Source: Sphingopyxis sp.
GTDB taxonomy: Bacteria; Pseudomonadota; Alphaproteobacteria; Sphingomonadales; Sphingomonadaceae
Direction of reading: 5' to 3'
DNA length: 64,000 bases
Assembly: GCA_016793775.1 (NCBI GenBank)
Contig: JAEULK010000092.1
Coordinates: forward strand, 1 to 64,000
Shown here: piece after piece, positions 1 through 64,000 of the stretch
How positions within the stretch are numbered: position 1 is the first letter of the stretch
How the letters are laid out: every line of letters begins with the position of its first letter
Notes under the pieces: model-generated
What the model was told of the DNA's origin: nothing
Seen by the model: only the letters and a program-made list of their open reading frames with translations
Databases searched by the model: none
Program-made: the position numbers and the translations under genes

Positions 1-122
1 TGGGCCCGCCCCCTTCTGGGGGGGTTACTCCACCCGGGGGGTGGGGCTGCCTCGCCCCCCGGGGGCGGCGGGGGCCGTCGGGTCCCCCCCGTCCCCCCCA
101 CACCAGCGGATAGGGGGGACTC
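1..122. other. homopolymer-rich window edge
   Basis: This leading stretch is made almost entirely of G and C runs of five to seven bases, unlike anything else in the window. I see no convincing coding sequence or motif in it apart from the G-rich ribosome binding site just before cobB. It may be a sequencing or assembly artefact at a contig end, so the upstream promoter of cobB cannot be read with confidence. Confidence 0.5.
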
Positions 123-827
123 ATGAAAGACATCCGGAATATCGTGATCCTGACCGGCGCGGGCGTGTCGGCCGAAAGCGGCATCGACACGTTTCGCGAC
201 GGCGGTGGATTGTGGGAGCAGCACCGGGTCGAGGATGTCGCGACCCCCGCGGCGTTCGTGCGCGACCCCGACCTGGTCCACCGCTTCTATGACGCGCGGC
301 GCGCGGCGATCCAGACGAAGATGCCGAACGCCGCGCATGACGCGCTGGCGCGGCTCGATGCGGCCTGGCCGGGCGAATTGCTGATCGTGACGCAGAATGT
401 CGACGATCTGCACGAGCGCGCGGGGGCGCGGCGGCTGGTCCATATGCATGGCGAGCATCTGAAGGCCTGGTGCACCGGGTGCGACACCCGCACCCCGTGG
501 ACGGGCACGCTGATCGACCGGCCCGCCTGCCCGGCGTGCGGGGTGGCGGGATATCTGCGGCCCGATGTCGTGTGGTTCGGCGAGATGCCTTACCAGATGG
601 ACGCCATCTATCGCGCGCTCAATCGCGCCGACCTGTTCGTGTCGATCGGGACGTCGGGGGCGGTCTATCCCGCCGCGGGCTTCGTGCGCGAGGCGCGGGC
701 GAGCGGGGCGCGGACTTTGGAGCTGAATATGGAGCCGAGCCAGGGATCGCACTGGTTCGACGCGGCGCGGCACGGGCCGGCGGGGGTGCTGGTGCCGGCG
801 TGGGTGGAAGAAATACTCGGCGCTTAG
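123..827 (+). CDS. cobB: NAD-dependent protein deacylase, Sir2 family (class III sirtuin)
   Basis: Sirtuin that removes acyl groups from protein lysines using NAD+, making nicotinamide and O-acyl-ADP-ribose; cytoplasmic. Seen: NAD-binding GAGVSAESGI at residues 12-21, QNVD at 91-94, catalytic His109 in HGE, and a zinc site of Cys117, Cys120, Cys136 and Cys139. Tyr56-x2-Arg59 is the pair that gives CobB/SIRT5-type sirtuins activity on succinyl or malonyl lysine, so a desuccinylase role is likely (family knowledge). At 234 residues it is the usual short bacterial length. A G-rich ribosome binding site lies 5-10 bases before the ATG. It runs convergently into tadA, and the two genes overlap by four bases at their stops. 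Confidence 0.95.
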   Translation: MKDIRNIVILTGAGVSAESGIDTFRDGGGLWEQHRVEDVATPAAFVRDPDLVHRFYDARRAAIQTKMPNAAHDALARLDAAWPGELLIVTQNVDDLHERAGARRLVHMHGEHLKAWCTGCDTRTPWTGTLIDRPACPACGVAGYLRPDVVWFGEMPYQMDAIYRALNRADLFVSIGTSGAVYPAAGFVREARASGARTLELNMEPSQGSHWFDAARHGPAGVLVPAWVEEILGA

Positions 828-1279
828 CGCCGCGCGGCGAAGAAGGTGCGGAGCAGGTCCGCCGCCTCCCCCGCCCCGATGCCGTCGTAGATGTCGGGGC
901 GGTGGTGGATCGTCGGCTGCGACAAGACGCGCGGGCCGTGGACGACCGCGCCCCCCTTGGGATCGTCGGCGCCGTAGTAGAGGCGTGCGATGCGGGCGTG
1001 GGCGATGGCGCCGGCGCACATCGCGCAGGGTTCGAGCGTGACATAGAGGTCGCAGCCGTCGAGCCGTTCGTTGCCGAGCTTCGCCGCCGCGGCGCGAATC
1101 GCGACGATTTCGGCATGCGCGGTGGGGTCTCGCGATTCGCGGGGGCGGTTGTGGCCCTCGGCGATGATGACGCCATCCTTGACGACGACGGCGCCGACAG
1201 GCACTTCGCCCGCGTCACCCGCCGCTTTTGCAAGGTTCAGCGCGGCGCGCATCGGTTCGGGCAGGAGAAATTGCGGCAT
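824..1279 (-). CDS. tadA: tRNA-specific adenosine deaminase (nucleoside deaminase family)
   Basis: Zinc deaminase that converts the wobble adenosine A34 of tRNA-Arg(ACG) to inosine. Seen: the HAE motif with zinc ligand His55 and proton shuttle Glu57, and PCxxC with Cys85 and Cys88. The 151-residue length fits TadA. Cytosine deaminase or guanine deaminase relatives share the fold, but the short size and the sequence [11 protein letters not shown] are typical of TadA. The start at 1279 leaves a 142-base divergent gap to rpmB. The 3' end overlaps that of cobB. Confidence 0.93.
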
Positions 1280-1298
1280 CGCCTTTCCCGCTAGTCCC

Positions 1299-1325
1299 TT
1301 GACGAATCTGCGGCAAGCCGATAAG
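1299..1325 (+). promoter_or_regulatory. possible rpmB promoter
   Basis: A TTGACG hexamer at 1299-1304 is followed after 15 bases by GATAAG at 1320-1325, in the divergent gap before rpmB. The spacing is short for a vegetative promoter, so this is a tentative reading; it would give a leader of about 90 bases. Confidence 0.35.
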
Positions 1326-1421
1326 CGCGCGCCTTTCCCGGCTCACTCCGGTCCTGCCTTGCCCGTTTTGCGGGACGCATCCGGACGCCGAACCGAAATT
1401 TTTTTGACGAGGACAGATATC

Positions 1422-1715
1422 ATGTCGCGCATCTGCGAACTGACCGGCAAGGGCCGTATGGTAGGCAACAATGTCAGCCACGCGAACAACAAGACCAAGC
1501 GCACTTTCCTGCCCAATCTGCAGAATGTGACCTTGCTGTCGGACGCCCTGGGCAAGGGTTTCAAGCTGCGCGTGTCGACGCATGGCCTGCGCACCGTCGA
1601 GCATAATGGCGGCCTCGACAACTGGCTGGTCAAGGCCGGCGACGATCAGCTGTCGGCGAATGCCCGCAAGCTGAAGAAGGAAGTGACGAAGAAGCTGGCC
1701 GAAAAGGCCGCCTGA
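1422..1715 (+). CDS. rpmB: 50S ribosomal protein L28 (bL28)
   Basis: Large-subunit ribosomal protein. The 97-residue product opens with the classic L28 signature [11 protein letters not shown], followed by a basic [13 protein letters not shown] segment and FLPNLQ. The reading frame stays open far upstream, but this ATG matches the family start and has a purine-rich GACGAGGAC stretch about 10 bases ahead. The longer form, as in most alphaproteobacteria, has a Lys-rich tail after the core domain. The gene is monocistronic and is followed directly by a hairpin terminator. Confidence 0.98.
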
Positions 1716-1740
1716 GCGTCCCAAGCTTTCGAATCGCAAG

Positions 1741-1769
1741 AGGCGGCCGGGCGACCGAGCCGCCTTTTT
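1741..1769 (+). terminator. intrinsic terminator of rpmB
   Basis: A 7-bp perfect stem (AGGCGGC/GCCGCCT) with an 11-base loop is followed by a run of T, 26 bases after the rpmB stop. Confidence 0.85.
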
Positions 1770-1797
1770 GCTGTGCGCGGCGCATATCCCCTACACT

Positions 1798-1880
1798 CGT
1801 CATTGCGAGCGTAGCGAAGCAATCCAGAGCCGTGTACGCATGTTCCGGATTGCCGCGTCGCTTCGCTCCTCGCAATGACG
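1798..1880. repeat. imperfect palindromic repeat, CGTCATTGCGAG family
   Basis: The ends are exact inverted repeats (CGTCATTGCGAG at 1798-1809 and its complement at 1869-1880), and the inner arms both carry GCGAAG and GGATTGC-type blocks. It looks like a REP/BIME-type extragenic element and lies between two convergent gene ends. Only one copy is in the window. Confidence 0.75.
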
Positions 1881-1902
1881 ATGTGAGGGGACGCGCGGCC
1901 GT

Positions 1903-2898
1903 TCACTTGCGCGGCGGCAGATCGACCAGTTCGAATTTCAGCAGCAAACTCCGCTGCCAGCGGTTGAAATTGTCGTCGGACACCAGCCAGAGGATCGTCT
2001 TGCCGTCCTCGACCGTCACCGCCGCGCCCTCGTAATTTTCGTGCAGCGGTTCGGGCACCCGCCCGATCGACAGCGAGCGGACGACCGCCTTGGCCCTGAT
2101 GTCGGCGGGATCGACGATCGCGAGGGTGGTCGTGAACAAAGGATCGAGCCCGAGCTTGCGGTGGACGAGCAGGATGCGCCCGTCGGGGAGCGGCGCGGCG
2201 TCGCTGACCTGACCCTTGCCCGCGGCGTCATAATAGAAAAGCAGCGGCTTGCGGCCCGGCACCGCGGGATCGTCGCCATAGACGAGGCCTTCGGTACCGA
2301 AATCGTTGCGATCCTCGCCCTCCGAAAAAAGGATGGTGCGCCCGTCCGCCAGCCGCACCATCGCTTCGGGCCCGCGATTCGACGGCCAGCCGTAGAGCGC
2401 CGGCGAGCGGCGGCGCGATTCGACGCGGGTCATCGGGGCGTCGATGCGCCAGACCTGGTTGATCCCCTCGAGCGCGATCCACAATTTGCCGGTCGCGGGG
2501 TCGCGGACCATCGCCTCGGCATCGGTGAAAGCCTTGCGCTTGGGGCTGCGCGGCGGGGTCGGCAGCGGACGGATCGCGACGTCCGACACCGATCCGTCGG
2601 CGCCCAGCGTCAGCCGCGTTGCTTCGCCATTATCGCCGACGAGCAGAAAACGACCGTCGCCGCGCCGGGCCAGCGCCGAGAAGCCGCCGAAGTCGCTGTT
2701 GCGGCTGACCAGCCGCCAGCCGGCGACGAAGCGCAGCGTGCCGGCGGTCGTGGCGGGATAGCGCAGGGGCCGCGCCTCGGCGGTCTGGCTGCGGTCGATC
2801 GCCGGATAGCGAAATGCCGTCCCCGGCACCGGTCCGATGGTCAGGAAGATCAGGGCGGCGGGGAGGAGGCGGCGCATCGCGATCGGGCCTAAAGCCAT
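1903..2898 (-). CDS. exported esterase-like protein of the phytase-like family
   Basis: Probable periplasmic protein of the family annotated as 'esterase-like activity of phytase' (PF13449), a beta-propeller fold of uncertain substrate. Seen: a hydrophobic N-terminal signal (RRLLPAALIFLTIGPVPG), then family segments such as FGGFSALA, DAEAMV, GPEAMVRL and HENYEGAAV, and a C-terminal WLVSDDNFN. Length 331 residues. A second Met at residue 8, position 2877, directly precedes the RR-hydrophobic segment and could be the true start. It stands alone, tail to tail with rpmB. The molecular activity is not established for this family. Confidence 0.75.
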   Translation of the reverse strand: MALGPIAMRRLLPAALIFLTIGPVPGTAFRYPAIDRSQTAEARPLRYPATTAGTLRFVAGWRLVSRNSDFGGFSALARRGDGRFLLVGDNGEATRLTLGADGSVSDVAIRPLPTPPRSPKRKAFTDAEAMVRDPATGKLWIALEGINQVWRIDAPMTRVESRRRSPALYGWPSNRGPEAMVRLADGRTILFSEGEDRNDFGTEGLVYGDDPAVPGRKPLLFYYDAAGKGQVSDAAPLPDGRILLVHRKLGLDPLFTTTLAIVDPADIRAKAVVRSLSIGRVPEPLHENYEGAAVTVEDGKTILWLVSDDNFNRWQRSLLLKFELVDLPPRK

Positions 2899-3066
2899 CG
2901 TGTGACAAAGGAAAGCGCGGGAAAGCGTGGACGAAGCTGAACGGCGGACAACCCAGCCTGAACCTCACCCAACAGCCGCGTTCAGGGTCGGCTCAAGGCG
3001 AATGACCTAGAACCTCTTTCATCGACCACAGCCCAGACGGGCGAAGACGAAAGAAGGAGACAGACA

Positions 3067-3498
3067 ATGAAAAAGATGGTGACCCTCTCGATCGCCGCCC
3101 TGATGTCCACCGCGACGCTGGGCCTGGCAGCCACCCCCGCCGCCGCCCAGAACGGCTATTACAACAACAACGGCTATTCGAACTATGACGTGCGCTACGA
3201 CCGCGACGACCGTCGCTATGATCGCAACGACCGTCGTTACGACCGTCGTTACGACCGCCGCGAATATCGCCAGGATCGTCGTTACAACCAGCGCCAGAAC
3301 CAGCGCTATTACAATGATCGCAACTATCGCCGGTGCGACAACGGTACCGGTGGCACGATCATCGGCGCGATTGCCGGCGGCCTCGCCGGGAATGAAATCG
3401 CCGGTCGCGGCGACCGTGCGGTCGGAACGATCATCGGCGGCGCCGTCGGCGCCATCGCCGGTCGCGCGATCGACAAGGGGAATGACGGCTGCCGCTAA
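3067..3498 (+). CDS. secreted/outer-membrane glycine-zipper protein with Arg/Asp/Tyr-rich repeat
   Basis: Small exported protein of 143 residues. It has a signal peptide ending ATPAAAQ (about residues 1-28), then a strongly charged low-complexity segment built of DRRYDR-type units (about residues 40-92), then a 'glycine zipper 2TM' segment (TIIGAIAGGLAGNEIAG and TIIGGAVGAIAGRAI). This family includes RcnB/17-kDa-antigen-like proteins that pack in the outer membrane; the role here is unknown. The ribosome binding site AAGGAG is 8 bases before the ATG. A strong terminator follows 37 bases after the stop, so it is monocistronic. Confidence 0.8.
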   Translation: MKKMVTLSIAALMSTATLGLAATPAAAQNGYYNNNGYSNYDVRYDRDDRRYDRNDRRYDRRYDRREYRQDRRYNQRQNQRYYNDRNYRRCDNGTGGTIIGAIAGGLAGNEIAGRGDRAVGTIIGGAVGAIAGRAIDKGNDGCR

Positions 3499-3535
3499 GG
3501 GCTGACCCGACCCCCAATAATCTCTTCCTTTGCTG

Positions 3536-3570
3536 CCCCGCCCGGTTTCGACCGGGCGGGGTTTTCTTTT
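3536..3570 (+). terminator. intrinsic terminator after the glycine-zipper gene
   Basis: A GC-rich 9-bp stem (CCCCGCCCG/CGGGCGGGG) with a short TTTCGA-type loop, followed by TTTTCTTTT. One of the clearest terminators in the window. Confidence 0.92.
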
Positions 3571-3603
3571 GGGGTGGGCGGTTCTGAACGAGCCGACCTA
3601 TAA

Positions 3604-3690
3604 ATTCCGTTCGTGTCGAGCGAAGGCGAGACACCCCGAAAGCAGGCGCTCCCCCAACGTGTCTCGACTTCGCTCGACACAAGCGGAAAT
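3604..3690. repeat. inverted repeat, GTGTCGAGCGAAG family (copy 1)
   Basis: Two arms, ATTCCGTTCGTGTCGAGCGA and its near-complement ending at 3690, flank about 24 bases. The same core (GTGTCGAGCGAAGTCGAGACAC and its complement) recurs at 5818-5851 and 63165-63242. The rest of the 3499-3819 gap holds the terminator at 3536 and no other feature I can support. Confidence 0.8.
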
Positions 3691-3819
3691 AGAGGGGGTC
3701 TGGAATTACCCCCGAAACCGCCGCCACCCCCCGGGGTTGCCATCCCGCGCCCCCACGCCTAATCTGGCCCCAAGTGCACGTCCGGTCTTCGGGCGCGTGA
3801 GAAACAGGTAAGAATAGCC

Positions 3820-4926
3820 ATGCGGCAAATGGCAGCGCCCGATGGGCGGTCGCCGCGGCCCGGGGCGGCAGCGGCGAAGGACAGGCAGGCGGCAGGCGGC
3901 AATCCCCGCCCCGCGCCCTTTACGCGGCCCAAAAGCTATGCCGCGATCGACCTTGGCACCAACAATTGCCGGCTGCTGATCGCGCGGCCGCAGGGCGGCG
4001 AGCTGGTCGTCATCGACGCCTTTTCGCGCATCGTCCGGCTGGGCGAAGGACTGCACCACACCGGGCGGATCAGCGACGCGGCGATGGACCGCGCGGTCGC
4101 CGCGCTGTCGATCTGTGCCGACAAATTGCGCCGCCGCCACGTCAGCCTGTCGCGCGCGGTCGCGACCGAGGCGTGCCGCCGCGCCAGCAACGGGGCCGAA
4201 CTCGCCGAACGGGTGCGGCGCGAGACCGGCATCGTGCTCGACATCATCGCCCCCGCCGAGGAGGCGCGGCTCGCGGTGCTCGGCTGCCACAATCTGATGG
4301 AACCCGGCGACGGCCCGGCGCTGATCTTCGATATCGGCGGCGGATCGACCGAGCTGATGCACGTCGAAGGCAGCGGCAGCGACGTCGTCATCCTCGACTG
4401 GGTGAGCGTGCCCTGGGGCGTCGTGTCGCTGACCGAACATGCGTCGGGCGCCGAGCCCGGCGGCGGCGCGACGATGGCCGACCGCCAGGCGAGCTATCGG
4501 CATATGCGCGCGACGACACGCGAGGCCTTTGCCGCCTTTGCCGGGCGCGCCGCGCAATATTCGGACCAGCCTTTGCGCCTGCTCGGCACCAGCGGCACAG
4601 TGACGACGCTGGCCAGCGTGTTCCTCGACCTGCCGCGCTACGACCGGCGCGCGGTCGACGGGCTGGTGGTGCCGTGCGATGCGATGCGCGACATCAGCCG
4701 CCGCCTGGCCGAGGCGAGCATCGCCGACCGCGCCGAAATCGGCTGCATCGGGCGCGAGCGCGCCGACCTGGTGGTCGCGGGATGCGCGATTTTGGAAAGC
4801 ATCATCGACCTGTGGCCCGCCGCGCGCGTCGGGGTCGCCGACCGCGGCATCCGCGAGGGCATCCTGCGCACGCTGGCGATGCAGGGGCGCGACGTGCCGG
4901 TTACCCGCCGCGAGTTTCGCAAATGA
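3820..4926 (+). CDS. ppx: exopolyphosphatase / guanosine pentaphosphatase (Ppx/GppA family)
   Basis: Hydrolyses inorganic polyphosphate or pppGpp; cytoplasmic member of the ASKHA fold. Seen: phosphate-1 loop YAAIDLGTNNCRLLIA (about residues 40-55), FSRIVRLGEG, the ATEACRRA segment, catalytic-Glu region PAEEARLA, phosphate-2 loop FDIGGGSTEL, and the late GTSGT motif. It lacks the extra C-terminal HD-like domain, so it is the short ~370-residue form. The first ~35 residues are Pro/Ala/Arg-rich and may not all be translated. The gene overlaps rlmE at ATGA, so the two are coupled; this ppx-rlmE pairing is common in sphingomonads. Ppx versus GppA activity cannot be told from sequence. Confidence 0.9.
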   Translation: MRQMAAPDGRSPRPGAAAAKDRQAAGGNPRPAPFTRPKSYAAIDLGTNNCRLLIARPQGGELVVIDAFSRIVRLGEGLHHTGRISDAAMDRAVAALSICADKLRRRHVSLSRAVATEACRRASNGAELAERVRRETGIVLDIIAPAEEARLAVLGCHNLMEPGDGPALIFDIGGGSTELMHVEGSGSDVVILDWVSVPWGVVSLTEHASGAEPGGGATMADRQASYRHMRATTREAFAAFAGRAAQYSDQPLRLLGTSGTVTTLASVFLDLPRYDRRAVDGLVVPCDAMRDISRRLAEASIADRAEIGCIGRERADLVVAGCAILESIIDLWPAARVGVADRGIREGILRTLAMQGRDVPVTRREFRK

Positions 4927-5627
4927 CTCAGGGCAAGGGCGGCGGCGCCAAGGGTGGACGGGGCGGGCTGCACGTCCGCGTCAAGACCGCGAAGAAGCGT
5001 AGCGTGTCCTCGACGCGCTGGCTGTCACGGCAACTCAACGACCCCTATGTGCGGCGCGCGCAGGCCGAGGGGTATCGTTCACGCGCCGCGTACAAGCTGA
5101 TCGAACTCGACGAGAAATTCAGCTTCGTCAAAAAGGCGCGCGCGGTCGTCGACCTGGGGATTGCGCCCGGCGGCTGGTCGCAGGTGGTGCGCAAGACCAA
5201 CCCCCGCGCGAAGATCGCCGGGATCGACCTGCTCGAATGCGAGCCGATCGAAGGCGTCGAAATCCTGCAGATGGATTTCATGGACGATGCGGCGCCGGGC
5301 GCGCTGATCGAGGCGCTGGGTTCCGCCCCCGACCTCGTGATGTCGGACATGGCGGCGAACACCGTCGGCCATCCCCAGACCGATCACCTCCGCACGATCG
5401 GGCTGGCCGAGACCGCCGCCGATTTCGCGGTGCGCACGCTGCTGCCCGGCGGCAGTTTCGTCACCAAGGTGTTCGCGGGCGGCGCCGACCACAGCCTGCT
5501 GACCCTGCTCAAGCAGAATTTCACGACGGTGAAGCACGCCAAACCGCCGTCGAGCCGCAAGGGATCGCCCGAACTGTTCGTGGTGGCGCAGGGGTTCAAG
5601 GGGCGGAAAGAGGTGGTTGAGGAATAG
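4923..5627 (+). CDS. rlmE: 23S rRNA (uridine-2552-2'-O)-methyltransferase, FtsJ/RlmE family
   Basis: Methylates the 2'-O of U2552 in the ribosomal A-loop using SAM. Seen: SAM-binding DLGIAPGGWSQ at residues 77-87 and the complete K-D-K-E catalytic tetrad, Lys58, Asp142, Lys182 and Glu217. The basic N-terminal tail (residues 1-35) is longer than in E. coli and typical of alphaproteobacteria. I chose the ATG overlapping the ppx stop (ATGA) although the frame is open far upstream, because it places the family's basic leader at the N terminus. Its TAG stop lies in the end of a 146-bp palindromic element, so the last residues may have been altered by that insertion. Confidence 0.95.
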   Translation: MTQGKGGGAKGGRGGLHVRVKTAKKRSVSSTRWLSRQLNDPYVRRAQAEGYRSRAAYKLIELDEKFSFVKKARAVVDLGIAPGGWSQVVRKTNPRAKIAGIDLLECEPIEGVEILQMDFMDDAAPGALIEALGSAPDLVMSDMAANTVGHPQTDHLRTIGLAETAADFAVRTLLPGGSFVTKVFAGGADHSLLTLLKQNFTTVKHAKPPSSRKGSPELFVVAQGFKGRKEVVEE

Positions 5628-5770
5628 GGCCGATCGACATTCAGCCCTGACGGCCTGCAAATGGCGGCTTTCCGCGCTTCCGGTGCTCACATACTTTAAG
5701 GACGCTGCGCTCCGGGTCACGGGAAACCACCATTTTCGGCACGTCATCTTCCGAATGTCGATCGGCCCTA
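5625..5770. repeat. 146-bp MITE-like palindromic element (copy 1)
   Basis: The element begins TAGGGCCGATCGACATT and ends with the exact complement AATGTCGATCGGCCCTA. Between these ends the whole element is an imperfect palindrome (for example AAATGGCGGCTTTCC faces GGGAAACCACCATTT). A second copy of identical length lies at 15662-15807, and I count seven mismatches between them. The TA at both ends would fit a TA target duplication of the IS630/Tc1 kind (inference). It carries no open frame for a transposase and supplies the TAG stop of rlmE. Confidence 0.85.
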
Positions 5771-5817
5771 GGCTGGCGGGTTTGGGGGTGGTTGCCAAAA
5801 AAGCCGCACAATAAATC

Positions 5818-5851
5818 CCGTTTGTGTCGAGCGAAGTCGAGACACAAACGG
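5818..5851. repeat. compact hairpin of the GTGTCGAGCGAAG family (copy 2)
   Basis: Arms CCGTTTGTGTC and GACACAAACGG form a perfect 11-bp stem around GAGCGAAGTCGA. It is the short form of the element at 3604-3690. The whole 5628-6004 gap holds the 146-bp element, this hairpin, and the leader of the S41 protease gene; I see no gene in it. Confidence 0.8.
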
Positions 5852-6004
5852 AAATGGAGGTTGGTCTTGATTCACCCCAATGCCCCTCGGTTCGTCGCAC
5901 GCCATGATCCAGATCATTGCGCATCTTTTCATCGCCGATACATATGGCCGGTCGCAGAAACGGTGCCGGTCGCCGCGATGCGTCCGATCAACCGGGGAAA
6001 GTCC

Positions 6005-7477
6005 ATGCGCCGTAACCTGCGAAAATCCATTGCCCTGCTGACCATGTCGGCGTTCGTCCTCGCCAGCTGCGGCGGTGGGGGCGGCGGAGGCGGCGGAGGC
6101 GGCGGCCCTGTGGTGGTCACCCCGACCCCGACGCCCACGCCGACCCCCACGGCGGGCTGCGGCCTGTCGGCGCGGCAGGATTTTGCGAAAGCGGTGATCG
6201 ACGAATGGTATTTGTTCCCCGGCGACGTCGCGAGCGGGGTCAACAAGGCGAGCTACAGCGACGTGCAATCCTATATCGACGCGCTCGTCGCGCCGGCGCG
6301 CGCCGCGAACAAGGACCGCTTCTTCACCTACATCACCTCGATCGCCGAGGAGAATGCCTTTTTCTCGAGCGGGTCGAGCGCGGGCTTCGGGGTGCGGCTG
6401 ACCTATAATCCGTCGACCCAGCGCGTCGTGATCGCCGAATCCTATGAAGGTGCGCCGGCGCTGGCGGCGGGGATCGACCGCGGCACCCAGATCACCGGCA
6501 TCGGCACCACGGCGTCGAACATCCGCTTGATCGCCGACATCGTTGCGTCGAGCGGCACCGGCGGCATCACCGAGGCGCTGGGGCCGAGCGACCCCGGCGT
6601 GACCCGCGTATTGCGCATCATCGACGGCGCCACGACCCGCGACGTGACCGTGACCAAGGCCGAATTCGACATCGACCCGATTTCGGACCGCTATGGCGCC
6701 AAGGTCATCACCGAGGGCGGCAAGAAATACGGCTATATCAACCTGCGCACCTTCATCACCTCGGCGAACGCGCAGCTGCGCACCGCTTTTGCCGATTTCC
6801 GCGCACAGGGCGTGACCGACGTCGTCATCGACTTCCGCTATAACGGCGGCGGGCTGGTCAGCACGGCCGAACTGATGGGCGACCTGCTCGGGCGCAACCG
6901 GACGTCGAGCGAGTTGTTCTCGCGCACCGATTTCCGGCCGTCGAAGGCGGCGGAGAACGACCGGTATTTCTTCACCAGCCAGCCCGAATCGATCGCGCCG
7001 ACGCGCATCGCCTTCATCGGCACCGGATCGACCGCGTCGGCCAGCGAACTCGTCATCAACGGCATGCTGCCCTATCTCGGCACCAATATGACGCTGGTCG
7101 GCAGCAACACGTTCGGCAAGCCGGTCGGCCAGATCGCGGTCGATAAGGCGTCGTGCGACGACCGGATGCGCGTCATCGCCTTCGCCACCGGCAATGCGGC
7201 GGGCGCGAGCGACTATTTCACCGGGCTGGCGCCCAAGATCAGCAACAGCTGCGCCGCGGGCGATAATCTGTCGTTCCAGCTCGGCGATCCGAACGAGACG
7301 TCGCTGCGCGCGGCGCTCGACTTCCTCGCCGGGCGCGCCTGCGCCGGCGGGGCGATCAGCCGCGCCGACAGCCGCGTCGCGAGCACCGGCATCGCGCCGG
7401 GACTGGCGCCGCCGGCCGCGATGCTGGAGAGCGAAGCGCCGAGCGCGGCGCAGCGCGAGATGCCGGGGCTGTTCTAA
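6005..7477 (+). CDS. S41-family serine protease, lipoprotein (C-terminal processing protease-like)
   Basis: Probable envelope protease with a Ser-Lys dyad. Seen: lipobox LASC with Cys22, then a run of twelve glycines and a Pro-Thr repeat linker, an N-terminal alpha-helical region, a PDZ-like segment (SYEGAPALAAGIDRGTQITGI), and the S41 core with DFRYNGGG, nucleophile Ser347 in STASASE and general base Lys372 in NTFGKPVG. The Ser-to-Lys distance of 25 equals that in E. coli Tsp. I chose this ATG because GGGGAAAG lies just before it and it puts the lipobox at a normal depth; ATG 5978 is an alternative. Length 490. It is convergent with kdpD, overlapping by four bases. Confidence 0.88.
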   Translation: MRRNLRKSIALLTMSAFVLASCGGGGGGGGGGGGPVVVTPTPTPTPTPTAGCGLSARQDFAKAVIDEWYLFPGDVASGVNKASYSDVQSYIDALVAPARAANKDRFFTYITSIAEENAFFSSGSSAGFGVRLTYNPSTQRVVIAESYEGAPALAAGIDRGTQITGIGTTASNIRLIADIVASSGTGGITEALGPSDPGVTRVLRIIDGATTRDVTVTKAEFDIDPISDRYGAKVITEGGKKYGYINLRTFITSANAQLRTAFADFRAQGVTDVVIDFRYNGGGLVSTAELMGDLLGRNRTSSELFSRTDFRPSKAAENDRYFFTSQPESIAPTRIAFIGTGSTASASELVINGMLPYLGTNMTLVGSNTFGKPVGQIAVDKASCDDRMRVIAFATGNAAGASDYFTGLAPKISNSCAAGDNLSFQLGDPNETSLRAALDFLAGRACAGGAISRADSRVASTGIAPGLAPPAAMLESEAPSAAQREMPGLF

Positions 7478-10143
7478 GCCTGGTCGGCGGGCGCCGCGAC
7501 GATCAGCCGGTCGGGGAAAGCGAGCGTGAAGGCCGCGCCGCCGTCGGGGTGATTGGCGGCCGAGATGGCGATGCCGAGCGCATCGGCGAAGCCCTTGGCG
7601 ATGGCGAGGCCGAGGCCGCTGCCGCCGTGGCGGTCGCTGCCCGCGCCTTGCGCGAAGGTCTCGAAAATCGCGCGCTCGGTCCCGGGCGCGAGGCCGCTGC
7701 CATGGTCGCGGATCGTCAGCAGCAGCGCGTCGGCGGTGCGCCGCCCGACGATGCCGATCGGCCCCGCCTTGCCGCCATGCTGGATCGCGTTGGCAAGCAG
7801 GTTGAGCAGGATATGGTGGAGCAGCCGCTCGTCGGAGCGCACCAGCGGCAGCCCGGCGGGCACCTGGAAATCGATATGATGGCCGCTGAGCTGGTCCTTG
7901 AGGTCGTGGACGACCCCGGCGACGGCATCGGTGAGGTCGATGGCGTCCATCTTGAGTTGCAGGCCGCCGGCATCGATGCGTACGAGTTCGACGAGATTGT
8001 CGAGAAAACGGCGCAGCCGGGATAGCTCCGCCCTGGCCACGGGCAGCGCCTGCGCGCCGGGATGCTCGGCACCGATCGCCTCGATCGCGGCGGTGACGCC
8101 GGTCAGCGGGGTGCGCAAATCGTGGCCGATCGACGAGAGCAAGGCGGCGCGCAGCCGGTCGCGTTCCTCGAGCAGCGACAGCCCGCGCATCTCGTCCTCG
8201 AGATGCAGCCGTTCAAAGGCGAGCGCGGCCTGGCCGACGAGCGTCGCGAGCAGCGCCGCCCGGTCGGCCGAGATCGGGTCGCGGTCGTCGTCGCGCGCGA
8301 TGCCGAGGATCGCTAGCACGCCGAGTCCGGTCTTCAGCGGATGGAATTGCCAGTCGGAGGCGAGCAAGGTGTTGGTGCCGCGTCCCGCCGGCTCGCCGCT
8401 CGACCAGGCCCATTCGGCCGCCGCCTGATCGACGGGCGAAATGCGCGCCTCGCCGGGGCGCGCGGCGAGCGGGCGCAGGACGCCGTCCCGATGCGTCATC
8501 ACGACCGCGCGGACATCGAGCAGGCGCGACACATCCTCGCAGGTCGCGGCCGCGGTGGTCTCGCGATCGGAGGCGCGTGCCAGGGTCTGCGCGAAGGAGG
8601 CCATCGCGGCATTTTCCTGCGCGCTGCGCACGCCGATCTGGGCGCGGGTGCGCAGCCGCCCGGCAAGGTTGGCGGTCACCGCCGCGACACCGGTGAGGAT
8701 CAGCATCGTCAGCACGCTCTGCGGATCGGTGACGGTGAAGCTGTGCACCGGGTCGAGGAAGAAGAAGTTGAACGCCAGCGCCGCGGCGACGCTGGCGAAC
8801 AGACCGGGGCGCAGGCCGTATAGGGTCGCCGCGAGGATGACGGGGACGAGATAGATAAGGTCGATCGCGCCGCGCCCGATCAGCGGCTCGCCGAGCTTGG
8901 CGAGCAGGGTCGTCGCGGCGATCAGCAGCGCCGCGGCGCCATAGGATTGCGGGCGCCCCCAGCCGCGCGTCAGGCCCGCCCATCGCCCCTGCGTCTCGGC
9001 CCCTTCGGGCGAGGGGATGACGTGGATCGCGAGATCCTTCGACGCGCGGATCAGGCTTTCGACGACCGAGCCGTGGCGCAGTTCGAACCACCAGCTGCGC
9101 TGCGAGCGGCCGATTATCAACTGGGTCGCGCGCTGCGCCTCGACCTGCGCGGTGAGGCCGGCGATGACATTTTCGGCGGGGATCGAGGCGATGGTCGCGC
9201 CGAGCGTCGCCGCGAGCGCCAGGGCGGACGCGACGCGGCGCTGCGCCGCCTCGTCGAAAGCCTGGCTGCGCGGGGTTTCGATATGGACCGCGGTCCAGGG
9301 CGCGTTGAGCCCGTCGGCGAGGCGTTTGGCGGTGCGCACCAGCGTGTCGGCGCCGGGCTGTTCGCTGATCGCGACGAGGATGCGTTCGCCCGCCGCATAA
9401 GTGCCCGCAACCCCGCCGGCGTCGAGATCGTGCAGCATCTGGCGATCGACGCTGAGCGCCGCGCGGCGCAGCGCCATTTCGCGCAGCGCCGAGAGATTGG
9501 GTTTCGAGAAGAAATGGCCGAGCGCGCGGCTCGCCTCCTGCGGCACATAGACCTTGCCGTCCTTCAGCCGGTCGATCAGCTCGTCGGGGGGCAGGTCGAC
9601 AAGCTTGATCTCGGCGCCCTCGAAGACGCTGTCGGGCACGGTTTCGCGGACGCGGACGCGGGTGAAACTGGCGACGACGTCGTTGAGGCTCTCGACATGC
9701 TGGATGTTGAGCGTCGTATAGACGTCTATCCCGGCGTCGAGCAGTTCGGCGACATCCTGCCAGCGTTTGGGATGGCGGCTGCCCTCGATATTCGTATGGG
9801 CATATTCATCGACCAGCGCCAGCGCGGGGGCGCGGCGGATGAGCGCGTCGAGGTCCATTTCGGTGAGGCGATGGCCGCGATAGAGCTCCTCGCGGCGCGG
9901 CACGACCTCCATGCCGGCGAGCAACGCCTCGGTCTCGGCGCGGCCGTGGGTTTCGACCACCCCGACGACGACATCCTGCCCGGCGCGGCGCAGCGCCGCG
10001 CCCTCGGTGAGCATCGCATAGGTCTTGCCGACCCCCGGTGCGGCGCCGAGGAAGATCCGAAGCTGCCCGCGCTCCTCGCGCCGCGCCTGGCGCAGCAGCG
10101 CCTCGGGCGAGGGACGTTTTTCGGGGGCGGACGGCGGCGGCAT
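7474..10143 (-). CDS. kdpD: osmosensitive K+ channel sensor histidine kinase KdpD
   Basis: Membrane sensor that phosphorylates KdpE when potassium is short. Seen in order: KdpD N-terminal domain with Walker A GAAPGVGKT at residues 33-41 and DEYAHTN; a universal-stress-protein domain (about 245-370); four closely spaced membrane segments (about 395-495); a GAF-like region (about 520-650); dimerisation box SSIGHDLRTPL with phospho-acceptor His674; and an ATPase domain with GSGLGLAI near the C terminus. At 889 residues it is full length. It is divergent from kdpFABC, whereas kdpE lies at the far end of that operon; in E. coli kdpD and kdpE are adjacent. Confidence 0.97.
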   Translation of the reverse strand: MPPPSAPEKRPSPEALLRQARREERGQLRIFLGAAPGVGKTYAMLTEGAALRRAGQDVVVGVVETHGRAETEALLAGMEVVPRREELYRGHRLTEMDLDALIRRAPALALVDEYAHTNIEGSRHPKRWQDVAELLDAGIDVYTTLNIQHVESLNDVVASFTRVRVRETVPDSVFEGAEIKLVDLPPDELIDRLKDGKVYVPQEASRALGHFFSKPNLSALREMALRRAALSVDRQMLHDLDAGGVAGTYAAGERILVAISEQPGADTLVRTAKRLADGLNAPWTAVHIETPRSQAFDEAAQRRVASALALAATLGATIASIPAENVIAGLTAQVEAQRATQLIIGRSQRSWWFELRHGSVVESLIRASKDLAIHVIPSPEGAETQGRWAGLTRGWGRPQSYGAAALLIAATTLLAKLGEPLIGRGAIDLIYLVPVILAATLYGLRPGLFASVAAALAFNFFFLDPVHSFTVTDPQSVLTMLILTGVAAVTANLAGRLRTRAQIGVRSAQENAAMASFAQTLARASDRETTAAATCEDVSRLLDVRAVVMTHRDGVLRPLAARPGEARISPVDQAAAEWAWSSGEPAGRGTNTLLASDWQFHPLKTGLGVLAILGIARDDDRDPISADRAALLATLVGQAALAFERLHLEDEMRGLSLLEERDRLRAALLSSIGHDLRTPLTGVTAAIEAIGAEHPGAQALPVARAELSRLRRFLDNLVELVRIDAGGLQLKMDAIDLTDAVAGVVHDLKDQLSGHHIDFQVPAGLPLVRSDERLLHHILLNLLANAIQHGGKAGPIGIVGRRTADALLLTIRDHGSGLAPGTERAIFETFAQGAGSDRHGGSGLGLAIAKGFADALGIAISAANHPDGGAAFTLAFPDRLIVAAPADQA

Positions 10144-10193
10144 CGGTGCAGGCTTAGCCCAGCCCGCGCGCCCGCGCCAACCGGACGGCGCCG

Positions 10194-10243
10194 AACTTTA
10201 CGGAAACTTTATGCCGATCGCGCGATTCGCCCGCGAAACTTTA
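10194..10243. promoter_or_regulatory. probable KdpE operator: phased AACTTTA repeats
   Basis: Three direct copies of AACTTTA lie at 10194-10200, 10205-10211 and 10237-10243, in the kdpD/kdpF divergent gap. The first two start exactly 11 bases apart and the third 32 bases later, close to three turns. OmpR/PhoB-family regulators such as KdpE bind direct half-sites with about 11-bp period. The operator assignment is inference from position and phasing. Confidence 0.65.
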
Positions 10244-10314
10244 CGGCGAAGGGGCGTAGCGGCGCTCCCATCCTGACCGGCTCCCGTTCGGAGTCCTTTC
10301 GCCGGAGACACTCC

Positions 10315-10398
10315 ATGTCCGATCTATTGTGGCTCGGCCTGATCGCCCTGCTGTTTATGGGCACGCTCGGCTACGCGCGCCTCTGCGACGGAGCGTAA
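10315..10398 (+). CDS. 27-residue single-pass membrane ORF upstream of kdpF
   Basis: Very small ORF: one hydrophobic helix (LLWLGLIALLFMGTLGYA) followed by the tail RLCDGA. A GGAG ribosome binding site lies 7 bases before its ATG, and kdpF starts 4 bases after its stop, so it is placed as the first cistron of the kdp operon. It resembles kdpF in size and hydrophobicity but the KdpF-type tail (RPERF) belongs to the next ORF. From memory, similar unnamed ORFs with a Y/A-R-x-C-D tail precede kdpF in other proteobacteria. Function unknown; it may be a second small Kdp accessory subunit. Confidence 0.65.
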   Translation: MSDLLWLGLIALLFMGTLGYARLCDGA

Positions 10399-10402
10399 CC
10401 CC

Positions 10403-10492
10403 ATGTCGATCTCGCTGATCCTCGCCGGCGTCACCGCCGCCGCGCTCCTTTTCTATCTGCTCGCCGCGCTGCTGCGGCCCGAGCGTTTCTGA
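10403..10492 (+). CDS. kdpF: K+-transporting ATPase small subunit KdpF
   Basis: 29-residue single-span membrane peptide that stabilises the KdpABC complex. Seen: hydrophobic helix ([22 protein letters not shown]) with the family's RPERF-type C terminus. It has its own GGAG site ahead of the ATG and lies 13 bases before kdpA. The size and position fit KdpF exactly. Confidence 0.88.
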
Positions 10493-10505
10493 TCGGAAGC
10501 TGACC

Positions 10506-12209
10506 ATGACCGTCTCCGGCTGGGCCCTGATCCTGCTCTTCGTCGCGCTCACCGCGCTCCTCGCCAAGCCGATGGGGCTGTGGCTGTTCGCGCTCTACGA
10601 AGGGCGCTCCACCCCGCTTCACCGCCTGCTCGGCCCCGTCGAGCGCATCTTCTATCGCCTGGCGGGCATCGACCCGGCCGAAGAACAGGGCTGGCGCCGT
10701 TACGCGCTGCACATGCTGCTCTTCAATCTCGTGCTGCTGCTTTTCACCTATGCCGTCCTGCGGTTGCAGGGCGTGCTGCCCGGCAATCCGCAAGGGTTCG
10801 GCGCGGTCGGCGCCGACGGCGCGTTCAACGCCGCCGTCAGCTTCACCACCAACACCAACTGGCAATGGTTCGCGGGCGAGACGACGATGTCGAACCTGTC
10901 GCAGATGCTGGGCCTGACGATTCACAATTTTCTGTCGGCGGCGACGGGTATCGCGGTCGCCTTCGCGCTGTTCCGCGGGTTTGCGCGGCGCGAGATTAAG
11001 ACGATCGGCAACTTCTGGGCCGATACGACGCGCGTCACCCTCTATCTGCTGCTCCCCCTCTGTATCGCCTATGCGCTCTTCATGATCGCCAGCGGCGTGC
11101 CGCAGACGCTCGCCGGGTCGGTCGATGCGACGACGCTGGAGGGGGTCAAGCAGACGATCGCGCTCGGCCCCGTCGCGAGCCAGGAAGCGATCAAGATGCT
11201 CGGCACCAACGGCGGCGGCTTCTTCAACGCCAACAGCGCGCATCCGTTCGAGAATCCGACCGCGCTCACCAACTTCGTCCAGATGCTGTCGATCTTCGCG
11301 ATCGGCGTCGGGCTGACCTGGTGCTTCGGCAAGGCGGTCGGCGACACGCGCCAGGGCTGGGCGATCCTCTCCGCGATGGGCCTGCTGTTCGTCGCCGGGG
11401 TCGCGGTCACCTATTGGCAGGAAGCCGCGGGCAACCCGATCCTCCACCAATTGGGCGCCGCAGGCGGCAATATGGAGGGCAAGGAGGTCCGCTTCGGCAT
11501 CGCCGCCTCGGCGCTCTTCTCGGTCGTCACCACTGCGGCGTCTTGCGGCGCGGTCAACGCGATGCACGACAGCTTCACCGCGCTGGGCGGCCTCGTCCCG
11601 CTGTTCAACATGCAACTGGGCGAAGTCGTCGTCGGCGGGGTCGGCGCGGGCATCTATGGCTTCCTGCTCTTCGCCATCCTCGCGGTGTTCGTCGCCGGGC
11701 TGATGGTCGGGCGCACCCCCGAATATGTCGGCAAGAAGATCGAGGCGCGCGAGGTCAAGCTCGCGGTGCTGGCGATCGCGATCCTGCCGCTCGTCATCCT
11801 GGGCTTTACCGCGATCGCCAGCGTGTTGCCGGCGGGGCTGGCGGGGCCGCTCAACAAGGGGCCGCACGGCTTCACGGAGATTCTCTATGCCTTCACGTCG
11901 AGCGCGGGGAACAACGGGTCGGCCTTTGCCGGGCTGAGTGCGGGCACGCCCTTCTACAACGCGCTGCTGGGCATCGCGATGTGGCTCGGCCGCTTTTTCG
12001 TGATCGTGCCCGCGCTCGCCATCGCCGGCAGCCTTGCCGCCAAGCGCCACACCCCGGCGACCAGCGGCTCCTTTCCCACCACCGGCGGCCTGTGGGTCGG
12101 CCTGCTCGTCGGGGTCATATTGATCCTGGGCGGCCTGACCTTCCTCCCCAGCCTCGCCCTCGGCCCGGTCGCCGATCACCTCGCGGTGACCGGCGGCCAG
12201 CTCTTCTGA
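10506..12209 (+). CDS. kdpA: K+-transporting ATPase subunit A (potassium-binding channel-like subunit)
   Basis: Selectivity-filter subunit of the high-affinity KdpFABC pump, related to Trk/Ktr channels. Seen: about ten membrane segments and four pore-loop signatures, including [30 protein letters not shown] and [13 protein letters not shown]. Length 567 residues, as expected. The ATG has a GGAAG site 7 bases ahead. It is followed at 11 bases by kdpB. The N-terminal [15 protein letters not shown] is the family signature. Confidence 0.98.
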
Positions 12210-12220
12210 CGGATATGTCC

Positions 12221-14251
<2,031 letters not shown>

Positions 14252-14362
14252 TCCCCCTCCCACTGATGGGAAGGGTTAGGGGAGGGCCGGTTTCGATGGC
14301 CCATTGCCCGACACGCCCTCCCCCGACCCCTCCCGCAAGCGAGAGGGCAGAAAGGAAGAAAA
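14252..14362. repeat. CCCTCCC/GGGAGGG palindromic repeat inside the kdp operon
   Basis: This 111-base gap between kdpB and kdpC is full of complementary blocks such as CCCCTCCC, AGGGGAGGG and CCCTCCCGC/GCGAGAGGG that can form GC-rich hairpins. It looks like an extragenic palindromic repeat inserted in the operon. It may lower kdpC and kdpE expression relative to kdpAB or stabilise the upstream message. The end carries AGAAAGGAAGA, the kdpC ribosome binding site. Confidence 0.6.
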
Positions 14363-14950
14363 ATGTTGAACGACCTCAAATCCGCCGTCCGCCCCGCGCT
14401 GGTGCTGACCCTGCTCTTCGCCGCTTTGCTCGGCATCGCCTACCCGCTCGCGCTCACGGGAGCCGGCCAACTGCTCTTTCCGGCCGAGGCCAATGGCAGC
14501 CTGATCCGCGACGGCGAGCGCGTTATCGGGTCCGAACTGATCGGGCAGACATTCAGCGGCGACCGCTATTTCCACGGCCGCCCCTCGGCCGCCGGCGCCG
14601 GGGGTTATGACGCCGCGGCCTCGGCGGGGTCGAACCTCGGCCCCGCCAGCCAAGCCTTGGCCGACCGCGTAAAAGCCGACGTCGCCACCCTTTCCGAGAC
14701 GACACCGGGCCGCCCTGTCCCGCCCGACCTGGTGACGACCTCCGCCTCGGGGCTCGACCCCCATATCGGCCCCGAGGCGGCTTTTTATCAGGTCGCCCGC
14801 GTCGCCGGCGCACGCGGACTGCCGGAAAGCACCGTCCGCGGGCTCGTCGATGCGGCGGTCGAGCGGCCAGCCTTCGGTTTCCTCGGCGAGCCGCGGGTCA
14901 ATGTGCTGCGGCTCAACCGCTCGCTCGACGCACGTCCGGCGGCGCGGTAA
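14363..14950 (+). CDS. kdpC: K+-transporting ATPase subunit C
   Basis: Single-span subunit that stabilises the KdpFABC complex and raises ATP affinity. Seen: one N-terminal membrane helix (about residues 10-32), then family motifs GSELIGQTF, RYFHGRPSA, ASAGSNLGP and SGLDPHI. Length 195 residues, normal. Its ATG has AAGGAAG ahead. It ends 9 bases before kdpE. Confidence 0.96.
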   Translation: MLNDLKSAVRPALVLTLLFAALLGIAYPLALTGAGQLLFPAEANGSLIRDGERVIGSELIGQTFSGDRYFHGRPSAAGAGGYDAAASAGSNLGPASQALADRVKADVATLSETTPGRPVPPDLVTTSASGLDPHIGPEAAFYQVARVAGARGLPESTVRGLVDAAVERPAFGFLGEPRVNVLRLNRSLDARPAAR

Positions 14951-14959
14951 GACGGCGCG

Positions 14960-15664
14960 ATGGCGCAGGCAGCGAATATATTGATCGTCGAGGACGACGC
15001 GCATATCCGCCGCCTGCTCCGCGCGACGGTGCAGCGCGCCGGGCACCAGGCGGTCGAAGCCGCCGACGCGCGGCAGGCCCTGTCCTTGCTCGATATCGAA
15101 AAGCCCGACGTCGTGCTGCTCGACCTCGGCCTGCCCGACCGCGATGGGCTCGAGCTGATCGGGCCGATTCGCGCGCGGTCGAACGCGACGCTGATCGTCG
15201 TGTCGGCACGCGACGACAGCGCCGAGAAAGTCGCGGCGCTTGACCTGGGTGCCGACGATTATCTGGTGAAACCCTTCGACACCGAGGAATTGCTGGCACG
15301 CATCCGCGCCGCGCTGCGCCACCAGCGCGCCGCTGCGGGCGGCGAAGCGCCGGCGGTGGTCGAGGCGGGCGGCATCCGCATCGACCTTGACCATCGCCGC
15401 GTCCAGCGCGGCGGCACCGACGTCCACCTGACCCCCAAGGAATATGGCGTGCTTGCCGAGCTGGCGCGGCGCCCCGACCGGGTGCTGAGCCACGCGCAAT
15501 TGCTGAAGTCGGTGTGGGGGCCGGCGCAGGAAGAGCGCGTCGAATATCTGCGCATCGCGGTGCGCGGGCTGCGTCAGAAGCTGGAGGAGGATCCGGCGCG
15601 GCCGCGGCTGATCGTCAACGAGCTGGCGGTGGGATATCGGCTGATGCTCCGCGACGAGGGCTAG
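14960..15664 (+). CDS. kdpE: DNA-binding response regulator KdpE (OmpR family)
   Basis: Phosphorylated by KdpD; activates kdpFABC. Seen: receiver acidic pair Glu11-Asp12-Asp13, phospho-acceptor Asp55 in VLLDLGLPD, Lys in LVKPFD, and a C-terminal winged helix (about residues 130-230) with HLTPKEYGVLAEL and YLRIAVRGLRQKLE. Length 234. It is the last gene of the kdp operon, away from kdpD. Its TAG stop is formed by the end of the second 146-bp element, so the extreme C terminus has been set by that insertion. Confidence 0.95.
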   Translation: MAQAANILIVEDDAHIRRLLRATVQRAGHQAVEAADARQALSLLDIEKPDVVLLDLGLPDRDGLELIGPIRARSNATLIVVSARDDSAEKVAALDLGADDYLVKPFDTEELLARIRAALRHQRAAAGGEAPAVVEAGGIRIDLDHRRVQRGGTDVHLTPKEYGVLAELARRPDRVLSHAQLLKSVWGPAQEERVEYLRIAVRGLRQKLEEDPARPRLIVNELAVGYRLMLRDEG

Positions 15665-15807
15665 GGCCGATCGACATTTAGCCCCGACGGCCTGCAAATG
15701 GCGGCTTTCCGCGCTTCCGGTGCTCACATACTTTAAGTACGCTGGGCTCCGCGTCACGGAAAACCACCATTTTCGGCACGTCATCTTCTGAATGTCGATC
15801 GGCCCTA
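15662..15807. repeat. 146-bp MITE-like palindromic element (copy 2)
   Basis: Same length and end sequence as the element at 5625-5770, differing at seven positions by my count. It sits between two convergent genes, and its ends supply both stop codons: TAG of kdpE on the plus strand and TAG of nagA on the minus strand. The strong secondary structure may also act as a bidirectional terminator. Confidence 0.85.
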
Positions 15808-16944
15808 GGCCTCCTGCCCGTCGATCCAGGTCCGCAGCACCTGTCCCCCATCGTCGAGCGCGACCAGATTGGCGCGTAGCCCCGGGGCGATGCTGCCCAT
15901 CTCCGCATCCAGCCCGGCGAATTGCGCGGGGTTTTGCGTCGCGAGGCGGATCGCTTCGCCGCGTGTCAGCCCCAGCATCGCCGCCGCGTTGCGCACCGCC
16001 GCCGCCATGTCGAGATCGGCGCCGGCGAGCGTGCCGTCGGCGCGGCGGCAGACGCCCCCCGCCGCGACGATCGTTTCGCCATTGAGATCGAACGCCTTGC
16101 TGTCATGGCCGACCGGCGGCATCGCGTCGGACACCAGCAGGAAGCGGTCGAGGCTGCCTTTCGCCTTGATCGCGAGCCGCAGCGCGACCGGATCGACGTG
16201 AAAGCCATCGACGATGATGCCGCACCAGCAGGCCGGGTCGGTGAGCGCCGCGCCGACCACGCCGGGTTCGCGCGGGGTGATCTGCGACATGGCGTTGAAC
16301 AAATGGGTCACCCCGGTGACCCCGGCGGCGAAGGCCCGCTCCATCTGCGCGAAGGTCGCATTGGTATGCCCCGCGGCGATGATGACGCCGCGCTGGCGGA
16401 GCGCGGCGATCCGCTGCGCATCGTTCACCTCGGGCGCCAGCGTCACCAGCGTCTTGCCATGGCGCAGCCCGGTAATCGCCGCGAAGCCCTCGTCGTCGAG
16501 CGCGCGGATCGCGTTGGCGTCGTGCGTGCCCTTGCGCTCGACGTTGAGGAAGGGGCCCTCGATATGGATGCCCGCGATGCCCGGCACGCCCGCGGCGATG
16601 GCGGCATCGACGGCCTGCACCGCCTCGCGAATCTTGGGGATGCTGTCGCTGATGAGGGTCGGCAGCAGCGCGGTCGTGCCGAAGCGGCGGTGCGCCGCGG
16701 CGATGATGCGCAGCGTTTCGACCGAGGGATCGTCGTTGAACAGCGCGCCGCCGCCGCCATTGACCTGGACGTCGATGAAGCCCGGCGCCAGTGTCGCGCC
16801 CGCGAGGTCGACGCGCTCGATCGCGGGGTCGAGGTCGGCTGCGCGCACGATCGCCTCGATCCGCGCACCGGCGACCACGACCGCCGCACCCTCCGGCATC
16901 CGGTCGCCCGCGAAAACGGAGCCGTTGGTGATGGCGAAGCGCAT
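15805..16944 (-). CDS. nagA: N-acetylglucosamine-6-phosphate deacetylase
   Basis: Removes acetate from GlcNAc-6-P to give glucosamine-6-P. Seen: metal-ligand Glu in IHIEGPFLN, His in AAGHTNA and THLFNAM, and catalytic Asp in LLVSDAMPP. The early metal motif is HxN-degenerate (DVQVNGGGG in place of HxH), as is normal for NagA. Length 379. It overlaps nagB-II at ATGA, so the GntR gene, nagB-II and nagA form one tightly coupled leftward operon. The stop lies in the 146-bp element. Confidence 0.96.
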   Translation of the reverse strand: MRFAITNGSVFAGDRMPEGAAVVVAGARIEAIVRAADLDPAIERVDLAGATLAPGFIDVQVNGGGGALFNDDPSVETLRIIAAAHRRFGTTALLPTLISDSIPKIREAVQAVDAAIAAGVPGIAGIHIEGPFLNVERKGTHDANAIRALDDEGFAAITGLRHGKTLVTLAPEVNDAQRIAALRQRGVIIAAGHTNATFAQMERAFAAGVTGVTHLFNAMSQITPREPGVVGAALTDPACWCGIIVDGFHVDPVALRLAIKAKGSLDRFLLVSDAMPPVGHDSKAFDLNGETIVAAGGVCRRADGTLAGADLDMAAAVRNAAAMLGLTRGEAIRLATQNPAQFAGLDAEMGSIAPGLRANLVALDDGGQVLRTWIDGQEA

Positions 16945-17984
16945 CAGACCGTCTCCGTCACTTTGCGCAGCAGCGGCGGACGGTCGGGATCATGGCCGCG
17001 TGCGAGCGCGAGCGCGTTGACGGCGGCATAGAAGGACTGGATTTGCAGCATCGGTTGCAGCGCCGCCGGGGCATCGACGAGCGGCAGGCCGATCGCACCG
17101 GCGGGGCCCGCGCCCGCGACGATCGGTTTCGCACCGATCGCCAGCAGTTCGCCGATCAGCGCATCGACGCCAGGCGCCGATTCATCCTGCTGGCGGAAGA
17201 TCAGCATCGGCAGGCCGGTCGCGGCGAGCGCCATCGGGCCGTGGCGGACCTCCGCCGCGCTGAACGCCTCGGCATGGATGCCGCAGGTTTCCTTGAATTT
17301 CAGCGCCGCCTCCTGCGCGATCGCGAGGCCGGGTCCGCGGCCGAGGACGAACAGCCCGCGGCGGTCGCGCAGCGCCGTCACCATCGGCGACCAGTCGAGC
17401 GCCCAGGCGGCGCGCAGGTCGCCCGGCAGCCGCGCGAGGTCGGGGGCGATGCCGGCGTCGTTCCGTTCGATCGCGGCGACGAGGCGCGCGATCGCGGCGA
17501 GCGAGGCGATATAGCTTTTGGTCGCGGCGACGCTGTTTTCGGGTCCCGCGCCGAGCGGCAGGGTCCAGTCGGCGATCTTGGCGAGCGGCGTGTCGGGCGC
17601 GTTGACCAGCGCGAGGGTGCGCGCGCCCTGGCGCGAGGCGCGCGCGACCGATTCGAGCAGGTCGGGGCTCTTGCCCGACTGCGAGATGGCGATGAACAGG
17701 CTGGCGCCGAGCTTGAGCGGCGCCTGATACACCGAGCTGACCGAGGGCGCCGCCGAGGCGGTCACCCAGCCCAACTGGCGTTCGAAAGCATATTTGGCGA
17801 AGGTCGCGGCATGATCCGAACTGCCGCGCGCGCAGGTGACGACCATTGCCGGCGGGACGGCGGCGAGCGAGCGCAATATGTCGGCGACGACGTCGGCGTG
17901 CCCCGCATATTGCCGCGCGACGGCATCGCCGGCGCTGGCGGCTTCGCGGAACATCAGCGTCTGGTCGGCGGCGGCCAGGCCCAT
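16944..17984 (-). CDS. nagB-II: glucosamine-6-phosphate deaminase, SIS-domain type (NagB-II)
   Basis: Converts glucosamine-6-P to fructose-6-P and ammonia. It resembles the isomerase half of GlmS, lacking any glutaminase domain. Seen: two SIS domains, with CARGSSDHA and ISQSGKSPDLL in the first and GRGPGLAIAQEAALKFKETCGIHAEAF plus EVRHGPM in the second. Length 346. This nonorthologous deaminase replaces classic NagB in many Shewanella and alphaproteobacterial nag loci (family knowledge). It overlaps the regulator gene upstream and nagA downstream by ATGA. Confidence 0.92.
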   Translation of the reverse strand: MGLAAADQTLMFREAASAGDAVARQYAGHADVVADILRSLAAVPPAMVVTCARGSSDHAATFAKYAFERQLGWVTASAAPSVSSVYQAPLKLGASLFIAISQSGKSPDLLESVARASRQGARTLALVNAPDTPLAKIADWTLPLGAGPENSVAATKSYIASLAAIARLVAAIERNDAGIAPDLARLPGDLRAAWALDWSPMVTALRDRRGLFVLGRGPGLAIAQEAALKFKETCGIHAEAFSAAEVRHGPMALAATGLPMLIFRQQDESAPGVDALIGELLAIGAKPIVAGAGPAGAIGLPLVDAPAALQPMLQIQSFYAAVNALALARGHDPDRPPLLRKVTETV

Positions 17985-18724
17985 CAGGATTCGACCAGTT
18001 CGGCGATGAAGTCATAGGCGTCGCCGCGATAGAGGCTTTCGGTCATCTCGACGATGCGGCCGTCGGCGAGATAGCCGCGCCGCTCGATCATCAGCCCCGG
18101 CGCGCCGGGTTCGATGTCCATGATCGCCGCCGATTCGGCATCGACCAGGATCGCGCGCAGCTTCTGCAGTGCGCGGACCGGGCGATGGCCCGTCTTGTCG
18201 AGCGCCGCATAGAGCGAATCGACCACCGCATCAATGTCGGTGAGCGCATAGCTGGCGATCGTCGAGCGCTCGATCGCCATCGGGATGCCGTCGGCGGAGC
18301 GCAGGCGCGCGAAGCGATACACCCCCGACCCGGGGCTGAGCCCGAGCGACAGCGATTCGTCGGGGGTGACGAAGCTGCCGGTCTTGTCGAGCCAGCGGCT
18401 CGAGGGAACGCGCCCGCGCGAGATCATGTCCTCCGAAAAGGAGCTGAGCTTGGCGAATTGTTTTTCGACACGGTCGACGACGAAGGTCCCCGCGCCGTGG
18501 CGCCGCACGAGCAGGCCTTCATTGACCAACTCGTCGACGGCGCGGCGCACCGTCACGCGCGACACGTCATAATGTTCGGCGAGCGTCCGCTCGGGCGGGA
18601 TCGCGCCGCCGGGCGGGAAGTCGCGCCCCGCGATGCTCGCGCGGAGCGCGGCGCTGAGCCGCTGATAACGCAGCCCGCTCGATTCGATCTCACCGCTTCT
18701 GGATTCGTCGCCTGTTATGGCCAT
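17984..18724 (-). CDS. GntR-family (HutC/UTRA) regulator of the nag locus
   Basis: Transcription factor with an N-terminal winged helix-turn-helix (PERTLAEHYDVSRVTVRRAVDELVNEGLL, about residues 45-75) and a C-terminal UTRA effector domain (about 100-240, SRGRVPSSRWL, IERRGYLADG). Relatives such as NagR/YvoA and NagQ sense GlcN-6-P or GlcNAc-6-P. It is the first gene of the leftward operon with nagB-II and nagA, and divergent from the TBDR. It probably represses both sides; palindromic candidate sites lie between. Length 246. Confidence 0.9.
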   Translation of the reverse strand: MAITGDESRSGEIESSGLRYQRLSAALRASIAGRDFPPGGAIPPERTLAEHYDVSRVTVRRAVDELVNEGLLVRRHGAGTFVVDRVEKQFAKLSSFSEDMISRGRVPSSRWLDKTGSFVTPDESLSLGLSPGSGVYRFARLRSADGIPMAIERSTIASYALTDIDAVVDSLYAALDKTGHRPVRALQKLRAILVDAESAAIMDIEPGAPGLMIERRGYLADGRIVEMTESLYRGDAYDFIAELVES

Positions 18725-18743
18725 GGAGCCTTTGCCTCGCCCT

Positions 18744-18757
18744 ATCTAATAGACCAA
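18744..18757. promoter_or_regulatory. possible GntR-type site near the regulator start
   Basis: On the minus strand TTGGTCTATTAGA resembles one half of the TGGT-ATA-ACCA sites used by NagR/YvoA-type regulators, 20 bases ahead of the regulator gene. A single half is clear, so this is tentative. Confidence 0.35.
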
Positions 18758-18860
18758 TCCAACACCAATTTTTGGGCGAGCGCAAGAATAATTCACGAAT
18801 ATGCGCAAAAAACTTGGATAATCTTGCCCGAACCCGCCCACATGGTTTTTCCTGTTGATA

Positions 18861-18884
18861 TTGGTATTCTCTCTATGTTACCAA
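18861..18884. promoter_or_regulatory. candidate nag operator, TTGGTA-N12-TACCAA
   Basis: A perfect 6-bp inverted repeat TTGGTA (18861-18866) and TACCAA (18879-18884) lies 32 bases before the TBDR start. Its half-sites resemble those of NagR/NagQ regulators, and the adjacent gene encodes such a protein. The 12-base spacer is longer than in the best known NagR sites, which leaves some doubt. Confidence 0.5.
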
Positions 18885-18915
18885 ATTAGGACCACGGAGA
18901 ATGAGGGGACCCTGC

Positions 18916-21579
18916 ATGTTCGGATCGAAGCCGCTATTGGCCACCGCCAGCGTCATTGCCACTATCGCCTGTATGTCACCCGCCGCCGCGCAGGACGCGG
19001 CCAATGCCGCCGCCGACGAGGAAATCGTCGTCACCGGCTATCGCGGGTCGCTGATCCAGTCGATCGAGTCCAAGCGCGACCTGTCGGTGATCGCCGACGT
19101 CATCAGCGCCGAGGATATCGGCAAATTCCCCGACAAGAATGTCGCCGAGGCGCTGCAGCGCGTCCCCGGCATCGTCGTCAATCGCGAATTCGGCAAAGGC
19201 GAGCGCGTCTCGCTGCGCGGCACCGCGCCCAACCTGACCAAGACTTTGGTCAACGGCCATGCCATCGCCACCGCCGACTGGTTCGTGCTCGAACAGCTCG
19301 CCGCGACGCGCAGCTTCAATTACCTGACGCTGCCGTCCGAGATCGTCGGCCAGATCGAGGTGTACAAAAGCCCGCGCGCCGACGTCGAGGAGGGCGGCAT
19401 CGGCGGCACGATCAACGTCAACACCCGCGATCCGCTCGACCTCGACCCCTTCACCGTCTCGGCCTCGGCGCAGATCGTCTATTCGGAGCTGCGCAACAGC
19501 TGGGATCCGCAGGTGTCGGGGCTGGTGAGCTGGAAGAACGCCGCCGAGACGATCGGTATCCTCGTCGGCGGGGTCTATCAGAAGCGCGACATCCGCCGCG
19601 ACGGCGTCGAGGTGCTCGGCTATTTCAATCCGGCCGGCGATCCCGCCGGCGACGCGCTGGTCCCCTCGCTGATCGGATCGGCGCTGTTCCAGCAGGAGCG
19701 CGAGCGTTACGGCGGCAATATCGGCATCCAGCTGCGCCCTTCGGACGCGCTCGAGGTCAACATCACCGGCCTCTATTCCAAGTTCAACGCCGACAATTTC
19801 AACCAGAATTATCTCGCCTGGGGCAGCAATGCGCTGGGCGGCGGCGGCACGCTGAGCAACGCCGTCGTCCAGGACGGCACCGTCGTGTCGGGCCGGATCG
19901 ACTCGATCCCCGGCGGCCGCGCGGTCGTCTATGACGCGATCGACCGCAACGCCTTTGCCGAGACCTTTTCGGCCGACTTCGACGTCGAATGGCGCCCGAG
20001 CGAGGGCAGCCTGCTCCATTTCAAGGCGGGCTATACCAAGGCCAATGGCGATACCGTGTCGCAGCCTTTCTATGAGGGCGGCGCGCCGGGCGGCTTCACC
20101 TTCGATCTGACCGGCCGCAGCCCGCAGGTGACCTTCATCGGCGTCGATCCGACCGACCCCGCCGACCTGGCGTTCGATTTCGGTTCGCTGCACCAGATCA
20201 CCAACGACGACAAAGAGAAATATGTCTATCTCGACTATCAGCACGACGTCGATTGGGGGCCGGTCAAGGCGATCAAGGCGGGCGTCAAATATATCGATCA
20301 CGACCGCGTCACCGTGTTCAACGCGACCACCTTCGGCGGCTTTTTCCTGCCGCTGCTCGCCACCGGCTGCGGCGGACCCTGCGATTCGACCGACTTTGCC
20401 GGTCCGCCGACCCCCGGCAATTTCCTGAAAAACATTGCCGAGCCGGGCACGCTCACCGGTTTCTGGCAGGTCGACCGCCAGAAGCTCCAGAACATCTACA
20501 ATGGCCTGCCCGCCAATGTGCGCCAGCGGATCATCAATCCGCCCGAGAATTTCTCGATCAACGAAAAGGCCTATGGCGGCTATGTGATGGCCGAGTTCGG
20601 CGGCGGCGACTGGCGCGGCAATGCCGGCGTCCGCGTGGTGCGCACCGATCAATTTTCCGAAGGCAATCTGATCGGGGTGCCGCCGGGTCCGGGCACGGTC
20701 AACGACAATGCGTTCGGCGTCTATCTGCCGGTATCGGTCAAGCGGTCCTACACCGACGTCCTGCCGAGCTTCAACATCGCCTTCGACCTCGACCCGACGC
20801 TGGTGCTGCGCTTTGCCGGAGCGCGGGTGATGGCGCGGCCCGACTATACCGACATCGTACCGCGGATCACGCTCAACCCCGGCTCGCTGACCGCGGCGGG
20901 CGGCGATCCGCTGGTCGATCCCTATCGCGCCAACCAGTTCGACCTCAGCCTCGAATGGTATCCCGATCGCGACACGATCGTCGCCGGGGCGCTCTATTAC
21001 AAGGACATCCAGTCCTACATCACCGACAATATCACCCAGGAAATATTCCCGGTGCAGACCGCGACGCCCAACACCTCGCGCTGCACGCTGGTGAACGCGC
21101 AGAACAATCTCTACGACTGCCTGTTCGACGTGAACCGCCGCGCCAACGGGCCCGGCGGGCGCAACCAGGGCTTCGAGTTCCAGGTCTCGCGCACATTGTG
21201 GGGCGGCTTCGGGGTGACCGGCAACTACACCTATTCGGACGCCAAGATCAAAGGCGGCGGGCCGGTCGCGGGCAATTCGAAGCATGCGCTCAACCTGAGC
21301 GGCTATTTCGAGAACAAGCTGCTCTCGGCGCGGCTGAGCTATAATTATCGCTCGGCCTTCTTCATCGCCATCGATCGCGCCGCGCCGCTCAACCAGAGCG
21401 CGACCGAGTCGATCGACGGATCGTTCAGCGTCAACGTCACCGACAATATCGCGCTCAGCGTCGAGGCGATCAACCTGACCAACGAGAAGATCGTGCAATA
21501 TTCGAGGACGCGGGTGCGTCCGCGGGGCATTTACGACAACGGCCGGCAGTTCTACTTCGGCGTACGGGCCAAATTCTGA
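18916..21579 (+). CDS. TonB-dependent receptor for chitooligosaccharides/GlcNAc (Xanthomonas/Caulobacter type)
   Basis: Outer-membrane beta-barrel importer. Seen: signal peptide ending SPAAAQ, then EEIVVTGYRGSL (TonB-box region), plug domain with DIGKFPDKNVAEALQRVPG and SLRGTAPNLTKTLVNGHA, and a C-terminal barrel ending in Phe (VRAKF). This plug signature marks the TonB-Xanth-Caul subfamily (TIGR01782), often found with sugar-use loci. I chose ATG 18916 because AGGGGA lies 6 bases before it; ATG 18901 would add five residues. Length 887. It is divergent from the GntR gene, and GH20 and PTS genes follow, which points to chitin oligomers or GlcNAc as substrate. Confidence 0.9.
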   Translation: MFGSKPLLATASVIATIACMSPAAAQDAANAAADEEIVVTGYRGSLIQSIESKRDLSVIADVISAEDIGKFPDKNVAEALQRVPGIVVNREFGKGERVSLRGTAPNLTKTLVNGHAIATADWFVLEQLAATRSFNYLTLPSEIVGQIEVYKSPRADVEEGGIGGTINVNTRDPLDLDPFTVSASAQIVYSELRNSWDPQVSGLVSWKNAAETIGILVGGVYQKRDIRRDGVEVLGYFNPAGDPAGDALVPSLIGSALFQQERERYGGNIGIQLRPSDALEVNITGLYSKFNADNFNQNYLAWGSNALGGGGTLSNAVVQDGTVVSGRIDSIPGGRAVVYDAIDRNAFAETFSADFDVEWRPSEGSLLHFKAGYTKANGDTVSQPFYEGGAPGGFTFDLTGRSPQVTFIGVDPTDPADLAFDFGSLHQITNDDKEKYVYLDYQHDVDWGPVKAIKAGVKYIDHDRVTVFNATTFGGFFLPLLATGCGGPCDSTDFAGPPTPGNFLKNIAEPGTLTGFWQVDRQKLQNIYNGLPANVRQRIINPPENFSINEKAYGGYVMAEFGGGDWRGNAGVRVVRTDQFSEGNLIGVPPGPGTVNDNAFGVYLPVSVKRSYTDVLPSFNIAFDLDPTLVLRFAGARVMARPDYTDIVPRITLNPGSLTAAGGDPLVDPYRANQFDLSLEWYPDRDTIVAGALYYKDIQSYITDNITQEIFPVQTATPNTSRCTLVNAQNNLYDCLFDVNRRANGPGGRNQGFEFQVSRTLWGGFGVTGNYTYSDAKIKGGGPVAGNSKHALNLSGYFENKLLSARLSYNYRSAFFIAIDRAAPLNQSATESIDGSFSVNVTDNIALSVEAINLTNEKIVQYSRTRVRPRGIYDNGRQFYFGVRAKF

Positions 21580-21595
21580 CGGCCCGGCCGTCGTG

Positions 21596-21646
21596 ACGGC
21601 AAGCGGGCGGGGCCATCGCCGCGATGGTCCCGCCCGTTGCCGTTTT
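21596..21646 (+). terminator. intrinsic terminator between the TBDR and hexosaminidase genes
   Basis: A long near-perfect stem (ACGGCAAGCGGGCGG... facing CCGCCCGTTGCCGT) of about 22 bp with a tiny loop is followed by TTTT. It should stop most TBDR transcripts, so the downstream PTS genes get either read-through or their own promoter. Confidence 0.85.
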
Positions 21647-21694
21647 CGGGTCAAATGATGCCGGCCAGAAGGCCGCGGGACGATGGGGAGACAT

Positions 21695-23971
21695 ATGGCA
21701 TCCGGGCACCTGCTTTCCTGCGCGCTGCTCTGTGTTATCGCGGCGCCGGTCGCCGCTGAGCCGGTGGCTCCGCCCGCAGCCGTGGCACCCCGCGCCGACT
21801 TGGCCACGGCCCTCTTCCCTACCCCGCAGCGCGTCGAACCGCATAAAGGCCAGCTCGACCTGGCGCGCGGCATCCGCCTCGCCCCGCCCGCCGGCGACGA
21901 GGGCGCGGCCAAGGCCGCCGGCCTGCTGCGCGGCTGGGGCGGCGATCTTTTCGGGCGCACCGACACGGCACCGCCGCTGCGCTTTCGACGCGTGACGGGC
22001 ATGGCGCGCGAGGCCTATCGTCTCGATATCGGCCCCCACGGCGCCGAGGTCCAGGCGAGCGACGATGCCGGCCTGCTCTATGGCGGGATCAGTTTCTGGC
22101 AGCTGGCGACGGCATCGGGCGGCGGCACAATCCCCGCGCAGAGCATCGCGGACGGCCCGGCGCTCGGCTGGCGCGGCGCGATGCTCGACAGCGCGCGCCA
22201 TTATCAGTCGCCGCGCTATATCCGCGCCTTCATCGACTGGATGGCGGCGCACAAGATGAACCGCCTGCACTGGCATCTGGTCGACGACCAGGCCTGGCGG
22301 ATCGAGATCAAGGCCTTTCCCCGGCTGACCGAGGTCGGCGGCGTGCGCCAGCCCGCGACCGCGCCGGGGGCGCCGCCGCTGCCCGATTATCGCGGCACCT
22401 ATTCGCAGGACGAGTTACGCGCCATCGTCGCCTATGCCGCCGATCGCGGGATCGAGATCGTCCCCGAAATCGACGTCCCCGGCCATGCCCTCGCCGCCAT
22501 CCGCGCCTATCCCGAATGGGGCATGGGGGTGCCGGTGCCGCCCGGGACCGAGGCGGGCTGGGGCGTCTTTCCCTGGCTCTACAACAGCGACGAGGCGACG
22601 CTCGCGGCGCTCGAGACGATCCTCGGCGAGGTCATGGCCATCTTCCCCGGCCGCTATATCCATATCGGCGGCGACGAGGCGGTGAAGGACCAGTGGCGCG
22701 CGTCGGACGCGACGCAGGCGCGCATCCGCGCCCTGGGGCTGAAGGACGAGACCGCGCTGCAGGGCTGGTTCATGAGCCGGCTCGCGCGCTATCTGGAGGC
22801 GCATGGCCGCGCCGCGATCGGCTGGGACGAGATATTGGACGGCGAGGTGCCGCCGTCGGTGACGATCATGTCGTGGCGCGGCATCGGCGGCGCCATCGAG
22901 GCCGCCAAGCGCGGCCATGACACGATCCTGAGCCCGGCGCCGGCGCTCTATCTCGACCATGTCCAGGCGATGCACCCGGGCGACCCGCCGGGGCGCGGCG
23001 GCGTCATCTCGCTCGCCTCGGTGCTCGCCTTCGAACCGCAGCCGGCGGAATTGTCGCCCGCCGAGAGTCGGCACATATTGGGGCTCCAGGCCAATATCTG
23101 GACCGAGCATATCCGCACCGAGGCGCGCACCTCTTTCATGGCCTGGCCGCGGCTGTCGGCGGTCGCCGAGGTCGGCTGGCGCGGGCATGGCAGCAGCGAT
23201 TACCCCGCCTTCCTGCGGCGGCTGATGCCGCAGCTCGAGCGGCTGCGCCCGCTGGGTCTGGAGCCCTCGGCCGGCGCCTGGACCCCGGCGATCGCCGTCG
23301 AACCGGGGGCGGACGGGCGCGGCGCCGCGGTCGCGCTGTCGGTGCAGGGCGACCTGCCGATCCGCTACCAGATCGATGGCGCGGCGCCGAAGCCCTATGT
23401 CGGACCGTTCGTTGCGAGCGACGGGGCCGAGATTACCGCCTGGGCGCTGCTCGACGGCCGCCCGCTCGGCACCGGCGCGGCGCGGCGCATCAGGGCGGAT
23501 GCGCTGCAGAAGCGCGAGAGCCGCGCGCTGGAAACCTGTGCGAAGAAGGTCGACCTGCTGCTCGAGGATGATTTTCCGGCCGAGGGGCCGCGCGCGAGCT
23601 TCCTGATCGACATCCTCGCGCCCTGCTGGATCTATCGCGGCGCGATGCTCGACAAGGTCGATCGTATCGACCTGGCGGTCGGGCAGATCCCGTTCAACTT
23701 CCAGGTCGGCAAGGACCGCGATACGATCCGGTTTCGCGCGCCCAAAACCCCCGAAGGCGAGTTCGAGGTGCGGCTGGACGATTGCGACGGGCCGGTCGTC
23801 GCGATGCTGCCGATCGCGCCCGCTGCCGCCCATCCGGGCGTAACGCGGCTGACCGGCATGCTCGCCTCCACGCAGGGCCGCCACGACCTGTGCGTCACTT
23901 ATACCGCCGCCGGACCCGATCCCTTGTGGGCGATCGACAGCATCCAATTGTTCCAGCAGGAGCCGAAGTGA
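21695..23971 (+). CDS. beta-N-acetylhexosaminidase, glycoside hydrolase family 20
   Basis: Periplasmic or surface enzyme that cuts terminal GlcNAc from chitooligosaccharides. Seen: signal peptide ending APVAA, a GH20 N-terminal alpha/beta domain, a TIM barrel opening at GWRGAMLDSARHY, the catalytic Asp327-Glu328 pair in YIHIGGDEAV, GWDEIL and NIWTEHI, then a chitobiase-like C-terminal extension with a galactose-binding-like region (about residues 620-750). ATG 21695 is favoured over 21683 because GGGGAG sits 5 bases ahead of it. Length 758. The stop overlaps the next start as GTGA, so it is coupled to the PTS gene. Confidence 0.93.
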   Translation: MASGHLLSCALLCVIAAPVAAEPVAPPAAVAPRADLATALFPTPQRVEPHKGQLDLARGIRLAPPAGDEGAAKAAGLLRGWGGDLFGRTDTAPPLRFRRVTGMAREAYRLDIGPHGAEVQASDDAGLLYGGISFWQLATASGGGTIPAQSIADGPALGWRGAMLDSARHYQSPRYIRAFIDWMAAHKMNRLHWHLVDDQAWRIEIKAFPRLTEVGGVRQPATAPGAPPLPDYRGTYSQDELRAIVAYAADRGIEIVPEIDVPGHALAAIRAYPEWGMGVPVPPGTEAGWGVFPWLYNSDEATLAALETILGEVMAIFPGRYIHIGGDEAVKDQWRASDATQARIRALGLKDETALQGWFMSRLARYLEAHGRAAIGWDEILDGEVPPSVTIMSWRGIGGAIEAAKRGHDTILSPAPALYLDHVQAMHPGDPPGRGGVISLASVLAFEPQPAELSPAESRHILGLQANIWTEHIRTEARTSFMAWPRLSAVAEVGWRGHGSSDYPAFLRRLMPQLERLRPLGLEPSAGAWTPAIAVEPGADGRGAAVALSVQGDLPIRYQIDGAAPKPYVGPFVASDGAEITAWALLDGRPLGTGAARRIRADALQKRESRALETCAKKVDLLLEDDFPAEGPRASFLIDILAPCWIYRGAMLDKVDRIDLAVGQIPFNFQVGKDRDTIRFRAPKTPEGEFEVRLDDCDGPVVAMLPIAPAAAHPGVTRLTGMLASTQGRHDLCVTYTAAGPDPLWAIDSIQLFQQEPK

Positions 23972-26454
23972 CCGTCGCCATATATGCCCCGCTGACCGGC
24001 ATCCTCGGTCCGCTCGCTCAAGTCCCCGACCCCGTCTTTGCGCAGAGGCTGGTCGGCGACGGCGTGGCGATCGAACCGCTGTCGGACCGGCTGGTCGCGC
24101 CCTGCGACGGCGCGGTGATCGCGCTGGCGCCGACCGGCCATTCGGTGACGCTGCGCGCGGACGGCGGCATCGAGCTGCTGATCCACATCGGTATCGACAC
24201 GGTGGCGCTGGGCGGCACCGGCTTCGCGCCGCTGGTCGCGGTCGGCGACCGGGTGGGCGTGGGCGATGAGCTGATCGGGATCGACCTGGATCTCGTTGCG
24301 GGTTCCGCGCCCAGCCTGGCCACCCCGATCGTCGTGACCACGCCCGGCGCGACGATCCGGCTCCGCGCCGCGCCGGGACCGGTGGCGGCGGGCGAGCTGT
24401 TGTTCGAGGTCGACGCGCCTGCCGCGACAAACGGCCTCGGCGATACGGGCGGGCAATCGACCGCGCATGTGCTGGCGACCTTGCCCGAAGGTCATGGCAT
24501 CCACGCCCGCCCCGCGGCCCGCATTTCGGCGCTGGCGCGCGGTTTCGACGGCGACGTAAGGATCGGCTGCCACGGGCGCACTGCCGACGCCAAAAGCGTC
24601 ACCGCGCTGCTCACCCTCGGCGCGGTGGCGGGCGACCAGCTCGACATTCGCGTCGTCGGCCACGAGCCCCGCGCCTTCGCGCTGCAACTGGCGGCGCTGA
24701 TCGGCGAAGCGCAAGCGGAGGACGGCGGCGGCGCAGCGCACGGAGACGATCGTGCCGCCGCGCCGCTCGCGCCCGGGGAGTTTCGCGCCGTGCGCGCGGC
24801 GCCGGGGCTGGCGCTGGGGCCGGTTTTCCGGATCGAGACGCTCGATGCCGCGATTCCCGAGCGCGCTGGCGAACCCGGCGAGGAGCGACAGCGGCTCGCG
24901 GCGGCGCGCGCGCGGCTGGAACAGCGGCTTGCCGGACGCGCGGCGGGGGACGAAGACGCCGCCGCCGCGATCGCGAACGCGCATATCGCGCTGCTCGACG
25001 ACAGCGCGCTGCACGACCGGGTCGAGGCGCTGATCGCGGGCGGCGCCGCAGCGGGCTTTGCCTGGCGGACGATATCGCGACAGGAGGAGGAGGCGCTGCG
25101 CGGCACCGGCGTCCCGCGCCTCGCCGAACGCGCGATCGACCTGCGCGATATCGAACGGCAATTGCTCGCCGAACTCGCCGGGCGTGCGCCCGAGGCGGAA
25201 AGCTCCGGCTGGCCGCAGGGCGCGATCATCGTCGCCGACGATTTGCCGCCCTCCTTCCTGCTGGATCCCGCGCCTCCCGCGATCGGCGGCATCATATTGA
25301 GCGCGGGTGGCGCGACCTCGCATCTCGCCATATTGGCGGCGGCGGCGGCGATCCCGATGCTCGTCGCGGCGGGCGACGCGGCGGCGGCGCTCACCGAAGG
25401 CCAGACCATCGTCCTCGACGCCGACCGCCAGCTGATCGACACCGCCCCGGACAGCGCGCGCATCGCCGAAGTCGGCGCCGAGCTGGCAGCGCGCGGGAGC
25501 CGCGCCGCAGAGGCGCTGGCCCACGCCAAGCAGGACAGCTTCACCGCCGATGGGGTGCGGATCGAGATTTTCGCCAACCTCGCGTCGGTCGAGGATGCGC
25601 GCCAGGCGGTGGCGATGGGGGCCGAGGGATGCGGGCTGCTGCGCACCGAATTCCTCTTCGCCGGCTGCGACGTCCCGCCCGGCGAAGGGTGGCAGGCGGG
25701 CGTCTATGCCGAGATCGCCGCGGCGCTGGAAGGTCGGCCGCTGATCGTCCGCACCCTCGACGCCGGCGGCGACAAGCCGCTGCGCTGCCTGCCCTTCGCG
25801 CCCGAGGAGAATCCGGCGCTCGGCCTGCGCGGCATCCGCTTTTCGATGCAGCGGCGCGATGTGCTGGAGACGCAGCTTCGCGCGATGCTGCGCGGGGTAC
25901 CGGCGGCGCAGCTGCGCATCATGCTGCCGATGGTGGTCGAGCCCGGCGAGATCCGCGCGGTGCGCGTCCTGCTCGACGAAATCCGCGCCGAATTGGGCAT
26001 CGCGGCGCCGATCCAGCTCGGCGCGATGATCGAAACCCCCGCCGCCGCGATACTCGCCGACGCCATTGCCGCCGAGGCCGATTTCCTGTCGATCGGCAGC
26101 AACGACCTGGCGCAATATGCGCTGGCGATGGACCGTGGCAACAGCGCGCTGGCGCCGCGCGTCGATGCGCTGCACCCTGCGGTGCTGCGTCTGATCGCCG
26201 TCGCGGCCGAGGGCGCGCAGAAACATGGGCGCTGGTTCGGCATCTGCGGCGGCATCGCCTCCGATCCCGCCGCCGCCGCGCTGCTGATCGGGCTCGGCTG
26301 CCGCGAGCTGTCGAGCGTGGCGGGGCCGATTCCGCAGATCAAGGGGCGGGTCCGCTCGCTCGACCTTTTGGCGTGCCAGACGCTGGCGCGCCGCGCCTGC
26401 GCGCTGGACAGCGCCGCGGCGGTGCGTGCCTTGCTCGAAGGGGAAAAGCCATGA
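23968..26454 (+). CDS. nagF: multiphosphoryl transfer protein: EIIA(Glc-type)-HPr-enzyme I fusion
   Basis: Soluble PTS phosphorelay that takes phosphate from PEP to the GlcNAc permease. Seen in order: EIIA-Glc-type domain (about residues 1-150) with active His73 in LLIHIGIDTV; HPr (about 165-255) with His179 in GIHARPAAR; enzyme I (about 270-828) with His452 in GGATSHLAIL, and PEP-binding segments GLLRTEFLF, RTLDAGGDKP and IGSNDLAQY. All three phospho-histidines are present. The start is GTG, overlapping the hexosaminidase stop. Pseudomonas NagF has the same three modules. The next gene overlaps by ATGA and encodes the membrane subunit. Confidence 0.95.
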   Translation: MTVAIYAPLTGILGPLAQVPDPVFAQRLVGDGVAIEPLSDRLVAPCDGAVIALAPTGHSVTLRADGGIELLIHIGIDTVALGGTGFAPLVAVGDRVGVGDELIGIDLDLVAGSAPSLATPIVVTTPGATIRLRAAPGPVAAGELLFEVDAPAATNGLGDTGGQSTAHVLATLPEGHGIHARPAARISALARGFDGDVRIGCHGRTADAKSVTALLTLGAVAGDQLDIRVVGHEPRAFALQLAALIGEAQAEDGGGAAHGDDRAAAPLAPGEFRAVRAAPGLALGPVFRIETLDAAIPERAGEPGEERQRLAAARARLEQRLAGRAAGDEDAAAAIANAHIALLDDSALHDRVEALIAGGAAAGFAWRTISRQEEEALRGTGVPRLAERAIDLRDIERQLLAELAGRAPEAESSGWPQGAIIVADDLPPSFLLDPAPPAIGGIILSAGGATSHLAILAAAAAIPMLVAAGDAAAALTEGQTIVLDADRQLIDTAPDSARIAEVGAELAARGSRAAEALAHAKQDSFTADGVRIEIFANLASVEDARQAVAMGAEGCGLLRTEFLFAGCDVPPGEGWQAGVYAEIAAALEGRPLIVRTLDAGGDKPLRCLPFAPEENPALGLRGIRFSMQRRDVLETQLRAMLRGVPAAQLRIMLPMVVEPGEIRAVRVLLDEIRAELGIAAPIQLGAMIETPAAAILADAIAAEADFLSIGSNDLAQYALAMDRGNSALAPRVDALHPAVLRLIAVAAEGAQKHGRWFGICGGIASDPAAAALLIGLGCRELSSVAGPIPQIKGRVRSLDLLACQTLARRACALDSAAAVRALLEGEKP

Positions 26455-28142
26455 GCCTGCTCGGAACCGTCCAGAACCGTCTGCAGCCGATCGGTCGGGC
26501 GCTGATGTTGCCGATCGCGGTGCTGCCCGTCGCCGGGCTGCTGCTGCGCCTCGGCCAGCCCGACCTGCTGAACCTCGCCTTTGTCGCGAGCGCCGGGTCG
26601 GCGATTTTCGCCAATATCGGCCTGCTGTTCGCGATCGGCGTCGGGGTCGGCCTGTCGAAAGAGAATAATGGATCGGCGGGGCTCGCGGGCGCGGTCGCCT
26701 ATCTGGTGCTGACCGAAGGCGCGCGCGCGCTGATGGCGGTGCCGCCCGGCGCGGTGCCAGCGGCGATCACCGATGCCGGCGTCCGCGACACGCTGATCGC
26801 GGCGTGGAAAAGCAAGGAACTCGCCAAGCTCAGCGTGCCCGCGGGCATCCTTTCGGGGCTGGGGGCGGGGTATCTCTACAACCGGTTCCACAGGATCCGC
26901 CTGCCCGAATATCTCGCCTTTTTCGGAGGGCGCCGCTTCGTACCGATCGCCGCCGGCTTTTTCGGTCTGCTCGCCGCGCCGCTGTTCGGTTACGGCTTTC
27001 CGATGATCGAGAGCGCGATCGACGGCCTCAGCCAGTGGGTCATCGGCGCCGGCTCGCTCGGCCTGTTCCTCTATGGCGTGCTCAACCGGTTGCTGATCGT
27101 CACCGGGCTGCACCATATCCTCAACAATCTCGCCTGGTTCGTGCTCGGCGATTTCCACGGGGCGTCGGGCGACCTCAACCGCTTCTTCGCCGGCGACCCG
27201 ACCGCGGGCACCTTCATGAGCGGCTTTTTCCCCGTGATGATGTTCGGCCTGCCCGCCGCCTGCCTCGCCATGTACCGCGCCGCGCGGCCCGAGCGGCGCC
27301 CGGCGGTGCTGGGCATGATGTCGTCGATGGCGCTGACCAGCTTCCTGACCGGGGTCACCGAACCGATCGAATTCAGCTTCATGTTCGTCGCGCCGTTGCT
27401 CTATGCGCTGCACGCCTTTTTGACCGGGGTGTCGATGGTGGTGATGGACCTGCTCGGCGCCAAGCTGGGCTTCGGTTTTTCGGCGGGGCTGTTCGACTAT
27501 CTGCTGAACTACAAGCTCGCGACGCATCCGCTGTGGCTGCTGCCGGTCGGGGCGGTCTATTTCGGCGTCTATTATGCGAGCTTCAGCTTCGTCATCCGCC
27601 GCTTCGACATCATGACCCCCGGCCGCGAACCCGACGAGGCGATCGAGACGGCGGGCGCCGCGCCGCCGTCGGACCGCGCCGAGGCGTTCGTCGCGGCGCT
27701 CGGCGGGCCGGGCAATCTGCTGACGATCGAGGCGTGCACGACGCGCCTGCGGCTGACGCTGGCCGACCGGTCGCGCGCCGATGCGGGCCGGCTGTCGGCG
27801 CTGGGGTCGAAGGGCATGATCGCGGTCGGCGACCAGGGGGTGCAGGTGGTCGTGGGGCCCGAGGCCGACCTGATCGCGAGCGAGATGCGCGCGCGCCGGG
27901 GCGGGGCTGCGGCTGTCTCCGCGGCGCCCGTCGCCGCCGCCGCTCCTGACAAGACTCTGCCGCCCGCTATCGCCGCGATCCTGGGCGGCGACGCCAATGT
28001 CGCCTCGGCGCGGCGCGCGGGCCCGCGCTGGGTGATCGGGCTGGGCAAGTGGCGCGATGGCTATGCGGCGGCGCTGGACGAAAATTGGCGCGGCCGGTGG
28101 GTGCGCAGTAGCGCGGGCCTGGTCCATCTGATCGCGAGCTGA
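26451..28142 (+). CDS. nagE: PTS N-acetylglucosamine permease EIIC-EIIB with a second degenerate EIIB-like tail
   Basis: Inner-membrane transporter that phosphorylates GlcNAc during uptake. Seen: EIIC with about ten membrane segments (residues 15-390; NGSAGLAGAVAYL, GLHHILNN, GVTEPIEF), then EIIB (about 400-480) with phospho-Cys429 in EACTTRLRL. The final ~65 residues (ILGGDANVASARRAGPRW) line up with another EIIB start but carry Ala where the Cys should be. Length 563. It has no EIIA domain, matching the EIIA in the preceding gene. The nag genes thus form a complete import, cleavage and phosphorylation path. Confidence 0.93.
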   Translation: MSLLGTVQNRLQPIGRALMLPIAVLPVAGLLLRLGQPDLLNLAFVASAGSAIFANIGLLFAIGVGVGLSKENNGSAGLAGAVAYLVLTEGARALMAVPPGAVPAAITDAGVRDTLIAAWKSKELAKLSVPAGILSGLGAGYLYNRFHRIRLPEYLAFFGGRRFVPIAAGFFGLLAAPLFGYGFPMIESAIDGLSQWVIGAGSLGLFLYGVLNRLLIVTGLHHILNNLAWFVLGDFHGASGDLNRFFAGDPTAGTFMSGFFPVMMFGLPAACLAMYRAARPERRPAVLGMMSSMALTSFLTGVTEPIEFSFMFVAPLLYALHAFLTGVSMVVMDLLGAKLGFGFSAGLFDYLLNYKLATHPLWLLPVGAVYFGVYYASFSFVIRRFDIMTPGREPDEAIETAGAAPPSDRAEAFVAALGGPGNLLTIEACTTRLRLTLADRSRADAGRLSALGSKGMIAVGDQGVQVVVGPEADLIASEMRARRGGAAAVSAAPVAAAAPDKTLPPAIAAILGGDANVASARRAGPRWVIGLGKWRDGYAAALDENWRGRWVRSSAGLVHLIAS

Positions 28143-28175
28143 TCGGGCCGCGCCGCGGCGTCACCATCAAAATTT

Positions 28176-28195
28176 GACAAAATGTAATTTACGTC
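28176..28195. promoter_or_regulatory. operator A, copy 1 (GAC-N14-GTC palindrome)
   Basis: GAC at 28176-28178 and GTC at 28193-28195 sit 14 bases apart, within AATTTGAC...GTCGCATT. The same arrangement recurs at 34042-34061 and 36926-36945. It lies 45 bases before the phosphotransferase start. I infer it is the binding site of the TetR protein encoded at 36301-36897, next to copy 3. Confidence 0.7.
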
Positions 28196-28239
28196 GCATT
28201 TTTCTCTTGGCACGGTTTGAAAAGTGCCGGGAGAGAGCG

Positions 28240-29364
28240 ATGGCAGAGAATGATGCGCTCGCGGCGAGCCGCGCGATCACCGGCGCGACGCAGCAGGGCG
28301 AGGATGAGCTTGTCGGGGCGCGACTGCGGGATTTCCTGTCGGGGCAGGCCGATATCGGCGGCACCGTCACCGCCATCCGAATCGACGCCGGACGTCGCTC
28401 GGCCGGCGCATCGAGCGGGACGATCCTGTTCGACGCGGAGATCGAAACCGGCGGCGGCAGTCAGACGCGCAGACTGGTGTTCCGATACGACCTCGGCGGC
28501 GCTTTTTTTTGCCAATATGCGCTGCCGCCGCAGTTCGCGATCATGCAGGGCCTGCACGCGCGCGGGCTGCCCGTCCCCAGGGCGCTGTGGCTCGACGCCG
28601 CGGGCGCGGTGAACGGCAAGCCGGGGCTGTTCATGGAGCGGATCGAGGGCATCGCGCCGAGCACGATGCCGTTCAACGAAGGCCCCTATATGGCGGTCGA
28701 CGCGGCGGAACGGCACGCGATGCTGCTCGACGCCGCGCGCACGCTCGCGCTGATGCACCGGACCTCGCCCGAGGGTCTCGCCGACGAGCATTTCGCGCGG
28801 CGCGGCGGCACCGGCCATTATCTCGACCGCGAGATCGGCTGGACGCTGCTCGAACTGCGCCGCACCATCCCGCCCACGGCAGCCGGAACAAAGGCCGAAT
28901 TCTACCGCGACATTCGCGCGACGCTGGAAAAGGTCGCCGACTGGCTGACCGCAAACGCGCCGCGCCACCGTCCCCCCGAACTGGCGCATGGCGACGCCAA
29001 TATCTCGAACTTCATGTATGACGATGTGGGCCGGGTCGTCGCGCTGCTCGACTGGGAGCTGGCGCATCCGGGCGTCGGCGAGGCCGACCTTGCCTATCAG
29101 ATCGCCGGCATCGCGCATTTCGCGCTGCTCGCACCGCCGGTCGATGGCATCCCGGCGCCCGACGAGATGATCGCCGTCTATCGCGAGGCGCGCGGCAAGT
29201 TCGACGACTGGGACTTCGCGCGGGTGCTGGGCGAATGGCGGCTCGCGGTATTCGCCTCGATGGGGATGAGCCGCCTGCCGCCCGAACTCGCAGATGTCGA
29301 GCGGACCTATTGGGCCGCGTCGCGAAAGCGGCTCGCGGCGCTGGTGCCGGGGATCGAGCCATGA
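28240..29364 (+). CDS. APH-type phosphotransferase family protein
   Basis: Kinase-like fold protein of the aminoglycoside/choline phosphotransferase family. Seen: catalytic loop HGDANISN (His250, Asp252, Asn257) and metal-binding Asp in LLDWELAHPG, both intact; VFRYDLGGAFF in the N-lobe. Length 374. Relatives next to acyl-CoA dehydrogenases or in sterol and terpenoid degradation clusters are of unknown substrate; antibiotic resistance is unlikely. The start follows GGGAGAGAG by 2-8 bases. It is the first gene after operator A copy 1, and the DUF7064-type gene begins as ATGA at its stop. Confidence 0.8.
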   Translation: MAENDALAASRAITGATQQGEDELVGARLRDFLSGQADIGGTVTAIRIDAGRRSAGASSGTILFDAEIETGGGSQTRRLVFRYDLGGAFFCQYALPPQFAIMQGLHARGLPVPRALWLDAAGAVNGKPGLFMERIEGIAPSTMPFNEGPYMAVDAAERHAMLLDAARTLALMHRTSPEGLADEHFARRGGTGHYLDREIGWTLLELRRTIPPTAAGTKAEFYRDIRATLEKVADWLTANAPRHRPPELAHGDANISNFMYDDVGRVVALLDWELAHPGVGEADLAYQIAGIAHFALLAPPVDGIPAPDEMIAVYREARGKFDDWDFARVLGEWRLAVFASMGMSRLPPELADVERTYWAASRKRLAALVPGIEP

Positions 29365-30371
29365 TCCCTGCCGACGACATCATCGTCCTGCCGGTCGCGG
29401 ACGAATGGCCGCACCCGCCCGAAGCCGATGCGCACTGGCAGGAAAGCGTCGTCCTGTGCTTCCAGGATATCGAACAGGGGCTCGGCGGCTTCATCCGCAT
29501 CGGCCATCATCCGAACCTCGGGACCGGCAATTGCACTTTCGGGGTGGTGGCGCCGGGCATCGGCTACAACCGCTCGCGGATCGATGTTCCGATGCACGAC
29601 GGCGACCGCTTCGCCAACGGCTTCGCGATCGACGGTTTCCTGACCGCGACCTTCGACAGCGCGACGAACCGCTGGGTCGCCGAAGACGCCGATTGTTCGC
29701 TCGACCTGCATGTCGAGAATCGCCACCCGCATTACGACGCCTGGGCGCTGTCGGGCCTGACCGGCGGCTTTCGCGAGAAATTCGCGTCGATGCACACCGA
29801 GGTCGCGGGGCACGTGCGCGGGACGATGCGGATCGGCGAGCGGAGCTGGGCGGTCGACGGTTTCGGCCATCGCGACCATAGCTGGGGGGTACGCAAGCAT
29901 GACGACCCCGAGGCCGCACTCGCGACCTTTTTCTGGCTCGTCGGTTCTTTCGGTCCCGAGCTGATCTTCAGCATGAGCGAATCGATCACCTTTTCGGGCA
30001 AGCGCAACCGCACCGGCTTCGTGATCCGCAATGGCGAGCTCGCGCGGCCGCTGACGCAGGATGCACGCTTCGGGGTGACGCTCGACGGGATGACGATGCG
30101 CGATGCGCGGGTGGAGTTCGACGCGGGCGCACTCGGCATGCACAGCGTCGAGGTCGAGGGACTCGGCAATGTGCTGCTCGGCATGGGCGGGCGCTATCTG
30201 GAGGTCGGCATGCCGGCGCGCGGGCATTGGAACGGCCGCACCGGCGGGGTGCATCTGAGCACGATGTTCAACGCGCGCGGCGGCACGGGCGCGCCGCCGA
30301 TGCTGTTCGGCACGGCGCCGGCGAACGGCCTCTATCGCTCGTTGGCCTTTCAGGAGGTTCGCAAGCCGTAG
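29361..30371 (+). CDS. DUF7064/DUF7065-type (CrtC/AttH lipocalin-like) protein
   Basis: Soluble 336-residue protein without signal peptide. Segments such as GFIRIGHHPN, GFGHRDHSWGVR and GGVHLSTMF recall the lipocalin-like proteins annotated DUF7064/DUF7065, distant relatives of carotenoid hydratase CrtC and AttH, many of which sit in lipid or terpenoid degradation clusters. The conserved His-rich GHRDHSWG could be a catalytic or binding site (inference). It is translationally coupled to the phosphotransferase by ATGA, so the two probably act on one substrate. It is convergent with the P450 gene, 18 bases away. Reaction unknown. Confidence 0.65.
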   Translation: MIPADDIIVLPVADEWPHPPEADAHWQESVVLCFQDIEQGLGGFIRIGHHPNLGTGNCTFGVVAPGIGYNRSRIDVPMHDGDRFANGFAIDGFLTATFDSATNRWVAEDADCSLDLHVENRHPHYDAWALSGLTGGFREKFASMHTEVAGHVRGTMRIGERSWAVDGFGHRDHSWGVRKHDDPEAALATFFWLVGSFGPELIFSMSESITFSGKRNRTGFVIRNGELARPLTQDARFGVTLDGMTMRDARVEFDAGALGMHSVEVEGLGNVLLGMGGRYLEVGMPARGHWNGRTGGVHLSTMFNARGGTGAPPMLFGTAPANGLYRSLAFQEVRKP

Positions 30372-30389
30372 GCGCCGACGATCGCGTGC

Positions 30390-31643
30390 CTATCGCGCCT
30401 TATAGGCGATCGGCAGACGCTTGAGCCCGCTGACGAAGTTCGAGGCCACCCAGGCGGGATCGCCTGCGAGCTCGATCGCATCGATCCGCGCGAGCAATTC
30501 CTCGAAGAAGATACGGATCTCCATCTTGGCGAGATGCTGGCCGAGGCAGAGGTGCGGGCCATAGCCGAAACCGAGGTGCCGGTTCGGCGGACGCGACAGA
30601 TCGAAGCGGAAGGGGTCGGGAAAGGCGTCGACGTCGCGGTTCGCCGAGGGGTAGCAAAGCATCAGATGGTCGCCCGCCCTGATCGTCTTCCCGCGCAATT
30701 CATAATCGTCCACCGCCGTGCGGAAGAAGTGCTTCACCGGCGTGACCCAACGCACCATCTCGTCGACACCGCCCGCTGCGAGGATGGCGGGATCGGCGCG
30801 CAGCCGCGCCATCTCGCCCGGATTTTGCAGCAGCGCGAGCAGGCCGCCCGCGATCGTCGAGCTGGTCGTGTCGTGCCCCGCGGTCGCGATGATGATGTAA
30901 TAGGACATCAGTTCGAGCGTGCCGATCGGCTGCCCGTCGATTTCGGCGGTCGAGAGCAGGGTCGCGATATCGTCCGAGGGATCGCGGCGCCGCGCCTCGG
31001 TCAGCGCGGCGAAATAGTCGGTGAAGCCCTTGATCGTCGTCGCAAGATCGGGCTTCGGCCCCTTGCGCATATCGGGATCGTCGGGGCCGAAGATGTCGCG
31101 CGTCAACACCAGCATTCGCGCCTCGTCCTCGGCGGGCACGCCGAGGATACGCATGATGACGCGCAGCGGATACCAGACCGCGACATCGTCGACGAAGTCG
31201 CAGGCGCCGCCACGTTCGATCATCTCGCCGACGAAATGCCGCGCGAGCGCGCGCAGATCCGCCTCGAGCGCCTTCAGCCGCGCGGGCATGAACCAAGCCT
31301 GCGTCAGCTTGCGGTGCGCCATATGGTCGCGGCCGTCCATATGGACGATGTCGCGCAGCATCAGCGCGCTGCCGCCGGTCAGCTTGCGCACCTGTTCCTC
31401 GACCGACAGCGGTCGCAGCATCATCCGCGGCGCATTCAGGAATTGCGCGGCGTTGCGCTCGACCTCCTGGATGTCGGCGAATCTGGTGACGCTCCAGAAG
31501 GGGCGATAGTCGGCGGGCGCGGTCCAGTGCACCGGATCTTCCTCGCGCAGCCGCGCGAAGATCCGGTCATAGGAATCGGGGTCGGCGTAGGTCGCGGGGG
31601 CGACGATCGCGTCGTCGTCGATCGGCGGTGCGATCGTCGCCAT
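30390..31643 (-). CDS. cytochrome P450
   Basis: Soluble bacterial P450 monooxygenase of 417 residues. Seen: I-helix AGHDTTSST, ExxR as EMVR, and heme loop FGYGPHLCLG with thiolate Cys366. No ferredoxin or reductase gene lies in the window, so electrons must come from elsewhere. ATG 31643 starts inside the stop of the upstream TBDR (ATGA), so the enzyme is translationally coupled to the importer. The pairing suggests it oxidises the imported compound. Substrate unknown; terpenoid, steroid or alkyl chains are the usual ones for such cluster P450s. Confidence 0.93.
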   Translation of the reverse strand: MATIAPPIDDDAIVAPATYADPDSYDRIFARLREEDPVHWTAPADYRPFWSVTRFADIQEVERNAAQFLNAPRMMLRPLSVEEQVRKLTGGSALMLRDIVHMDGRDHMAHRKLTQAWFMPARLKALEADLRALARHFVGEMIERGGACDFVDDVAVWYPLRVIMRILGVPAEDEARMLVLTRDIFGPDDPDMRKGPKPDLATTIKGFTDYFAALTEARRRDPSDDIATLLSTAEIDGQPIGTLELMSYYIIIATAGHDTTSSTIAGGLLALLQNPGEMARLRADPAILAAGGVDEMVRWVTPVKHFFRTAVDDYELRGKTIRAGDHLMLCYPSANRDVDAFPDPFRFDLSRPPNRHLGFGYGPHLCLGQHLAKMEIRIFFEELLARIDAIELAGDPAWVASNFVSGLKRLPIAYKAR

Positions 31644-33958
31644 CAGAAGTTGAACCCGACGCGCACGCCATAGGTCGCCGGCGGCGCCGCGCGCGCGTTG
31701 CGCACGAGGCCGCTGATCGGCAGGCCGCTGTCGAAATATTTCTCGTCGGTGATGTTCGCCGCGAACAGCGAGACGAGCCAGCGGTCGCCGGGGGCGGTAT
31801 AGGTCAGGCTGGCATCGACGAGTTGCATGCTGTGCGCGTCGGCGCCGCCGGTGCCGGTCAGATTTTCGGCATCGAAATAATAGCCGTCGTTGTGCGAGGC
31901 ATCGACCGACAGTTTGAGTTCGCCGTCGCCGACCGGCAATTTGACGTCGGCGCCGAGCGACAGCGCGAATTTCGGCGCGCCCGCCAGGCGGTTGCCCTTG
32001 ATGAAGAGCACCCCGGCCCCACCCGCCGACTGGACATCGCGGTCGTAGCTGGTGTCGAGGATCAACCCGTTCGAGCGCAGCGTGACCATCGGCGACACCT
32101 GCCACAGCAGGTCATATTGCGCGCCGCCGATCTTCGCGCCGGTGCCGTTGACGAGGATGTTCGATCCGCTCGCCGAATCGGTGTAGGCGATGTGGATATT
32201 GCCATAATCATAATAGAAGGCGCCGAGGTTGAGCCGCGCGTCGGGCGACAGGCGGATTTTCGCACCGCCCTCGAACGAGGTGATCGTCTCGGGCGTGACG
32301 CCGGGGCTGAGAAGGTTGGTGTTCGAGAGCGTCGCGCCCTTGAACCCGGTCGAGACCCCCGCATAGAGCAGGAGGTCGCCGGTGTCGTACTGGACGCGGC
32401 CGGTATAGGTGAACTTCGATCCCTTCAGCACCTGCTTCCCCTGGTTCGGGGTACCGAAGACGTTGCGCGGGTCGGTCAGCGAGATGAAGTCGTTGCTGGT
32501 ATATTTTTCGTCGGTGTAGCGTCCGCCGGCGGTGATGCTGAGCTGGTCGGTGATCGGCACGGTGATCTGGCCGAAACCCGCGATCGACTTGTTCTGCCAG
32601 CGGTTGTCGGCGGTCAGCGCCGAGAGCGGCGGCAGGTCGCCGGTGAGCAGCACGTCGCCCGCGGCGTCGAGATAGACCACCCCCGCGATCCACTGGACCG
32701 GCGAATCGATCGAGGCGATCTGGAATTCCTGCTGCCAGGTGCGCGACGGGAAATCGCCGGTGAAACCGACCGAGCCGCCCCGGAAGCCGACCGGATAGCT
32801 GGTCGGGTCGGCAAAGAGAATTTCGGTGGCCGAGAGCGATTCGGCGGTCTGGTAGGCGGTCAGCGAGCTGACCTCGACCGAGCCGAGGTCGAGCGTCGCC
32901 TTGGCCGAATAGGTTTCGGTGTTGAGCTGGACGAACGAGCCCGCCGGTCCGGGGCGCAGGATGCCGCGGGTCGAGCCATTGGCTTCATTCTCGTAGGTCG
33001 CGCCATGCCGGTTGCCGAAGCGCAGGTTCGCCGCCGCCGCCAGCGCATCGGCGGCGGGCACGCCGAAGCTCTGCAGAAAGCCCGCATAATAGAGCTGCGA
33101 CCCGTTGAGCCCGGTCCCGCCGACGTCGATGTCGAGTCCCACCGCCTGATAGCCCTGCCCCGACCGGTCGTCGGATTCGAAATGCTGGGCGCGCAGCACC
33201 AGGTCGAACTGCTCGGACGGCTTGAACACCAGGACGGCGCCGATCGACTTGGAATCGCGGTCGTAGAAATCGTCGTTGCTGCTGCCCGTTCCCGGCAGGT
33301 TGAGGTTCTTGATATAACCGTCGCGCTTGCGGATCGACCCGTTGACCGAGAAGGCGAGCATGTCGCCGAGTCCGCCCGAGACGATCGCCGAGACCTCGCG
33401 ATTGTCGTAATTGCCGTAACCGGCGCGGAAGCGGCCCGAGAGCGGATCGCCCGGCCGCGGCGTCTTGGTCGTCACGACGATCGCGCCGCCGGTCGCGTTG
33501 CGGCCATAGAGCGAGCCCTGCGGTCCTTCGAGCACCTGCACCTGTTCGACATTGTCGAGGTCGAAGGCGGCGCTGGTCAGCGTCGAGATATAGACGCCGT
33601 CGACATAGGTGGCGACGCTCGCCGCCTGCCCCGCGCCGGTGACGGTCGAGCCGACGCCGCGGATGAAGGGGGTGACGTTGCTCGCCTGGTTCTGGACGGT
33701 CAGCGACGGCGTCAGCTTGGGCAGGTCCTGCAGCGTCGACACGTTGCGCGCCTCCAGCACATCGGGTTCGACGGCGGTGACCACCACCGGGACCTTCTGG
33801 AGATTTTCGGAGCGGCGCTGCGCGGTCACGACGATATCGACAAGGCCGCTTTCTTCCTCGGCGGCGGGGGCACCGGCCGGTGCGGCACCCTGAGCCCAGG
33901 CGGGTGAAACGGCGGTGGTGGCGATGGCGACCCCGGCCAACATGACAGCCTTATGCAT
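31643..33958 (-). CDS. TonB-dependent receptor, coupled to the P450
   Basis: Outer-membrane importer of 771 residues. Seen: signal peptide ending SPAWAQ, TonB-box region DIVVTAQRRSENLQKVP, plug domain with TPFIRGVGST, VYISTLTSAAFDL and QVLEGPQGSLYGRNATGG, and a barrel ending GVRVGFNF. The GPQGtLyGrNatgG form is common in receptors from aromatic, terpenoid and steroid degradation loci. GGGAGAGG lies before the ATG. It is divergent from the molybdopterin oxidoreductase, and the shared 188-base gap carries operators A copy 2 and B copy 1. Confidence 0.92.
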   Translation of the reverse strand: MHKAVMLAGVAIATTAVSPAWAQGAAPAGAPAAEEESGLVDIVVTAQRRSENLQKVPVVVTAVEPDVLEARNVSTLQDLPKLTPSLTVQNQASNVTPFIRGVGSTVTGAGQAASVATYVDGVYISTLTSAAFDLDNVEQVQVLEGPQGSLYGRNATGGAIVVTTKTPRPGDPLSGRFRAGYGNYDNREVSAIVSGGLGDMLAFSVNGSIRKRDGYIKNLNLPGTGSSNDDFYDRDSKSIGAVLVFKPSEQFDLVLRAQHFESDDRSGQGYQAVGLDIDVGGTGLNGSQLYYAGFLQSFGVPAADALAAAANLRFGNRHGATYENEANGSTRGILRPGPAGSFVQLNTETYSAKATLDLGSVEVSSLTAYQTAESLSATEILFADPTSYPVGFRGGSVGFTGDFPSRTWQQEFQIASIDSPVQWIAGVVYLDAAGDVLLTGDLPPLSALTADNRWQNKSIAGFGQITVPITDQLSITAGGRYTDEKYTSNDFISLTDPRNVFGTPNQGKQVLKGSKFTYTGRVQYDTGDLLLYAGVSTGFKGATLSNTNLLSPGVTPETITSFEGGAKIRLSPDARLNLGAFYYDYGNIHIAYTDSASGSNILVNGTGAKIGGAQYDLLWQVSPMVTLRSNGLILDTSYDRDVQSAGGAGVLFIKGNRLAGAPKFALSLGADVKLPVGDGELKLSVDASHNDGYYFDAENLTGTGGADAHSMQLVDASLTYTAPGDRWLVSLFAANITDEKYFDSGLPISGLVRNARAAPPATYGVRVGFNF

Positions 33959-34041
33959 CTTCCTCTCCCTTCAGATCGTGGAGCTTTTCGCTCCATCTTT
34001 CTGCTTGCCAGGTCCCGCAGCGCTGGCGCATAGCGCGACAC

Positions 34042-34061
34042 GACAAAAATTAATATTCGTC
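34042..34061. promoter_or_regulatory. operator A, copy 2
   Basis: GAC at 34042-34044 and GTC at 34059-34061, again 14 bases apart; with the flanking C and G the core CGACAAAAA...TTCGTCG is the most symmetric of the three copies. It is midway between the TBDR start (33958) and the molybdopterin oxidoreductase start (34147), so it could control both. Confidence 0.72.
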
Positions 34062-34086
34062 GTATTTTATTCTGTCAAGCGCGCAA

Positions 34087-34102
34087 TTAAATGCTCGTTT
34101 AA
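34087..34102. promoter_or_regulatory. operator B, copy 1 (TTAAATG-N2-CGTTTAA)
   Basis: TTAAATGCTCGTTTAA differs by one arm base from the perfect palindromes at 40191-40206 and 40213-40228 between the second TetR gene and the aldehyde dehydrogenase. It lies 45 bases before the molybdopterin oxidoreductase start and next to operator A copy 2. Confidence 0.62.
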
Positions 34103-34146
34103 TCAGCTTCAAAGCGGGTTTGCCAGAAAATCGGGCGGAGAGGAAA

Positions 34147-36300
34147 ATGGCCGACAGCGGCGCGAATCGAAGCGATCACATCAGTTTCTGCCGGTTGTGC
34201 GAGGCCTTTTGCGGCACCGTCGTCACGGTCGAGGACGGGCGCCCGGTCAAGCTGTCGCCCGACCGCGACAATCCGCACACGCAGGGGCATATCTGCGTCA
34301 AGGGGGCGGCGATCGTCGATATCGCCAACGACCCCGACCGCGTCCTGCGGCCCTTGAAGCGCGTCGGCGGACCGGGCGAATTCGCCGAAGTGTCGTGGGA
34401 CGAGGCGTTGGACGATATCGCGGCGCGGCTGTCGGCGATCATCGCGCGCGACGGACCCGAAGCGGTCGCGACCTATTTCGGCAATCCGGGCGCCTTTTCG
34501 ACCGACACCTTCCTGGCGAGCCAATGGTTCCTGCAGCGGATCGGCAGCGGCAAATTCTATGCCGCGGGATCGCAGGACAGCACCTCGCGCCATCTGGCGA
34601 GCTGGATCCTCTATGGCGTCGCCTTTCGCAACGCGATCCCCGACCTGCCGCATTGCGACCTGCTGATCATCACCGGCGCCAACCCGCTGGTGTCGCACGG
34701 GGGGCTGCTCACCGCGCCGCGGATGCGCCACGACCTCGACGCGATCGCCGCGCGCGGGCGGGTGATCGTCATCGATCCGCGCCGCACCGAAACCGCCAGA
34801 CGCTATGAGCATGTCGCGATCCAGCCCGACGCCGACGCCTGGCTGCACGCCGCGATGCTGAAAGCGATGATCGACGCAAAGGCCGTCGACGAGGCCTTCC
34901 TCGCCGCGCATTGCACCGGCTGGGACGAACTGCGCGACGCGGTGCGCGGCGTCGACCTCGACGAGGCGGCCGCGGCGACCGGCATCGCGCGCGCCGCGAT
35001 CGAAAAGCTGGCGCTCGACTTCGCCGCCGCGCCGCGCGCCGCCATCTATGGCCGTGTCGGCCTGTGCCGCGGGCGCTTCTCGACGCTCGCCAATCTGCTG
35101 CTCGATGCGATCAACATCGCGGGGGGCAAGTTCGGCCAGGTCGGCGGATCGACCTTCGGCGCCTTTCCGCTCGCCGAGGGGGCCGAGCCATTGTCGGGCT
35201 ATGGCGAGCACCGCACGCGCATCGGCGACCTGCCCGTCGTCGCGGGGCTGATGCCCGCCGCGGCGCTGCCCGACGACATATTGGAACCGGGCGAAGGCCG
35301 GGTGCGCGCGATGATGGTGATCGCCGGCAATCCGGTGCTGTCGGCGCCGGGTGGCGCGCGGCTCGAACAGGCGCTGGAATCGCTCGACCTGCTGTTCTCG
35401 ATCGATCTTTATGTGACCGAGACCAACCGCTTCGCCGACTATATCCTGCCCGCCGCGACCTTCCTCGAGAAGGACGATATCCCGCTGATCGGCCTGTCGC
35501 ACATGGTGCGCCCCTATATCCAATATGCGCGTGCGGCGGTGCCGCCGATGGGCGAGGCGCGCGAGGAGAAGGCGATCTTCGACGATCTGGCCGCGCGCAT
35601 GGGATTGGGCTCGATCGCCCCGACGCCGGGGCTGCGCTGGCTCGAACGCCAGGGGATGACGATCACGCCGCTGACCCTCGTCGAACTCGGCTTGCGCCAC
35701 GGGCCGCTCGGCAAGCGGCGCGGCGACGACGCGCTGAGCTTCGCCCGGCTCGCCGCGATGCCGCACGGCACGATGCTCGACCTGCCGCTCACCTATGACG
35801 GCTGGGCCGGTCATCTCGCGACCGAGGACCGCAAGATCCGCCTGTGGCACCCGATCGTCGCGGAGGAGTTCGCCCGCTTCGCCGCGCATCGCGCCGCGCC
35901 ACCCGAGCCGGCGGCGCTGAAGCTGTTCAGCCAGCGCAAGCTCAAGTCGATGAACAGCTGGATGCACAATCCCGAGAAGCTGGCGCGGTCGCAGGAGCCC
36001 GCGCTGCTCGTCCACCCCGCCGACGCGGCGCGGCACGGCCTCGCCGACGGCGGCCGCGCGCGCGTGTCGAACGACCATGGCGCAGTCGAGGTCGCGGTCG
36101 AGATCAGCGCCGATGTGATCGAGGGCGCGGTCTGCTACCCGCACGGCTGGGGGCACAATGGCGGCTGGCGCCATGCGAACACGCTGCCCGGCGCGAACAT
36201 CAACCTGCTGCTCGGGCTCGGTCCGGCCGCGGTCGAGCGCGTGTCGGGGACGACCTTCATCGACGGCATCCCGGTGACGGTAACGCCGATCGCCGCCTGA
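34147..36300 (+). CDS. single-subunit molybdopterin oxidoreductase (formate dehydrogenase/DMSO reductase superfamily)
   Basis: Cytoplasmic Mo/W-bisMGD enzyme. Seen: N-terminal 4Fe-4S motif with Cys15, Cys18, Cys22 and Cys50 (CRLCEAFC, HICVKG), the Mo-cofactor core with ITGANPLVSHG, VIDPRRTETA and AGNPVLSAPGG, and a C-terminal cofactor-binding domain (NDHGAVEV, YPHGWGHNGGW). No twin-arginine signal, so it stays in the cytoplasm. No Sec or Cys stands where FdhF has its Mo ligand; the local sequence AGSQDSTSRH suggests Asp or Ser instead (inference). Length 717. AGAGGAAA precedes the ATG. No electron-transfer subunit is nearby, and the substrate is unknown. Confidence 0.88.
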   Translation: MADSGANRSDHISFCRLCEAFCGTVVTVEDGRPVKLSPDRDNPHTQGHICVKGAAIVDIANDPDRVLRPLKRVGGPGEFAEVSWDEALDDIAARLSAIIARDGPEAVATYFGNPGAFSTDTFLASQWFLQRIGSGKFYAAGSQDSTSRHLASWILYGVAFRNAIPDLPHCDLLIITGANPLVSHGGLLTAPRMRHDLDAIAARGRVIVIDPRRTETARRYEHVAIQPDADAWLHAAMLKAMIDAKAVDEAFLAAHCTGWDELRDAVRGVDLDEAAAATGIARAAIEKLALDFAAAPRAAIYGRVGLCRGRFSTLANLLLDAINIAGGKFGQVGGSTFGAFPLAEGAEPLSGYGEHRTRIGDLPVVAGLMPAAALPDDILEPGEGRVRAMMVIAGNPVLSAPGGARLEQALESLDLLFSIDLYVTETNRFADYILPAATFLEKDDIPLIGLSHMVRPYIQYARAAVPPMGEAREEKAIFDDLAARMGLGSIAPTPGLRWLERQGMTITPLTLVELGLRHGPLGKRRGDDALSFARLAAMPHGTMLDLPLTYDGWAGHLATEDRKIRLWHPIVAEEFARFAAHRAAPPEPAALKLFSQRKLKSMNSWMHNPEKLARSQEPALLVHPADAARHGLADGGRARVSNDHGAVEVAVEISADVIEGAVCYPHGWGHNGGWRHANTLPGANINLLLGLGPAAVERVSGTTFIDGIPVTVTPIAA

Positions 36301-36897
36301 TCAGCGCCCCATCACGCTGGGGCCGAGGAAGTCGCGCACCAGCGCGTCCATCGCGGCGCGGTCGTCGAGATCCTCGGGCGGCCGCGCGAGCAGCGCACGA
36401 TAGACGAAGCTCAGCCACCATTCGAGCCGCTCGACCGATATGTCCGAGCGCACCTGGCCGGTCGCGCGCAGCCGTTCGATCACGGGCGACCAATATTCGT
36501 GCATCATCAACTCGATCACGCGCGAATGTTCGGCGAGCTCGTTGACGAACCCGACCGAGCCCTCCTCGAACATGCCCTCGAAAATCGGCATCGCGCGCGC
36601 GGCGTCGACCAGCGCGATGACCGCCGCCGACAGCAGCGCCCCGCCCTCCAGATCGTCGGGGATATTTTCCTTGGCGCGTTCGTTGACCAGCGCGCCTTCG
36701 CGCAGCAGCACCGCGGTCGCCAGCTGCTGCTTGTTCGGGAAATAATTATAGATGGTCTGGCGCGTGATCCCCGACCCCCTGGCCACCGCCTCCATCCGCA
36801 GCCTTTTGTAGCCGACCTTGGCGATCACCTGATTCGCGGCGTCCAAAATGCGCGCCTGCGTCCGCCGTGCCACCTCGGTTTCGAGTTCATTATCCAT
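36301..36897 (-). CDS. TetR/AcrR-family regulator (candidate operator-A repressor)
   Basis: 198-residue repressor with helix-turn-helix RMEAVARGSGITRQTIYNYFPNKQQL (about residues 34-59) and a divergent ligand-binding C-terminal domain (SIERLEWWLSFVYRALLA). It is divergent from the amidohydrolase, with operator A copy 3 lying between. I infer it controls all three operator A promoters. It is convergent with the molybdopterin oxidoreductase gene. Confidence 0.88.
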   Translation of the reverse strand: MDNELETEVARRTQARILDAANQVIAKVGYKRLRMEAVARGSGITRQTIYNYFPNKQQLATAVLLREGALVNERAKENIPDDLEGGALLSAAVIALVDAARAMPIFEGMFEEGSVGFVNELAEHSRVIELMMHEYWSPVIERLRATGQVRSDISVERLEWWLSFVYRALLARPPEDLDDRAAMDALVRDFLGPSVMGR

Positions 36898-36925
36898 CGT
36901 TTACCCGCAGAAAATCTAAAAATTT

Positions 36926-36945
36926 GACGAATTTTATTTTTTGTC
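36926..36945. promoter_or_regulatory. operator A, copy 3
   Basis: GAC at 36926-36928 and GTC at 36943-36945 with a 14-base spacer, again flanked by AATTT and GCATT exactly as in copy 1. It lies between the divergent TetR and amidohydrolase starts, where an autoregulating TetR protein would be expected to bind. Confidence 0.72.
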
Positions 36946-36983
36946 GCATTATTGTCCAGTAACGACAAGCTGGGAGATTTGTC

Positions 36984-38726
36984 ATGTACGGTTTCGACCT
37001 CGTCATCAAGAACGGGACGATCATCGACGGAACGCGCTTTCCGCGTTTCAAATCGGACATCGGGGTCAGGGACGGCAAGATCGCGCGCGTCGGCCCGATC
37101 GCCGACCCCGGCAGCGCGCGCGTGATCGACGCCGAGGGCCTGATCGTCGCCCCCGGGCATATCGACACCCACACCCATTATGATGCGCAGATCTTCTGGG
37201 ACCCGACCTGCTCGAACGCGGGCGAGAATGGCATCACCACCGTCGTCACCGGCAATTGCGGCTTCGGCTTTGCCCCCGTCCATGTGAAGGACCGCGAGCG
37301 CGCGATGCTGATGATGGAGACCACCGAACAGGTCCCCGCGATCCAGATGCAGACCGCGCTCCCCTGGTCGTGGGAGACATTTCCCGAACTGGTCGAGGCG
37401 ATGCGGCGGACGCCCAAGGCGGTCAACCTGACGATGTTCCTGCCGCTCAACGCGGTGATGTTCTATGTCATGGGCGAGGCGGCGAAGCACCGCCGCCCGA
37501 CCGCGGCCGAGATCGCGACGATCAAGGGGCTGATCCACGAGGCGATGGACGCCGGCGCCTGCGGCCTGTCGCTGAGCTTCATGGGGCGCGAGAACAACCA
37601 TGTCGACGTCGACGGATCGCCGATGCCGACCGATATCATGCACCCCGACGACGCCTGTGCGATGGCGCGCGCGCTCAGCGAGCGGCAGGAGGGCATGATC
37701 CAGGTCATCTCGCAGATCGGCCCGGTCGGCGACCGCAGCATCAGCGAGAAACTGGCGCGCGAAACCGGGCGTCCGATCCTGCACAATGTGTTCTCGGTCA
37801 GCGAATATACCCCCGACCTCCACCGCCAGAGCATGGCCTGGCTCGACGCGATGAACGAAGAGGACGGCGTCGAGATGTACGCCGCGACGGTCATCTGCCG
37901 CGCCTGGAACGAGACCGAGCTGTTCAATTCGCCCGGCTGCTCGCTCGACGCGCTCGACGTCTATCGCGAGTTGACCTTTTGCAAGGATGCCGCCGACAAG
38001 CGCGCCAAGCTGCTCGATCCCGAATTCCGCCGCCGCTTCAACGAGAGTTACGACCCGGTGATGTTCGAGGCGACCGCGGGCGGGCTCGCCGACTATACCG
38101 TCATCGGCATGGGTCCCGGATCGAACGACGCAAAAAACTATCTCGGCAGGACGCTGGGCGACATCGCGGCCGCCGAGGGCAAGAGCGAGGTCGACGCCTT
38201 CATCGACACCGCGCTCGAAAGCGACCTGCGCATCGAGCTCAAGACCCCCGGCATCGCGATCGACCCCGCCAAGGTCGCCGATCTGCTGTCGAACGGCCGC
38301 GTGCTCGCGGGCGCGTCGGACGGCGGCGCGCACACCAAGAATTTCAGCGGCGGCCAATGGACCACCGACCTGATCCTGTGGCTCGTGCGCGACAATGACT
38401 TCCTCTCGCTCGAGGAAATGCATTACCGCCTGTCCTACCAGCCCGCGCGCGCGATGGGGATCAAGGACCGCGGCGCGCTGCTCGAGGGCATGGCGGCCGA
38501 TATGCTGATCTATGACCTGGGCGAGCTCTATTTCGACCAGGACCGCTTCGACGTCGTCCACGACCAGCCGGGGGGCGACTGGCGGCGCAAGGCGCGCGCG
38601 GGGGGGTATCGCCAGATCTTCGTCAACGGCGAGCAGACCTTCGAGCGCGACCGCCCGCTCGGCGCGACGCCGGGGGTCTACCTCGGCGACGCCGCGCCGC
38701 GTCCGCAGATCGCGCGCGCCGCCTGA
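36984..38726 (+). CDS. amidohydrolase, N-acyl-D-amino-acid deacylase family
   Basis: Metal-dependent hydrolase of the D-aminoacylase/dihydroorotase-like superfamily. Seen: metal motif GHIDTHTHYDAQ with His63 and His65, NCGFGFAPV, SLSFMG, VFSVSEYTPD and the Asp-bearing GASDGGAHTKNF near residue 440. Length 580, longer than classic D-aminoacylases (about 480). Members cleave amide or cyclic-imide bonds in diverse compounds; in sphingomonad catabolic clusters the substrate is usually not known. GGGAG sits 8 bases before the ATG. The SDR gene follows 7 bases after its stop. Confidence 0.85.
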   Translation: MYGFDLVIKNGTIIDGTRFPRFKSDIGVRDGKIARVGPIADPGSARVIDAEGLIVAPGHIDTHTHYDAQIFWDPTCSNAGENGITTVVTGNCGFGFAPVHVKDRERAMLMMETTEQVPAIQMQTALPWSWETFPELVEAMRRTPKAVNLTMFLPLNAVMFYVMGEAAKHRRPTAAEIATIKGLIHEAMDAGACGLSLSFMGRENNHVDVDGSPMPTDIMHPDDACAMARALSERQEGMIQVISQIGPVGDRSISEKLARETGRPILHNVFSVSEYTPDLHRQSMAWLDAMNEEDGVEMYAATVICRAWNETELFNSPGCSLDALDVYRELTFCKDAADKRAKLLDPEFRRRFNESYDPVMFEATAGGLADYTVIGMGPGSNDAKNYLGRTLGDIAAAEGKSEVDAFIDTALESDLRIELKTPGIAIDPAKVADLLSNGRVLAGASDGGAHTKNFSGGQWTTDLILWLVRDNDFLSLEEMHYRLSYQPARAMGIKDRGALLEGMAADMLIYDLGELYFDQDRFDVVHDQPGGDWRRKARAGGYRQIFVNGEQTFERDRPLGATPGVYLGDAAPRPQIARAA

Positions 38727-38733
38727 CCGAACC

Positions 38734-39519
38734 ATGCTCCGCGACAAGGTCATCCTGATCGTCGGCGGTTCGACGGGCATCGGGCGCGCGACCGCGATCG
38801 CCTGCGGACAAGCGGGCGCGACCGTCGTGGTCGGCGCGCGCGACCGCGCCAAAGCCGAAGAGGTGGCTGGCGAAGCCGCGCGGGCGGGCGCGCCGCACAC
38901 GCTGGGGCTGCCCGTCGACGTGCGCGCCTCCGACGCGGTGAATGCCTTTGTCTCCGCCGCCGCCGACAGCTTCGGCCGGCTCGACGGCGCGGTGAACAAT
39001 GCCGGGGTCGAGGGGCGGATGGCGCCGATGCACGCGCTGACCGACGCCGATTATGCCGAGATCATGGACGTCAACGCGCGCGGCGTGTTTTTCGCGATGC
39101 GCGCCGAGATCGCGGCGATGGGAGGCGGGGGCGGCGCGATCGTCAACGTCGGGTCGGTCGGGTCCTTCACCGGGCTGGTCGGCCAGTCGGTCTATGCCGC
39201 GTCCAAACATGCGGTGTGGGCGCTCACCCGCTCGGCGGCGGTCGAACAGGCGGGACGCGGCATCCGGATCAACATGGTCGCTCCCGCCGGCACCGAAACG
39301 CCGATGCTGCACCGCGTGCTGCGGGGCAATGAGGAGGCGATGCGCGGCGCCGCGAAGATGCACCCGATCGGCCGTTTCGGCACGCCCGAGGAAAGCGCCG
39401 CGGCGATCGTCTGGCTCTTGTCCGACGCCGCCGCCTTCGTGTGCGGCCAGTCGATCGGGGTCGACGGCGGCTATTCGGCGACGCTGGGCTTCAACCCGCA
39501 GGCGGCGCTCGCGAACTAG
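38734..39519 (+). CDS. short-chain dehydrogenase/reductase
   Basis: NAD(P)-dependent alcohol dehydrogenase of the classical SDR fold, 261 residues. Seen: glycine motif GGSTGIG at residues 11-17, NNAGVEG, catalytic YAASK with preceding Ser in NVGSVGS, and the C-terminal DGGYSATLG typical of cyclohexanol- and hydroxysteroid-type SDRs. I chose the ATG 7 bases after the amidohydrolase stop because it starts exactly at the Rossmann strand. It forms an operon with the amidohydrolase and is convergent with the next TetR gene. Confidence 0.92.
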   Translation: MLRDKVILIVGGSTGIGRATAIACGQAGATVVVGARDRAKAEEVAGEAARAGAPHTLGLPVDVRASDAVNAFVSAAADSFGRLDGAVNNAGVEGRMAPMHALTDADYAEIMDVNARGVFFAMRAEIAAMGGGGGAIVNVGSVGSFTGLVGQSVYAASKHAVWALTRSAAVEQAGRGIRINMVAPAGTETPMLHRVLRGNEEAMRGAAKMHPIGRFGTPEESAAAIVWLLSDAAAFVCGQSIGVDGGYSATLGFNPQAALAN

Positions 39520-40166
39520 CGGACGAGCATCCCGCCAACGATCAGGTCGGTGACGGTGGCGACATAACGATCGATCAGGTCGTGATCGAGCGCGCCGTCG
39601 CCCAATATGGTGCGGCGCGATTGCTCCGACGAAAAGAGATGCGCGCAGGCGCCGTCGATCGCGAAGCTTACCAGATCGGCATCGACCGGGCGAAACTCGC
39701 CGCGCGCGACGCCGTCGGCGATGATCGCGCGCCGCGCCTCGGTGACGGGTCGGACGAAGGTCGTGCCGACCTTCTCCGACGCCTCGGGCGAGGCTTCGCG
39801 GAGCAATTTGTGGAGCAGGCGGTTGAGATAGGGCCGATCGAAATAAGACTCGATCATCCCGCGGATATGCCGTTCCATCTTGGCGGTCGGCGTCATGTCC
39901 GCGGCGAGGAGGCGGTCGAGATGCCCCGCGGCGCGGCGTGCGTCGGCCTCGACGATCGCGATCATCAGACCCTCGCGATTGCCGAAATAATAGCTGACCA
40001 GCGCGACATTGGTGCCCGCGCGTTCGGAGATGTCGGCGATCGAGACCTCGAGCAGGTCGCGCTCGACCATCAGGCTGCGCGCGGCATCGACGATCCGCTG
40101 CGCCGTCGCCGGCTGCGCGGATTTTTCTTCGGCCCTGTCCTTGGCCCCGCCCTTGGCCATGTTCAT
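39516..40166 (-). CDS. TetR/AcrR-family regulator (candidate operator-B repressor)
   Basis: 216-residue repressor. Seen: helix-turn-helix SIADISERAGTNVALVSYYFGNREGL (about residues 42-67) and a ligand domain of the CerR/PsrA-like kind (DRLLAADMTPTAKMERHIRG, DADLVSFAIDGACAH). A strong GGAGAGGAG site lies 6 bases before ATG 40166. It is divergent from the aldehyde dehydrogenase, with two perfect operator B palindromes between them, so it very likely represses both. Confidence 0.9.
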   Translation of the reverse strand: MNMAKGGAKDRAEEKSAQPATAQRIVDAARSLMVERDLLEVSIADISERAGTNVALVSYYFGNREGLMIAIVEADARRAAGHLDRLLAADMTPTAKMERHIRGMIESYFDRPYLNRLLHKLLREASPEASEKVGTTFVRPVTEARRAIIADGVARGEFRPVDADLVSFAIDGACAHLFSSEQSRRTILGDGALDHDLIDRYVATVTDLIVGGMLVR

Positions 40167-40190
40167 CGCGGCTCCTCTCCTTGACGCGAT

Positions 40191-40228
40191 TTAAATGTTC
40201 ATTTAATCCGGCTTAAATGGACATTTAA
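40191..40228. promoter_or_regulatory. operator B, copies 2 and 3 (tandem palindromes)
   Basis: TTAAATGTTCATTTAA (40191-40206) and TTAAATGGACATTTAA (40213-40228) are both perfect 7-bp inverted repeats with a 2-base spacer. Their centres are 22 bases apart, two helical turns, fitting two repressor dimers on one DNA face. A third, slightly diverged copy is at 34087-34102. Confidence 0.85.
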
Positions 40229-40260
40229 CCCGAGTCAATCGGATCGCAGGAGAGGCTTCC

Positions 40261-41679
40261 ATGAATTTCGACACCGGCTATTCGATGCTGATCGACGGCG
40301 CGCTGACCGGCAGCGACGGCGAGATCGAGGTGATCAATCCCGCGACCGGCGAAGTGTTCGCTTCCGCCCCCGATTGTTCGGAGGCGCAGCTCGACGCCGC
40401 GGTGACCGCCGCGAACCGCGCCTTCAAGAGCTGGCGGAACGTGCCGATCGAGGAACGGCAGGCCTGCCTGCTCAAAGCCGCCGACATATTGGCCGCGCAT
40501 ACCGAAGAACTCGCGCGCCTCTTTACCCGCGAACAGGGCCGCCCCACCGATGGCGCCCGGTCCGAAATCGGCATCGGGGTCGCGTGGCTGCGGGCCTATG
40601 CCGCGATGACGCCGCCGGTGCATGTGATCGACAAGGGCGACGGCCAGCGTATCGAAACCCATTATGTGCCGCTCGGCGCGGTCTGCGCGATCTCGCCCTG
40701 GAATTTCCCGGTCAACCTGTCGATCTGGAAGATCGCCCCGGCGCTGGCCGCGGGGAACACCATTGTCCTCAAACCCTCGCCCTTCACCCCGCTCTGCATG
40801 CTCAAGATCGGCGAGCTGCTGAAGGACGTCTTTCCGGCGGGGGTGCTCAACATCGTCTCGGGCGGCGACGCGCTCGGCCCCTTGATGACCGCGCATCCGG
40901 GCTTCGCCAAAATCTCGTTCACCGGCTCGACCGCGACGGGCAAGCGCGTGATGGAAAGCGCCGCGAAGGATTTGAAGCGCCTGACGCTCGAACTCGGCGG
41001 CAACGACGCCGCGATCGTGCTGCCCGACGTCGATCTCGACGAGGTCGCGCAGAAGATCTTCTTCGGCGCCTTTTTCAACAGCGCGCAGATCTGCGTCGCG
41101 ACCAAGCGCCTCTATGTCCATGACAGCATCTATGACGCGCTGCGCGACCGCCTCGCCGCGATCGCGCAGGCGGTGAAGCTCGGCGACGGCAGCGAGCAGG
41201 GGGTCGTGCTCGGCCCCTTGCAGAACCGCCGCCAGTTCGAGCGCGTCACCGCGCTGATCGACGATGCACGCGCCGCAGGTCTCACCCTGGTCGAAGGTCC
41301 GGCGGGACCCGATAGCGGCGGTTATTTCATCCCCATCACCATCGTCGATAACCCGCCCGAGGATGCGGCGGTGGTGCAGGAAGAAGCCTTTGGCCCGGTG
41401 CTGCCGATGATGCGCTTCGACGATGTCGACGCGGTCGTCGATCGCGCCAATGCCAGCGACTATGGCCTCGCCGGGGCGGTGTGGTCGAAGGATGTCGATC
41501 AGGCGGTCGCGATCGCCCGCCGCCTCGAAACGGGCACGGTGTGGATCAACCAGAATCTGATGCTGCGCCCCGACACCCCCTTTGCCGGCCACAAGCAGAG
41601 CGGTTTCGGGATCGAGAATGGGCTGGAGGGCATGCTCGAATATATGGTGCCGCAGAGCATCTATATTCCGCTGCGATAG
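40261..41679 (+). CDS. NAD(P)-dependent aldehyde dehydrogenase
   Basis: Oxidises an aldehyde to a carboxylic acid. Seen: SPWNFPVNLSIWKIAPALAAGN, NAD motif SFTGSTATGK, general base Glu244 in ELGG and nucleophile Cys278 in SAQICVATKR, then the C-terminal EEAFGPVLP and AGHKQSGFGIENG. Length 472. The Cys lies in a QIC context as in the vanillin/succinate-semialdehyde-like class. It is single behind the operator B tandem, so the regulator likely senses the aldehyde, its acid or its CoA ester. It fits a pathway in which an alcohol made by the P450 is oxidised by the SDR then by this enzyme (inference). Confidence 0.95.
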   Translation: MNFDTGYSMLIDGALTGSDGEIEVINPATGEVFASAPDCSEAQLDAAVTAANRAFKSWRNVPIEERQACLLKAADILAAHTEELARLFTREQGRPTDGARSEIGIGVAWLRAYAAMTPPVHVIDKGDGQRIETHYVPLGAVCAISPWNFPVNLSIWKIAPALAAGNTIVLKPSPFTPLCMLKIGELLKDVFPAGVLNIVSGGDALGPLMTAHPGFAKISFTGSTATGKRVMESAAKDLKRLTLELGGNDAAIVLPDVDLDEVAQKIFFGAFFNSAQICVATKRLYVHDSIYDALRDRLAAIAQAVKLGDGSEQGVVLGPLQNRRQFERVTALIDDARAAGLTLVEGPAGPDSGGYFIPITIVDNPPEDAAVVQEEAFGPVLPMMRFDDVDAVVDRANASDYGLAGAVWSKDVDQAVAIARRLETGTVWINQNLMLRPDTPFAGHKQSGFGIENGLEGMLEYMVPQSIYIPLR

Positions 41680-41681
41680 GC

Positions 41682-41714
41682 CTGGGCGGCGGCGGACCGT
41701 CCGCTGCCGCCCAG
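41682..41714. terminator. possible bidirectional terminator hairpin
   Basis: CTGGGCGGCGGCGGAC faces GTCCGCTGCCGCCCAG with one mismatch and a 1-base loop, between the converging aldehyde dehydrogenase and TBDR stops. There is no T run, so any termination would depend on the stem alone. Confidence 0.5.
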
Positions 41715-41744
41715 CATGGGTTCAAAACTGCCGCCAACCGGCGA

Positions 41745-44060
41745 TCATTTGAACTTGAAGGCCACGTTCAACCCATAGGTCGCCGGCATGCCGGTGAAGC
41801 GGATCACCGCGTCGCCGCGGCGTGCGGCGGTGTTCCAATAATATTCGTCGGTGACATTTTGCGCATAGAGGCTGGCGGTCCATTTGCCGTCGATATGTCC
41901 GACGCCGGCGCGCAGGTCGAGCAGGCCATAATCGTCGATGAAGAGGCGCGCATCGGGTTTGAAATCGCCGAATGTCGAACTGCGATAGGTATAGTTGGCG
42001 CCGACAAAGGCCTCTTTCGACCCGCCGATGCCCCAGCGATATTCGAGGTCGGCGTTGACCTGCCACTTCGGCGTATAGGGGAAACGGAAACCGTTGAAAT
42101 CGGTGACCGCGCCAAAGGCGGTATAGTTGGAGAAGGCGCGCGTGACCCTGCTGTCGATATAGGTCGCGCCGAGATTGGCGCGCAGCCCGTCGACCGGCGA
42201 GACGACGAGCTGGAGCTCGGCGCCCTTGATCCGCGACTTGGGCACATTGACCAGCGCCTCGAGCGGCCCGAACACCGGAACGATCGTCCGCCCCTTGAGC
42301 TGTTTGTCGAGATAGTCGTAGTAGAAGAGCGCGCCGTTGAGCTGGACGCGGCGGTCGAGCAGCGCCGATTTGAAACCGACTTCATAGGCCGTGACCTGTT
42401 CCTGCCGGACCGGCTTATATTGCGAGAAGCGATTGCCGGCGAGCGTCGCGAAGGAGCCGCTTTTATAGCCCCGGCTGACGCTGGCGTAGAAGAGCTGGCC
42501 GTTCGCCGGCTTCCACTGCAGCACCCCGCGCCAGGACACATTATCCTCCGGCAGGCTGCCCTCGAACAGCCCGGGCCGCCCCGCGTCGTTGAAGGTCACG
42601 CAGCCACCGAGCGGGATGGTTCCCGAGGGCAGGCCGAAGATCAGTTCGAACCCGCGCGCGTAGGTGCCGTTGCCGGCGTTGAGCGTGCAACCCGCAAAAT
42701 CGACCTTGGTATCGGTGTAGCGCACCCCGCCGATCAGCGTCAGCGTATCGACGATCGGCACGCTGACGTCGGCAAAGGCGGCGTAGCTGCGATATTTGGT
42801 GTCGCCGAGCTGCGGCACGAGTTCGATCGACGGGAAGCCGAACCGATCGAACACATGCGCCGACGACTGATCGTTCAGCCGCTGCGTCAGCAGTTCGTGG
42901 GTCTTGCCCCATTCGTAATTGCCGCCGACGATCCAGGTGCCGTCGCCCATCAGCGCGCCCGAAAGCCGCAATTCCTGACTGAAGGATTTGATGTCGCCCT
43001 GGAGGAAAACGTCGGTCAGGCGCAGCGTCGTGCCGTCCGATTCCTGGCCATAGGCTTCCTTGAAACGCGTATAGGCCGAGATCGAGGTGAGCGTGATGTC
43101 GTCGCTGAGGTCGACCTCGCCGCGTAGCGCCGCCTGCACCTGCCAATTGTCCTTCTTGAGCGGAAAGCTGGTGCCCCAGTCGGCGGCGCGATTGTCCTCC
43201 GGCGCGCGCGGATAGGTCGGCAGGCGGGGATCGAAGAAGCCCGCCGACTGCTGGAAGGGCGCGATGAACTGCGGCGCCTGTGTGTCGCCATGGTCCTGAT
43301 AGGCGTTGACCATCAGGTTCAGGCGCACCGTATCGGCCGGCCGGAAAGCCAGCTGGACGCGGCCCTGGGTGAAAGCGCGCTGGCCGAGGCTCGCGTCGCG
43401 GGTGTAGCTTTTCTGCCAGTCGCCGCCGCCTTCGTGGCGCAGCGATATGCGCGCCGCGAGCGTGTCGGACAGCGGGCCGCTGGCATAGCCCTCGGCGCTG
43501 AAGCGGTTGAAGCGGCCATAGGAGAGCGCCAGCCCCGCCTCGGGCGACCAGGTCGGCTTGGCGGCGATATAGTTGATCGCCCCGCCCGTGGCGTTCGACC
43601 CGAACAGCGTGCCCTGCGGCCCCTTGAGCACCTCGACCCGTTCGAGGTCGAAGGATGCGCCCGCGGTCATCACCGAATAGGGTATCGGGATTTCGTCGGT
43701 ATAGACGGTGACCGTCGGCTTGGCGGCGAGGCTGCTGTCGAAAAAGCCGATACCGCGCAGAAAATAGACCGGTGTGCCGAAGCCGCTGTTGATCGCGTTG
43801 AACCCCGGCGTGACCTTGGCGAGCCCCGCGACATCGGTCACGCCCTGCGCCTGCAGGTCGCTCCCCGACACCGCGGTGATCGAGAGCGGGACGCTGTTGA
43901 CGCTTTCGCTGCGCTTCTGCGCGGTGACGATGATGTCGTTCGTGCCGACCGCCTCGCCCTCGTCTGCGGGCGCCGCCTCTTGCGCAGCGGCCTGATTCGC
44001 GAACAAGGCAAGCAGCAGCGCTGCGACGGACGACGAGCTACGCATCTTTGAAAGCGCCAT
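41745..44060 (-). CDS. TonB-dependent receptor (operator-C regulon)
   Basis: Outer-membrane importer of 771 residues. Seen: signal peptide ending NQAAAQ, TonB-box region DIIVTAQKRSESVNSVP, plug with VYFLRGIGFFDSS, GASFDLERVEVLKGPQGTLFGSNATGG, and a barrel with C-terminal LNVAFKFK. ATG 44060 is chosen because GGGAGGGAAA is directly before it and it gives a proper signal peptide; the frame is open far beyond. It is transcribed away from the TetR gene at 44280 and carries operator C copy 1 65 bases upstream. Its GPQGTLFGSNATGG plug is of the same broad class as the P450-linked receptor. Confidence 0.92.
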   Translation of the reverse strand: MALSKMRSSSSVAALLLALFANQAAAQEAAPADEGEAVGTNDIIVTAQKRSESVNSVPLSITAVSGSDLQAQGVTDVAGLAKVTPGFNAINSGFGTPVYFLRGIGFFDSSLAAKPTVTVYTDEIPIPYSVMTAGASFDLERVEVLKGPQGTLFGSNATGGAINYIAAKPTWSPEAGLALSYGRFNRFSAEGYASGPLSDTLAARISLRHEGGGDWQKSYTRDASLGQRAFTQGRVQLAFRPADTVRLNLMVNAYQDHGDTQAPQFIAPFQQSAGFFDPRLPTYPRAPEDNRAADWGTSFPLKKDNWQVQAALRGEVDLSDDITLTSISAYTRFKEAYGQESDGTTLRLTDVFLQGDIKSFSQELRLSGALMGDGTWIVGGNYEWGKTHELLTQRLNDQSSAHVFDRFGFPSIELVPQLGDTKYRSYAAFADVSVPIVDTLTLIGGVRYTDTKVDFAGCTLNAGNGTYARGFELIFGLPSGTIPLGGCVTFNDAGRPGLFEGSLPEDNVSWRGVLQWKPANGQLFYASVSRGYKSGSFATLAGNRFSQYKPVRQEQVTAYEVGFKSALLDRRVQLNGALFYYDYLDKQLKGRTIVPVFGPLEALVNVPKSRIKGAELQLVVSPVDGLRANLGATYIDSRVTRAFSNYTAFGAVTDFNGFRFPYTPKWQVNADLEYRWGIGGSKEAFVGANYTYRSSTFGDFKPDARLFIDDYGLLDLRAGVGHIDGKWTASLYAQNVTDEYYWNTAARRGDAVIRFTGMPATYGLNVAFKFK

Positions 44061-44124
44061 ATTTCCCTCCCGATGACCATCCGTAACGCCCGCGTCCGAT
44101 CCGGAAAGAGCGTTCAGATCTTTT

Positions 44125-44144
44125 GTTACCGTCCGGTCGGTAAT
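44125..44144. promoter_or_regulatory. operator C, copy 1 (GTTACCG...GGTAAT palindrome)
   Basis: GTTACCGTCCGGTCGGTAAT is a 20-base inverted repeat with few mismatches and nearly matches the sequence at 45022-45041. It lies 65 bases before the TBDR start and 136 bases before the TetR start. Confidence 0.75.
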
Positions 44145-44279
44145 ATAGCTTTCTATCCTTGTCAAATCGGCGATGACCGCGCCCCCTATTGACCAGCGGG
44201 TCGTGACGGACCTATGCCTCGGCTGAGGGGTCGTCCGAACAGCCGCAAAGAGCGGCCCATCGGGCGCAAGGTGAATGCA

Positions 44280-44936
44280 ATGGTACAAGCATCGCGGAAG
44301 ACACGGGCGGCGACATCCCCCGCGCCGGCACGACCGGGTCCGACCACGGCATCCCGGCCCGGCCGCAAGCGGGGCAGCGTCAACAAGGAGGTGATCATGG
44401 CAATCGCCTCGACGATGTTCCGCGAGCGCGGCTATGACCGCACCAGCCTCGACGATATCGCCGCCGGCCTGTCGATCACCAAGCCGAGCCTCTATTATCA
44501 TTTCGCGAGCAAGGAGGAGATCCTCCTCGAGTGCATCGCGCGCGGCTATATCCTGTTTCAGCAGAAAATAGCCGATCGCGACGATGTCCGCCTGCCCGGC
44601 CGCGAGCGCGTCCGCATCTTCGTCGAATGTTATGTCGACCTGTTGCAGGACAATGTCCTGTCGATGATCGTCGCCGACGAGCGCGTGATGACCGACGCGG
44701 GCAAGGCCAAATATCGCAACTATAAAAGGATGCTGAACCGCGACCTGCTCGACCGGATCGAGATCGGCCGCAAGGACGAATCGCTCGCCTTCGACAATGC
44801 GCACATCGTCGCGTTCGGCATTTTCGGCATGGTGAACTGGATGACCCACTGGCAGTCGGGCGCGTTGCAGATCGAACCCGGTTCCGTGTCCGACCAGTTC
44901 GTCGCCATGATCCTGGACGGCATCGGCAAGCCCTGA
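44280..44936 (+). CDS. TetR/AcrR-family regulator (candidate operator-C repressor)
   Basis: 218-residue repressor with a Lys/Arg/Pro-rich 35-residue leader, then helix-turn-helix TSLDDIAAGLSITKPSLYYHFASKEEIL (about residues 55-82) and an all-helical ligand domain. The ATG at 44280 has AAGGTG 7 bases ahead; an in-frame start at 44214 would add 22 more basic residues and cannot be excluded. Operator C copies lie on both sides, before the TBDR and before the enoyl-CoA hydratase operon, so it probably represses both; such TetR proteins usually sense an acyl-CoA. Confidence 0.88.
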   Translation: MVQASRKTRAATSPAPARPGPTTASRPGRKRGSVNKEVIMAIASTMFRERGYDRTSLDDIAAGLSITKPSLYYHFASKEEILLECIARGYILFQQKIADRDDVRLPGRERVRIFVECYVDLLQDNVLSMIVADERVMTDAGKAKYRNYKRMLNRDLLDRIEIGRKDESLAFDNAHIVAFGIFGMVNWMTHWQSGALQIEPGSVSDQFVAMILDGIGKP

Positions 44937-45021
44937 CGCCACCGAAATCACCGCATTCCCGCCCGGCTCGCGACCTTTCCGGCTGCGAGTTGACAGCCTC
45001 CATCGCCGCGCATATGACTAT

Positions 45022-45041
45022 GTTACCGACTAGTAGGTAAT
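45022..45041. promoter_or_regulatory. operator C, copy 2
   Basis: GTTACCGACTAGTAGGTAAT shares 15 of 20 bases with copy 1 in my alignment, and is a palindrome of the same design. It ends 13 bases before the first enoyl-CoA hydratase-family gene, so a bound repressor would block the start of that operon. Confidence 0.75.
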
Positions 45042-45054
45042 AAGAGGATTTGCG

Positions 45055-45845
45055 ATGGCCGACTTCCGTTATCTGAACACCAGCGTCGAGGACGGCGTCG
45101 GCATCCTCCAGCTCAACCATCCCGAGGTACGCAACGCGCTCGGTTGGGAGCTGCACGAGGACATCATCGCGGCGCTGCGCGCGTGGGAAGACGACGACAG
45201 CGTCTCCTGCGTCCTGTTCATCGGCAATGAGGAGTATTTCTGCGCCGGCTGGCGCGTCGACGTCCTCAATTCGGCGAGCGACGACGATCGCCGCCGCTTC
45301 AACGACCTCGCGCTCGCGCTGATGAAGGCGATCTACGATTTCGGCAAACCGTCGGTCGCGGCGGTCGCGGGCGTTGCGCCGGGCTATGGCATGGACGTCG
45401 CCAATATGTGCGACATCACCATCGCGTCCGAAAATGCGCTCTTCGGATCGACGCAGGTCAAATATGCGATGAACGGCTTTTACCACGCGCTGATGGCGCG
45501 CGTCGGCCAGCAGCATGCGCGGCGGATGTATTATACCGGCGATCCGATCGACGCGCAGGAAGCGCTGCGCATCGGCCTGGTCAGCGAAGTGACTCCCGTC
45601 GGCGAACTCCGCGCCCGCGCGCTGACGCTGGCGAAGCAAATCGCCGAAATGGGCCCCGAACTCGCGAAAATCTTCAAGGGCGTCGCGCTCCGCGCGTCGA
45701 ACATGGATCACCTCGGCGCGCTGCAATATGAGCTGACCGTCACCCACGACCTGCTCCAGCGCGGCATTTTCCGCGAGCGGATCGCGCGCGGTTTCGACCG
45801 GTTGAAGGCCGGCGACAGCGTCGCGATCGAACGCGCCGGAAAGCC

Positions 45846-45849
<4 letters not shown>
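45055..45849 (+). CDS. enoyl-CoA hydratase/isomerase-family protein with altered active site (paralogue 1)
   Basis: Crotonase-fold CoA enzyme of 264 residues. Seen: oxyanion-hole segments GNEEYFCAGWRVD and AVAGVAPGYGMDVANMCDITIAS. The two catalytic Glu of rat enoyl-CoA hydratase (144 and 164) line up with Asp114 and Gln134, so ordinary hydratase chemistry is doubtful; isomerase, dehalogenase-like, thioesterase-like or lyase activity is possible (inference). It is the first gene of a rightward operon of seven; the next gene starts as ATGA at its stop. The second paralogue at 47036 has the same two changes. Confidence 0.85.
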
Positions 45850-47009
<1,160 letters not shown>

Positions 47010-47035
47010 TCCGAATCACAAGCTTGGGAGTATTT

Positions 47036-47803
47036 ATGGCAAAGCACGGCACGATGCGCAGCGAGGTCAAAGGCGGCGTCGCCACCCTCTTCCTCGACCG
47101 CCCCGACAAGAAAAACGCGCTCAGCACCGAATTGTTCGAGGATCTGGTCGAAACGCTCGCCCAGTGGCGGCGCGACGACAGCGTCGCGGCGGTCGTCATC
47201 ACCGGCACCGAGGAATATTTCTCGGCCGGGCTCGATCTCGACACGATGAACTGGAAAAGCGAGGACGAGCGGCTGCGCTGGTATGACGCGACCTATTATG
47301 GCTATCTCGAACTGCTCGAATATCCCAAGCCCACGATCGCCGCGGTCGCGGGGCCGACCTTCGGCGGCGGCTGCGACATCGCGGTATTCTGCGACATCCG
47401 CATTTCGAGTCCGAACGCCAAATTCGGCTTTCCGCAGATCCGCTTCGGCCTGACCCCCTTCGTCGATCCGCTGCAGCGCATCGTCGGCCAGAGCCAGGCG
47501 AAGCTGCTCGTCCTGACCGGCCGCCGCATCAACGCGCAGGAGGCACTGCGCATCGGCCTGATCGACGAGATCGCGCCCGAGGGTCAGTTGCTGGCGACCG
47601 CGCAAGGCATGGCGAACGAGATCGCCTCGACCACCGTGCCGACCGTGGTGCGTACCACCGAAATGCTGCGTCGCAGCTGGGCGATGGATCCGATGGCCGC
47701 CTATGTCTATGGCCATGTCCAGTATCGCGACGTCCACTGGAACCCCGAGATTTCGGACCGCATGCTCGCGGCGCGGGCCAAGGTCGGTTCGGGAACGCGC
47801 TGA
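47036..47803 (+). CDS. enoyl-CoA hydratase/isomerase-family protein with altered active site (paralogue 2)
   Basis: 255-residue crotonase-fold protein. Seen: TGTEEYFSAGLDLD and AAVAGPTFGGGCDIAVFCDIRIS. As in paralogue 1, the positions of the catalytic Glu pair carry Asp114 and Gln134, with identical numbering. The ATG is 4 bases after a GGGAG-type site (TTGGGAG, ending 47030); an upstream TTG would add four residues. It lies 26 bases after the acyl-CoA dehydrogenase stop and 9 bases before the SDR. Reaction not assignable from sequence. Confidence 0.85.
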   Translation: MAKHGTMRSEVKGGVATLFLDRPDKKNALSTELFEDLVETLAQWRRDDSVAAVVITGTEEYFSAGLDLDTMNWKSEDERLRWYDATYYGYLELLEYPKPTIAAVAGPTFGGGCDIAVFCDIRISSPNAKFGFPQIRFGLTPFVDPLQRIVGQSQAKLLVLTGRRINAQEALRIGLIDEIAPEGQLLATAQGMANEIASTTVPTVVRTTEMLRRSWAMDPMAAYVYGHVQYRDVHWNPEISDRMLAARAKVGSGTR

Positions 47804-47812
47804 CGCGCCGCG

Positions 47813-48670
47813 ATGACCGGCCTTCCTCTCCTCCCCCCGATCGACCTTGGAGGATCGGTCGTCGCGGTCGTCGGCGCAAGCCGCGGGCTTGGGCGGCAAT
47901 ATGCCGCCGACCTCGCGCGCGCCGGCGCCCGCCTCGTCCTGACCGGGCGCGGCGAAGAGATCGACGCGGTGGCGGCGGCGGTCCGGCAGGCGGGGGGATG
48001 CGCGATCGCGGTGCGCTGCGACATCCGGCAACCCGCGCCATTCGTGGATGCGGCGCTGGCCGAATATGGAGCGATCGACGGGCTGGTGGTCAACGCCGGG
48101 ATCGTCCGCGACCGCAGCTTCGCCAGGATGACCGCCGCCGAATGGTCGGAGGTCATCGACGTGCACCTCGGCGGCAGCTTCGCCTGCGCCAAGGCGGTGT
48201 GGGAACCGATGGCGGCGCGAAAGCGCGGTTCGATCGTGCTCACCACGTCGGGCGCCGGGATGCACGGCGCCTTTGGTCAGGCCAATTATGCCGCCGCCAA
48301 GGCCGGCATCATCGGCCTGATGAAGACCTTGGCGATCGAAGGCGAACGCGTCGGCATCCGCGTTAACGCCATCGCCCCGATGGCGCTGACCGAAATGACC
48401 GACGGTGTCTTTTCCGACCGCATGAAGCAGGGGCTGCGTCCCGAGCAGATTTCGCCCTTTCTCATCGACCTGCTGGACCCGGCCTCGACAAAGACCGGCG
48501 CGATCATCGAATGCGGCGGTGGCTGGGGTGCCGAACTTCGCTGGCAACGCGCCGCAGGCGGCACGGCGGGCAAAGCGGAATTCGGTTCCGATTTCGACCT
48601 TCCGCGCACGACGGCCGACTCCCTCGGCGCCGCGCTTGGCGATCCCCGGACAATGTATAGGATGGCTTGA
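47813..48670 (+). CDS. SDR oxidoreductase, probable 3-hydroxyacyl-CoA dehydrogenase
   Basis: 285-residue SDR with glycine motif GASRGLG (about residues 21-27), NAGIVRDRSF, SGAGMHG and catalytic YAAAK. The NAGIvRDrSf-and-long-C-terminal-tail form is typical of the D-3-hydroxyacyl-CoA dehydrogenase domain of peroxisomal multifunctional enzyme 2 and its bacterial homologues, so it fits the third step of beta-oxidation after the acyl-CoA dehydrogenase and a hydratase. The CoA ligase ATG follows its stop immediately (TGAATG). Confidence 0.88.
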   Translation: MTGLPLLPPIDLGGSVVAVVGASRGLGRQYAADLARAGARLVLTGRGEEIDAVAAAVRQAGGCAIAVRCDIRQPAPFVDAALAEYGAIDGLVVNAGIVRDRSFARMTAAEWSEVIDVHLGGSFACAKAVWEPMAARKRGSIVLTTSGAGMHGAFGQANYAAAKAGIIGLMKTLAIEGERVGIRVNAIAPMALTEMTDGVFSDRMKQGLRPEQISPFLIDLLDPASTKTGAIIECGGGWGAELRWQRAAGGTAGKAEFGSDFDLPRTTADSLGAALGDPRTMYRMA

Positions 48671-50485
48671 ATGGAATTTGCCACGCCCCCTCCCCCCAGC
48701 GTCATGCTCGACCGCCGCGACGACGGCAGCCTCATCCTGCGCTCGGCGCTTCCGCTCGGCCCCGTCCCCAAGTCGCTCGCGCATGTCTTCGACGAGCAGG
48801 CCGGACGCGCACCCGACGCAGCATTCATGCGGCAGCGCGGCGCGGATGACGAATGGCGCGGCATGTCCTATGGCGAGGCGCGTCGCGCCGCCGATGGGCT
48901 TGCTCAATGGCTGATCGACCGCGGGATCGGCGTCGGCGACGTCGTTTCGTTCCTGTCCGAACCCTCGATCGAACATGGCATCGCCGCGATCGGTATCCAG
49001 CGCAGCGGCGCCGCGATTGCCCCGGTGAGCGTCGCCTATTCGCTGATGTCGAAGGATCACGCCCAGCTCCGCCAATGCGTTTCGGTCGTCGGGGCCAAGG
49101 TCGTCATCGTCGACGACGCGGCGCGCTACGCCTCCGCGCTGCGCGCGCTCGCGCCGCTCGGGGTGACGTTCGTCGCGGCGTCGGGCCGTGCCGAAGGACT
49201 CGAGATCGTGTCCTGGGCCGAAGTGATCGCGACCGTGCCGCGCCATGACGTGACCGAACGCATGGATGCCATCCGACCCGACCAGATCGCGCGCATCGTC
49301 TATACCTCGGGATCGACCGGCTCGCCCAAGGCGACGCCGCAGCCGCACGCCAACCTGAACATCACCATCGCCCAGAACCGCGCGCTCGGCCTGCTCGAAT
49401 TCGCGGGCGATCCGCCGCAGATTTTGGAAGCCATGCCGTTCAGCCATATCATGGCGGGCAATTTCAACTTCAACAACACGATCGCCGCGGGCGGGACGAT
49501 ATGGATCGACGACGGCAAGCCGACGCCCGACCTCTTCGCCAGAACCCTCGCCAATCTGCGAGACGTCGCGCCCTCCTATTTCATCACCGTCCCGCTCGGT
49601 TACACGATGCTGTGCCAGGCGCTCGAAGCCGACGCCGGCCTCAGCCGGCATTTCTTTTCGCGCCTCACATTCCTGGGCTTCGGCGGCGCGGTGCTCGCCG
49701 AGGATGTCCGCGACCGCCTAACCGCCCTTTCGATCGCCGCGCGCGGCCGGGCGGTGCCGATCTTCTCCTTCTACGGTGCGACCGAATATCTGTTCGGGAC
49801 GCTCAAATATTGGAGCGAGGGCGGGACCGACGTCATCGGGCTTCCCCTCCCCGCCACCGACCTGAAGCTCGTGCCTTTCGACGGGCGCTACGCGATGCGG
49901 GTCAAGGGACCGACGATGATGCCGCAAAGCGGCTATATCGGCGCGCCCGAGGCCTCGGCCTCGCTGTTCGACGAAGAGGGTTATTTCCACACCGGCGACG
50001 CGGTTCGCTTCGTCGACCCCGACGATCCGCGCGCGGGGCTGGTCTTTGCGGGCCGATTGTCGGAAGACTTCAAGCTGGACTCAGGCACCTATGTCACCGT
50101 CGAGGCGCTGCGGCTGGCCCTGCTTGCTGCCTGTGGCGACCATCTATCCGAAGCCGTGATTTGCGGGCTCAACAGGCCCTATCCCTCGGCGCTGCTGTGG
50201 CGCCGCGCGCCCGGCGGCGCCGCCGACAGCCGCGCCGCGATCGAAACGGCGATCGCCGCCTTCAACGCGTCGCAAAGCGGCGCTGCGCGCCGGATCGGCG
50301 CCGCGCTCATCCTCGACGAGCCGCCGTCGTTCGAAACCGGGGAGGTCACGGTGAAGGGCAATGTCGCGCAGCGCGTCGTGCGCGAACGGCGCGCCGCCGA
50401 CGTCGCGCGCCTCTATGCCGACCGCCCCGATCCCGCCGTCATGCGGTTCGGCGCCGCAGCGCGCAAGCTGGTCGAGCCGGGCTGA
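48671..50485 (+). CDS. acyl-CoA synthetase, feruloyl-CoA-synthase-like
   Basis: AMP-forming ligase of 604 residues that activates a carboxylic acid with ATP and CoA. Seen: adenylation P-loop YTSGSTGSPKATPQPHANL, FYGATEY, and hinge-region motif GYFHTGDAVRF, then FAGRLSEDFKL. The PLGPVPKSLAHVFDEQAGRAP opening and the length are characteristic of feruloyl-CoA synthases and relatives that load aryl-propenoic or side-chain acids. No feruloyl-CoA hydratase-lyase with intact catalytic Glu is nearby. It probably activates the substrate for the beta-oxidation genes before it; thioesterase follows as TGATG. Confidence 0.9.
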   Translation: MEFATPPPPSVMLDRRDDGSLILRSALPLGPVPKSLAHVFDEQAGRAPDAAFMRQRGADDEWRGMSYGEARRAADGLAQWLIDRGIGVGDVVSFLSEPSIEHGIAAIGIQRSGAAIAPVSVAYSLMSKDHAQLRQCVSVVGAKVVIVDDAARYASALRALAPLGVTFVAASGRAEGLEIVSWAEVIATVPRHDVTERMDAIRPDQIARIVYTSGSTGSPKATPQPHANLNITIAQNRALGLLEFAGDPPQILEAMPFSHIMAGNFNFNNTIAAGGTIWIDDGKPTPDLFARTLANLRDVAPSYFITVPLGYTMLCQALEADAGLSRHFFSRLTFLGFGGAVLAEDVRDRLTALSIAARGRAVPIFSFYGATEYLFGTLKYWSEGGTDVIGLPLPATDLKLVPFDGRYAMRVKGPTMMPQSGYIGAPEASASLFDEEGYFHTGDAVRFVDPDDPRAGLVFAGRLSEDFKLDSGTYVTVEALRLALLAACGDHLSEAVICGLNRPYPSALLWRRAPGGAADSRAAIETAIAAFNASQSGAARRIGAALILDEPPSFETGEVTVKGNVAQRVVRERRAADVARLYADRPDPAVMRFGAAARKLVEPG

Positions 50486-50922
50486 TGTCCTTTGCCCGCA
50501 CGCCCGGCGACTGGCGCGCCCTGAACTTCGACGATCCCTTTTGCGCGCATGTCGGCGGAATGCGGATGCTCTACACGGGTGACCGGGCCGAGCCGGTTCG
50601 TTTCGGACTCGACGTGCAGCCCCATCAGTGCAATCGCCTCGGCTTCTGCCACGGTGGGCTGCTCGCGACCTTTCTGGACATCGCGCTCGGCGTTTGCGCG
50701 ATCGAGATATGCGGCCACGACTGGGGCGGCCCGACGATCAACCTCAGCGTCGATTTCCTGCAAGGCGCACCGCGAGGGGACTGGATCGAGAGTCGCGTCA
50801 CGCTGGACCACACGACCCGCAGCCTGATGTTCGTCACCGGGTCGGTCGTCGGATCGCCGGGCCCGATCGCGCGCGCTACCGCCGTGTTCAAGCAACCACG
50901 GCCGGCGCCAGCCGGTGCCTGA
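50485..50922 (+). CDS. hotdog-fold PaaI-family thioesterase
   Basis: 145-residue acyl-CoA thioesterase-like protein. Seen: NRLGFCHGGLLATFLDIALG, the usual HGG-xx-AxxD core of the PaaI/4HBT family, followed by the beta-rich half with INLSVDFLQGAPRGDWIESR. ATG 50485 overlaps the ligase stop (TGATG). It likely releases a dead-end or final acid from CoA, sparing the CoA pool. Confidence 0.9.
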   Translation: MSFARTPGDWRALNFDDPFCAHVGGMRMLYTGDRAEPVRFGLDVQPHQCNRLGFCHGGLLATFLDIALGVCAIEICGHDWGGPTINLSVDFLQGAPRGDWIESRVTLDHTTRSLMFVTGSVVGSPGPIARATAVFKQPRPAPAGA

Positions 50923-50940
50923 TCGCCAGGGAGAAAAGAC

Positions 50941-51501
50941 ATGCCCTCCAACGAAACGCTTACGGGCACAGCCGGCACCGGCAGCCCGAGCTATGTAGGA
51001 TTGCCCCTCGCCGGAGCGGTCACCGCGGAATTCGTCCGCGACTTCGGCAACCGCTGGGAAGCGGCGTGGAATTCGCACGATACCGAACGCGTCCTCGCGC
51101 TGATCCACCCCGACATCCGCTGGAACGACACGATATTCTGGCCCGATATCATCCACGGCCATGATAGGATGCGCGGATATATCGACAAGATCTGGGCGGT
51201 GATGCCCGACGTCCATTTCCGGGAAGTGCAGCTTTTCAGCGCGCTCGACTCGGGCCGCGCGCTCTATCTGTTCGAGCAGACCGCGTCGGCGCCGCCCGCT
51301 TCGGGCAGGGGCACCAGGGCCACGACCTATGGTTGCGATATCTTTCTGGGTTTCCGTGATGGCTTGCTGTCCGACTATATGGCCCAATATGAGATCGCCG
51401 ACATGATGCGCCAGTTCGGCATGCTGCCGCCGCGCAACGGACGCATCGGCGGCGCCTATCTTCTGTCTCTCATGGGCGCAGGGCCGGCCGATCGGGGATA
51501 A
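50941..51501 (+). CDS. SnoaL/NTF2-like protein
   Basis: 186-residue protein with a cone-shaped NTF2-like fold: WEAAWNSHDTERVLALIHPDIRWNDTIF at residues 38-65, then HGHDRMRGYIDKIWAVMPDVHF and GFRDGLLSDYMAQY. Such proteins serve as isomerases, hydratases or cyclases on polyketide-, steroid- or terpene-like compounds, or merely bind ligands. Last gene of the operon, 18 bases after the thioesterase. Catalytic residues cannot be assigned. Confidence 0.75.
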   Translation: MPSNETLTGTAGTGSPSYVGLPLAGAVTAEFVRDFGNRWEAAWNSHDTERVLALIHPDIRWNDTIFWPDIIHGHDRMRGYIDKIWAVMPDVHFREVQLFSALDSGRALYLFEQTASAPPASGRGTRATTYGCDIFLGFRDGLLSDYMAQYEIADMMRQFGMLPPRNGRIGGAYLLSLMGAGPADRG

Positions 51502-51510
51502 TGATCGGCC
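51486..51510 (+). terminator. possible operon-end hairpin
   Basis: GGCCGATC at 51486-51493 and GATCGGCC at 51503-51510 form a perfect 8-bp stem that includes the stop codon of the SnoaL-like gene in its loop. There is no T run, so termination is uncertain. Confidence 0.4.
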
Positions 51511-51907
51511 CCTTGTGGTGGTCGTGACCCGACCCCGATCTTTCATCCAGCTGCAACCAGAGGCCGGGGGGTGTTGTCGCGCAAGCGTCAGCACCGGCGC
51601 AGGGGCCCGCGCACCGACGGCGCGTATTCGTCCTTCCGGCGGCGCACCGTCAGCCCTCCGTCCCTTCTTGAGGTCGGTCCCTGGCTTCAACTGGTAGAGA
51701 AAATGGGGGGCAGGTCAATTCGCGTTCGGCTGGTTGCGTGCCGACATCGCCGTCCCAATCCCGGTCCATCACGGGTCGGCACGCGGCGGCGGCGGGTCGA
51801 AACAATGAATGGCGACGGCCGATCCAAAAAAGCGGCTGGCTTCGGAGAAGCCAGCCCAAGTCAGGATAAGAAGCCCGCCAAAGGAGCGATGTCACCCGTC
51901 GGCCCCG
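51502..51907. other. intergenic region between the catabolic block and the tricarboxylate module
   Basis: About 400 bases without a gene I can support. It contains a hairpin after the SnoaL-like gene and the minus-strand terminator at 51825-51856. Short open frames in it have no family features and cross the terminator. Base composition starts to fall toward the right-hand region here. Confidence 0.6.
51825..51856 (-). terminator. intrinsic terminator of the 1021-aa TBDR gene
   Basis: Read on the minus strand, GGCTGGCTT and AAGCCAGCC form a perfect 9-bp stem with a 5-base loop, followed by GC and TTTTTT. It is 50 bases after the TBDR stop. Confidence 0.88.
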
Positions 51908-54900
51908 CTAGAATCTAGCCTTGATCGACGCATAGAAAGAGCGCCCGATCACATCATAGGTGGCAGCGTCCGTGGTCAGCGGCGATGCGCTGATGAACGG
52001 CGGCCCCTTGTCGGTCAGATTGCTAATGCCAAGCCCCAAGGTGAAACGGTCATCGAGGTCGAAGTTCGCATTCAGATCGATATAGTTGTAGGCGCCGATA
52101 CCGGCCGTGGTCGAAGCGGGGTTGGCGACCAGGTCCGAGTGCACCATCGAGGAGATATGGCGCCACAGCAGCGACAGGCTGAAATCATCGTTCGAGTAGG
52201 TAACCCGCGTGTTGATCTTCCACTTGGGGTGTGAAATCCCGCCGCCCACACCGCCGAAACCAGCGCTTCCGGCATAGTTGAGCGTCGGCGAACCCAGCAG
52301 ACCTGCAACCTTGTAGTCACGCAGATAGGAGGCGGTGGTGCTGAATTCGAGGCCACCGGCCGACGGCGACAGACCCAGTGCTTCCAGTCCGAAGCCCCAG
52401 TTGAACTGCGTGTCGATACCGGCAACCGTATAGGTGGCAAAGTTGAACAGGCCCTGCTGACCCAGCGAAATCTGTCCGGTCAGCGGATCACGCGCGATCC
52501 TCTGGCAATAGGCATTGTTCGCCGAGTAGGTCGTATTGCTCACGCCATCGGAGTTGAAGCAACGCGGCAGGATGTCGGTAAGCTGCAGCGACCCGATCGC
52601 ATCCTTGATCCGGATGTTGTAATAATCGACCGACAGGCTGAGCTTGTCAAATAGCTTGCTGTCGAAATTCGGGGTCAGCACGACGCCGAACGAGTATGTC
52701 TTGGCCCGTTCCGGTGTCAGATTGACGTTGCTGCCATCCTGACCTGCGACAGTGGAAATGCCGTAGGTGTAGGTCGGATAGATCGCCGTCGGGATACCCT
52801 GTGCCAAACAAAGTGCCTGTACCTGGCTAGAGTTGCTTCCGGTGCGATAGATGCTGCCGACCGCGCAAGGATCCCCTGCATTTGGGCCCGTTCCGATCGG
52901 CAATTGAGCCACCGACGTCGGCCCGAACAAATTGCCAAGGCTGGGCGCACGGATCGCGACCGAATAGCTTCCGCGCACGAACACTGGCTCAGCCGGACGC
53001 CAGCTCAGATCAGCCTTGTAGGTTTCCTGCCCACCAAACAGGCTATAGTCCGAATAGCGATAGCCGAGATTTGCCGTGAGTTCCTGGAAGAAGGGCGTGT
53101 CGGCAAGGATCGGCACGAGCAATTCGGCAAATACCTCGCTGACCTTCTGCTTGCCCGATGCCGCGCTGACGAAGCCATAGCTGATCGAGTCGTTGGTCGA
53201 GAGCGTCGAATCGGGCAGGTAATTGAAGGAAGATTGGCGGTTTCCAGCCCCCACCGCAAAGCTCAGATCCCCTGCTGGCAGCGTGAACAGCGGCCCCTGA
53301 AGCGTTGCTTCTACGATCCTTTGCGACTGATCGTTGATGTTGACGTTCGTGCGGCCAACATATTCCAGACACCCCGCGCTGAGATTGTCGAGGCCGAGCG
53401 GGTTCCATGCATAGCCGCGACAGGTTCCGGCCGGACCGCTGTAGTTGGCCGTCCCGTTGAGCACGGTCGTCACCGCAGCGGCGCTGATGTCACCCGTCAT
53501 GGTGTTGACGAATTTCGACTTGCCGTAGGATCCGTAGACATTCCACTGCAGCGACGTCCCCGGAATTTCGCCTTTCAATCCCAGCACGCCTTGCCAAACG
53601 TCATTGTCGAAGGACGATACGCGATTGCCGAGTGTCGTCAGTGTCTTGGTAACAATGATATTCCCGGTCGGCGCCGGCGTCGTCGAGCCCAGGATGGCGC
53701 TCAGAGCGGCATTCCCCGTCAGAAATGGACTATTGCGCGGTACGATCAGCGGCGCTGCCGGCTTCGATGATCCGGGTCCGGTCCGGCTATAGGCCTCCGA
53801 CCGCAGATAGCCGAATTGAGCATAGGCGGTGATGTCGTCGCTGATGTCATAGGTGACGCGAGCGAAGGCATTGTACCGCTTCAGCGGGACCTGGACCGCG
53901 AAATATTGCCCAAGCGCCAGTTGCACCTGGCGGCAGTTGCTGCTGATGTTCAGGCCCACGACGCCCTGATTGAGCCCGCGATAGTTTTGGACGCAGTTGG
54001 TTCCGGCAAGGGTGGTGAAAATGGTGCCGTCACCATTGACCCCGATCGCCCCGTTATAGAGTCCGTTGGCGGTGGCGGCGATCGGCGTGGTGCCCGCATA
54101 TTGCGCCAGAACGGCGTTGACCGCAGCGACGGTAGGTGCGCCGCCGCCGTAATTGCCTGCCCCTATCATACCCTCCGGAGGACGGGCCAGCTGACGGATA
54201 TTGGCGAAAAAGGGTCGCGAACTGCCAATGACTGCCCCGCGTTCGGCATATTCCACGCCAAACACGAAATTACCGCGATCCTCGGCGAAATCCGAGCCAA
54301 AGGCAGCGCTGAGCGTGGTGGTGTCGCCGTCGCCCTCGTCGGTAATCCCCTTCTTCGCCGACAGTTCGAGGCCGTTCAGGTCGGTGCGCAACTTGAAATT
54401 GGTAACCCCGGCGACGGCGTCCGAGCCATAAGTTGCCGATGCACCGCCCGTGATGATTTCAACCGACCCGATCATCCAAGAAGGAATGGTGTTGAGATCG
54501 ATCGCCCCGTCGGGGCTTGACGGCATCAGTCGCCGACCGTCGAGCAGGACGAGCGAGCGATTGGGACCGAGACCGCGAAGATCGCTGTAGGACTGGCCGC
54601 CACCAAAGCCGATCGTGCCCTGCGTGTCGCCCACTTCGGCGGCGCCCTGACCGCCCGAAAATTGCGGCAACTGTCCGATGACCTTGTCGAGCGAAGCCTG
54701 TCCGGTCGCAGCAAGGTCACTTTCACCGACCGTCGAAATGGGACTCGACGACCGCGCGTCGCGGCGGGAAATCAACGAGCCGGTGACGACAATGTCGTTG
54801 GTCCCGACCGTCTCGGCGCCAGCGTCGTCCGACTCCTGCGCAAAGGCAGGAGAAGCCGAAAGGCCGATAAGGCCTGCGACACATCCTGCAACCAGGGCCC

Positions 54901-54973
54901 TGGCCATGGCCATGGATCCGGTGCTGCTTTGCGATAATACCCACTGGTTTCGGGCGTGCCGATTGCTTGCCAT
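51908..54973 (-). CDS. TonB-dependent receptor, large (1021 residues), tricarboxylate module
   Basis: Outer-membrane importer. Seen: N-terminal extension then signal region ending ASPAFAQ, DIVVTGSLISRRDA, plug domain with GLGPNRSLVLLDGRRLMPSSPDGAIDL and IPSWMIGSVEIITGGASATYGSDAVAG, and C-terminal SFYASIKARF. The DIVVTGSxI..RrD and LVLLDGRR forms mark the subfamily of 'TonB-dependent receptor plug' proteins of about 1000 residues, different from the three others here. GGGGAGGATAT lies before ATG 54973. Base composition is clearly lower in G+C than in the genes to its left. An 11-bp tandem repeat 81 bases upstream may bind TctD. Confidence 0.9.
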   Translation of the reverse strand: MASNRHARNQWVLSQSSTGSMAMARALVAGCVAGLIGLSASPAFAQESDDAGAETVGTNDIVVTGSLISRRDARSSSPISTVGESDLAATGQASLDKVIGQLPQFSGGQGAAEVGDTQGTIGFGGGQSYSDLRGLGPNRSLVLLDGRRLMPSSPDGAIDLNTIPSWMIGSVEIITGGASATYGSDAVAGVTNFKLRTDLNGLELSAKKGITDEGDGDTTTLSAAFGSDFAEDRGNFVFGVEYAERGAVIGSSRPFFANIRQLARPPEGMIGAGNYGGGAPTVAAVNAVLAQYAGTTPIAATANGLYNGAIGVNGDGTIFTTLAGTNCVQNYRGLNQGVVGLNISSNCRQVQLALGQYFAVQVPLKRYNAFARVTYDISDDITAYAQFGYLRSEAYSRTGPGSSKPAAPLIVPRNSPFLTGNAALSAILGSTTPAPTGNIIVTKTLTTLGNRVSSFDNDVWQGVLGLKGEIPGTSLQWNVYGSYGKSKFVNTMTGDISAAAVTTVLNGTANYSGPAGTCRGYAWNPLGLDNLSAGCLEYVGRTNVNINDQSQRIVEATLQGPLFTLPAGDLSFAVGAGNRQSSFNYLPDSTLSTNDSISYGFVSAASGKQKVSEVFAELLVPILADTPFFQELTANLGYRYSDYSLFGGQETYKADLSWRPAEPVFVRGSYSVAIRAPSLGNLFGPTSVAQLPIGTGPNAGDPCAVGSIYRTGSNSSQVQALCLAQGIPTAIYPTYTYGISTVAGQDGSNVNLTPERAKTYSFGVVLTPNFDSKLFDKLSLSVDYYNIRIKDAIGSLQLTDILPRCFNSDGVSNTTYSANNAYCQRIARDPLTGQISLGQQGLFNFATYTVAGIDTQFNWGFGLEALGLSPSAGGLEFSTTASYLRDYKVAGLLGSPTLNYAGSAGFGGVGGGISHPKWKINTRVTYSNDDFSLSLLWRHISSMVHSDLVANPASTTAGIGAYNYIDLNANFDLDDRFTLGLGISNLTDKGPPFISASPLTTDAATYDVIGRSFYASIKARF

Positions 54974-55053
54974 ATATCCTCCCCTGAGCGGCCTGTGCCG
55001 ATCGCTCGTTGCGGGCCCGATCCTTCGAGCCTCTTGAGCTACATTATGATCTC

Positions 55054-55075
55054 AAGCTGTCACCAAGCTGTCGCC
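55054..55075. promoter_or_regulatory. candidate TctD site 1: 11-bp tandem repeat
   Basis: AAGCTGTCACC (55054-55064) is followed at once by AAGCTGTCGCC (55065-55075): two direct 11-base units with one mismatch. OmpR-family regulators bind exactly this layout. The 13-base core TCACCAAGCTGTC recurs at 57688-57700, upstream of the CitMHS gene. Binding by TctD is inference. Confidence 0.65.
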
Positions 55076-55103
55076 ATTCAGGCGACGACAGAAATGGACT
55101 ATA

Positions 55104-56210
55104 TTATTGATTTTCTGTTTCTTTTCTTTTCGATAACAATGTTGCGAGACGCGGCCCGAGGAAGAGCGCGATCAGAAAGCGCATCGCCTGCAGCGACATG
55201 ACGAGCGACGTGTTGCTGTGGGTGGAAACTGCCATGATCGCGATCGAATCGAGTCCGCCCGGGCTGGTGGCGAGGTAGGCCGTGATCGGATCGATCCCCA
55301 GCTGCCAAACCAGCATCCCGCCCAGCCCGGCGCAAAAGGCAACAAGCGCGAGGGAAGAAAGGATGATCCACGGCAGGCTGCGCGCCGCGGCAGCCAGCGC
55401 CGCGCGGTTGAAGGTCAGCCCGATGCGCCAGCCAATGAAGGCATAGGCCGCAGCAAGCAACGGTTTGGGCGTCGCAAGCTGAACGTCGATCGACCAGTTG
55501 AGGGCGGTGCCGATGGCGATGGCGCCGATCATGGGCCCCGCCGGAATGCGCAGCACGAGCCCAAGCACCATGCCGCACAATGCGACCAGCAATGTGATGC
55601 CGAGCGCGGCAGGGGCAACGGGTTCCCAGAAAGCACCCGGTGTTGCAGGTGCGGAATGCGCGCCGCCGATCAGAGTCAGGAGCAGCGATGCCACGGTGAC
55701 GACGACCAGAACGCGCATATAGGTGATCACGGCGACCAAGCGGGCATCGGCACCATAGGCCTCGGCAAGGATCACCATCGGCGCTGCGCCGCCGGGAGCC
55801 GAACCCCAGATTGCCGCGGTCCCTGGTACGGCTCCCGACCGCATGAGAAGATAGCCGAGTGCGAAACTGGCTAAGAAAATCAGCAACGTCACACCGACCA
55901 ACAGCGGCCAGTCCTGAAGCAGCAGCGGGAACAGGGCCGGGTCCAGATGGTGCGCGATCAGGCAGCCTATGACGGCTTGAGAGGCGAAGAGGATCGGGCG
56001 TGGCACAACCACCGCCTTGTCCCGCGCCGCCATCAGGATGCCAGCTAGCATGGGACCGAGCAGCAACGCGGCCGGTACGCCGAGGAGGCCCAGCACCCAA
56101 GTCAGCATTGCAGAGAGTCCCGCAAGCAGCAACCAACGCGGCAGCGCAGAATGCGGCACGCCCGGTTCCGGCTGTTCGGGCGTGGCCGCGTCAGCCCCCA
56201 GCGGCGACAA
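55104..56210 (-). CDS. AbrB-family ('ammonia monooxygenase'-type) membrane protein
   Basis: Hydrophobic protein of 368 residues with about ten membrane segments and two internal repeats, of the AbrB/YjcL family (PF05145, TIGR03082). The signature GSAPGGAAPMVILAEAYGAD appears in the first repeat and LATSPGGLDSIAIMAV in the second. The family is wrongly named for a regulator or a monooxygenase; biochemistry is unclear, though many members sit next to transporter genes. The frame opens at TTG 56210, overlapping the CitMHS stop by 20 bases; GTG 56159 is another possible start. It is in the same operon as CitMHS. Confidence 0.85.
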   Translation of the reverse strand: MSPLGADAATPEQPEPGVPHSALPRWLLLAGLSAMLTWVLGLLGVPAALLLGPMLAGILMAARDKAVVVPRPILFASQAVIGCLIAHHLDPALFPLLLQDWPLLVGVTLLIFLASFALGYLLMRSGAVPGTAAIWGSAPGGAAPMVILAEAYGADARLVAVITYMRVLVVVTVASLLLTLIGGAHSAPATPGAFWEPVAPAALGITLLVALCGMVLGLVLRIPAGPMIGAIAIGTALNWSIDVQLATPKPLLAAAYAFIGWRIGLTFNRAALAAAARSLPWIILSSLALVAFCAGLGGMLVWQLGIDPITAYLATSPGGLDSIAIMAVSTHSNTSLVMSLQAMRFLIALFLGPRLATLLSKRKETENQ

Positions 56211-57531
56211 AGGGAAATGCGCCGGTCAGAATCGCCGCGACGAAGAACACGACGCACGAACCCAGCGCCCATTTCAGCGTGAAACGCTGGTGTTCGCCAA
56301 GCTCGATCCCAACGAAACTGACCAACAGGAAGGTCGAGGCGACGAGCGGGCTCAGCAGATGCACCTGCTGACCGACCAGTGAGGCACGGCCCATTTCGAC
56401 CGGGCTGATGCCGTAGTGCGTTCCCGTTTCGGCAAGGATCGGGACAATTCCGTAATAAAAGGCGTCGTTGGAAATAAAGAAGGTGAAGGGCGCGCTCAGC
56501 GCCGCGGTGATCGGCGCAAGATAGGGACCCATGCTGGCGGGCACGGCGTGCGTAACTGTCGCCGCCATTGCTTCGACCATCTTCGTACCCGACAGGATCC
56601 CGGTGAAGATCCCTGCCGCGAAAACCAGCCCCCCCACCGCGAGCGCATTGCCGGCGTGGGCGGCCAGCCGATCCCGCTGCTCGTCCAGCGAGGGAAAGTT
56701 GATCATCATCGCAATCGCGAAGGCGAGCATGAACAGGACGGCGAGCGGCATCACCCCCATGATCAGCGCAGTCAGCAGCCCAAGCGTCAGAGTCAGGTTG
56801 ATCCAAAAGAGCCTCGGGCGACGCGCCTCCGCATGGCTTTCAGCGTCCGCCGCGAGAATTTCGGATGCGGTGGCATCTTCATCCACCGCATCCGGCGGGA
56901 GTTTCGCGAGCCGTTCGCGCTCCTTCAGACCGAAGCGATAGGCAACAAAAACCACCCATGCAGCGGTGGCAATCATCGACGGGATCAGCGGCAGAAAGAT
57001 CTCGCTGACATCGACGTGTAGCGCGCTCGCAACGCGCGCGGTCGGCCCCCCCCACGGCAACACGTTCATCACGCCGCCCGCCATGATCACGACACAGGCG
57101 AGCATCCGGACGTCCATCTTCATATGACGAATGACGGGCAGCATTGCGGCGGTGGTGATCATATAGGTCGTCGCGCCATCGCCATCGAGAGAGACCATCA
57201 GCGCCAGCAATGCCGAACCGATCATGATCCGGACCGGATCGCCATGCACGATGCGGACAATCGCGCGGATCAACGGGTCGAACACGCCGACATCGATCAT
57301 CAGGCCGAAATAAAGGATCGCAAAGACCAGCATGACTCCGGTCGGGGCGAGTTGCTTTACGCCGTCCATCATCATCGTGCCGAGGTCGGTCTGATAGGAA
57401 CCAAAGAGCAGGAGGCCGACCAACGCAAAAGACACGGGCACGACGATAAGCGCGACGATGGCCGAAAGGCGCTTGGTCATAATAAGCGCCATGAAGACGC
57501 TGACCATTGTGAAGGCGTAGAGCGAAAGCAT
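56191..57531 (-). CDS. CitMHS-family metal-citrate (tricarboxylate) transporter
   Basis: Proton-coupled carrier for citrate complexed with a divalent metal, 446 residues with about 11-12 membrane segments. Seen: SLDGDGATTYMITTAAMLPV, GGVMNVLPWGGPTARVASAL, and the C-terminal FFISNDAFYYGIVPIL, which are the family's most conserved blocks. Relatives (CitM, CitH) are controlled by CitST or TctDE systems; here tctDE lies directly upstream. ATG 57531 is 145 bases after the tctE stop. Probable substrate is citrate or a related tricarboxylate. Confidence 0.93.
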   Translation of the reverse strand: MLSLYAFTMVSVFMALIMTKRLSAIVALIVVPVSFALVGLLLFGSYQTDLGTMMMDGVKQLAPTGVMLVFAILYFGLMIDVGVFDPLIRAIVRIVHGDPVRIMIGSALLALMVSLDGDGATTYMITTAAMLPVIRHMKMDVRMLACVVIMAGGVMNVLPWGGPTARVASALHVDVSEIFLPLIPSMIATAAWVVFVAYRFGLKERERLAKLPPDAVDEDATASEILAADAESHAEARRPRLFWINLTLTLGLLTALIMGVMPLAVLFMLAFAIAMMINFPSLDEQRDRLAAHAGNALAVGGLVFAAGIFTGILSGTKMVEAMAATVTHAVPASMGPYLAPITAALSAPFTFFISNDAFYYGIVPILAETGTHYGISPVEMGRASLVGQQVHLLSPLVASTFLLVSFVGIELGEHQRFTLKWALGSCVVFFVAAILTGAFPFVAAGG

Positions 57532-57676
57532 TTCGGCGATCAGGGACGTTGCGCGGCCGGGCGATGCCCTGGACCAAGGGCCAATCGCGTTGCCAGCGTG
57601 TCGACGTCCCGATCGGTGCTCACAATTCCCTCCCTCGCTGCTGTTCCTGTTCCGGAACCATGTGGCCCCGCCTAGC

Positions 57677-59086
57677 TCACGGACCTTTCACCAAGCTGTC
57701 AGCGTCGGACGGAAAAGCAATCGTGACCTGCAACCCCCGCCGGTCCGCAAATTCGTCGAGCCGGATGTCGAGGCCCAGGGTCTCCGCGATCGATCTCGCG
57801 ATCGACAGTCCAAGCCCGCTACCGTCGCCTTCGGCACGCGGGTTGAGGCGAATGAAGCGCGAAAAGACTCGTTCACGATCGTCGGGCGCAATCCCGGGTC
57901 CATCATCCTCCACTCGTATCGCAGGAGGCGCCGCAGCAACGATCACCGCCACCTGCCCACCAGGCCGGCCGTAGCGGATCGCGTTGTCGACGATGTTTGC
58001 GAGCAGTTCGGCCGCCAGCGCTTCATTGGTGCGCACCCGGACAACCCCTGTCGCCTCCAGCCGCAGCGTCACATGCTTGACGCGCGCCGCCGCGTCGTGA
58101 GCGCTCACCACATCGGCCGCCAGCCTGTCGAGATGGACGGCCTCCTGGATCAACCGCTCGGGATCCGCGCTGTCTGCCCGAGCGAGCGAGAGAAGCTGGT
58201 TGAGCAGATGGCTGAGCCGGGCACCAGCATGGTCGATATCTTCGATAGAGCCCTGCGCCTCGACGCTCCCCGGTTTCGCCCGCTTCAAGACCGCGACATG
58301 CGCGCGAAGCACCGAAAGCGGTGTCCGCATCTGGTGCGATGCGTCGGCCGTGAACCGTCGAATTCCGGCAAAGCCGGCATCGAGACGGGCCAGCATCGTG
58401 TTGAAAGCGCTTACCAGATCGCCAAGTTCGCCCGGCACGCCAACCGTCGAAAGCGGCGTCAAATCCTCTGCTCCGCGCCTATCCATTTCGCCCTGCAGCC
58501 GTTTCAGCGGCGCAAGGCCGCGACGCACCGCGATAGGCATCAACATCGCAGCTGTTGCAATCAGCGCCAGCTCCAGTATCGCCAGACCGATCAGAAGGTC
58601 GCGCGCCATGCGCTTGCGCGCATCGAGCGTCTCGGCCACTTGGACGATGATCGGCTCATCGATCTGAGGTACGATCTGGGCAACCGCGACGATGCGGATA
58701 TCGTGCCCGAGATATTGGCTTTCGGCGAATGTGAACGCCTCGCTCCGCGCGGGGTCGAGCCTGATTTGTGGCAGATCGACGTAGCCCGTCAGGACGTGCC
58801 GCCCCCGCCGGACGCTGTAGTAGACGTTGTCGCGCGCATTATTCTCGAGCATGCCAAATACGGCCGGGGAAAGGTCGAGGGTAATCTCGCCGTTGTCACT
58901 GGCCAGCGAGTCAGCGATGCCGCGTGATGCCGCGCTCAAGATCCGGTCATTGACGGCGCCAACCGTGCGCGTGATCGCAAACGAACCGACAACGCCCAGG
59001 ACCAGCGCCAGCATGGCTATCGGCAGGACGAGCCAGCCCAGCATCCGGCCCGTCAGAGACCTTGCCCGCGGCTGAGCTGCGTTCAA
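57677..59086 (-). CDS. tctE: sensor histidine kinase TctE
   Basis: Inner-membrane kinase of 469 residues. Seen: two membrane helices (about residues 14-38 and 162-185) around a ~120-residue periplasmic domain of the 2CSK-N type, a HAMP-like linker, phospho-acceptor His251 in DASHQMRTPL, and ATP-binding NIVDNAIRYG, DDGPGIAPDD and GSGLGLSIA. The frame opens at a TTG that overlaps the tctD stop (TTGA), implying coupling; ATG at residue 15 would be short for a membrane helix. TctE family members respond to tricarboxylates, fitting the neighbouring CitMHS gene. Confidence 0.92.
   Translation of the reverse strand: MNAAQPRARSLTGRMLGWLVLPIAMLALVLGVVGSFAITRTVGAVNDRILSAASRGIADSLASDNGEITLDLSPAVFGMLENNARDNVYYSVRRGRHVLTGYVDLPQIRLDPARSEAFTFAESQYLGHDIRIVAVAQIVPQIDEPIIVQVAETLDARKRMARDLLIGLAILELALIATAAMLMPIAVRRGLAPLKRLQGEMDRRGAEDLTPLSTVGVPGELGDLVSAFNTMLARLDAGFAGIRRFTADASHQMRTPLSVLRAHVAVLKRAKPGSVEAQGSIEDIDHAGARLSHLLNQLLSLARADSADPERLIQEAVHLDRLAADVVSAHDAAARVKHVTLRLEATGVVRVRTNEALAAELLANIVDNAIRYGRPGGQVAVIVAAAPPAIRVEDDGPGIAPDDRERVFSRFIRLNPRAEGDGSGLGLSIARSIAETLGLDIRLDEFADRRGLQVTIAFPSDADSLVKGP
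57682..57703. promoter_or_regulatory. candidate TctD site 2: imperfect 11-bp tandem repeat
   Basis: GACCTTTCACC (57682-57692) and AAGCTGTCAGC (57693-57703) are two 11-base units that match site 1 at 8 and 10 of 11 positions. It lies in the last codons of tctE, 151 bases before the CitMHS start. The overlap with coding sequence lowers confidence, since some matches could be chance. Confidence 0.5.
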
Positions 59087-59751
59087 TTGGCATCCATCAC
59101 ATAGCCGAGTCCGCGGATCGTCCGGATCGCGGGACCATCCGGTTCAAGCTTGCGACGAAGGCGCGCGACATAAACCTCGATGGCATTCGGCGAAACCGGC
59201 TCGTCATAGCCGAACACCTCGGCGCTCAACCTCTCTTTCCGCATGACCTTGCCAACCTGCGCCGACAGACGTTCGAGGACCGCCCATTCGCGGCGACGCA
59301 GGTCGAGCGCCCTGCCATTGACCGTGGCGACCCGGCGGGCCGGATCGATGGCCAGCGCTCCGATCGTCGTCACGGGCGAGGCTTCTCCCGCCGCGCGCCG
59401 TAGCAGGGCGCGAACGCGCGCCTCTAGCTCCCCGGCGTCGAAAGGCTTCAATAAATAATCGTCAGCGCCGTGATCGAGTCCGGCAATACGATCCTCGATC
59501 GCATCGCGCGCGGTAAGGACGAGTACGGGAACCTTGGATTCGCCCCGCCTGATCGCATTCAGCACCTCAAGCCCCGATATGTCGGGGAGGCCGATATCAA
59601 GAACGACCAGAGCATAGGGCTCCTCGCGGACGACCATTATCGCGGTCTCGCCATCTTCGGCGATGTCGACCGAATGTCCCGCGCTCCGGAGCAGCGCAGA
59701 AACCCCGCGTGCGAGCGGTGGGTCATCTTCGACGAGCAATATCCTGGCCAT
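59083..59751 (-). CDS. tctD: response regulator TctD (OmpR family)
   Basis: DNA-binding partner of TctE, 222 residues. Seen: acidic LLVEDDPPLARG, phospho-acceptor Asp52 in LDIGLPDISG, Lys in LLKPFDAGE, and a winged helix with LRRREWAVLERLS and NAIEVYVARLRRKLE. ATG 59751 places the receiver at the N terminus as in relatives; an in-frame GTG at 59787 would add 12 residues without a ribosome binding site. It is divergent from the solute-binding lipoprotein gene, sharing a 59-base promoter region. Confidence 0.93.
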   Translation of the reverse strand: MARILLVEDDPPLARGVSALLRSAGHSVDIAEDGETAIMVVREEPYALVVLDIGLPDISGLEVLNAIRRGESKVPVLVLTARDAIEDRIAGLDHGADDYLLKPFDAGELEARVRALLRRAAGEASPVTTIGALAIDPARRVATVNGRALDLRRREWAVLERLSAQVGKVMRKERLSAEVFGYDEPVSPNAIEVYVARLRRKLEPDGPAIRTIRGLGYVMDAN

Positions 59752-59810
59752 CGCTTCAGTCTGGCGAAACTCGGCATTCTGGTCCACAGGAGATTGGAAG
59801 GGAGAACGGT

Positions 59811-60971
59811 GTGCGAAGGGGGCAAACCTCGACGAGGCGGCGCGGCACCGTCAGCGATTTGGGCGTTTTGATCGGGGCTTTGGCGCTTTTCGGCAGCTGT
59901 TCACCGGGCGCCGACCGGGCAGCGCAAGTGCCCGAGGGCTATGCCGCCTCATATGGAAATTTGATTGAAGACGGCACGAACGAAGGTCGGCTGGTGATCT
60001 GGTCGACGACCGACCAGAAGGTCATGCGCGACCTTCTATCGGCCTTCGAACGAGCCTATCCCGGGATCAGGGTCGAATATCACGACCTGTCCGCTCGAGA
60101 TGTCCGCGACCGGTTTATGGCCTTGGGCAAGACCGGCCGCGCAAGTCCCGACCTGCTTCTGTCATCGTCGATGGACATGCAGATCAAGCTGGTAAACGAT
60201 GGTTATGCCCAGTCCTATGACTCGCCCGAAAAAGGAAATCTGCCCGATTGGGCAAACTGGAAAAACCAGGCCTGGGGTGTCACCGCCGAACCGGTCGTCA
60301 TGGTATACAACAAGGGGCTCCTTCCCGCCGGTAGCGTCCCGCGCAACCATATGGATTTCGTCCGGCTGCTCGAATTGCGCGACGCGAGGTTGCGTGGGCG
60401 TATCGCGACCTATGATCCAGCTTCATCGTCGGTTGGCTATCTCTGTCTGTCGCAGGACAATGCGATCAGCGGGCACGTTTGGCAGATGGCGCACGGTCTT
60501 GGCGCCAATCGCGCTCGGTTTTTCTCGACCAGCGAAGAGGTGATCAAGGACGTGTCCAGCGGGCGATCGGTGATCGGCTATAATGTCCTGGGATCCTACG
60601 CGCTGGACGAAGCGGCCCGCAATCCCGAGCTCGGGGTCATTTTCCCCGCCGATTACACGCTGGTCATGTCGCGGATCGCAATGATCCCCATCACCTCCGG
60701 CCATCCGAACGCCGCGCGGCTGTTTCTCGATTTTATGTTGTCCGCCAAGGGTCAGCGGCTGCTCACCCGTCATGCCATGCCCTCGGTGCGCAGCGATGTG
60801 GAGCGGCCGATGAGATTGCGCGACACCAATGCACCGATGCGGGCCGTGCGGGTAGGCCCCGAACTCCTTATTGCACAGGACAGACTGACCCGTAATCGGT
60901 TCATGAAGCAGTGGAATCGCGAGATCGAGGCCGGAACCGCATCAAACAAACAGATCACGCCGACACAATGA
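59811..60971 (+). CDS. orphan periplasmic solute-binding lipoprotein (AfuA/FbpA-like)
   Basis: 386-residue substrate-binding protein of the type found with iron(III) and phosphonate-type ABC importers (SBP_bac_6/8 class). Seen: membrane anchor with lipobox-like FGSC at Cys30, then RLVIWSTTDQKVMRDLLSAFERAYPG, EYHDLSARD, VVMVYNKGLLP, GYLCLSQDNAISG and SGHPNAARLFLDFMLSAKGQ. GTG start, favoured because GGAAGGGAG sits 7 bases before it. No ABC permease or ATPase gene lies beside it, but tctDE is divergent 59 bases away. It may present a ligand to TctE, as PgtC is thought to do for PgtB (inference). Confidence 0.85.
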   Translation: MRRGQTSTRRRGTVSDLGVLIGALALFGSCSPGADRAAQVPEGYAASYGNLIEDGTNEGRLVIWSTTDQKVMRDLLSAFERAYPGIRVEYHDLSARDVRDRFMALGKTGRASPDLLLSSSMDMQIKLVNDGYAQSYDSPEKGNLPDWANWKNQAWGVTAEPVVMVYNKGLLPAGSVPRNHMDFVRLLELRDARLRGRIATYDPASSSVGYLCLSQDNAISGHVWQMAHGLGANRARFFSTSEEVIKDVSSGRSVIGYNVLGSYALDEAARNPELGVIFPADYTLVMSRIAMIPITSGHPNAARLFLDFMLSAKGQRLLTRHAMPSVRSDVERPMRLRDTNAPMRAVRVGPELLIAQDRLTRNRFMKQWNREIEAGTASNKQITPTQ

Positions 60972-61337
60972 TCTCCGGGTTCCGGTTTTCAGCGGGTCCG
61001 CACGCCGATACCGGATGACCGCTTCTGGCGGTCATATCGACCATGCCCCAACGGCGACAGCAGGCGCAAAGAGGACATTTCTTCAAGAGAATTAGCGATG
61101 ACGCGGACTGGATCGGCGCCCCTTCAGATCCGCTACGCGCCTCGACTTCATATCCGGCAACGCAAATGTTGCGGCCAATCGCAAGCTCGGTGGCACGCAC
61201 CAATCCTGCCCCAGACCACGCCAAAACTCGCCGGTGGTATATTGCTTTCCTATTCCGTGAGCCAAAAAAGCCCCTCGCGTCGCCACGCGTAATATCGCGC
61301 CCGACACAAACAACTCTTTGAAAATGTTAGGAAAATT
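60972..61337. other. intergenic region between the solute-binding gene and tRNA-Gly
   Basis: About 365 bases with no gene I can support. It holds a perfect 8-bp hairpin (ATGACCGC/GCGGTCAT, 61015-61035) 44 bases after the upstream stop, which lacks a T run, and A/T-richer sequence toward the tRNA 3' end. No integrase or tRNA-end duplicate is visible in it. Confidence 0.6.
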
Positions 61338-61412
61338 GGAGCGGGCGAAGGGATTCGAACCCTCGACCCCAACCTTGGCAAGGTTGTGCTCTACCCCTGA
61401 GCTACGCCCGCT
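61338..61412 (-). tRNA. tRNA-Gly (GCC anticodon)
   Basis: 75 bases including encoded CCA. Read on the minus strand: acceptor GCGGGCG pairs with CGCCCGC, D-arm GCTCAGGGGTAGAGC, anticodon stem CAACC/GGTTG with loop TTGCCAA (anticodon GCC), and T-arm GAGGG-TTCGAAT-CCCTT, discriminator T. All stems pair well. Its 3' end faces the lower-GC module at 51.9-61.0 kb, the usual side for integration at tRNA genes. Confidence 0.97.
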
Positions 61413-61595
61413 CTGGCGGCTGAAACCGGTCGGTTCCAGCGGGTGAGGCGGGCGCTTAGCATCGGCTTTTGGAGTCGGCAAGCCTTGTTTGCGATTTTCT
61501 GCGAAGGGTTGGCATATCGCGGCCAAATCCCACATAAGCGGGAGAGAGTCTTTTCCGGATGACGCCGGACATAATGGATAAGGAGCAACACCCCC

Positions 61596-62507
61596 GTGGC
61601 CACTTTGGGTCTGAGCGAACAAGAGAAGGAAGCCGTCGAAGCGTTCCGCCGCGACATCGTCGAGCCGTCGATGACCAGCCTCGTCATCCTCGATTTCTGG
61701 GCCGAATGGTGCGGGCCGTGCAAGCAGTTGACCCCGATCCTCGAAAAGGTCGCGGCCGATTATGCCGACAAGGGCGTCGCGCTGGCGAAGATCGACGTCG
61801 ATGCGAATCGCTTCATCGCCGGGCAGTTCCAGGTCCAGTCGATCCCGACCGTCTATGCGATCTTCCAGGGCCAGCCGGTCGCCAACCTGACCAACGCGCG
61901 CACCGAAAGCCAGATCAAGGCCATGCTCGACCAGCTGCTCGCGCAGCTGCCGATCGAAAGCGCGGCGAGCGCGCGGGCCATCGAGATCGCGCCGCTGATC
62001 GAGATGGGCGAGGGCGTGTTGGCCGAAGGCGACGGCGAACGCGCGGCCAGCATTTTCGGCCAGATCCTCGACATCGCGCCCGACAACGCCGCCGCGAACG
62101 GCGGGCTGATCCGCGCTCTGGTGCTCGCCGGCGACCTCGATAGCGCACGGGGGCTGATCGACATGATCCCCGCCGAGATCGCCGACGACCCGGCGATCGC
62201 ACAGGCGAAGAGCGCCTTCGCCCTCGCCGCCGATGCGCCCGATGCCGGCGAACTGGCGGCGCTGGAGGCGGCGGTGGCGGCGAACCCCGCCGACCATCAG
62301 GCACGTTTCGACCTTGCGAGCGCCGAGATCGGCGCGGGCAAGCGCGATGCCGCTGCCGACAATCTGCTCCATATCGTCGCCGCCGACCGCGGCTGGCAGG
62401 AGGATGCCGCGCGCGCGAAGCTGCTGGCGCTGTTCGAGGCGGTCGGGCTGGAAGATCCCTGGGTCGCGGCGCAGCGCCGGAAGCTTTCGCTGATCCTGTT
62501 CGGCTGA
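61596..62507 (+). CDS. cnoX: thioredoxin-domain co-chaperone, YbbN/CnoX type
   Basis: 303-residue protein with an N-terminal thioredoxin fold bearing WCGPC (Cys39, Cys42) and a C-terminal all-helical tetratricopeptide region (about residues 125-303; EGDGERAASIFGQILDIAPD, AGDLDSARGLIDMIP). E. coli CnoX binds bleached substrates and hands them to GroEL; there the redox motif is degenerate, but here it is intact, so it may also act as a true reductase. GTG start with AGGAG about 10 bases ahead. The next gene overlaps as TGATG. Confidence 0.9.
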   Translation: MATLGLSEQEKEAVEAFRRDIVEPSMTSLVILDFWAEWCGPCKQLTPILEKVAADYADKGVALAKIDVDANRFIAGQFQVQSIPTVYAIFQGQPVANLTNARTESQIKAMLDQLLAQLPIESAASARAIEIAPLIEMGEGVLAEGDGERAASIFGQILDIAPDNAAANGGLIRALVLAGDLDSARGLIDMIPAEIADDPAIAQAKSAFALAADAPDAGELAALEAAVAANPADHQARFDLASAEIGAGKRDAAADNLLHIVAADRGWQEDAARAKLLALFEAVGLEDPWVAAQRRKLSLILFG

Positions 62508-63157
62508 TGCCCCAGGCCGCGCCTTTGACCATCCAGCGGATTGCGATTTTTCCGCTGCCCGGTGCGGTGCTGTTTCCCGGGCTGCACCTGCCGCTGCACA
62601 TCTTCGAGCCGCGCTATCGGGCCATGGTGCAGGAGGTGCTGGTGCGCGACCGGCGGATCGGAATGATCCAGCCGCGCGTGCTGCCGGGCGAGGAGGACCG
62701 CGAACCGCCCGCGCTCTACGACGTCGGCTGCGTCGGCAAGATCGTCGATGTCGAGGCGCTCGACGACGGGCGCTTCAACCTGGTGCTCGAAGGCGTCGCG
62801 CGCTTCCGCGTCCGCCGCGAACTCGATGTGACCACCCCGTTCCGCCAGGTCGAGGCCGCGATCGAAAGCGAGGCCGAGGAGGGCGCGGTGCTCGCGAGCA
62901 TCGAGCGCGCGAGCCTGGAGCGCGAGGCGAAGCGCTTTGCCGAACGCCAGGGCTATGTCGTCGACTGGAACGCGGTCGGCCAGCTCGACGATGCGACGCT
63001 CGTCAACGGCATCGCGCAGGTCGCGCCCTTCGACGCCGCGGCAAAGCAGGCGCTGCTCGAGACGACGTCGATCGACCAGCGCGCCGAACTGGTGGTGCAG
63101 TTGATGCAATTCTTTGGGCGCTTCGACGGCGAAGACGGGCGATCGACGCTGCAATAA
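62507..63157 (+). CDS. LON-substrate-binding-domain protein
   Basis: 216-residue protein consisting only of the N-terminal domain of Lon protease (PF02190). Seen: IFPLPGAVLFPGLHLPLHIFEPRYRAMV and GMIQPRVLPG, then IVDVEALDDGRFNLVLEGVARFRV and a helical C-terminal half (QVAPFDAAAKQALLETTSIDQRAELVVQL). No ATPase or protease domain. Role unknown; it often lies next to thioredoxin-like cnoX, as here, where the genes overlap by TGATG. Confidence 0.92.
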   Translation: MPQAAPLTIQRIAIFPLPGAVLFPGLHLPLHIFEPRYRAMVQEVLVRDRRIGMIQPRVLPGEEDREPPALYDVGCVGKIVDVEALDDGRFNLVLEGVARFRVRRELDVTTPFRQVEAAIESEAEEGAVLASIERASLEREAKRFAERQGYVVDWNAVGQLDDATLVNGIAQVAPFDAAAKQALLETTSIDQRAELVVQLMQFFGRFDGEDGRSTLQ

Positions 63158-63164
63158 TCCACGT

Positions 63165-63242
63165 CCGCTCGCATCGAGCGAAGTCGAGATGCCTTGGGGA
63201 CGCGTACGCCAGACGTGTCTCGACTTCGCTCGACACAAACGG
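63165..63242. repeat. inverted repeat, GTGTCGAGCGAAG family (copy 3)
   Basis: Left arm CCGCTCGCATCGAGCGAAGT is a diverged copy; the right arm GTGTCTCGACTTCGCTCGAC-ACAAACGG matches the elements at 3604 and 5818 closely. It sits between convergent gene ends. Confidence 0.78.
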
Positions 63243-63257
63243 TTTTGGAGCGCGACG

Positions 63258-64000
63258 TTAGACCTCGGCTCCCGCCAGCAAGCGCGGCAGGTCGCCCGCC
63301 TCGCCCCGCGCCTCGTCCATGAAGAAGCGTTTGAGCATCGGCAGGCGCTGGACCGCGCCCAGTCCCGCGCGGCGGACCGCCGAGGCGGTGCGGCCGGGGA
63401 TGCCGAAGAGGCGGGTGAGGCCATCGGTCGCGAGGCTGACCATCAGGCTGTCGAGCCCGCGCCAGCGCTGGTAGCGCGCGAGCAGCGCCGCGTCGCCAAG
63501 GTCGAGACCGACGCGGGCGCCCTCGACCAGCACTTCGGTGAGCGCCGCGACGTCGCGCAGGCCGAGATTGAGTCCCTGCCCGGCGATCGGATGGATGCCA
63601 TGCGCGGCGTCGCCGACGAGCACGATGCGGTCGGCGACGATCGAGGCGCTGTGGTGGAAGCCGAGCGGATAGGTCATCCGCGGCGCGACCAGTTCCATCG
63701 TGCCGAGCAGGCCGCCGGCGCGCTTTTCGAGTTCGGCGATGAAGCCACGCTCGCCCAATTTGGCGAAGCCGGGGCCGTCCTTTTCCGACACGGTCCACAC
63801 GAAGGCCGAGCGATGGCGGCCCTCGGCATCGTCGACCAGCGGCAGCAGCGCGAACGGCCCCGAGGGGAAGAAGATTTCATGCGCGACGCGGTCGTGCGGC
63901 TTGCTGTGCGCGACCGCGCCGATCATCGCATGATGATGGTAGGACCAGTTGGCGATGCCGAACCCTGCGGCGTCGCGCGTCGGCGAGCGGCGGCCCTCGG
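63258..64000 (-). CDS. UbiH/UbiF/VisC-family FAD-dependent hydroxylase (partial)
   Basis: C-terminal part of a flavin monooxygenase acting on ubiquinone precursors or similar rings. Seen: the second FAD motif VLVGDAAHGIHPIAGQGLNLGLRDVAAL, preceded by YPLGFHHSASIVADR. The frame continues with NWSYHHHAMIGAVAHSK and GFGI up to the window end without a stop, so the N-terminal Rossmann half with GxGxxG is outside the window. The last ~80 residues are Leu/Arg-rich as in the family. It is the only truncated gene here. Confidence 0.9.
   Translation of the reverse strand, partial: EGRRSPTRDAAGFGIANWSYHHHAMIGAVAHSKPHDRVAHEIFFPSGPFALLPLVDDAEGRHRSAFVWTVSEKDGPGFAKLGERGFIAELEKRAGGLLGTMELVAPRMTYPLGFHHSASIVADRIVLVGDAAHGIHPIAGQGLNLGLRDVAALTEVLVEGARVGLDLGDAALLARYQRWRGLDSLMVSLATDGLTRLFGIPGRTASAVRRAGLGAVQRLPMLKRFFMDEARGEAGDLPRLLAGAEV

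Follow-up and report, generated by a model that had tools for sequence, protein, structure and literature searches.

In a gene cluster of Sphingopyxis sp. (GCA_016793775.1, contig JAEULK010000092.1), a palindrome shared by three upstream regions is very probably the operator of TetR1, a TetR-family protein encoded in the same cluster. Judging from sequence comparison, TetR1 would repress the cluster units through this element, hereafter motif 1, and would be released by a compound of the pathway. The window denotes here the whole stretch analysed, positions 1-64,000 of the forward strand of that contig. An earlier note on this DNA had proposed a single regulon under the TetR encoded at 36301-36897, and the comparison of genomes argues for it, in that the palindrome, the presumed target genes and TetR1 appear to travel together. 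What the computation shows directly is where the sites lie, how nearly unique they are and how well they are conserved.

The earlier note described three copies of GAC-N14-GTC with like flanks. The copies, at 28176-28195, 34042-34061 and 36926-36945, are correct in coordinates and letters. The likeness of the flanks holds on the right (GTCGCATT, GTCGTATT and GTCGCATT) but not on the left, where two sites have AATTT and the third GACAC. The genome scan that had been suggested gave two different answers. Bare GAC-N14-GTC was dropped as a descriptor because it occurs at chance level both in the window (18 copies versus 21.6 +/- 4.8 in shuffles) and genome-wide (923 versus 975 for the reversed control). 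The true common element of the three sites is a longer AT-rich palindrome, approximately AATNYGACRAAWWTWWWWTTYGTCRNATT. Its aligned half-sites read approximately AATNYGACRAAAWTT, the full putative operator spans about 30 bp, and GACRAA-N8-TTYGTC serves as a shorthand. In the window, the 24-base degenerate pattern GACRAAWWTWAWWTTNNGTCGYAT, allowing up to 3 mismatches, matches 4 times, with two of the matches falling on opposite strands of the middle site and hence 3 places in all, versus 0.01 +/- 0.10 in shuffles. A degenerate 25-mer with the same tolerance recovers just the three motif 1 sites in the 3.93-Mb assembly (106 contigs, 96% complete), and its reversed control recovers 0. The shared site is thus confirmed once the motif is extended. 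The features of the cluster are collected in Table 1.

Table 1. Genes, palindromes and promoter-like sequences of the cluster (window positions)
Feature	Position	Strand	Remark
Putative operator 1 (motif 1)	28171-28200	.	upstream of APH-DUF7065 operon
TTGACA-N17-CATTTT	28174-28202	+	promoter-like, before APH operon; consensus match; P 0.06 versus shuffles
APH-family kinase-like gene	28240-29364	+	PF01636
DUF7065/DUF7064 gene	29355-30371	+	
Cytochrome P450	30390-31643	-	nearest solved relative P450terp
TonB-dependent receptor (TBDR)	31643-33958	-	
Putative operator 2 (motif 1)	34037-34066	.	between TBDR-P450 genes and molybdopterin oxidoreductase gene
ACGACA-N17-TATTTT	34040-34068	+	promoter-like, before molybdopterin gene, overlapped by operator 2; 8/12
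TTGACA-N17-TATTAA	34050-34078	-	promoter-like, before TBDR gene, overlapped by operator 2; 10/12; P 0.010
Motif 2 palindrome TTAAATGCTCGTTTAA	34087-34102	.	probable site of TetR2
Molybdopterin oxidoreductase	34147-36300	+	
TetR1	36301-36897	-	putative binder of motif 1
Putative operator 3 (motif 1)	36921-36950	.	between tetR1 and amidohydrolase gene
TTGACG-N17-CATTAT	36924-36952	+	promoter-like, before amidohydrolase gene; P 0.20 versus shuffles
TGGACA-N16-TAAAAT	36931-36958	-	promoter-like, before tetR1; P 0.026 versus shuffles
Amidohydrolase, D-aminoacylase-like	36984-38726	+	
Short-chain dehydrogenase (SDR)	38734-39519	+	
TetR2	39516-40166	-	putative binder of motif 2
Two motif 2 palindromes	40191-40206 and 40213-40228	.	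between tetR2 and aldehyde dehydrogenase gene
Aldehyde dehydrogenase	40261-41679	+	
Third TetR	44214-44936		PF00440

The 24- and 25-base patterns were built from the three sites themselves, and therefore conservation in other genomes was used as the independent test. The TetR1 protein was scanned against genome contigs covering 84,980 species with one genome each, a search that finds close relatives only. Six loci were recovered, four of them close (87-97% identity; Sphingopyxis sp. HIX, Novosphingobium sp. MD-1, a Novosphingobium MAG and a Sphingopyxis MAG) and two remote (31-35%). Among plasmid records, 11 have a TetR1 match and one of these is close, in Novosphingobium sp. EMRT-2 (86%). Few relatives are available for the comparison, and all of them are close (TetR1 86-97%). 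Strain MD-1 is named in papers on microcystin degraders. Motif 1 stands before the same three gene groups at 18/18 places in the six genomes or records with a close TetR1 relative (86-100% identity), including 15/15 in the four close contig relatives and the EMRT-2 plasmid, so that the same element is found beside the regulator gene and before cluster operons, the arrangement of a self-regulating TetR. The palindrome lies 23-80 bp before genes on both sides, and its symmetry is above that of shuffles in all 11 distinct versions (P <0.0002 to 0.016).

The APH operon is displaced in two of the relatives. A first count gave two sites each in MD-1 and the Novosphingobium MAG, and the third was later found with the displaced operon. 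In MD-1, the APH and TBDR/molybdopterin sites are 10.1 kb apart, as compared with 5.9 kb in the window, and other genes occupy about 4 kb between the P450 gene and the APH operon; in the Novosphingobium MAG the operon and its site are on a separate contig. The distance from site to APH start is nevertheless 43 and 47 bp in these two, within the 42-47 bp seen in 6/6. The MD-1 and EMRT-2 loci have no SDR match at E 1e-30, and EMRT-2 has a 129-bp hypothetical gene in its place.

Outside the cluster, the element is rare. The palindrome pattern YGACRAAWWWWWWWWTTYGTCR was fixed after the first comparison of sites across relatives, so that the independent cases are all three EMRT-2 sites together with the third site in each of MD-1 and the Novosphingobium MAG. 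Before that, a pattern built solely on window sequence had matched two motif 1 sites in an MD-1-like genome. In five genomes, YGACRAAWWWWWWWWTTYGTCR matches 17 places at up to 2 mismatches, namely the 15 expected and 2 strays off the cluster. Both strays have 2 mismatches; the own genome (G000) has one, which falls within a long open frame, and the HIX genome (G397) has the other. At exactly 3 mismatches there are another 17 places (5 in G000, 5 in G397, 6 in G398 and 1 in G400), all on contigs without the cluster and none counted as a site. The reversed pattern, at up to 3 mismatches, gives 2, 1, 0, 0 and 0 for G000, G397, G398, G399 and G400; G380 and G399 have identical coordinates and were counted once, as MD-1. 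In a sample of 397 genomes of the family, TetR1 is present at E 1e-25 in 2 (up to 8 candidates scored per genome), and exactly these two have more than one motif match at up to 2 mismatches, while three further genomes have one 2-mismatch match each without TetR1, which are regarded as strays. The APH gene occurs at E 1e-60 in 2/387 genomes, the same two (up to 5 candidates scored). The molybdopterin gene is found at E 1e-150 in 6/387 (up to 2 candidates scored), with 88-100% identity in the two TetR1 genomes and 45-47% in the four others, and the own genome has a second copy of 52% identity.

TetR1 itself has the features expected of a DNA-binding member of its family at the N-terminus, where a TetR_N helix-turn-helix (PF00440) scores 53.6 bits against a cut-off of 24 at residues 17-63, and 44 of these 47 positions are invariant in five orthologues. 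Its best sequence match among solved structures is KstR (E 2.6e-8, residues 2-76), the TetR-type repressor of cholesterol catabolism in actinobacteria, the likeness being limited to the DNA-binding part. With the NCBIfam KstR model TetR1 scores 37.8 bits, below the cut-off of 280, and its best NCBIfam model, of the ScbR type, gives 46.0 bits, below the cut-off of 150.

It is proposed that a TetR1 dimer would occupy the palindrome in the short stretches ahead of its target genes and thereby exclude polymerase. The units repressed in this way would be tetR1 itself, the amidohydrolase-SDR and TBDR-P450 genes, the molybdopterin oxidoreductase gene and the APH-DUF7065 operon, and TetR1 would be released by the pathway substrate or an early intermediate. 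TetR2 would act as a second input via motif 2, at its own operon and at the shared TBDR/molybdopterin region. We infer TetR1 binding, repression and induction, as well as the exact promoters and the substrate. Promoter-like hexamers lie across every motif 1 site and are above shuffles in two of the five units, TBDR and tetR1, whereas for the APH, amidohydrolase and molybdopterin genes they are weak evidence of a promoter; the match before the molybdopterin gene is tied with another one and is no better than chance (P 0.68 versus shuffles). A stricter promoter scan of 28000-37100 returned 4 sites versus 1.1 +/- 1.0 expected, of which those of tetR1 and the amidohydrolase gene overlap operator 3 and the other two lie elsewhere, the APH and TBDR sequences not being among them.

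These hexamers raise the question of whether the sites are alike as shared sigma-70 promoters (TTGACA-N17-TATAAT-like) and not as operators. Two of them do open with TTGACA or TTGACG and have CATTTT or CATTAT after a 17-bp spacer. However, the symmetric GTC half would then fall in the promoter spacer, and promoters are not known to conserve spacer sequence; the palindrome is intact at the middle site even though the plus-strand hexamers there are no better than chance, and the extended site occurs only three times in the assembly. We consider this explanation very unlikely. The assignment of motif 1 to another protein, either TetR2 or a regulator encoded elsewhere, with TetR1 merely adjoining one site, is somewhat easier to entertain, yet still improbable. 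TetR2 is likewise found in all six cluster genomes or records, and co-occurrence alone cannot separate it from TetR1. What distinguishes them is position: the 30-bp motif 1 starts 23 bp from the tetR1 start codon in the window, a distance that changes by no more than 1 bp in the five relatives, while the region upstream of tetR2 has motif 2 without motif 1 in the window and HIX, and in the other four genomes or records motif 2 precedes an operon that ends in tetR2. TetR2 was set aside as the motif 1 binder on account of these palindromes of another type beside its gene, and since the third TetR also adjoins a palindrome of its own, motif 1 is left to TetR1.

It might also be argued that the sites are conserved merely through recent sharing of the cluster between strains, given that the four contig loci (L020-L023) are 83-92% identical in cluster DNA and that a fifth strain carries the cluster on a plasmid. 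Against such a general likeness, the APH region has 21/30 invariant columns in the operator and 8/71 in its diverged flanks (Fisher p 9e-9, with the motif as reference for cutting the regions). What lies upstream of APH also varies between genomes: in the window there are what we take from their translations to be PTS genes, and in the Sphingopyxis MAG a presumed monooxygenase-like open frame, also named from its translation. Moreover, the three sites within one genome are alike despite preceding unrelated genes. Recent sharing as the sole cause is accordingly extremely unlikely. Invariant columns also favor the operator in the tetR1 region (28/30 versus 35/57 in the flank, p 0.001) and in the TBDR region (28/30 versus 99/159, p 0.0003). 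In both of these regions much of the flank is conserved too.

With TetR1 kept as the probable regulator of the motif 1 sites, the earlier naming of TetR1 stands, but not as the sole regulator, for a palindrome of the TetR2 type also occurs in the TBDR/molybdopterin region. This palindrome, motif 2 (TTAAATGNNCATTTAA), is exact at the two places beside tetR2 and has one mismatch beside operator 2, versus a shuffle mean of 0.19 in the window at up to 3 mismatches. At up to 1 mismatch, it is found at 3, 3, 3, 2, 2 and 2 places in five genomes and the EMRT-2 plasmid, all at the cluster, and exact matches occur in 3/397 family genomes, the cluster being present in two of these. The operon behind motif 2 encodes a CoA transferase and a protein related to enoyl-CoA hydratase in EMRT-2 and the Sphingopyxis MAG. 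Control of the TBDR/molybdopterin region is thus probably dual, by TetR1 and TetR2. The third TetR gene is flanked at 44126-44143 and 45023-45040 by motif 3, TTACC-N8-GGTAA, which without mismatch is found only at these two places; at up to 2 mismatches it is not commoner genome-wide than its reversed control (5 and 6 versus 11 and 10). A reading of the whole as an island with three neighbouring TetRs, each with its own palindrome, in which the TBDR/molybdopterin region would be a two-signal gate on substrate uptake and first oxidation, has in our opinion an even chance of being right. A control region that reads two TetRs would be a convenient subject for work on the gating of uptake of unusual carbon sources in sphingomonads.

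The type of control proposed here is ordinary and common, and this cluster is a further case of it. Its value is that it places the P450, the TonB-dependent receptor, the molybdopterin enzyme, the amidohydrolase and the APH-type kinase in a single probable pathway, a grouping relevant to the nature of the substrate, and that it provides three exact predicted operators with a candidate sensor protein. A search of the accessible literature, made without the letters of the motif, found no paper on this cluster. The nearest described arrangement found is that of EdcR, described in PMC8700777 as a TetR-like protein that represses the cluster for estradiol degradation in Caenibius tardaugens, with estradiol and estrone as effectors and a palindrome common to the promoters of two operons and weaker at its own gene and a transporter gene. 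The likeness is one of arrangement, a gene of the TetR type adjoining a catabolic cluster in a sphingomonad and a palindrome shared by operons. The palindromes differ, that proposed there for EdcR being TnnCnnTACnAnTnGTAnnGnnA, and the EdcR-type core TAC-N5-GTA is present in 0/11 distinct versions of motif 1, which counts against TetR1 as an EdcR orthologue. KstR, according to the same paper, also has an operator before its own gene (PMC8700777). PheR of Sphingobium was considered for comparison and dropped, since it is given as a member of the IclR family (PMC13273656).

With regard to function, P450terp is the solved structure closest to the cluster P450 (E 5.4e-109); the substrate need not be a terpene. 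To our knowledge, the other genes of the cluster differ from those of the terp operon. Solved relatives of the molybdopterin enzyme include formate dehydrogenases and acetylene hydratase, and those of the amidohydrolase make it D-aminoacylase-like. Neither the solved relatives of these three enzymes nor NCBIfam or the literature search names the substrate. Our guess is that the regulon serves the uptake and degradation of a bulky compound, perhaps terpenoid or amide-bearing. What had been called a phosphotransferase pair contains one APH-family gene, its partner being the DUF7065/DUF7064 gene. The APH protein has no NCBIfam match at E 0.001 and belongs to the broad Pfam family PF01636 alone; the NCBIfam search, with no specific curated family above its cut-off, gives no support for reading it as an aminoglycoside resistance kinase. 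By analogy with LvaA, a kinase of 4-hydroxyacyl-CoA according to PMC11342911, an LvaA-like role is possible for the APH gene.

The palindromes of the TetR1 cluster, which we refer to as its operators, are accompanied in the window by two further palindrome types. The second, TTAAATGNNCATTTAA, is conserved and marks both the second TetR gene and the intergenic region shared by the TonB-dependent receptor (TBDR) and molybdopterin oxidoreductase genes. The third, TTACC-N8-GGTAA, flanks the third TetR gene on either side, its copies preceding a TBDR gene and an enoyl-CoA hydratase/acyl-CoA dehydrogenase/AMP-ligase operon.

Among relatives, the operators are kept in the cluster loci of Novosphingobium sp. 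MD-1 and EMRT-2, despite the lack of a short-chain dehydrogenase match (E 1e-30) downstream of the amidohydrolase in either locus (L021, about 8092-8171, and L055, 18038-18166, respectively). Since in EMRT-2 the cluster is borne on a 757-kb plasmid (NZ_CP039697.1), typed as non-mobilizable in PLSDB, it may have moved between replicons.

In the window, upstream of the cluster, lies what is probably an N-acetylglucosamine/chitobiose gene set, followed by genes that we take to encode a PTS, named solely from reading their translation. Elsewhere, a stretch adjoined by a tRNA-Gly gene shows lowered G+C (0.59-0.64 in 2-kb steps, 52001 to 62000).

Palindromes and gene stretches in the window
Feature	Positions	Genes
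Second palindrome	34087-34102; 40191-40206; 40213-40228	
Third palindrome	44126-44143; 45023-45040	
Third TetR gene	44214-44936	
Probable amino-sugar set	15805-28142	NagA-like, SIS, GntR-UTRA proteins, TBDR, GH20; then putative PTS genes
Low-G+C stretch	51908-61411	TBDR, AbrB-type, CitMHS transporter, two-component
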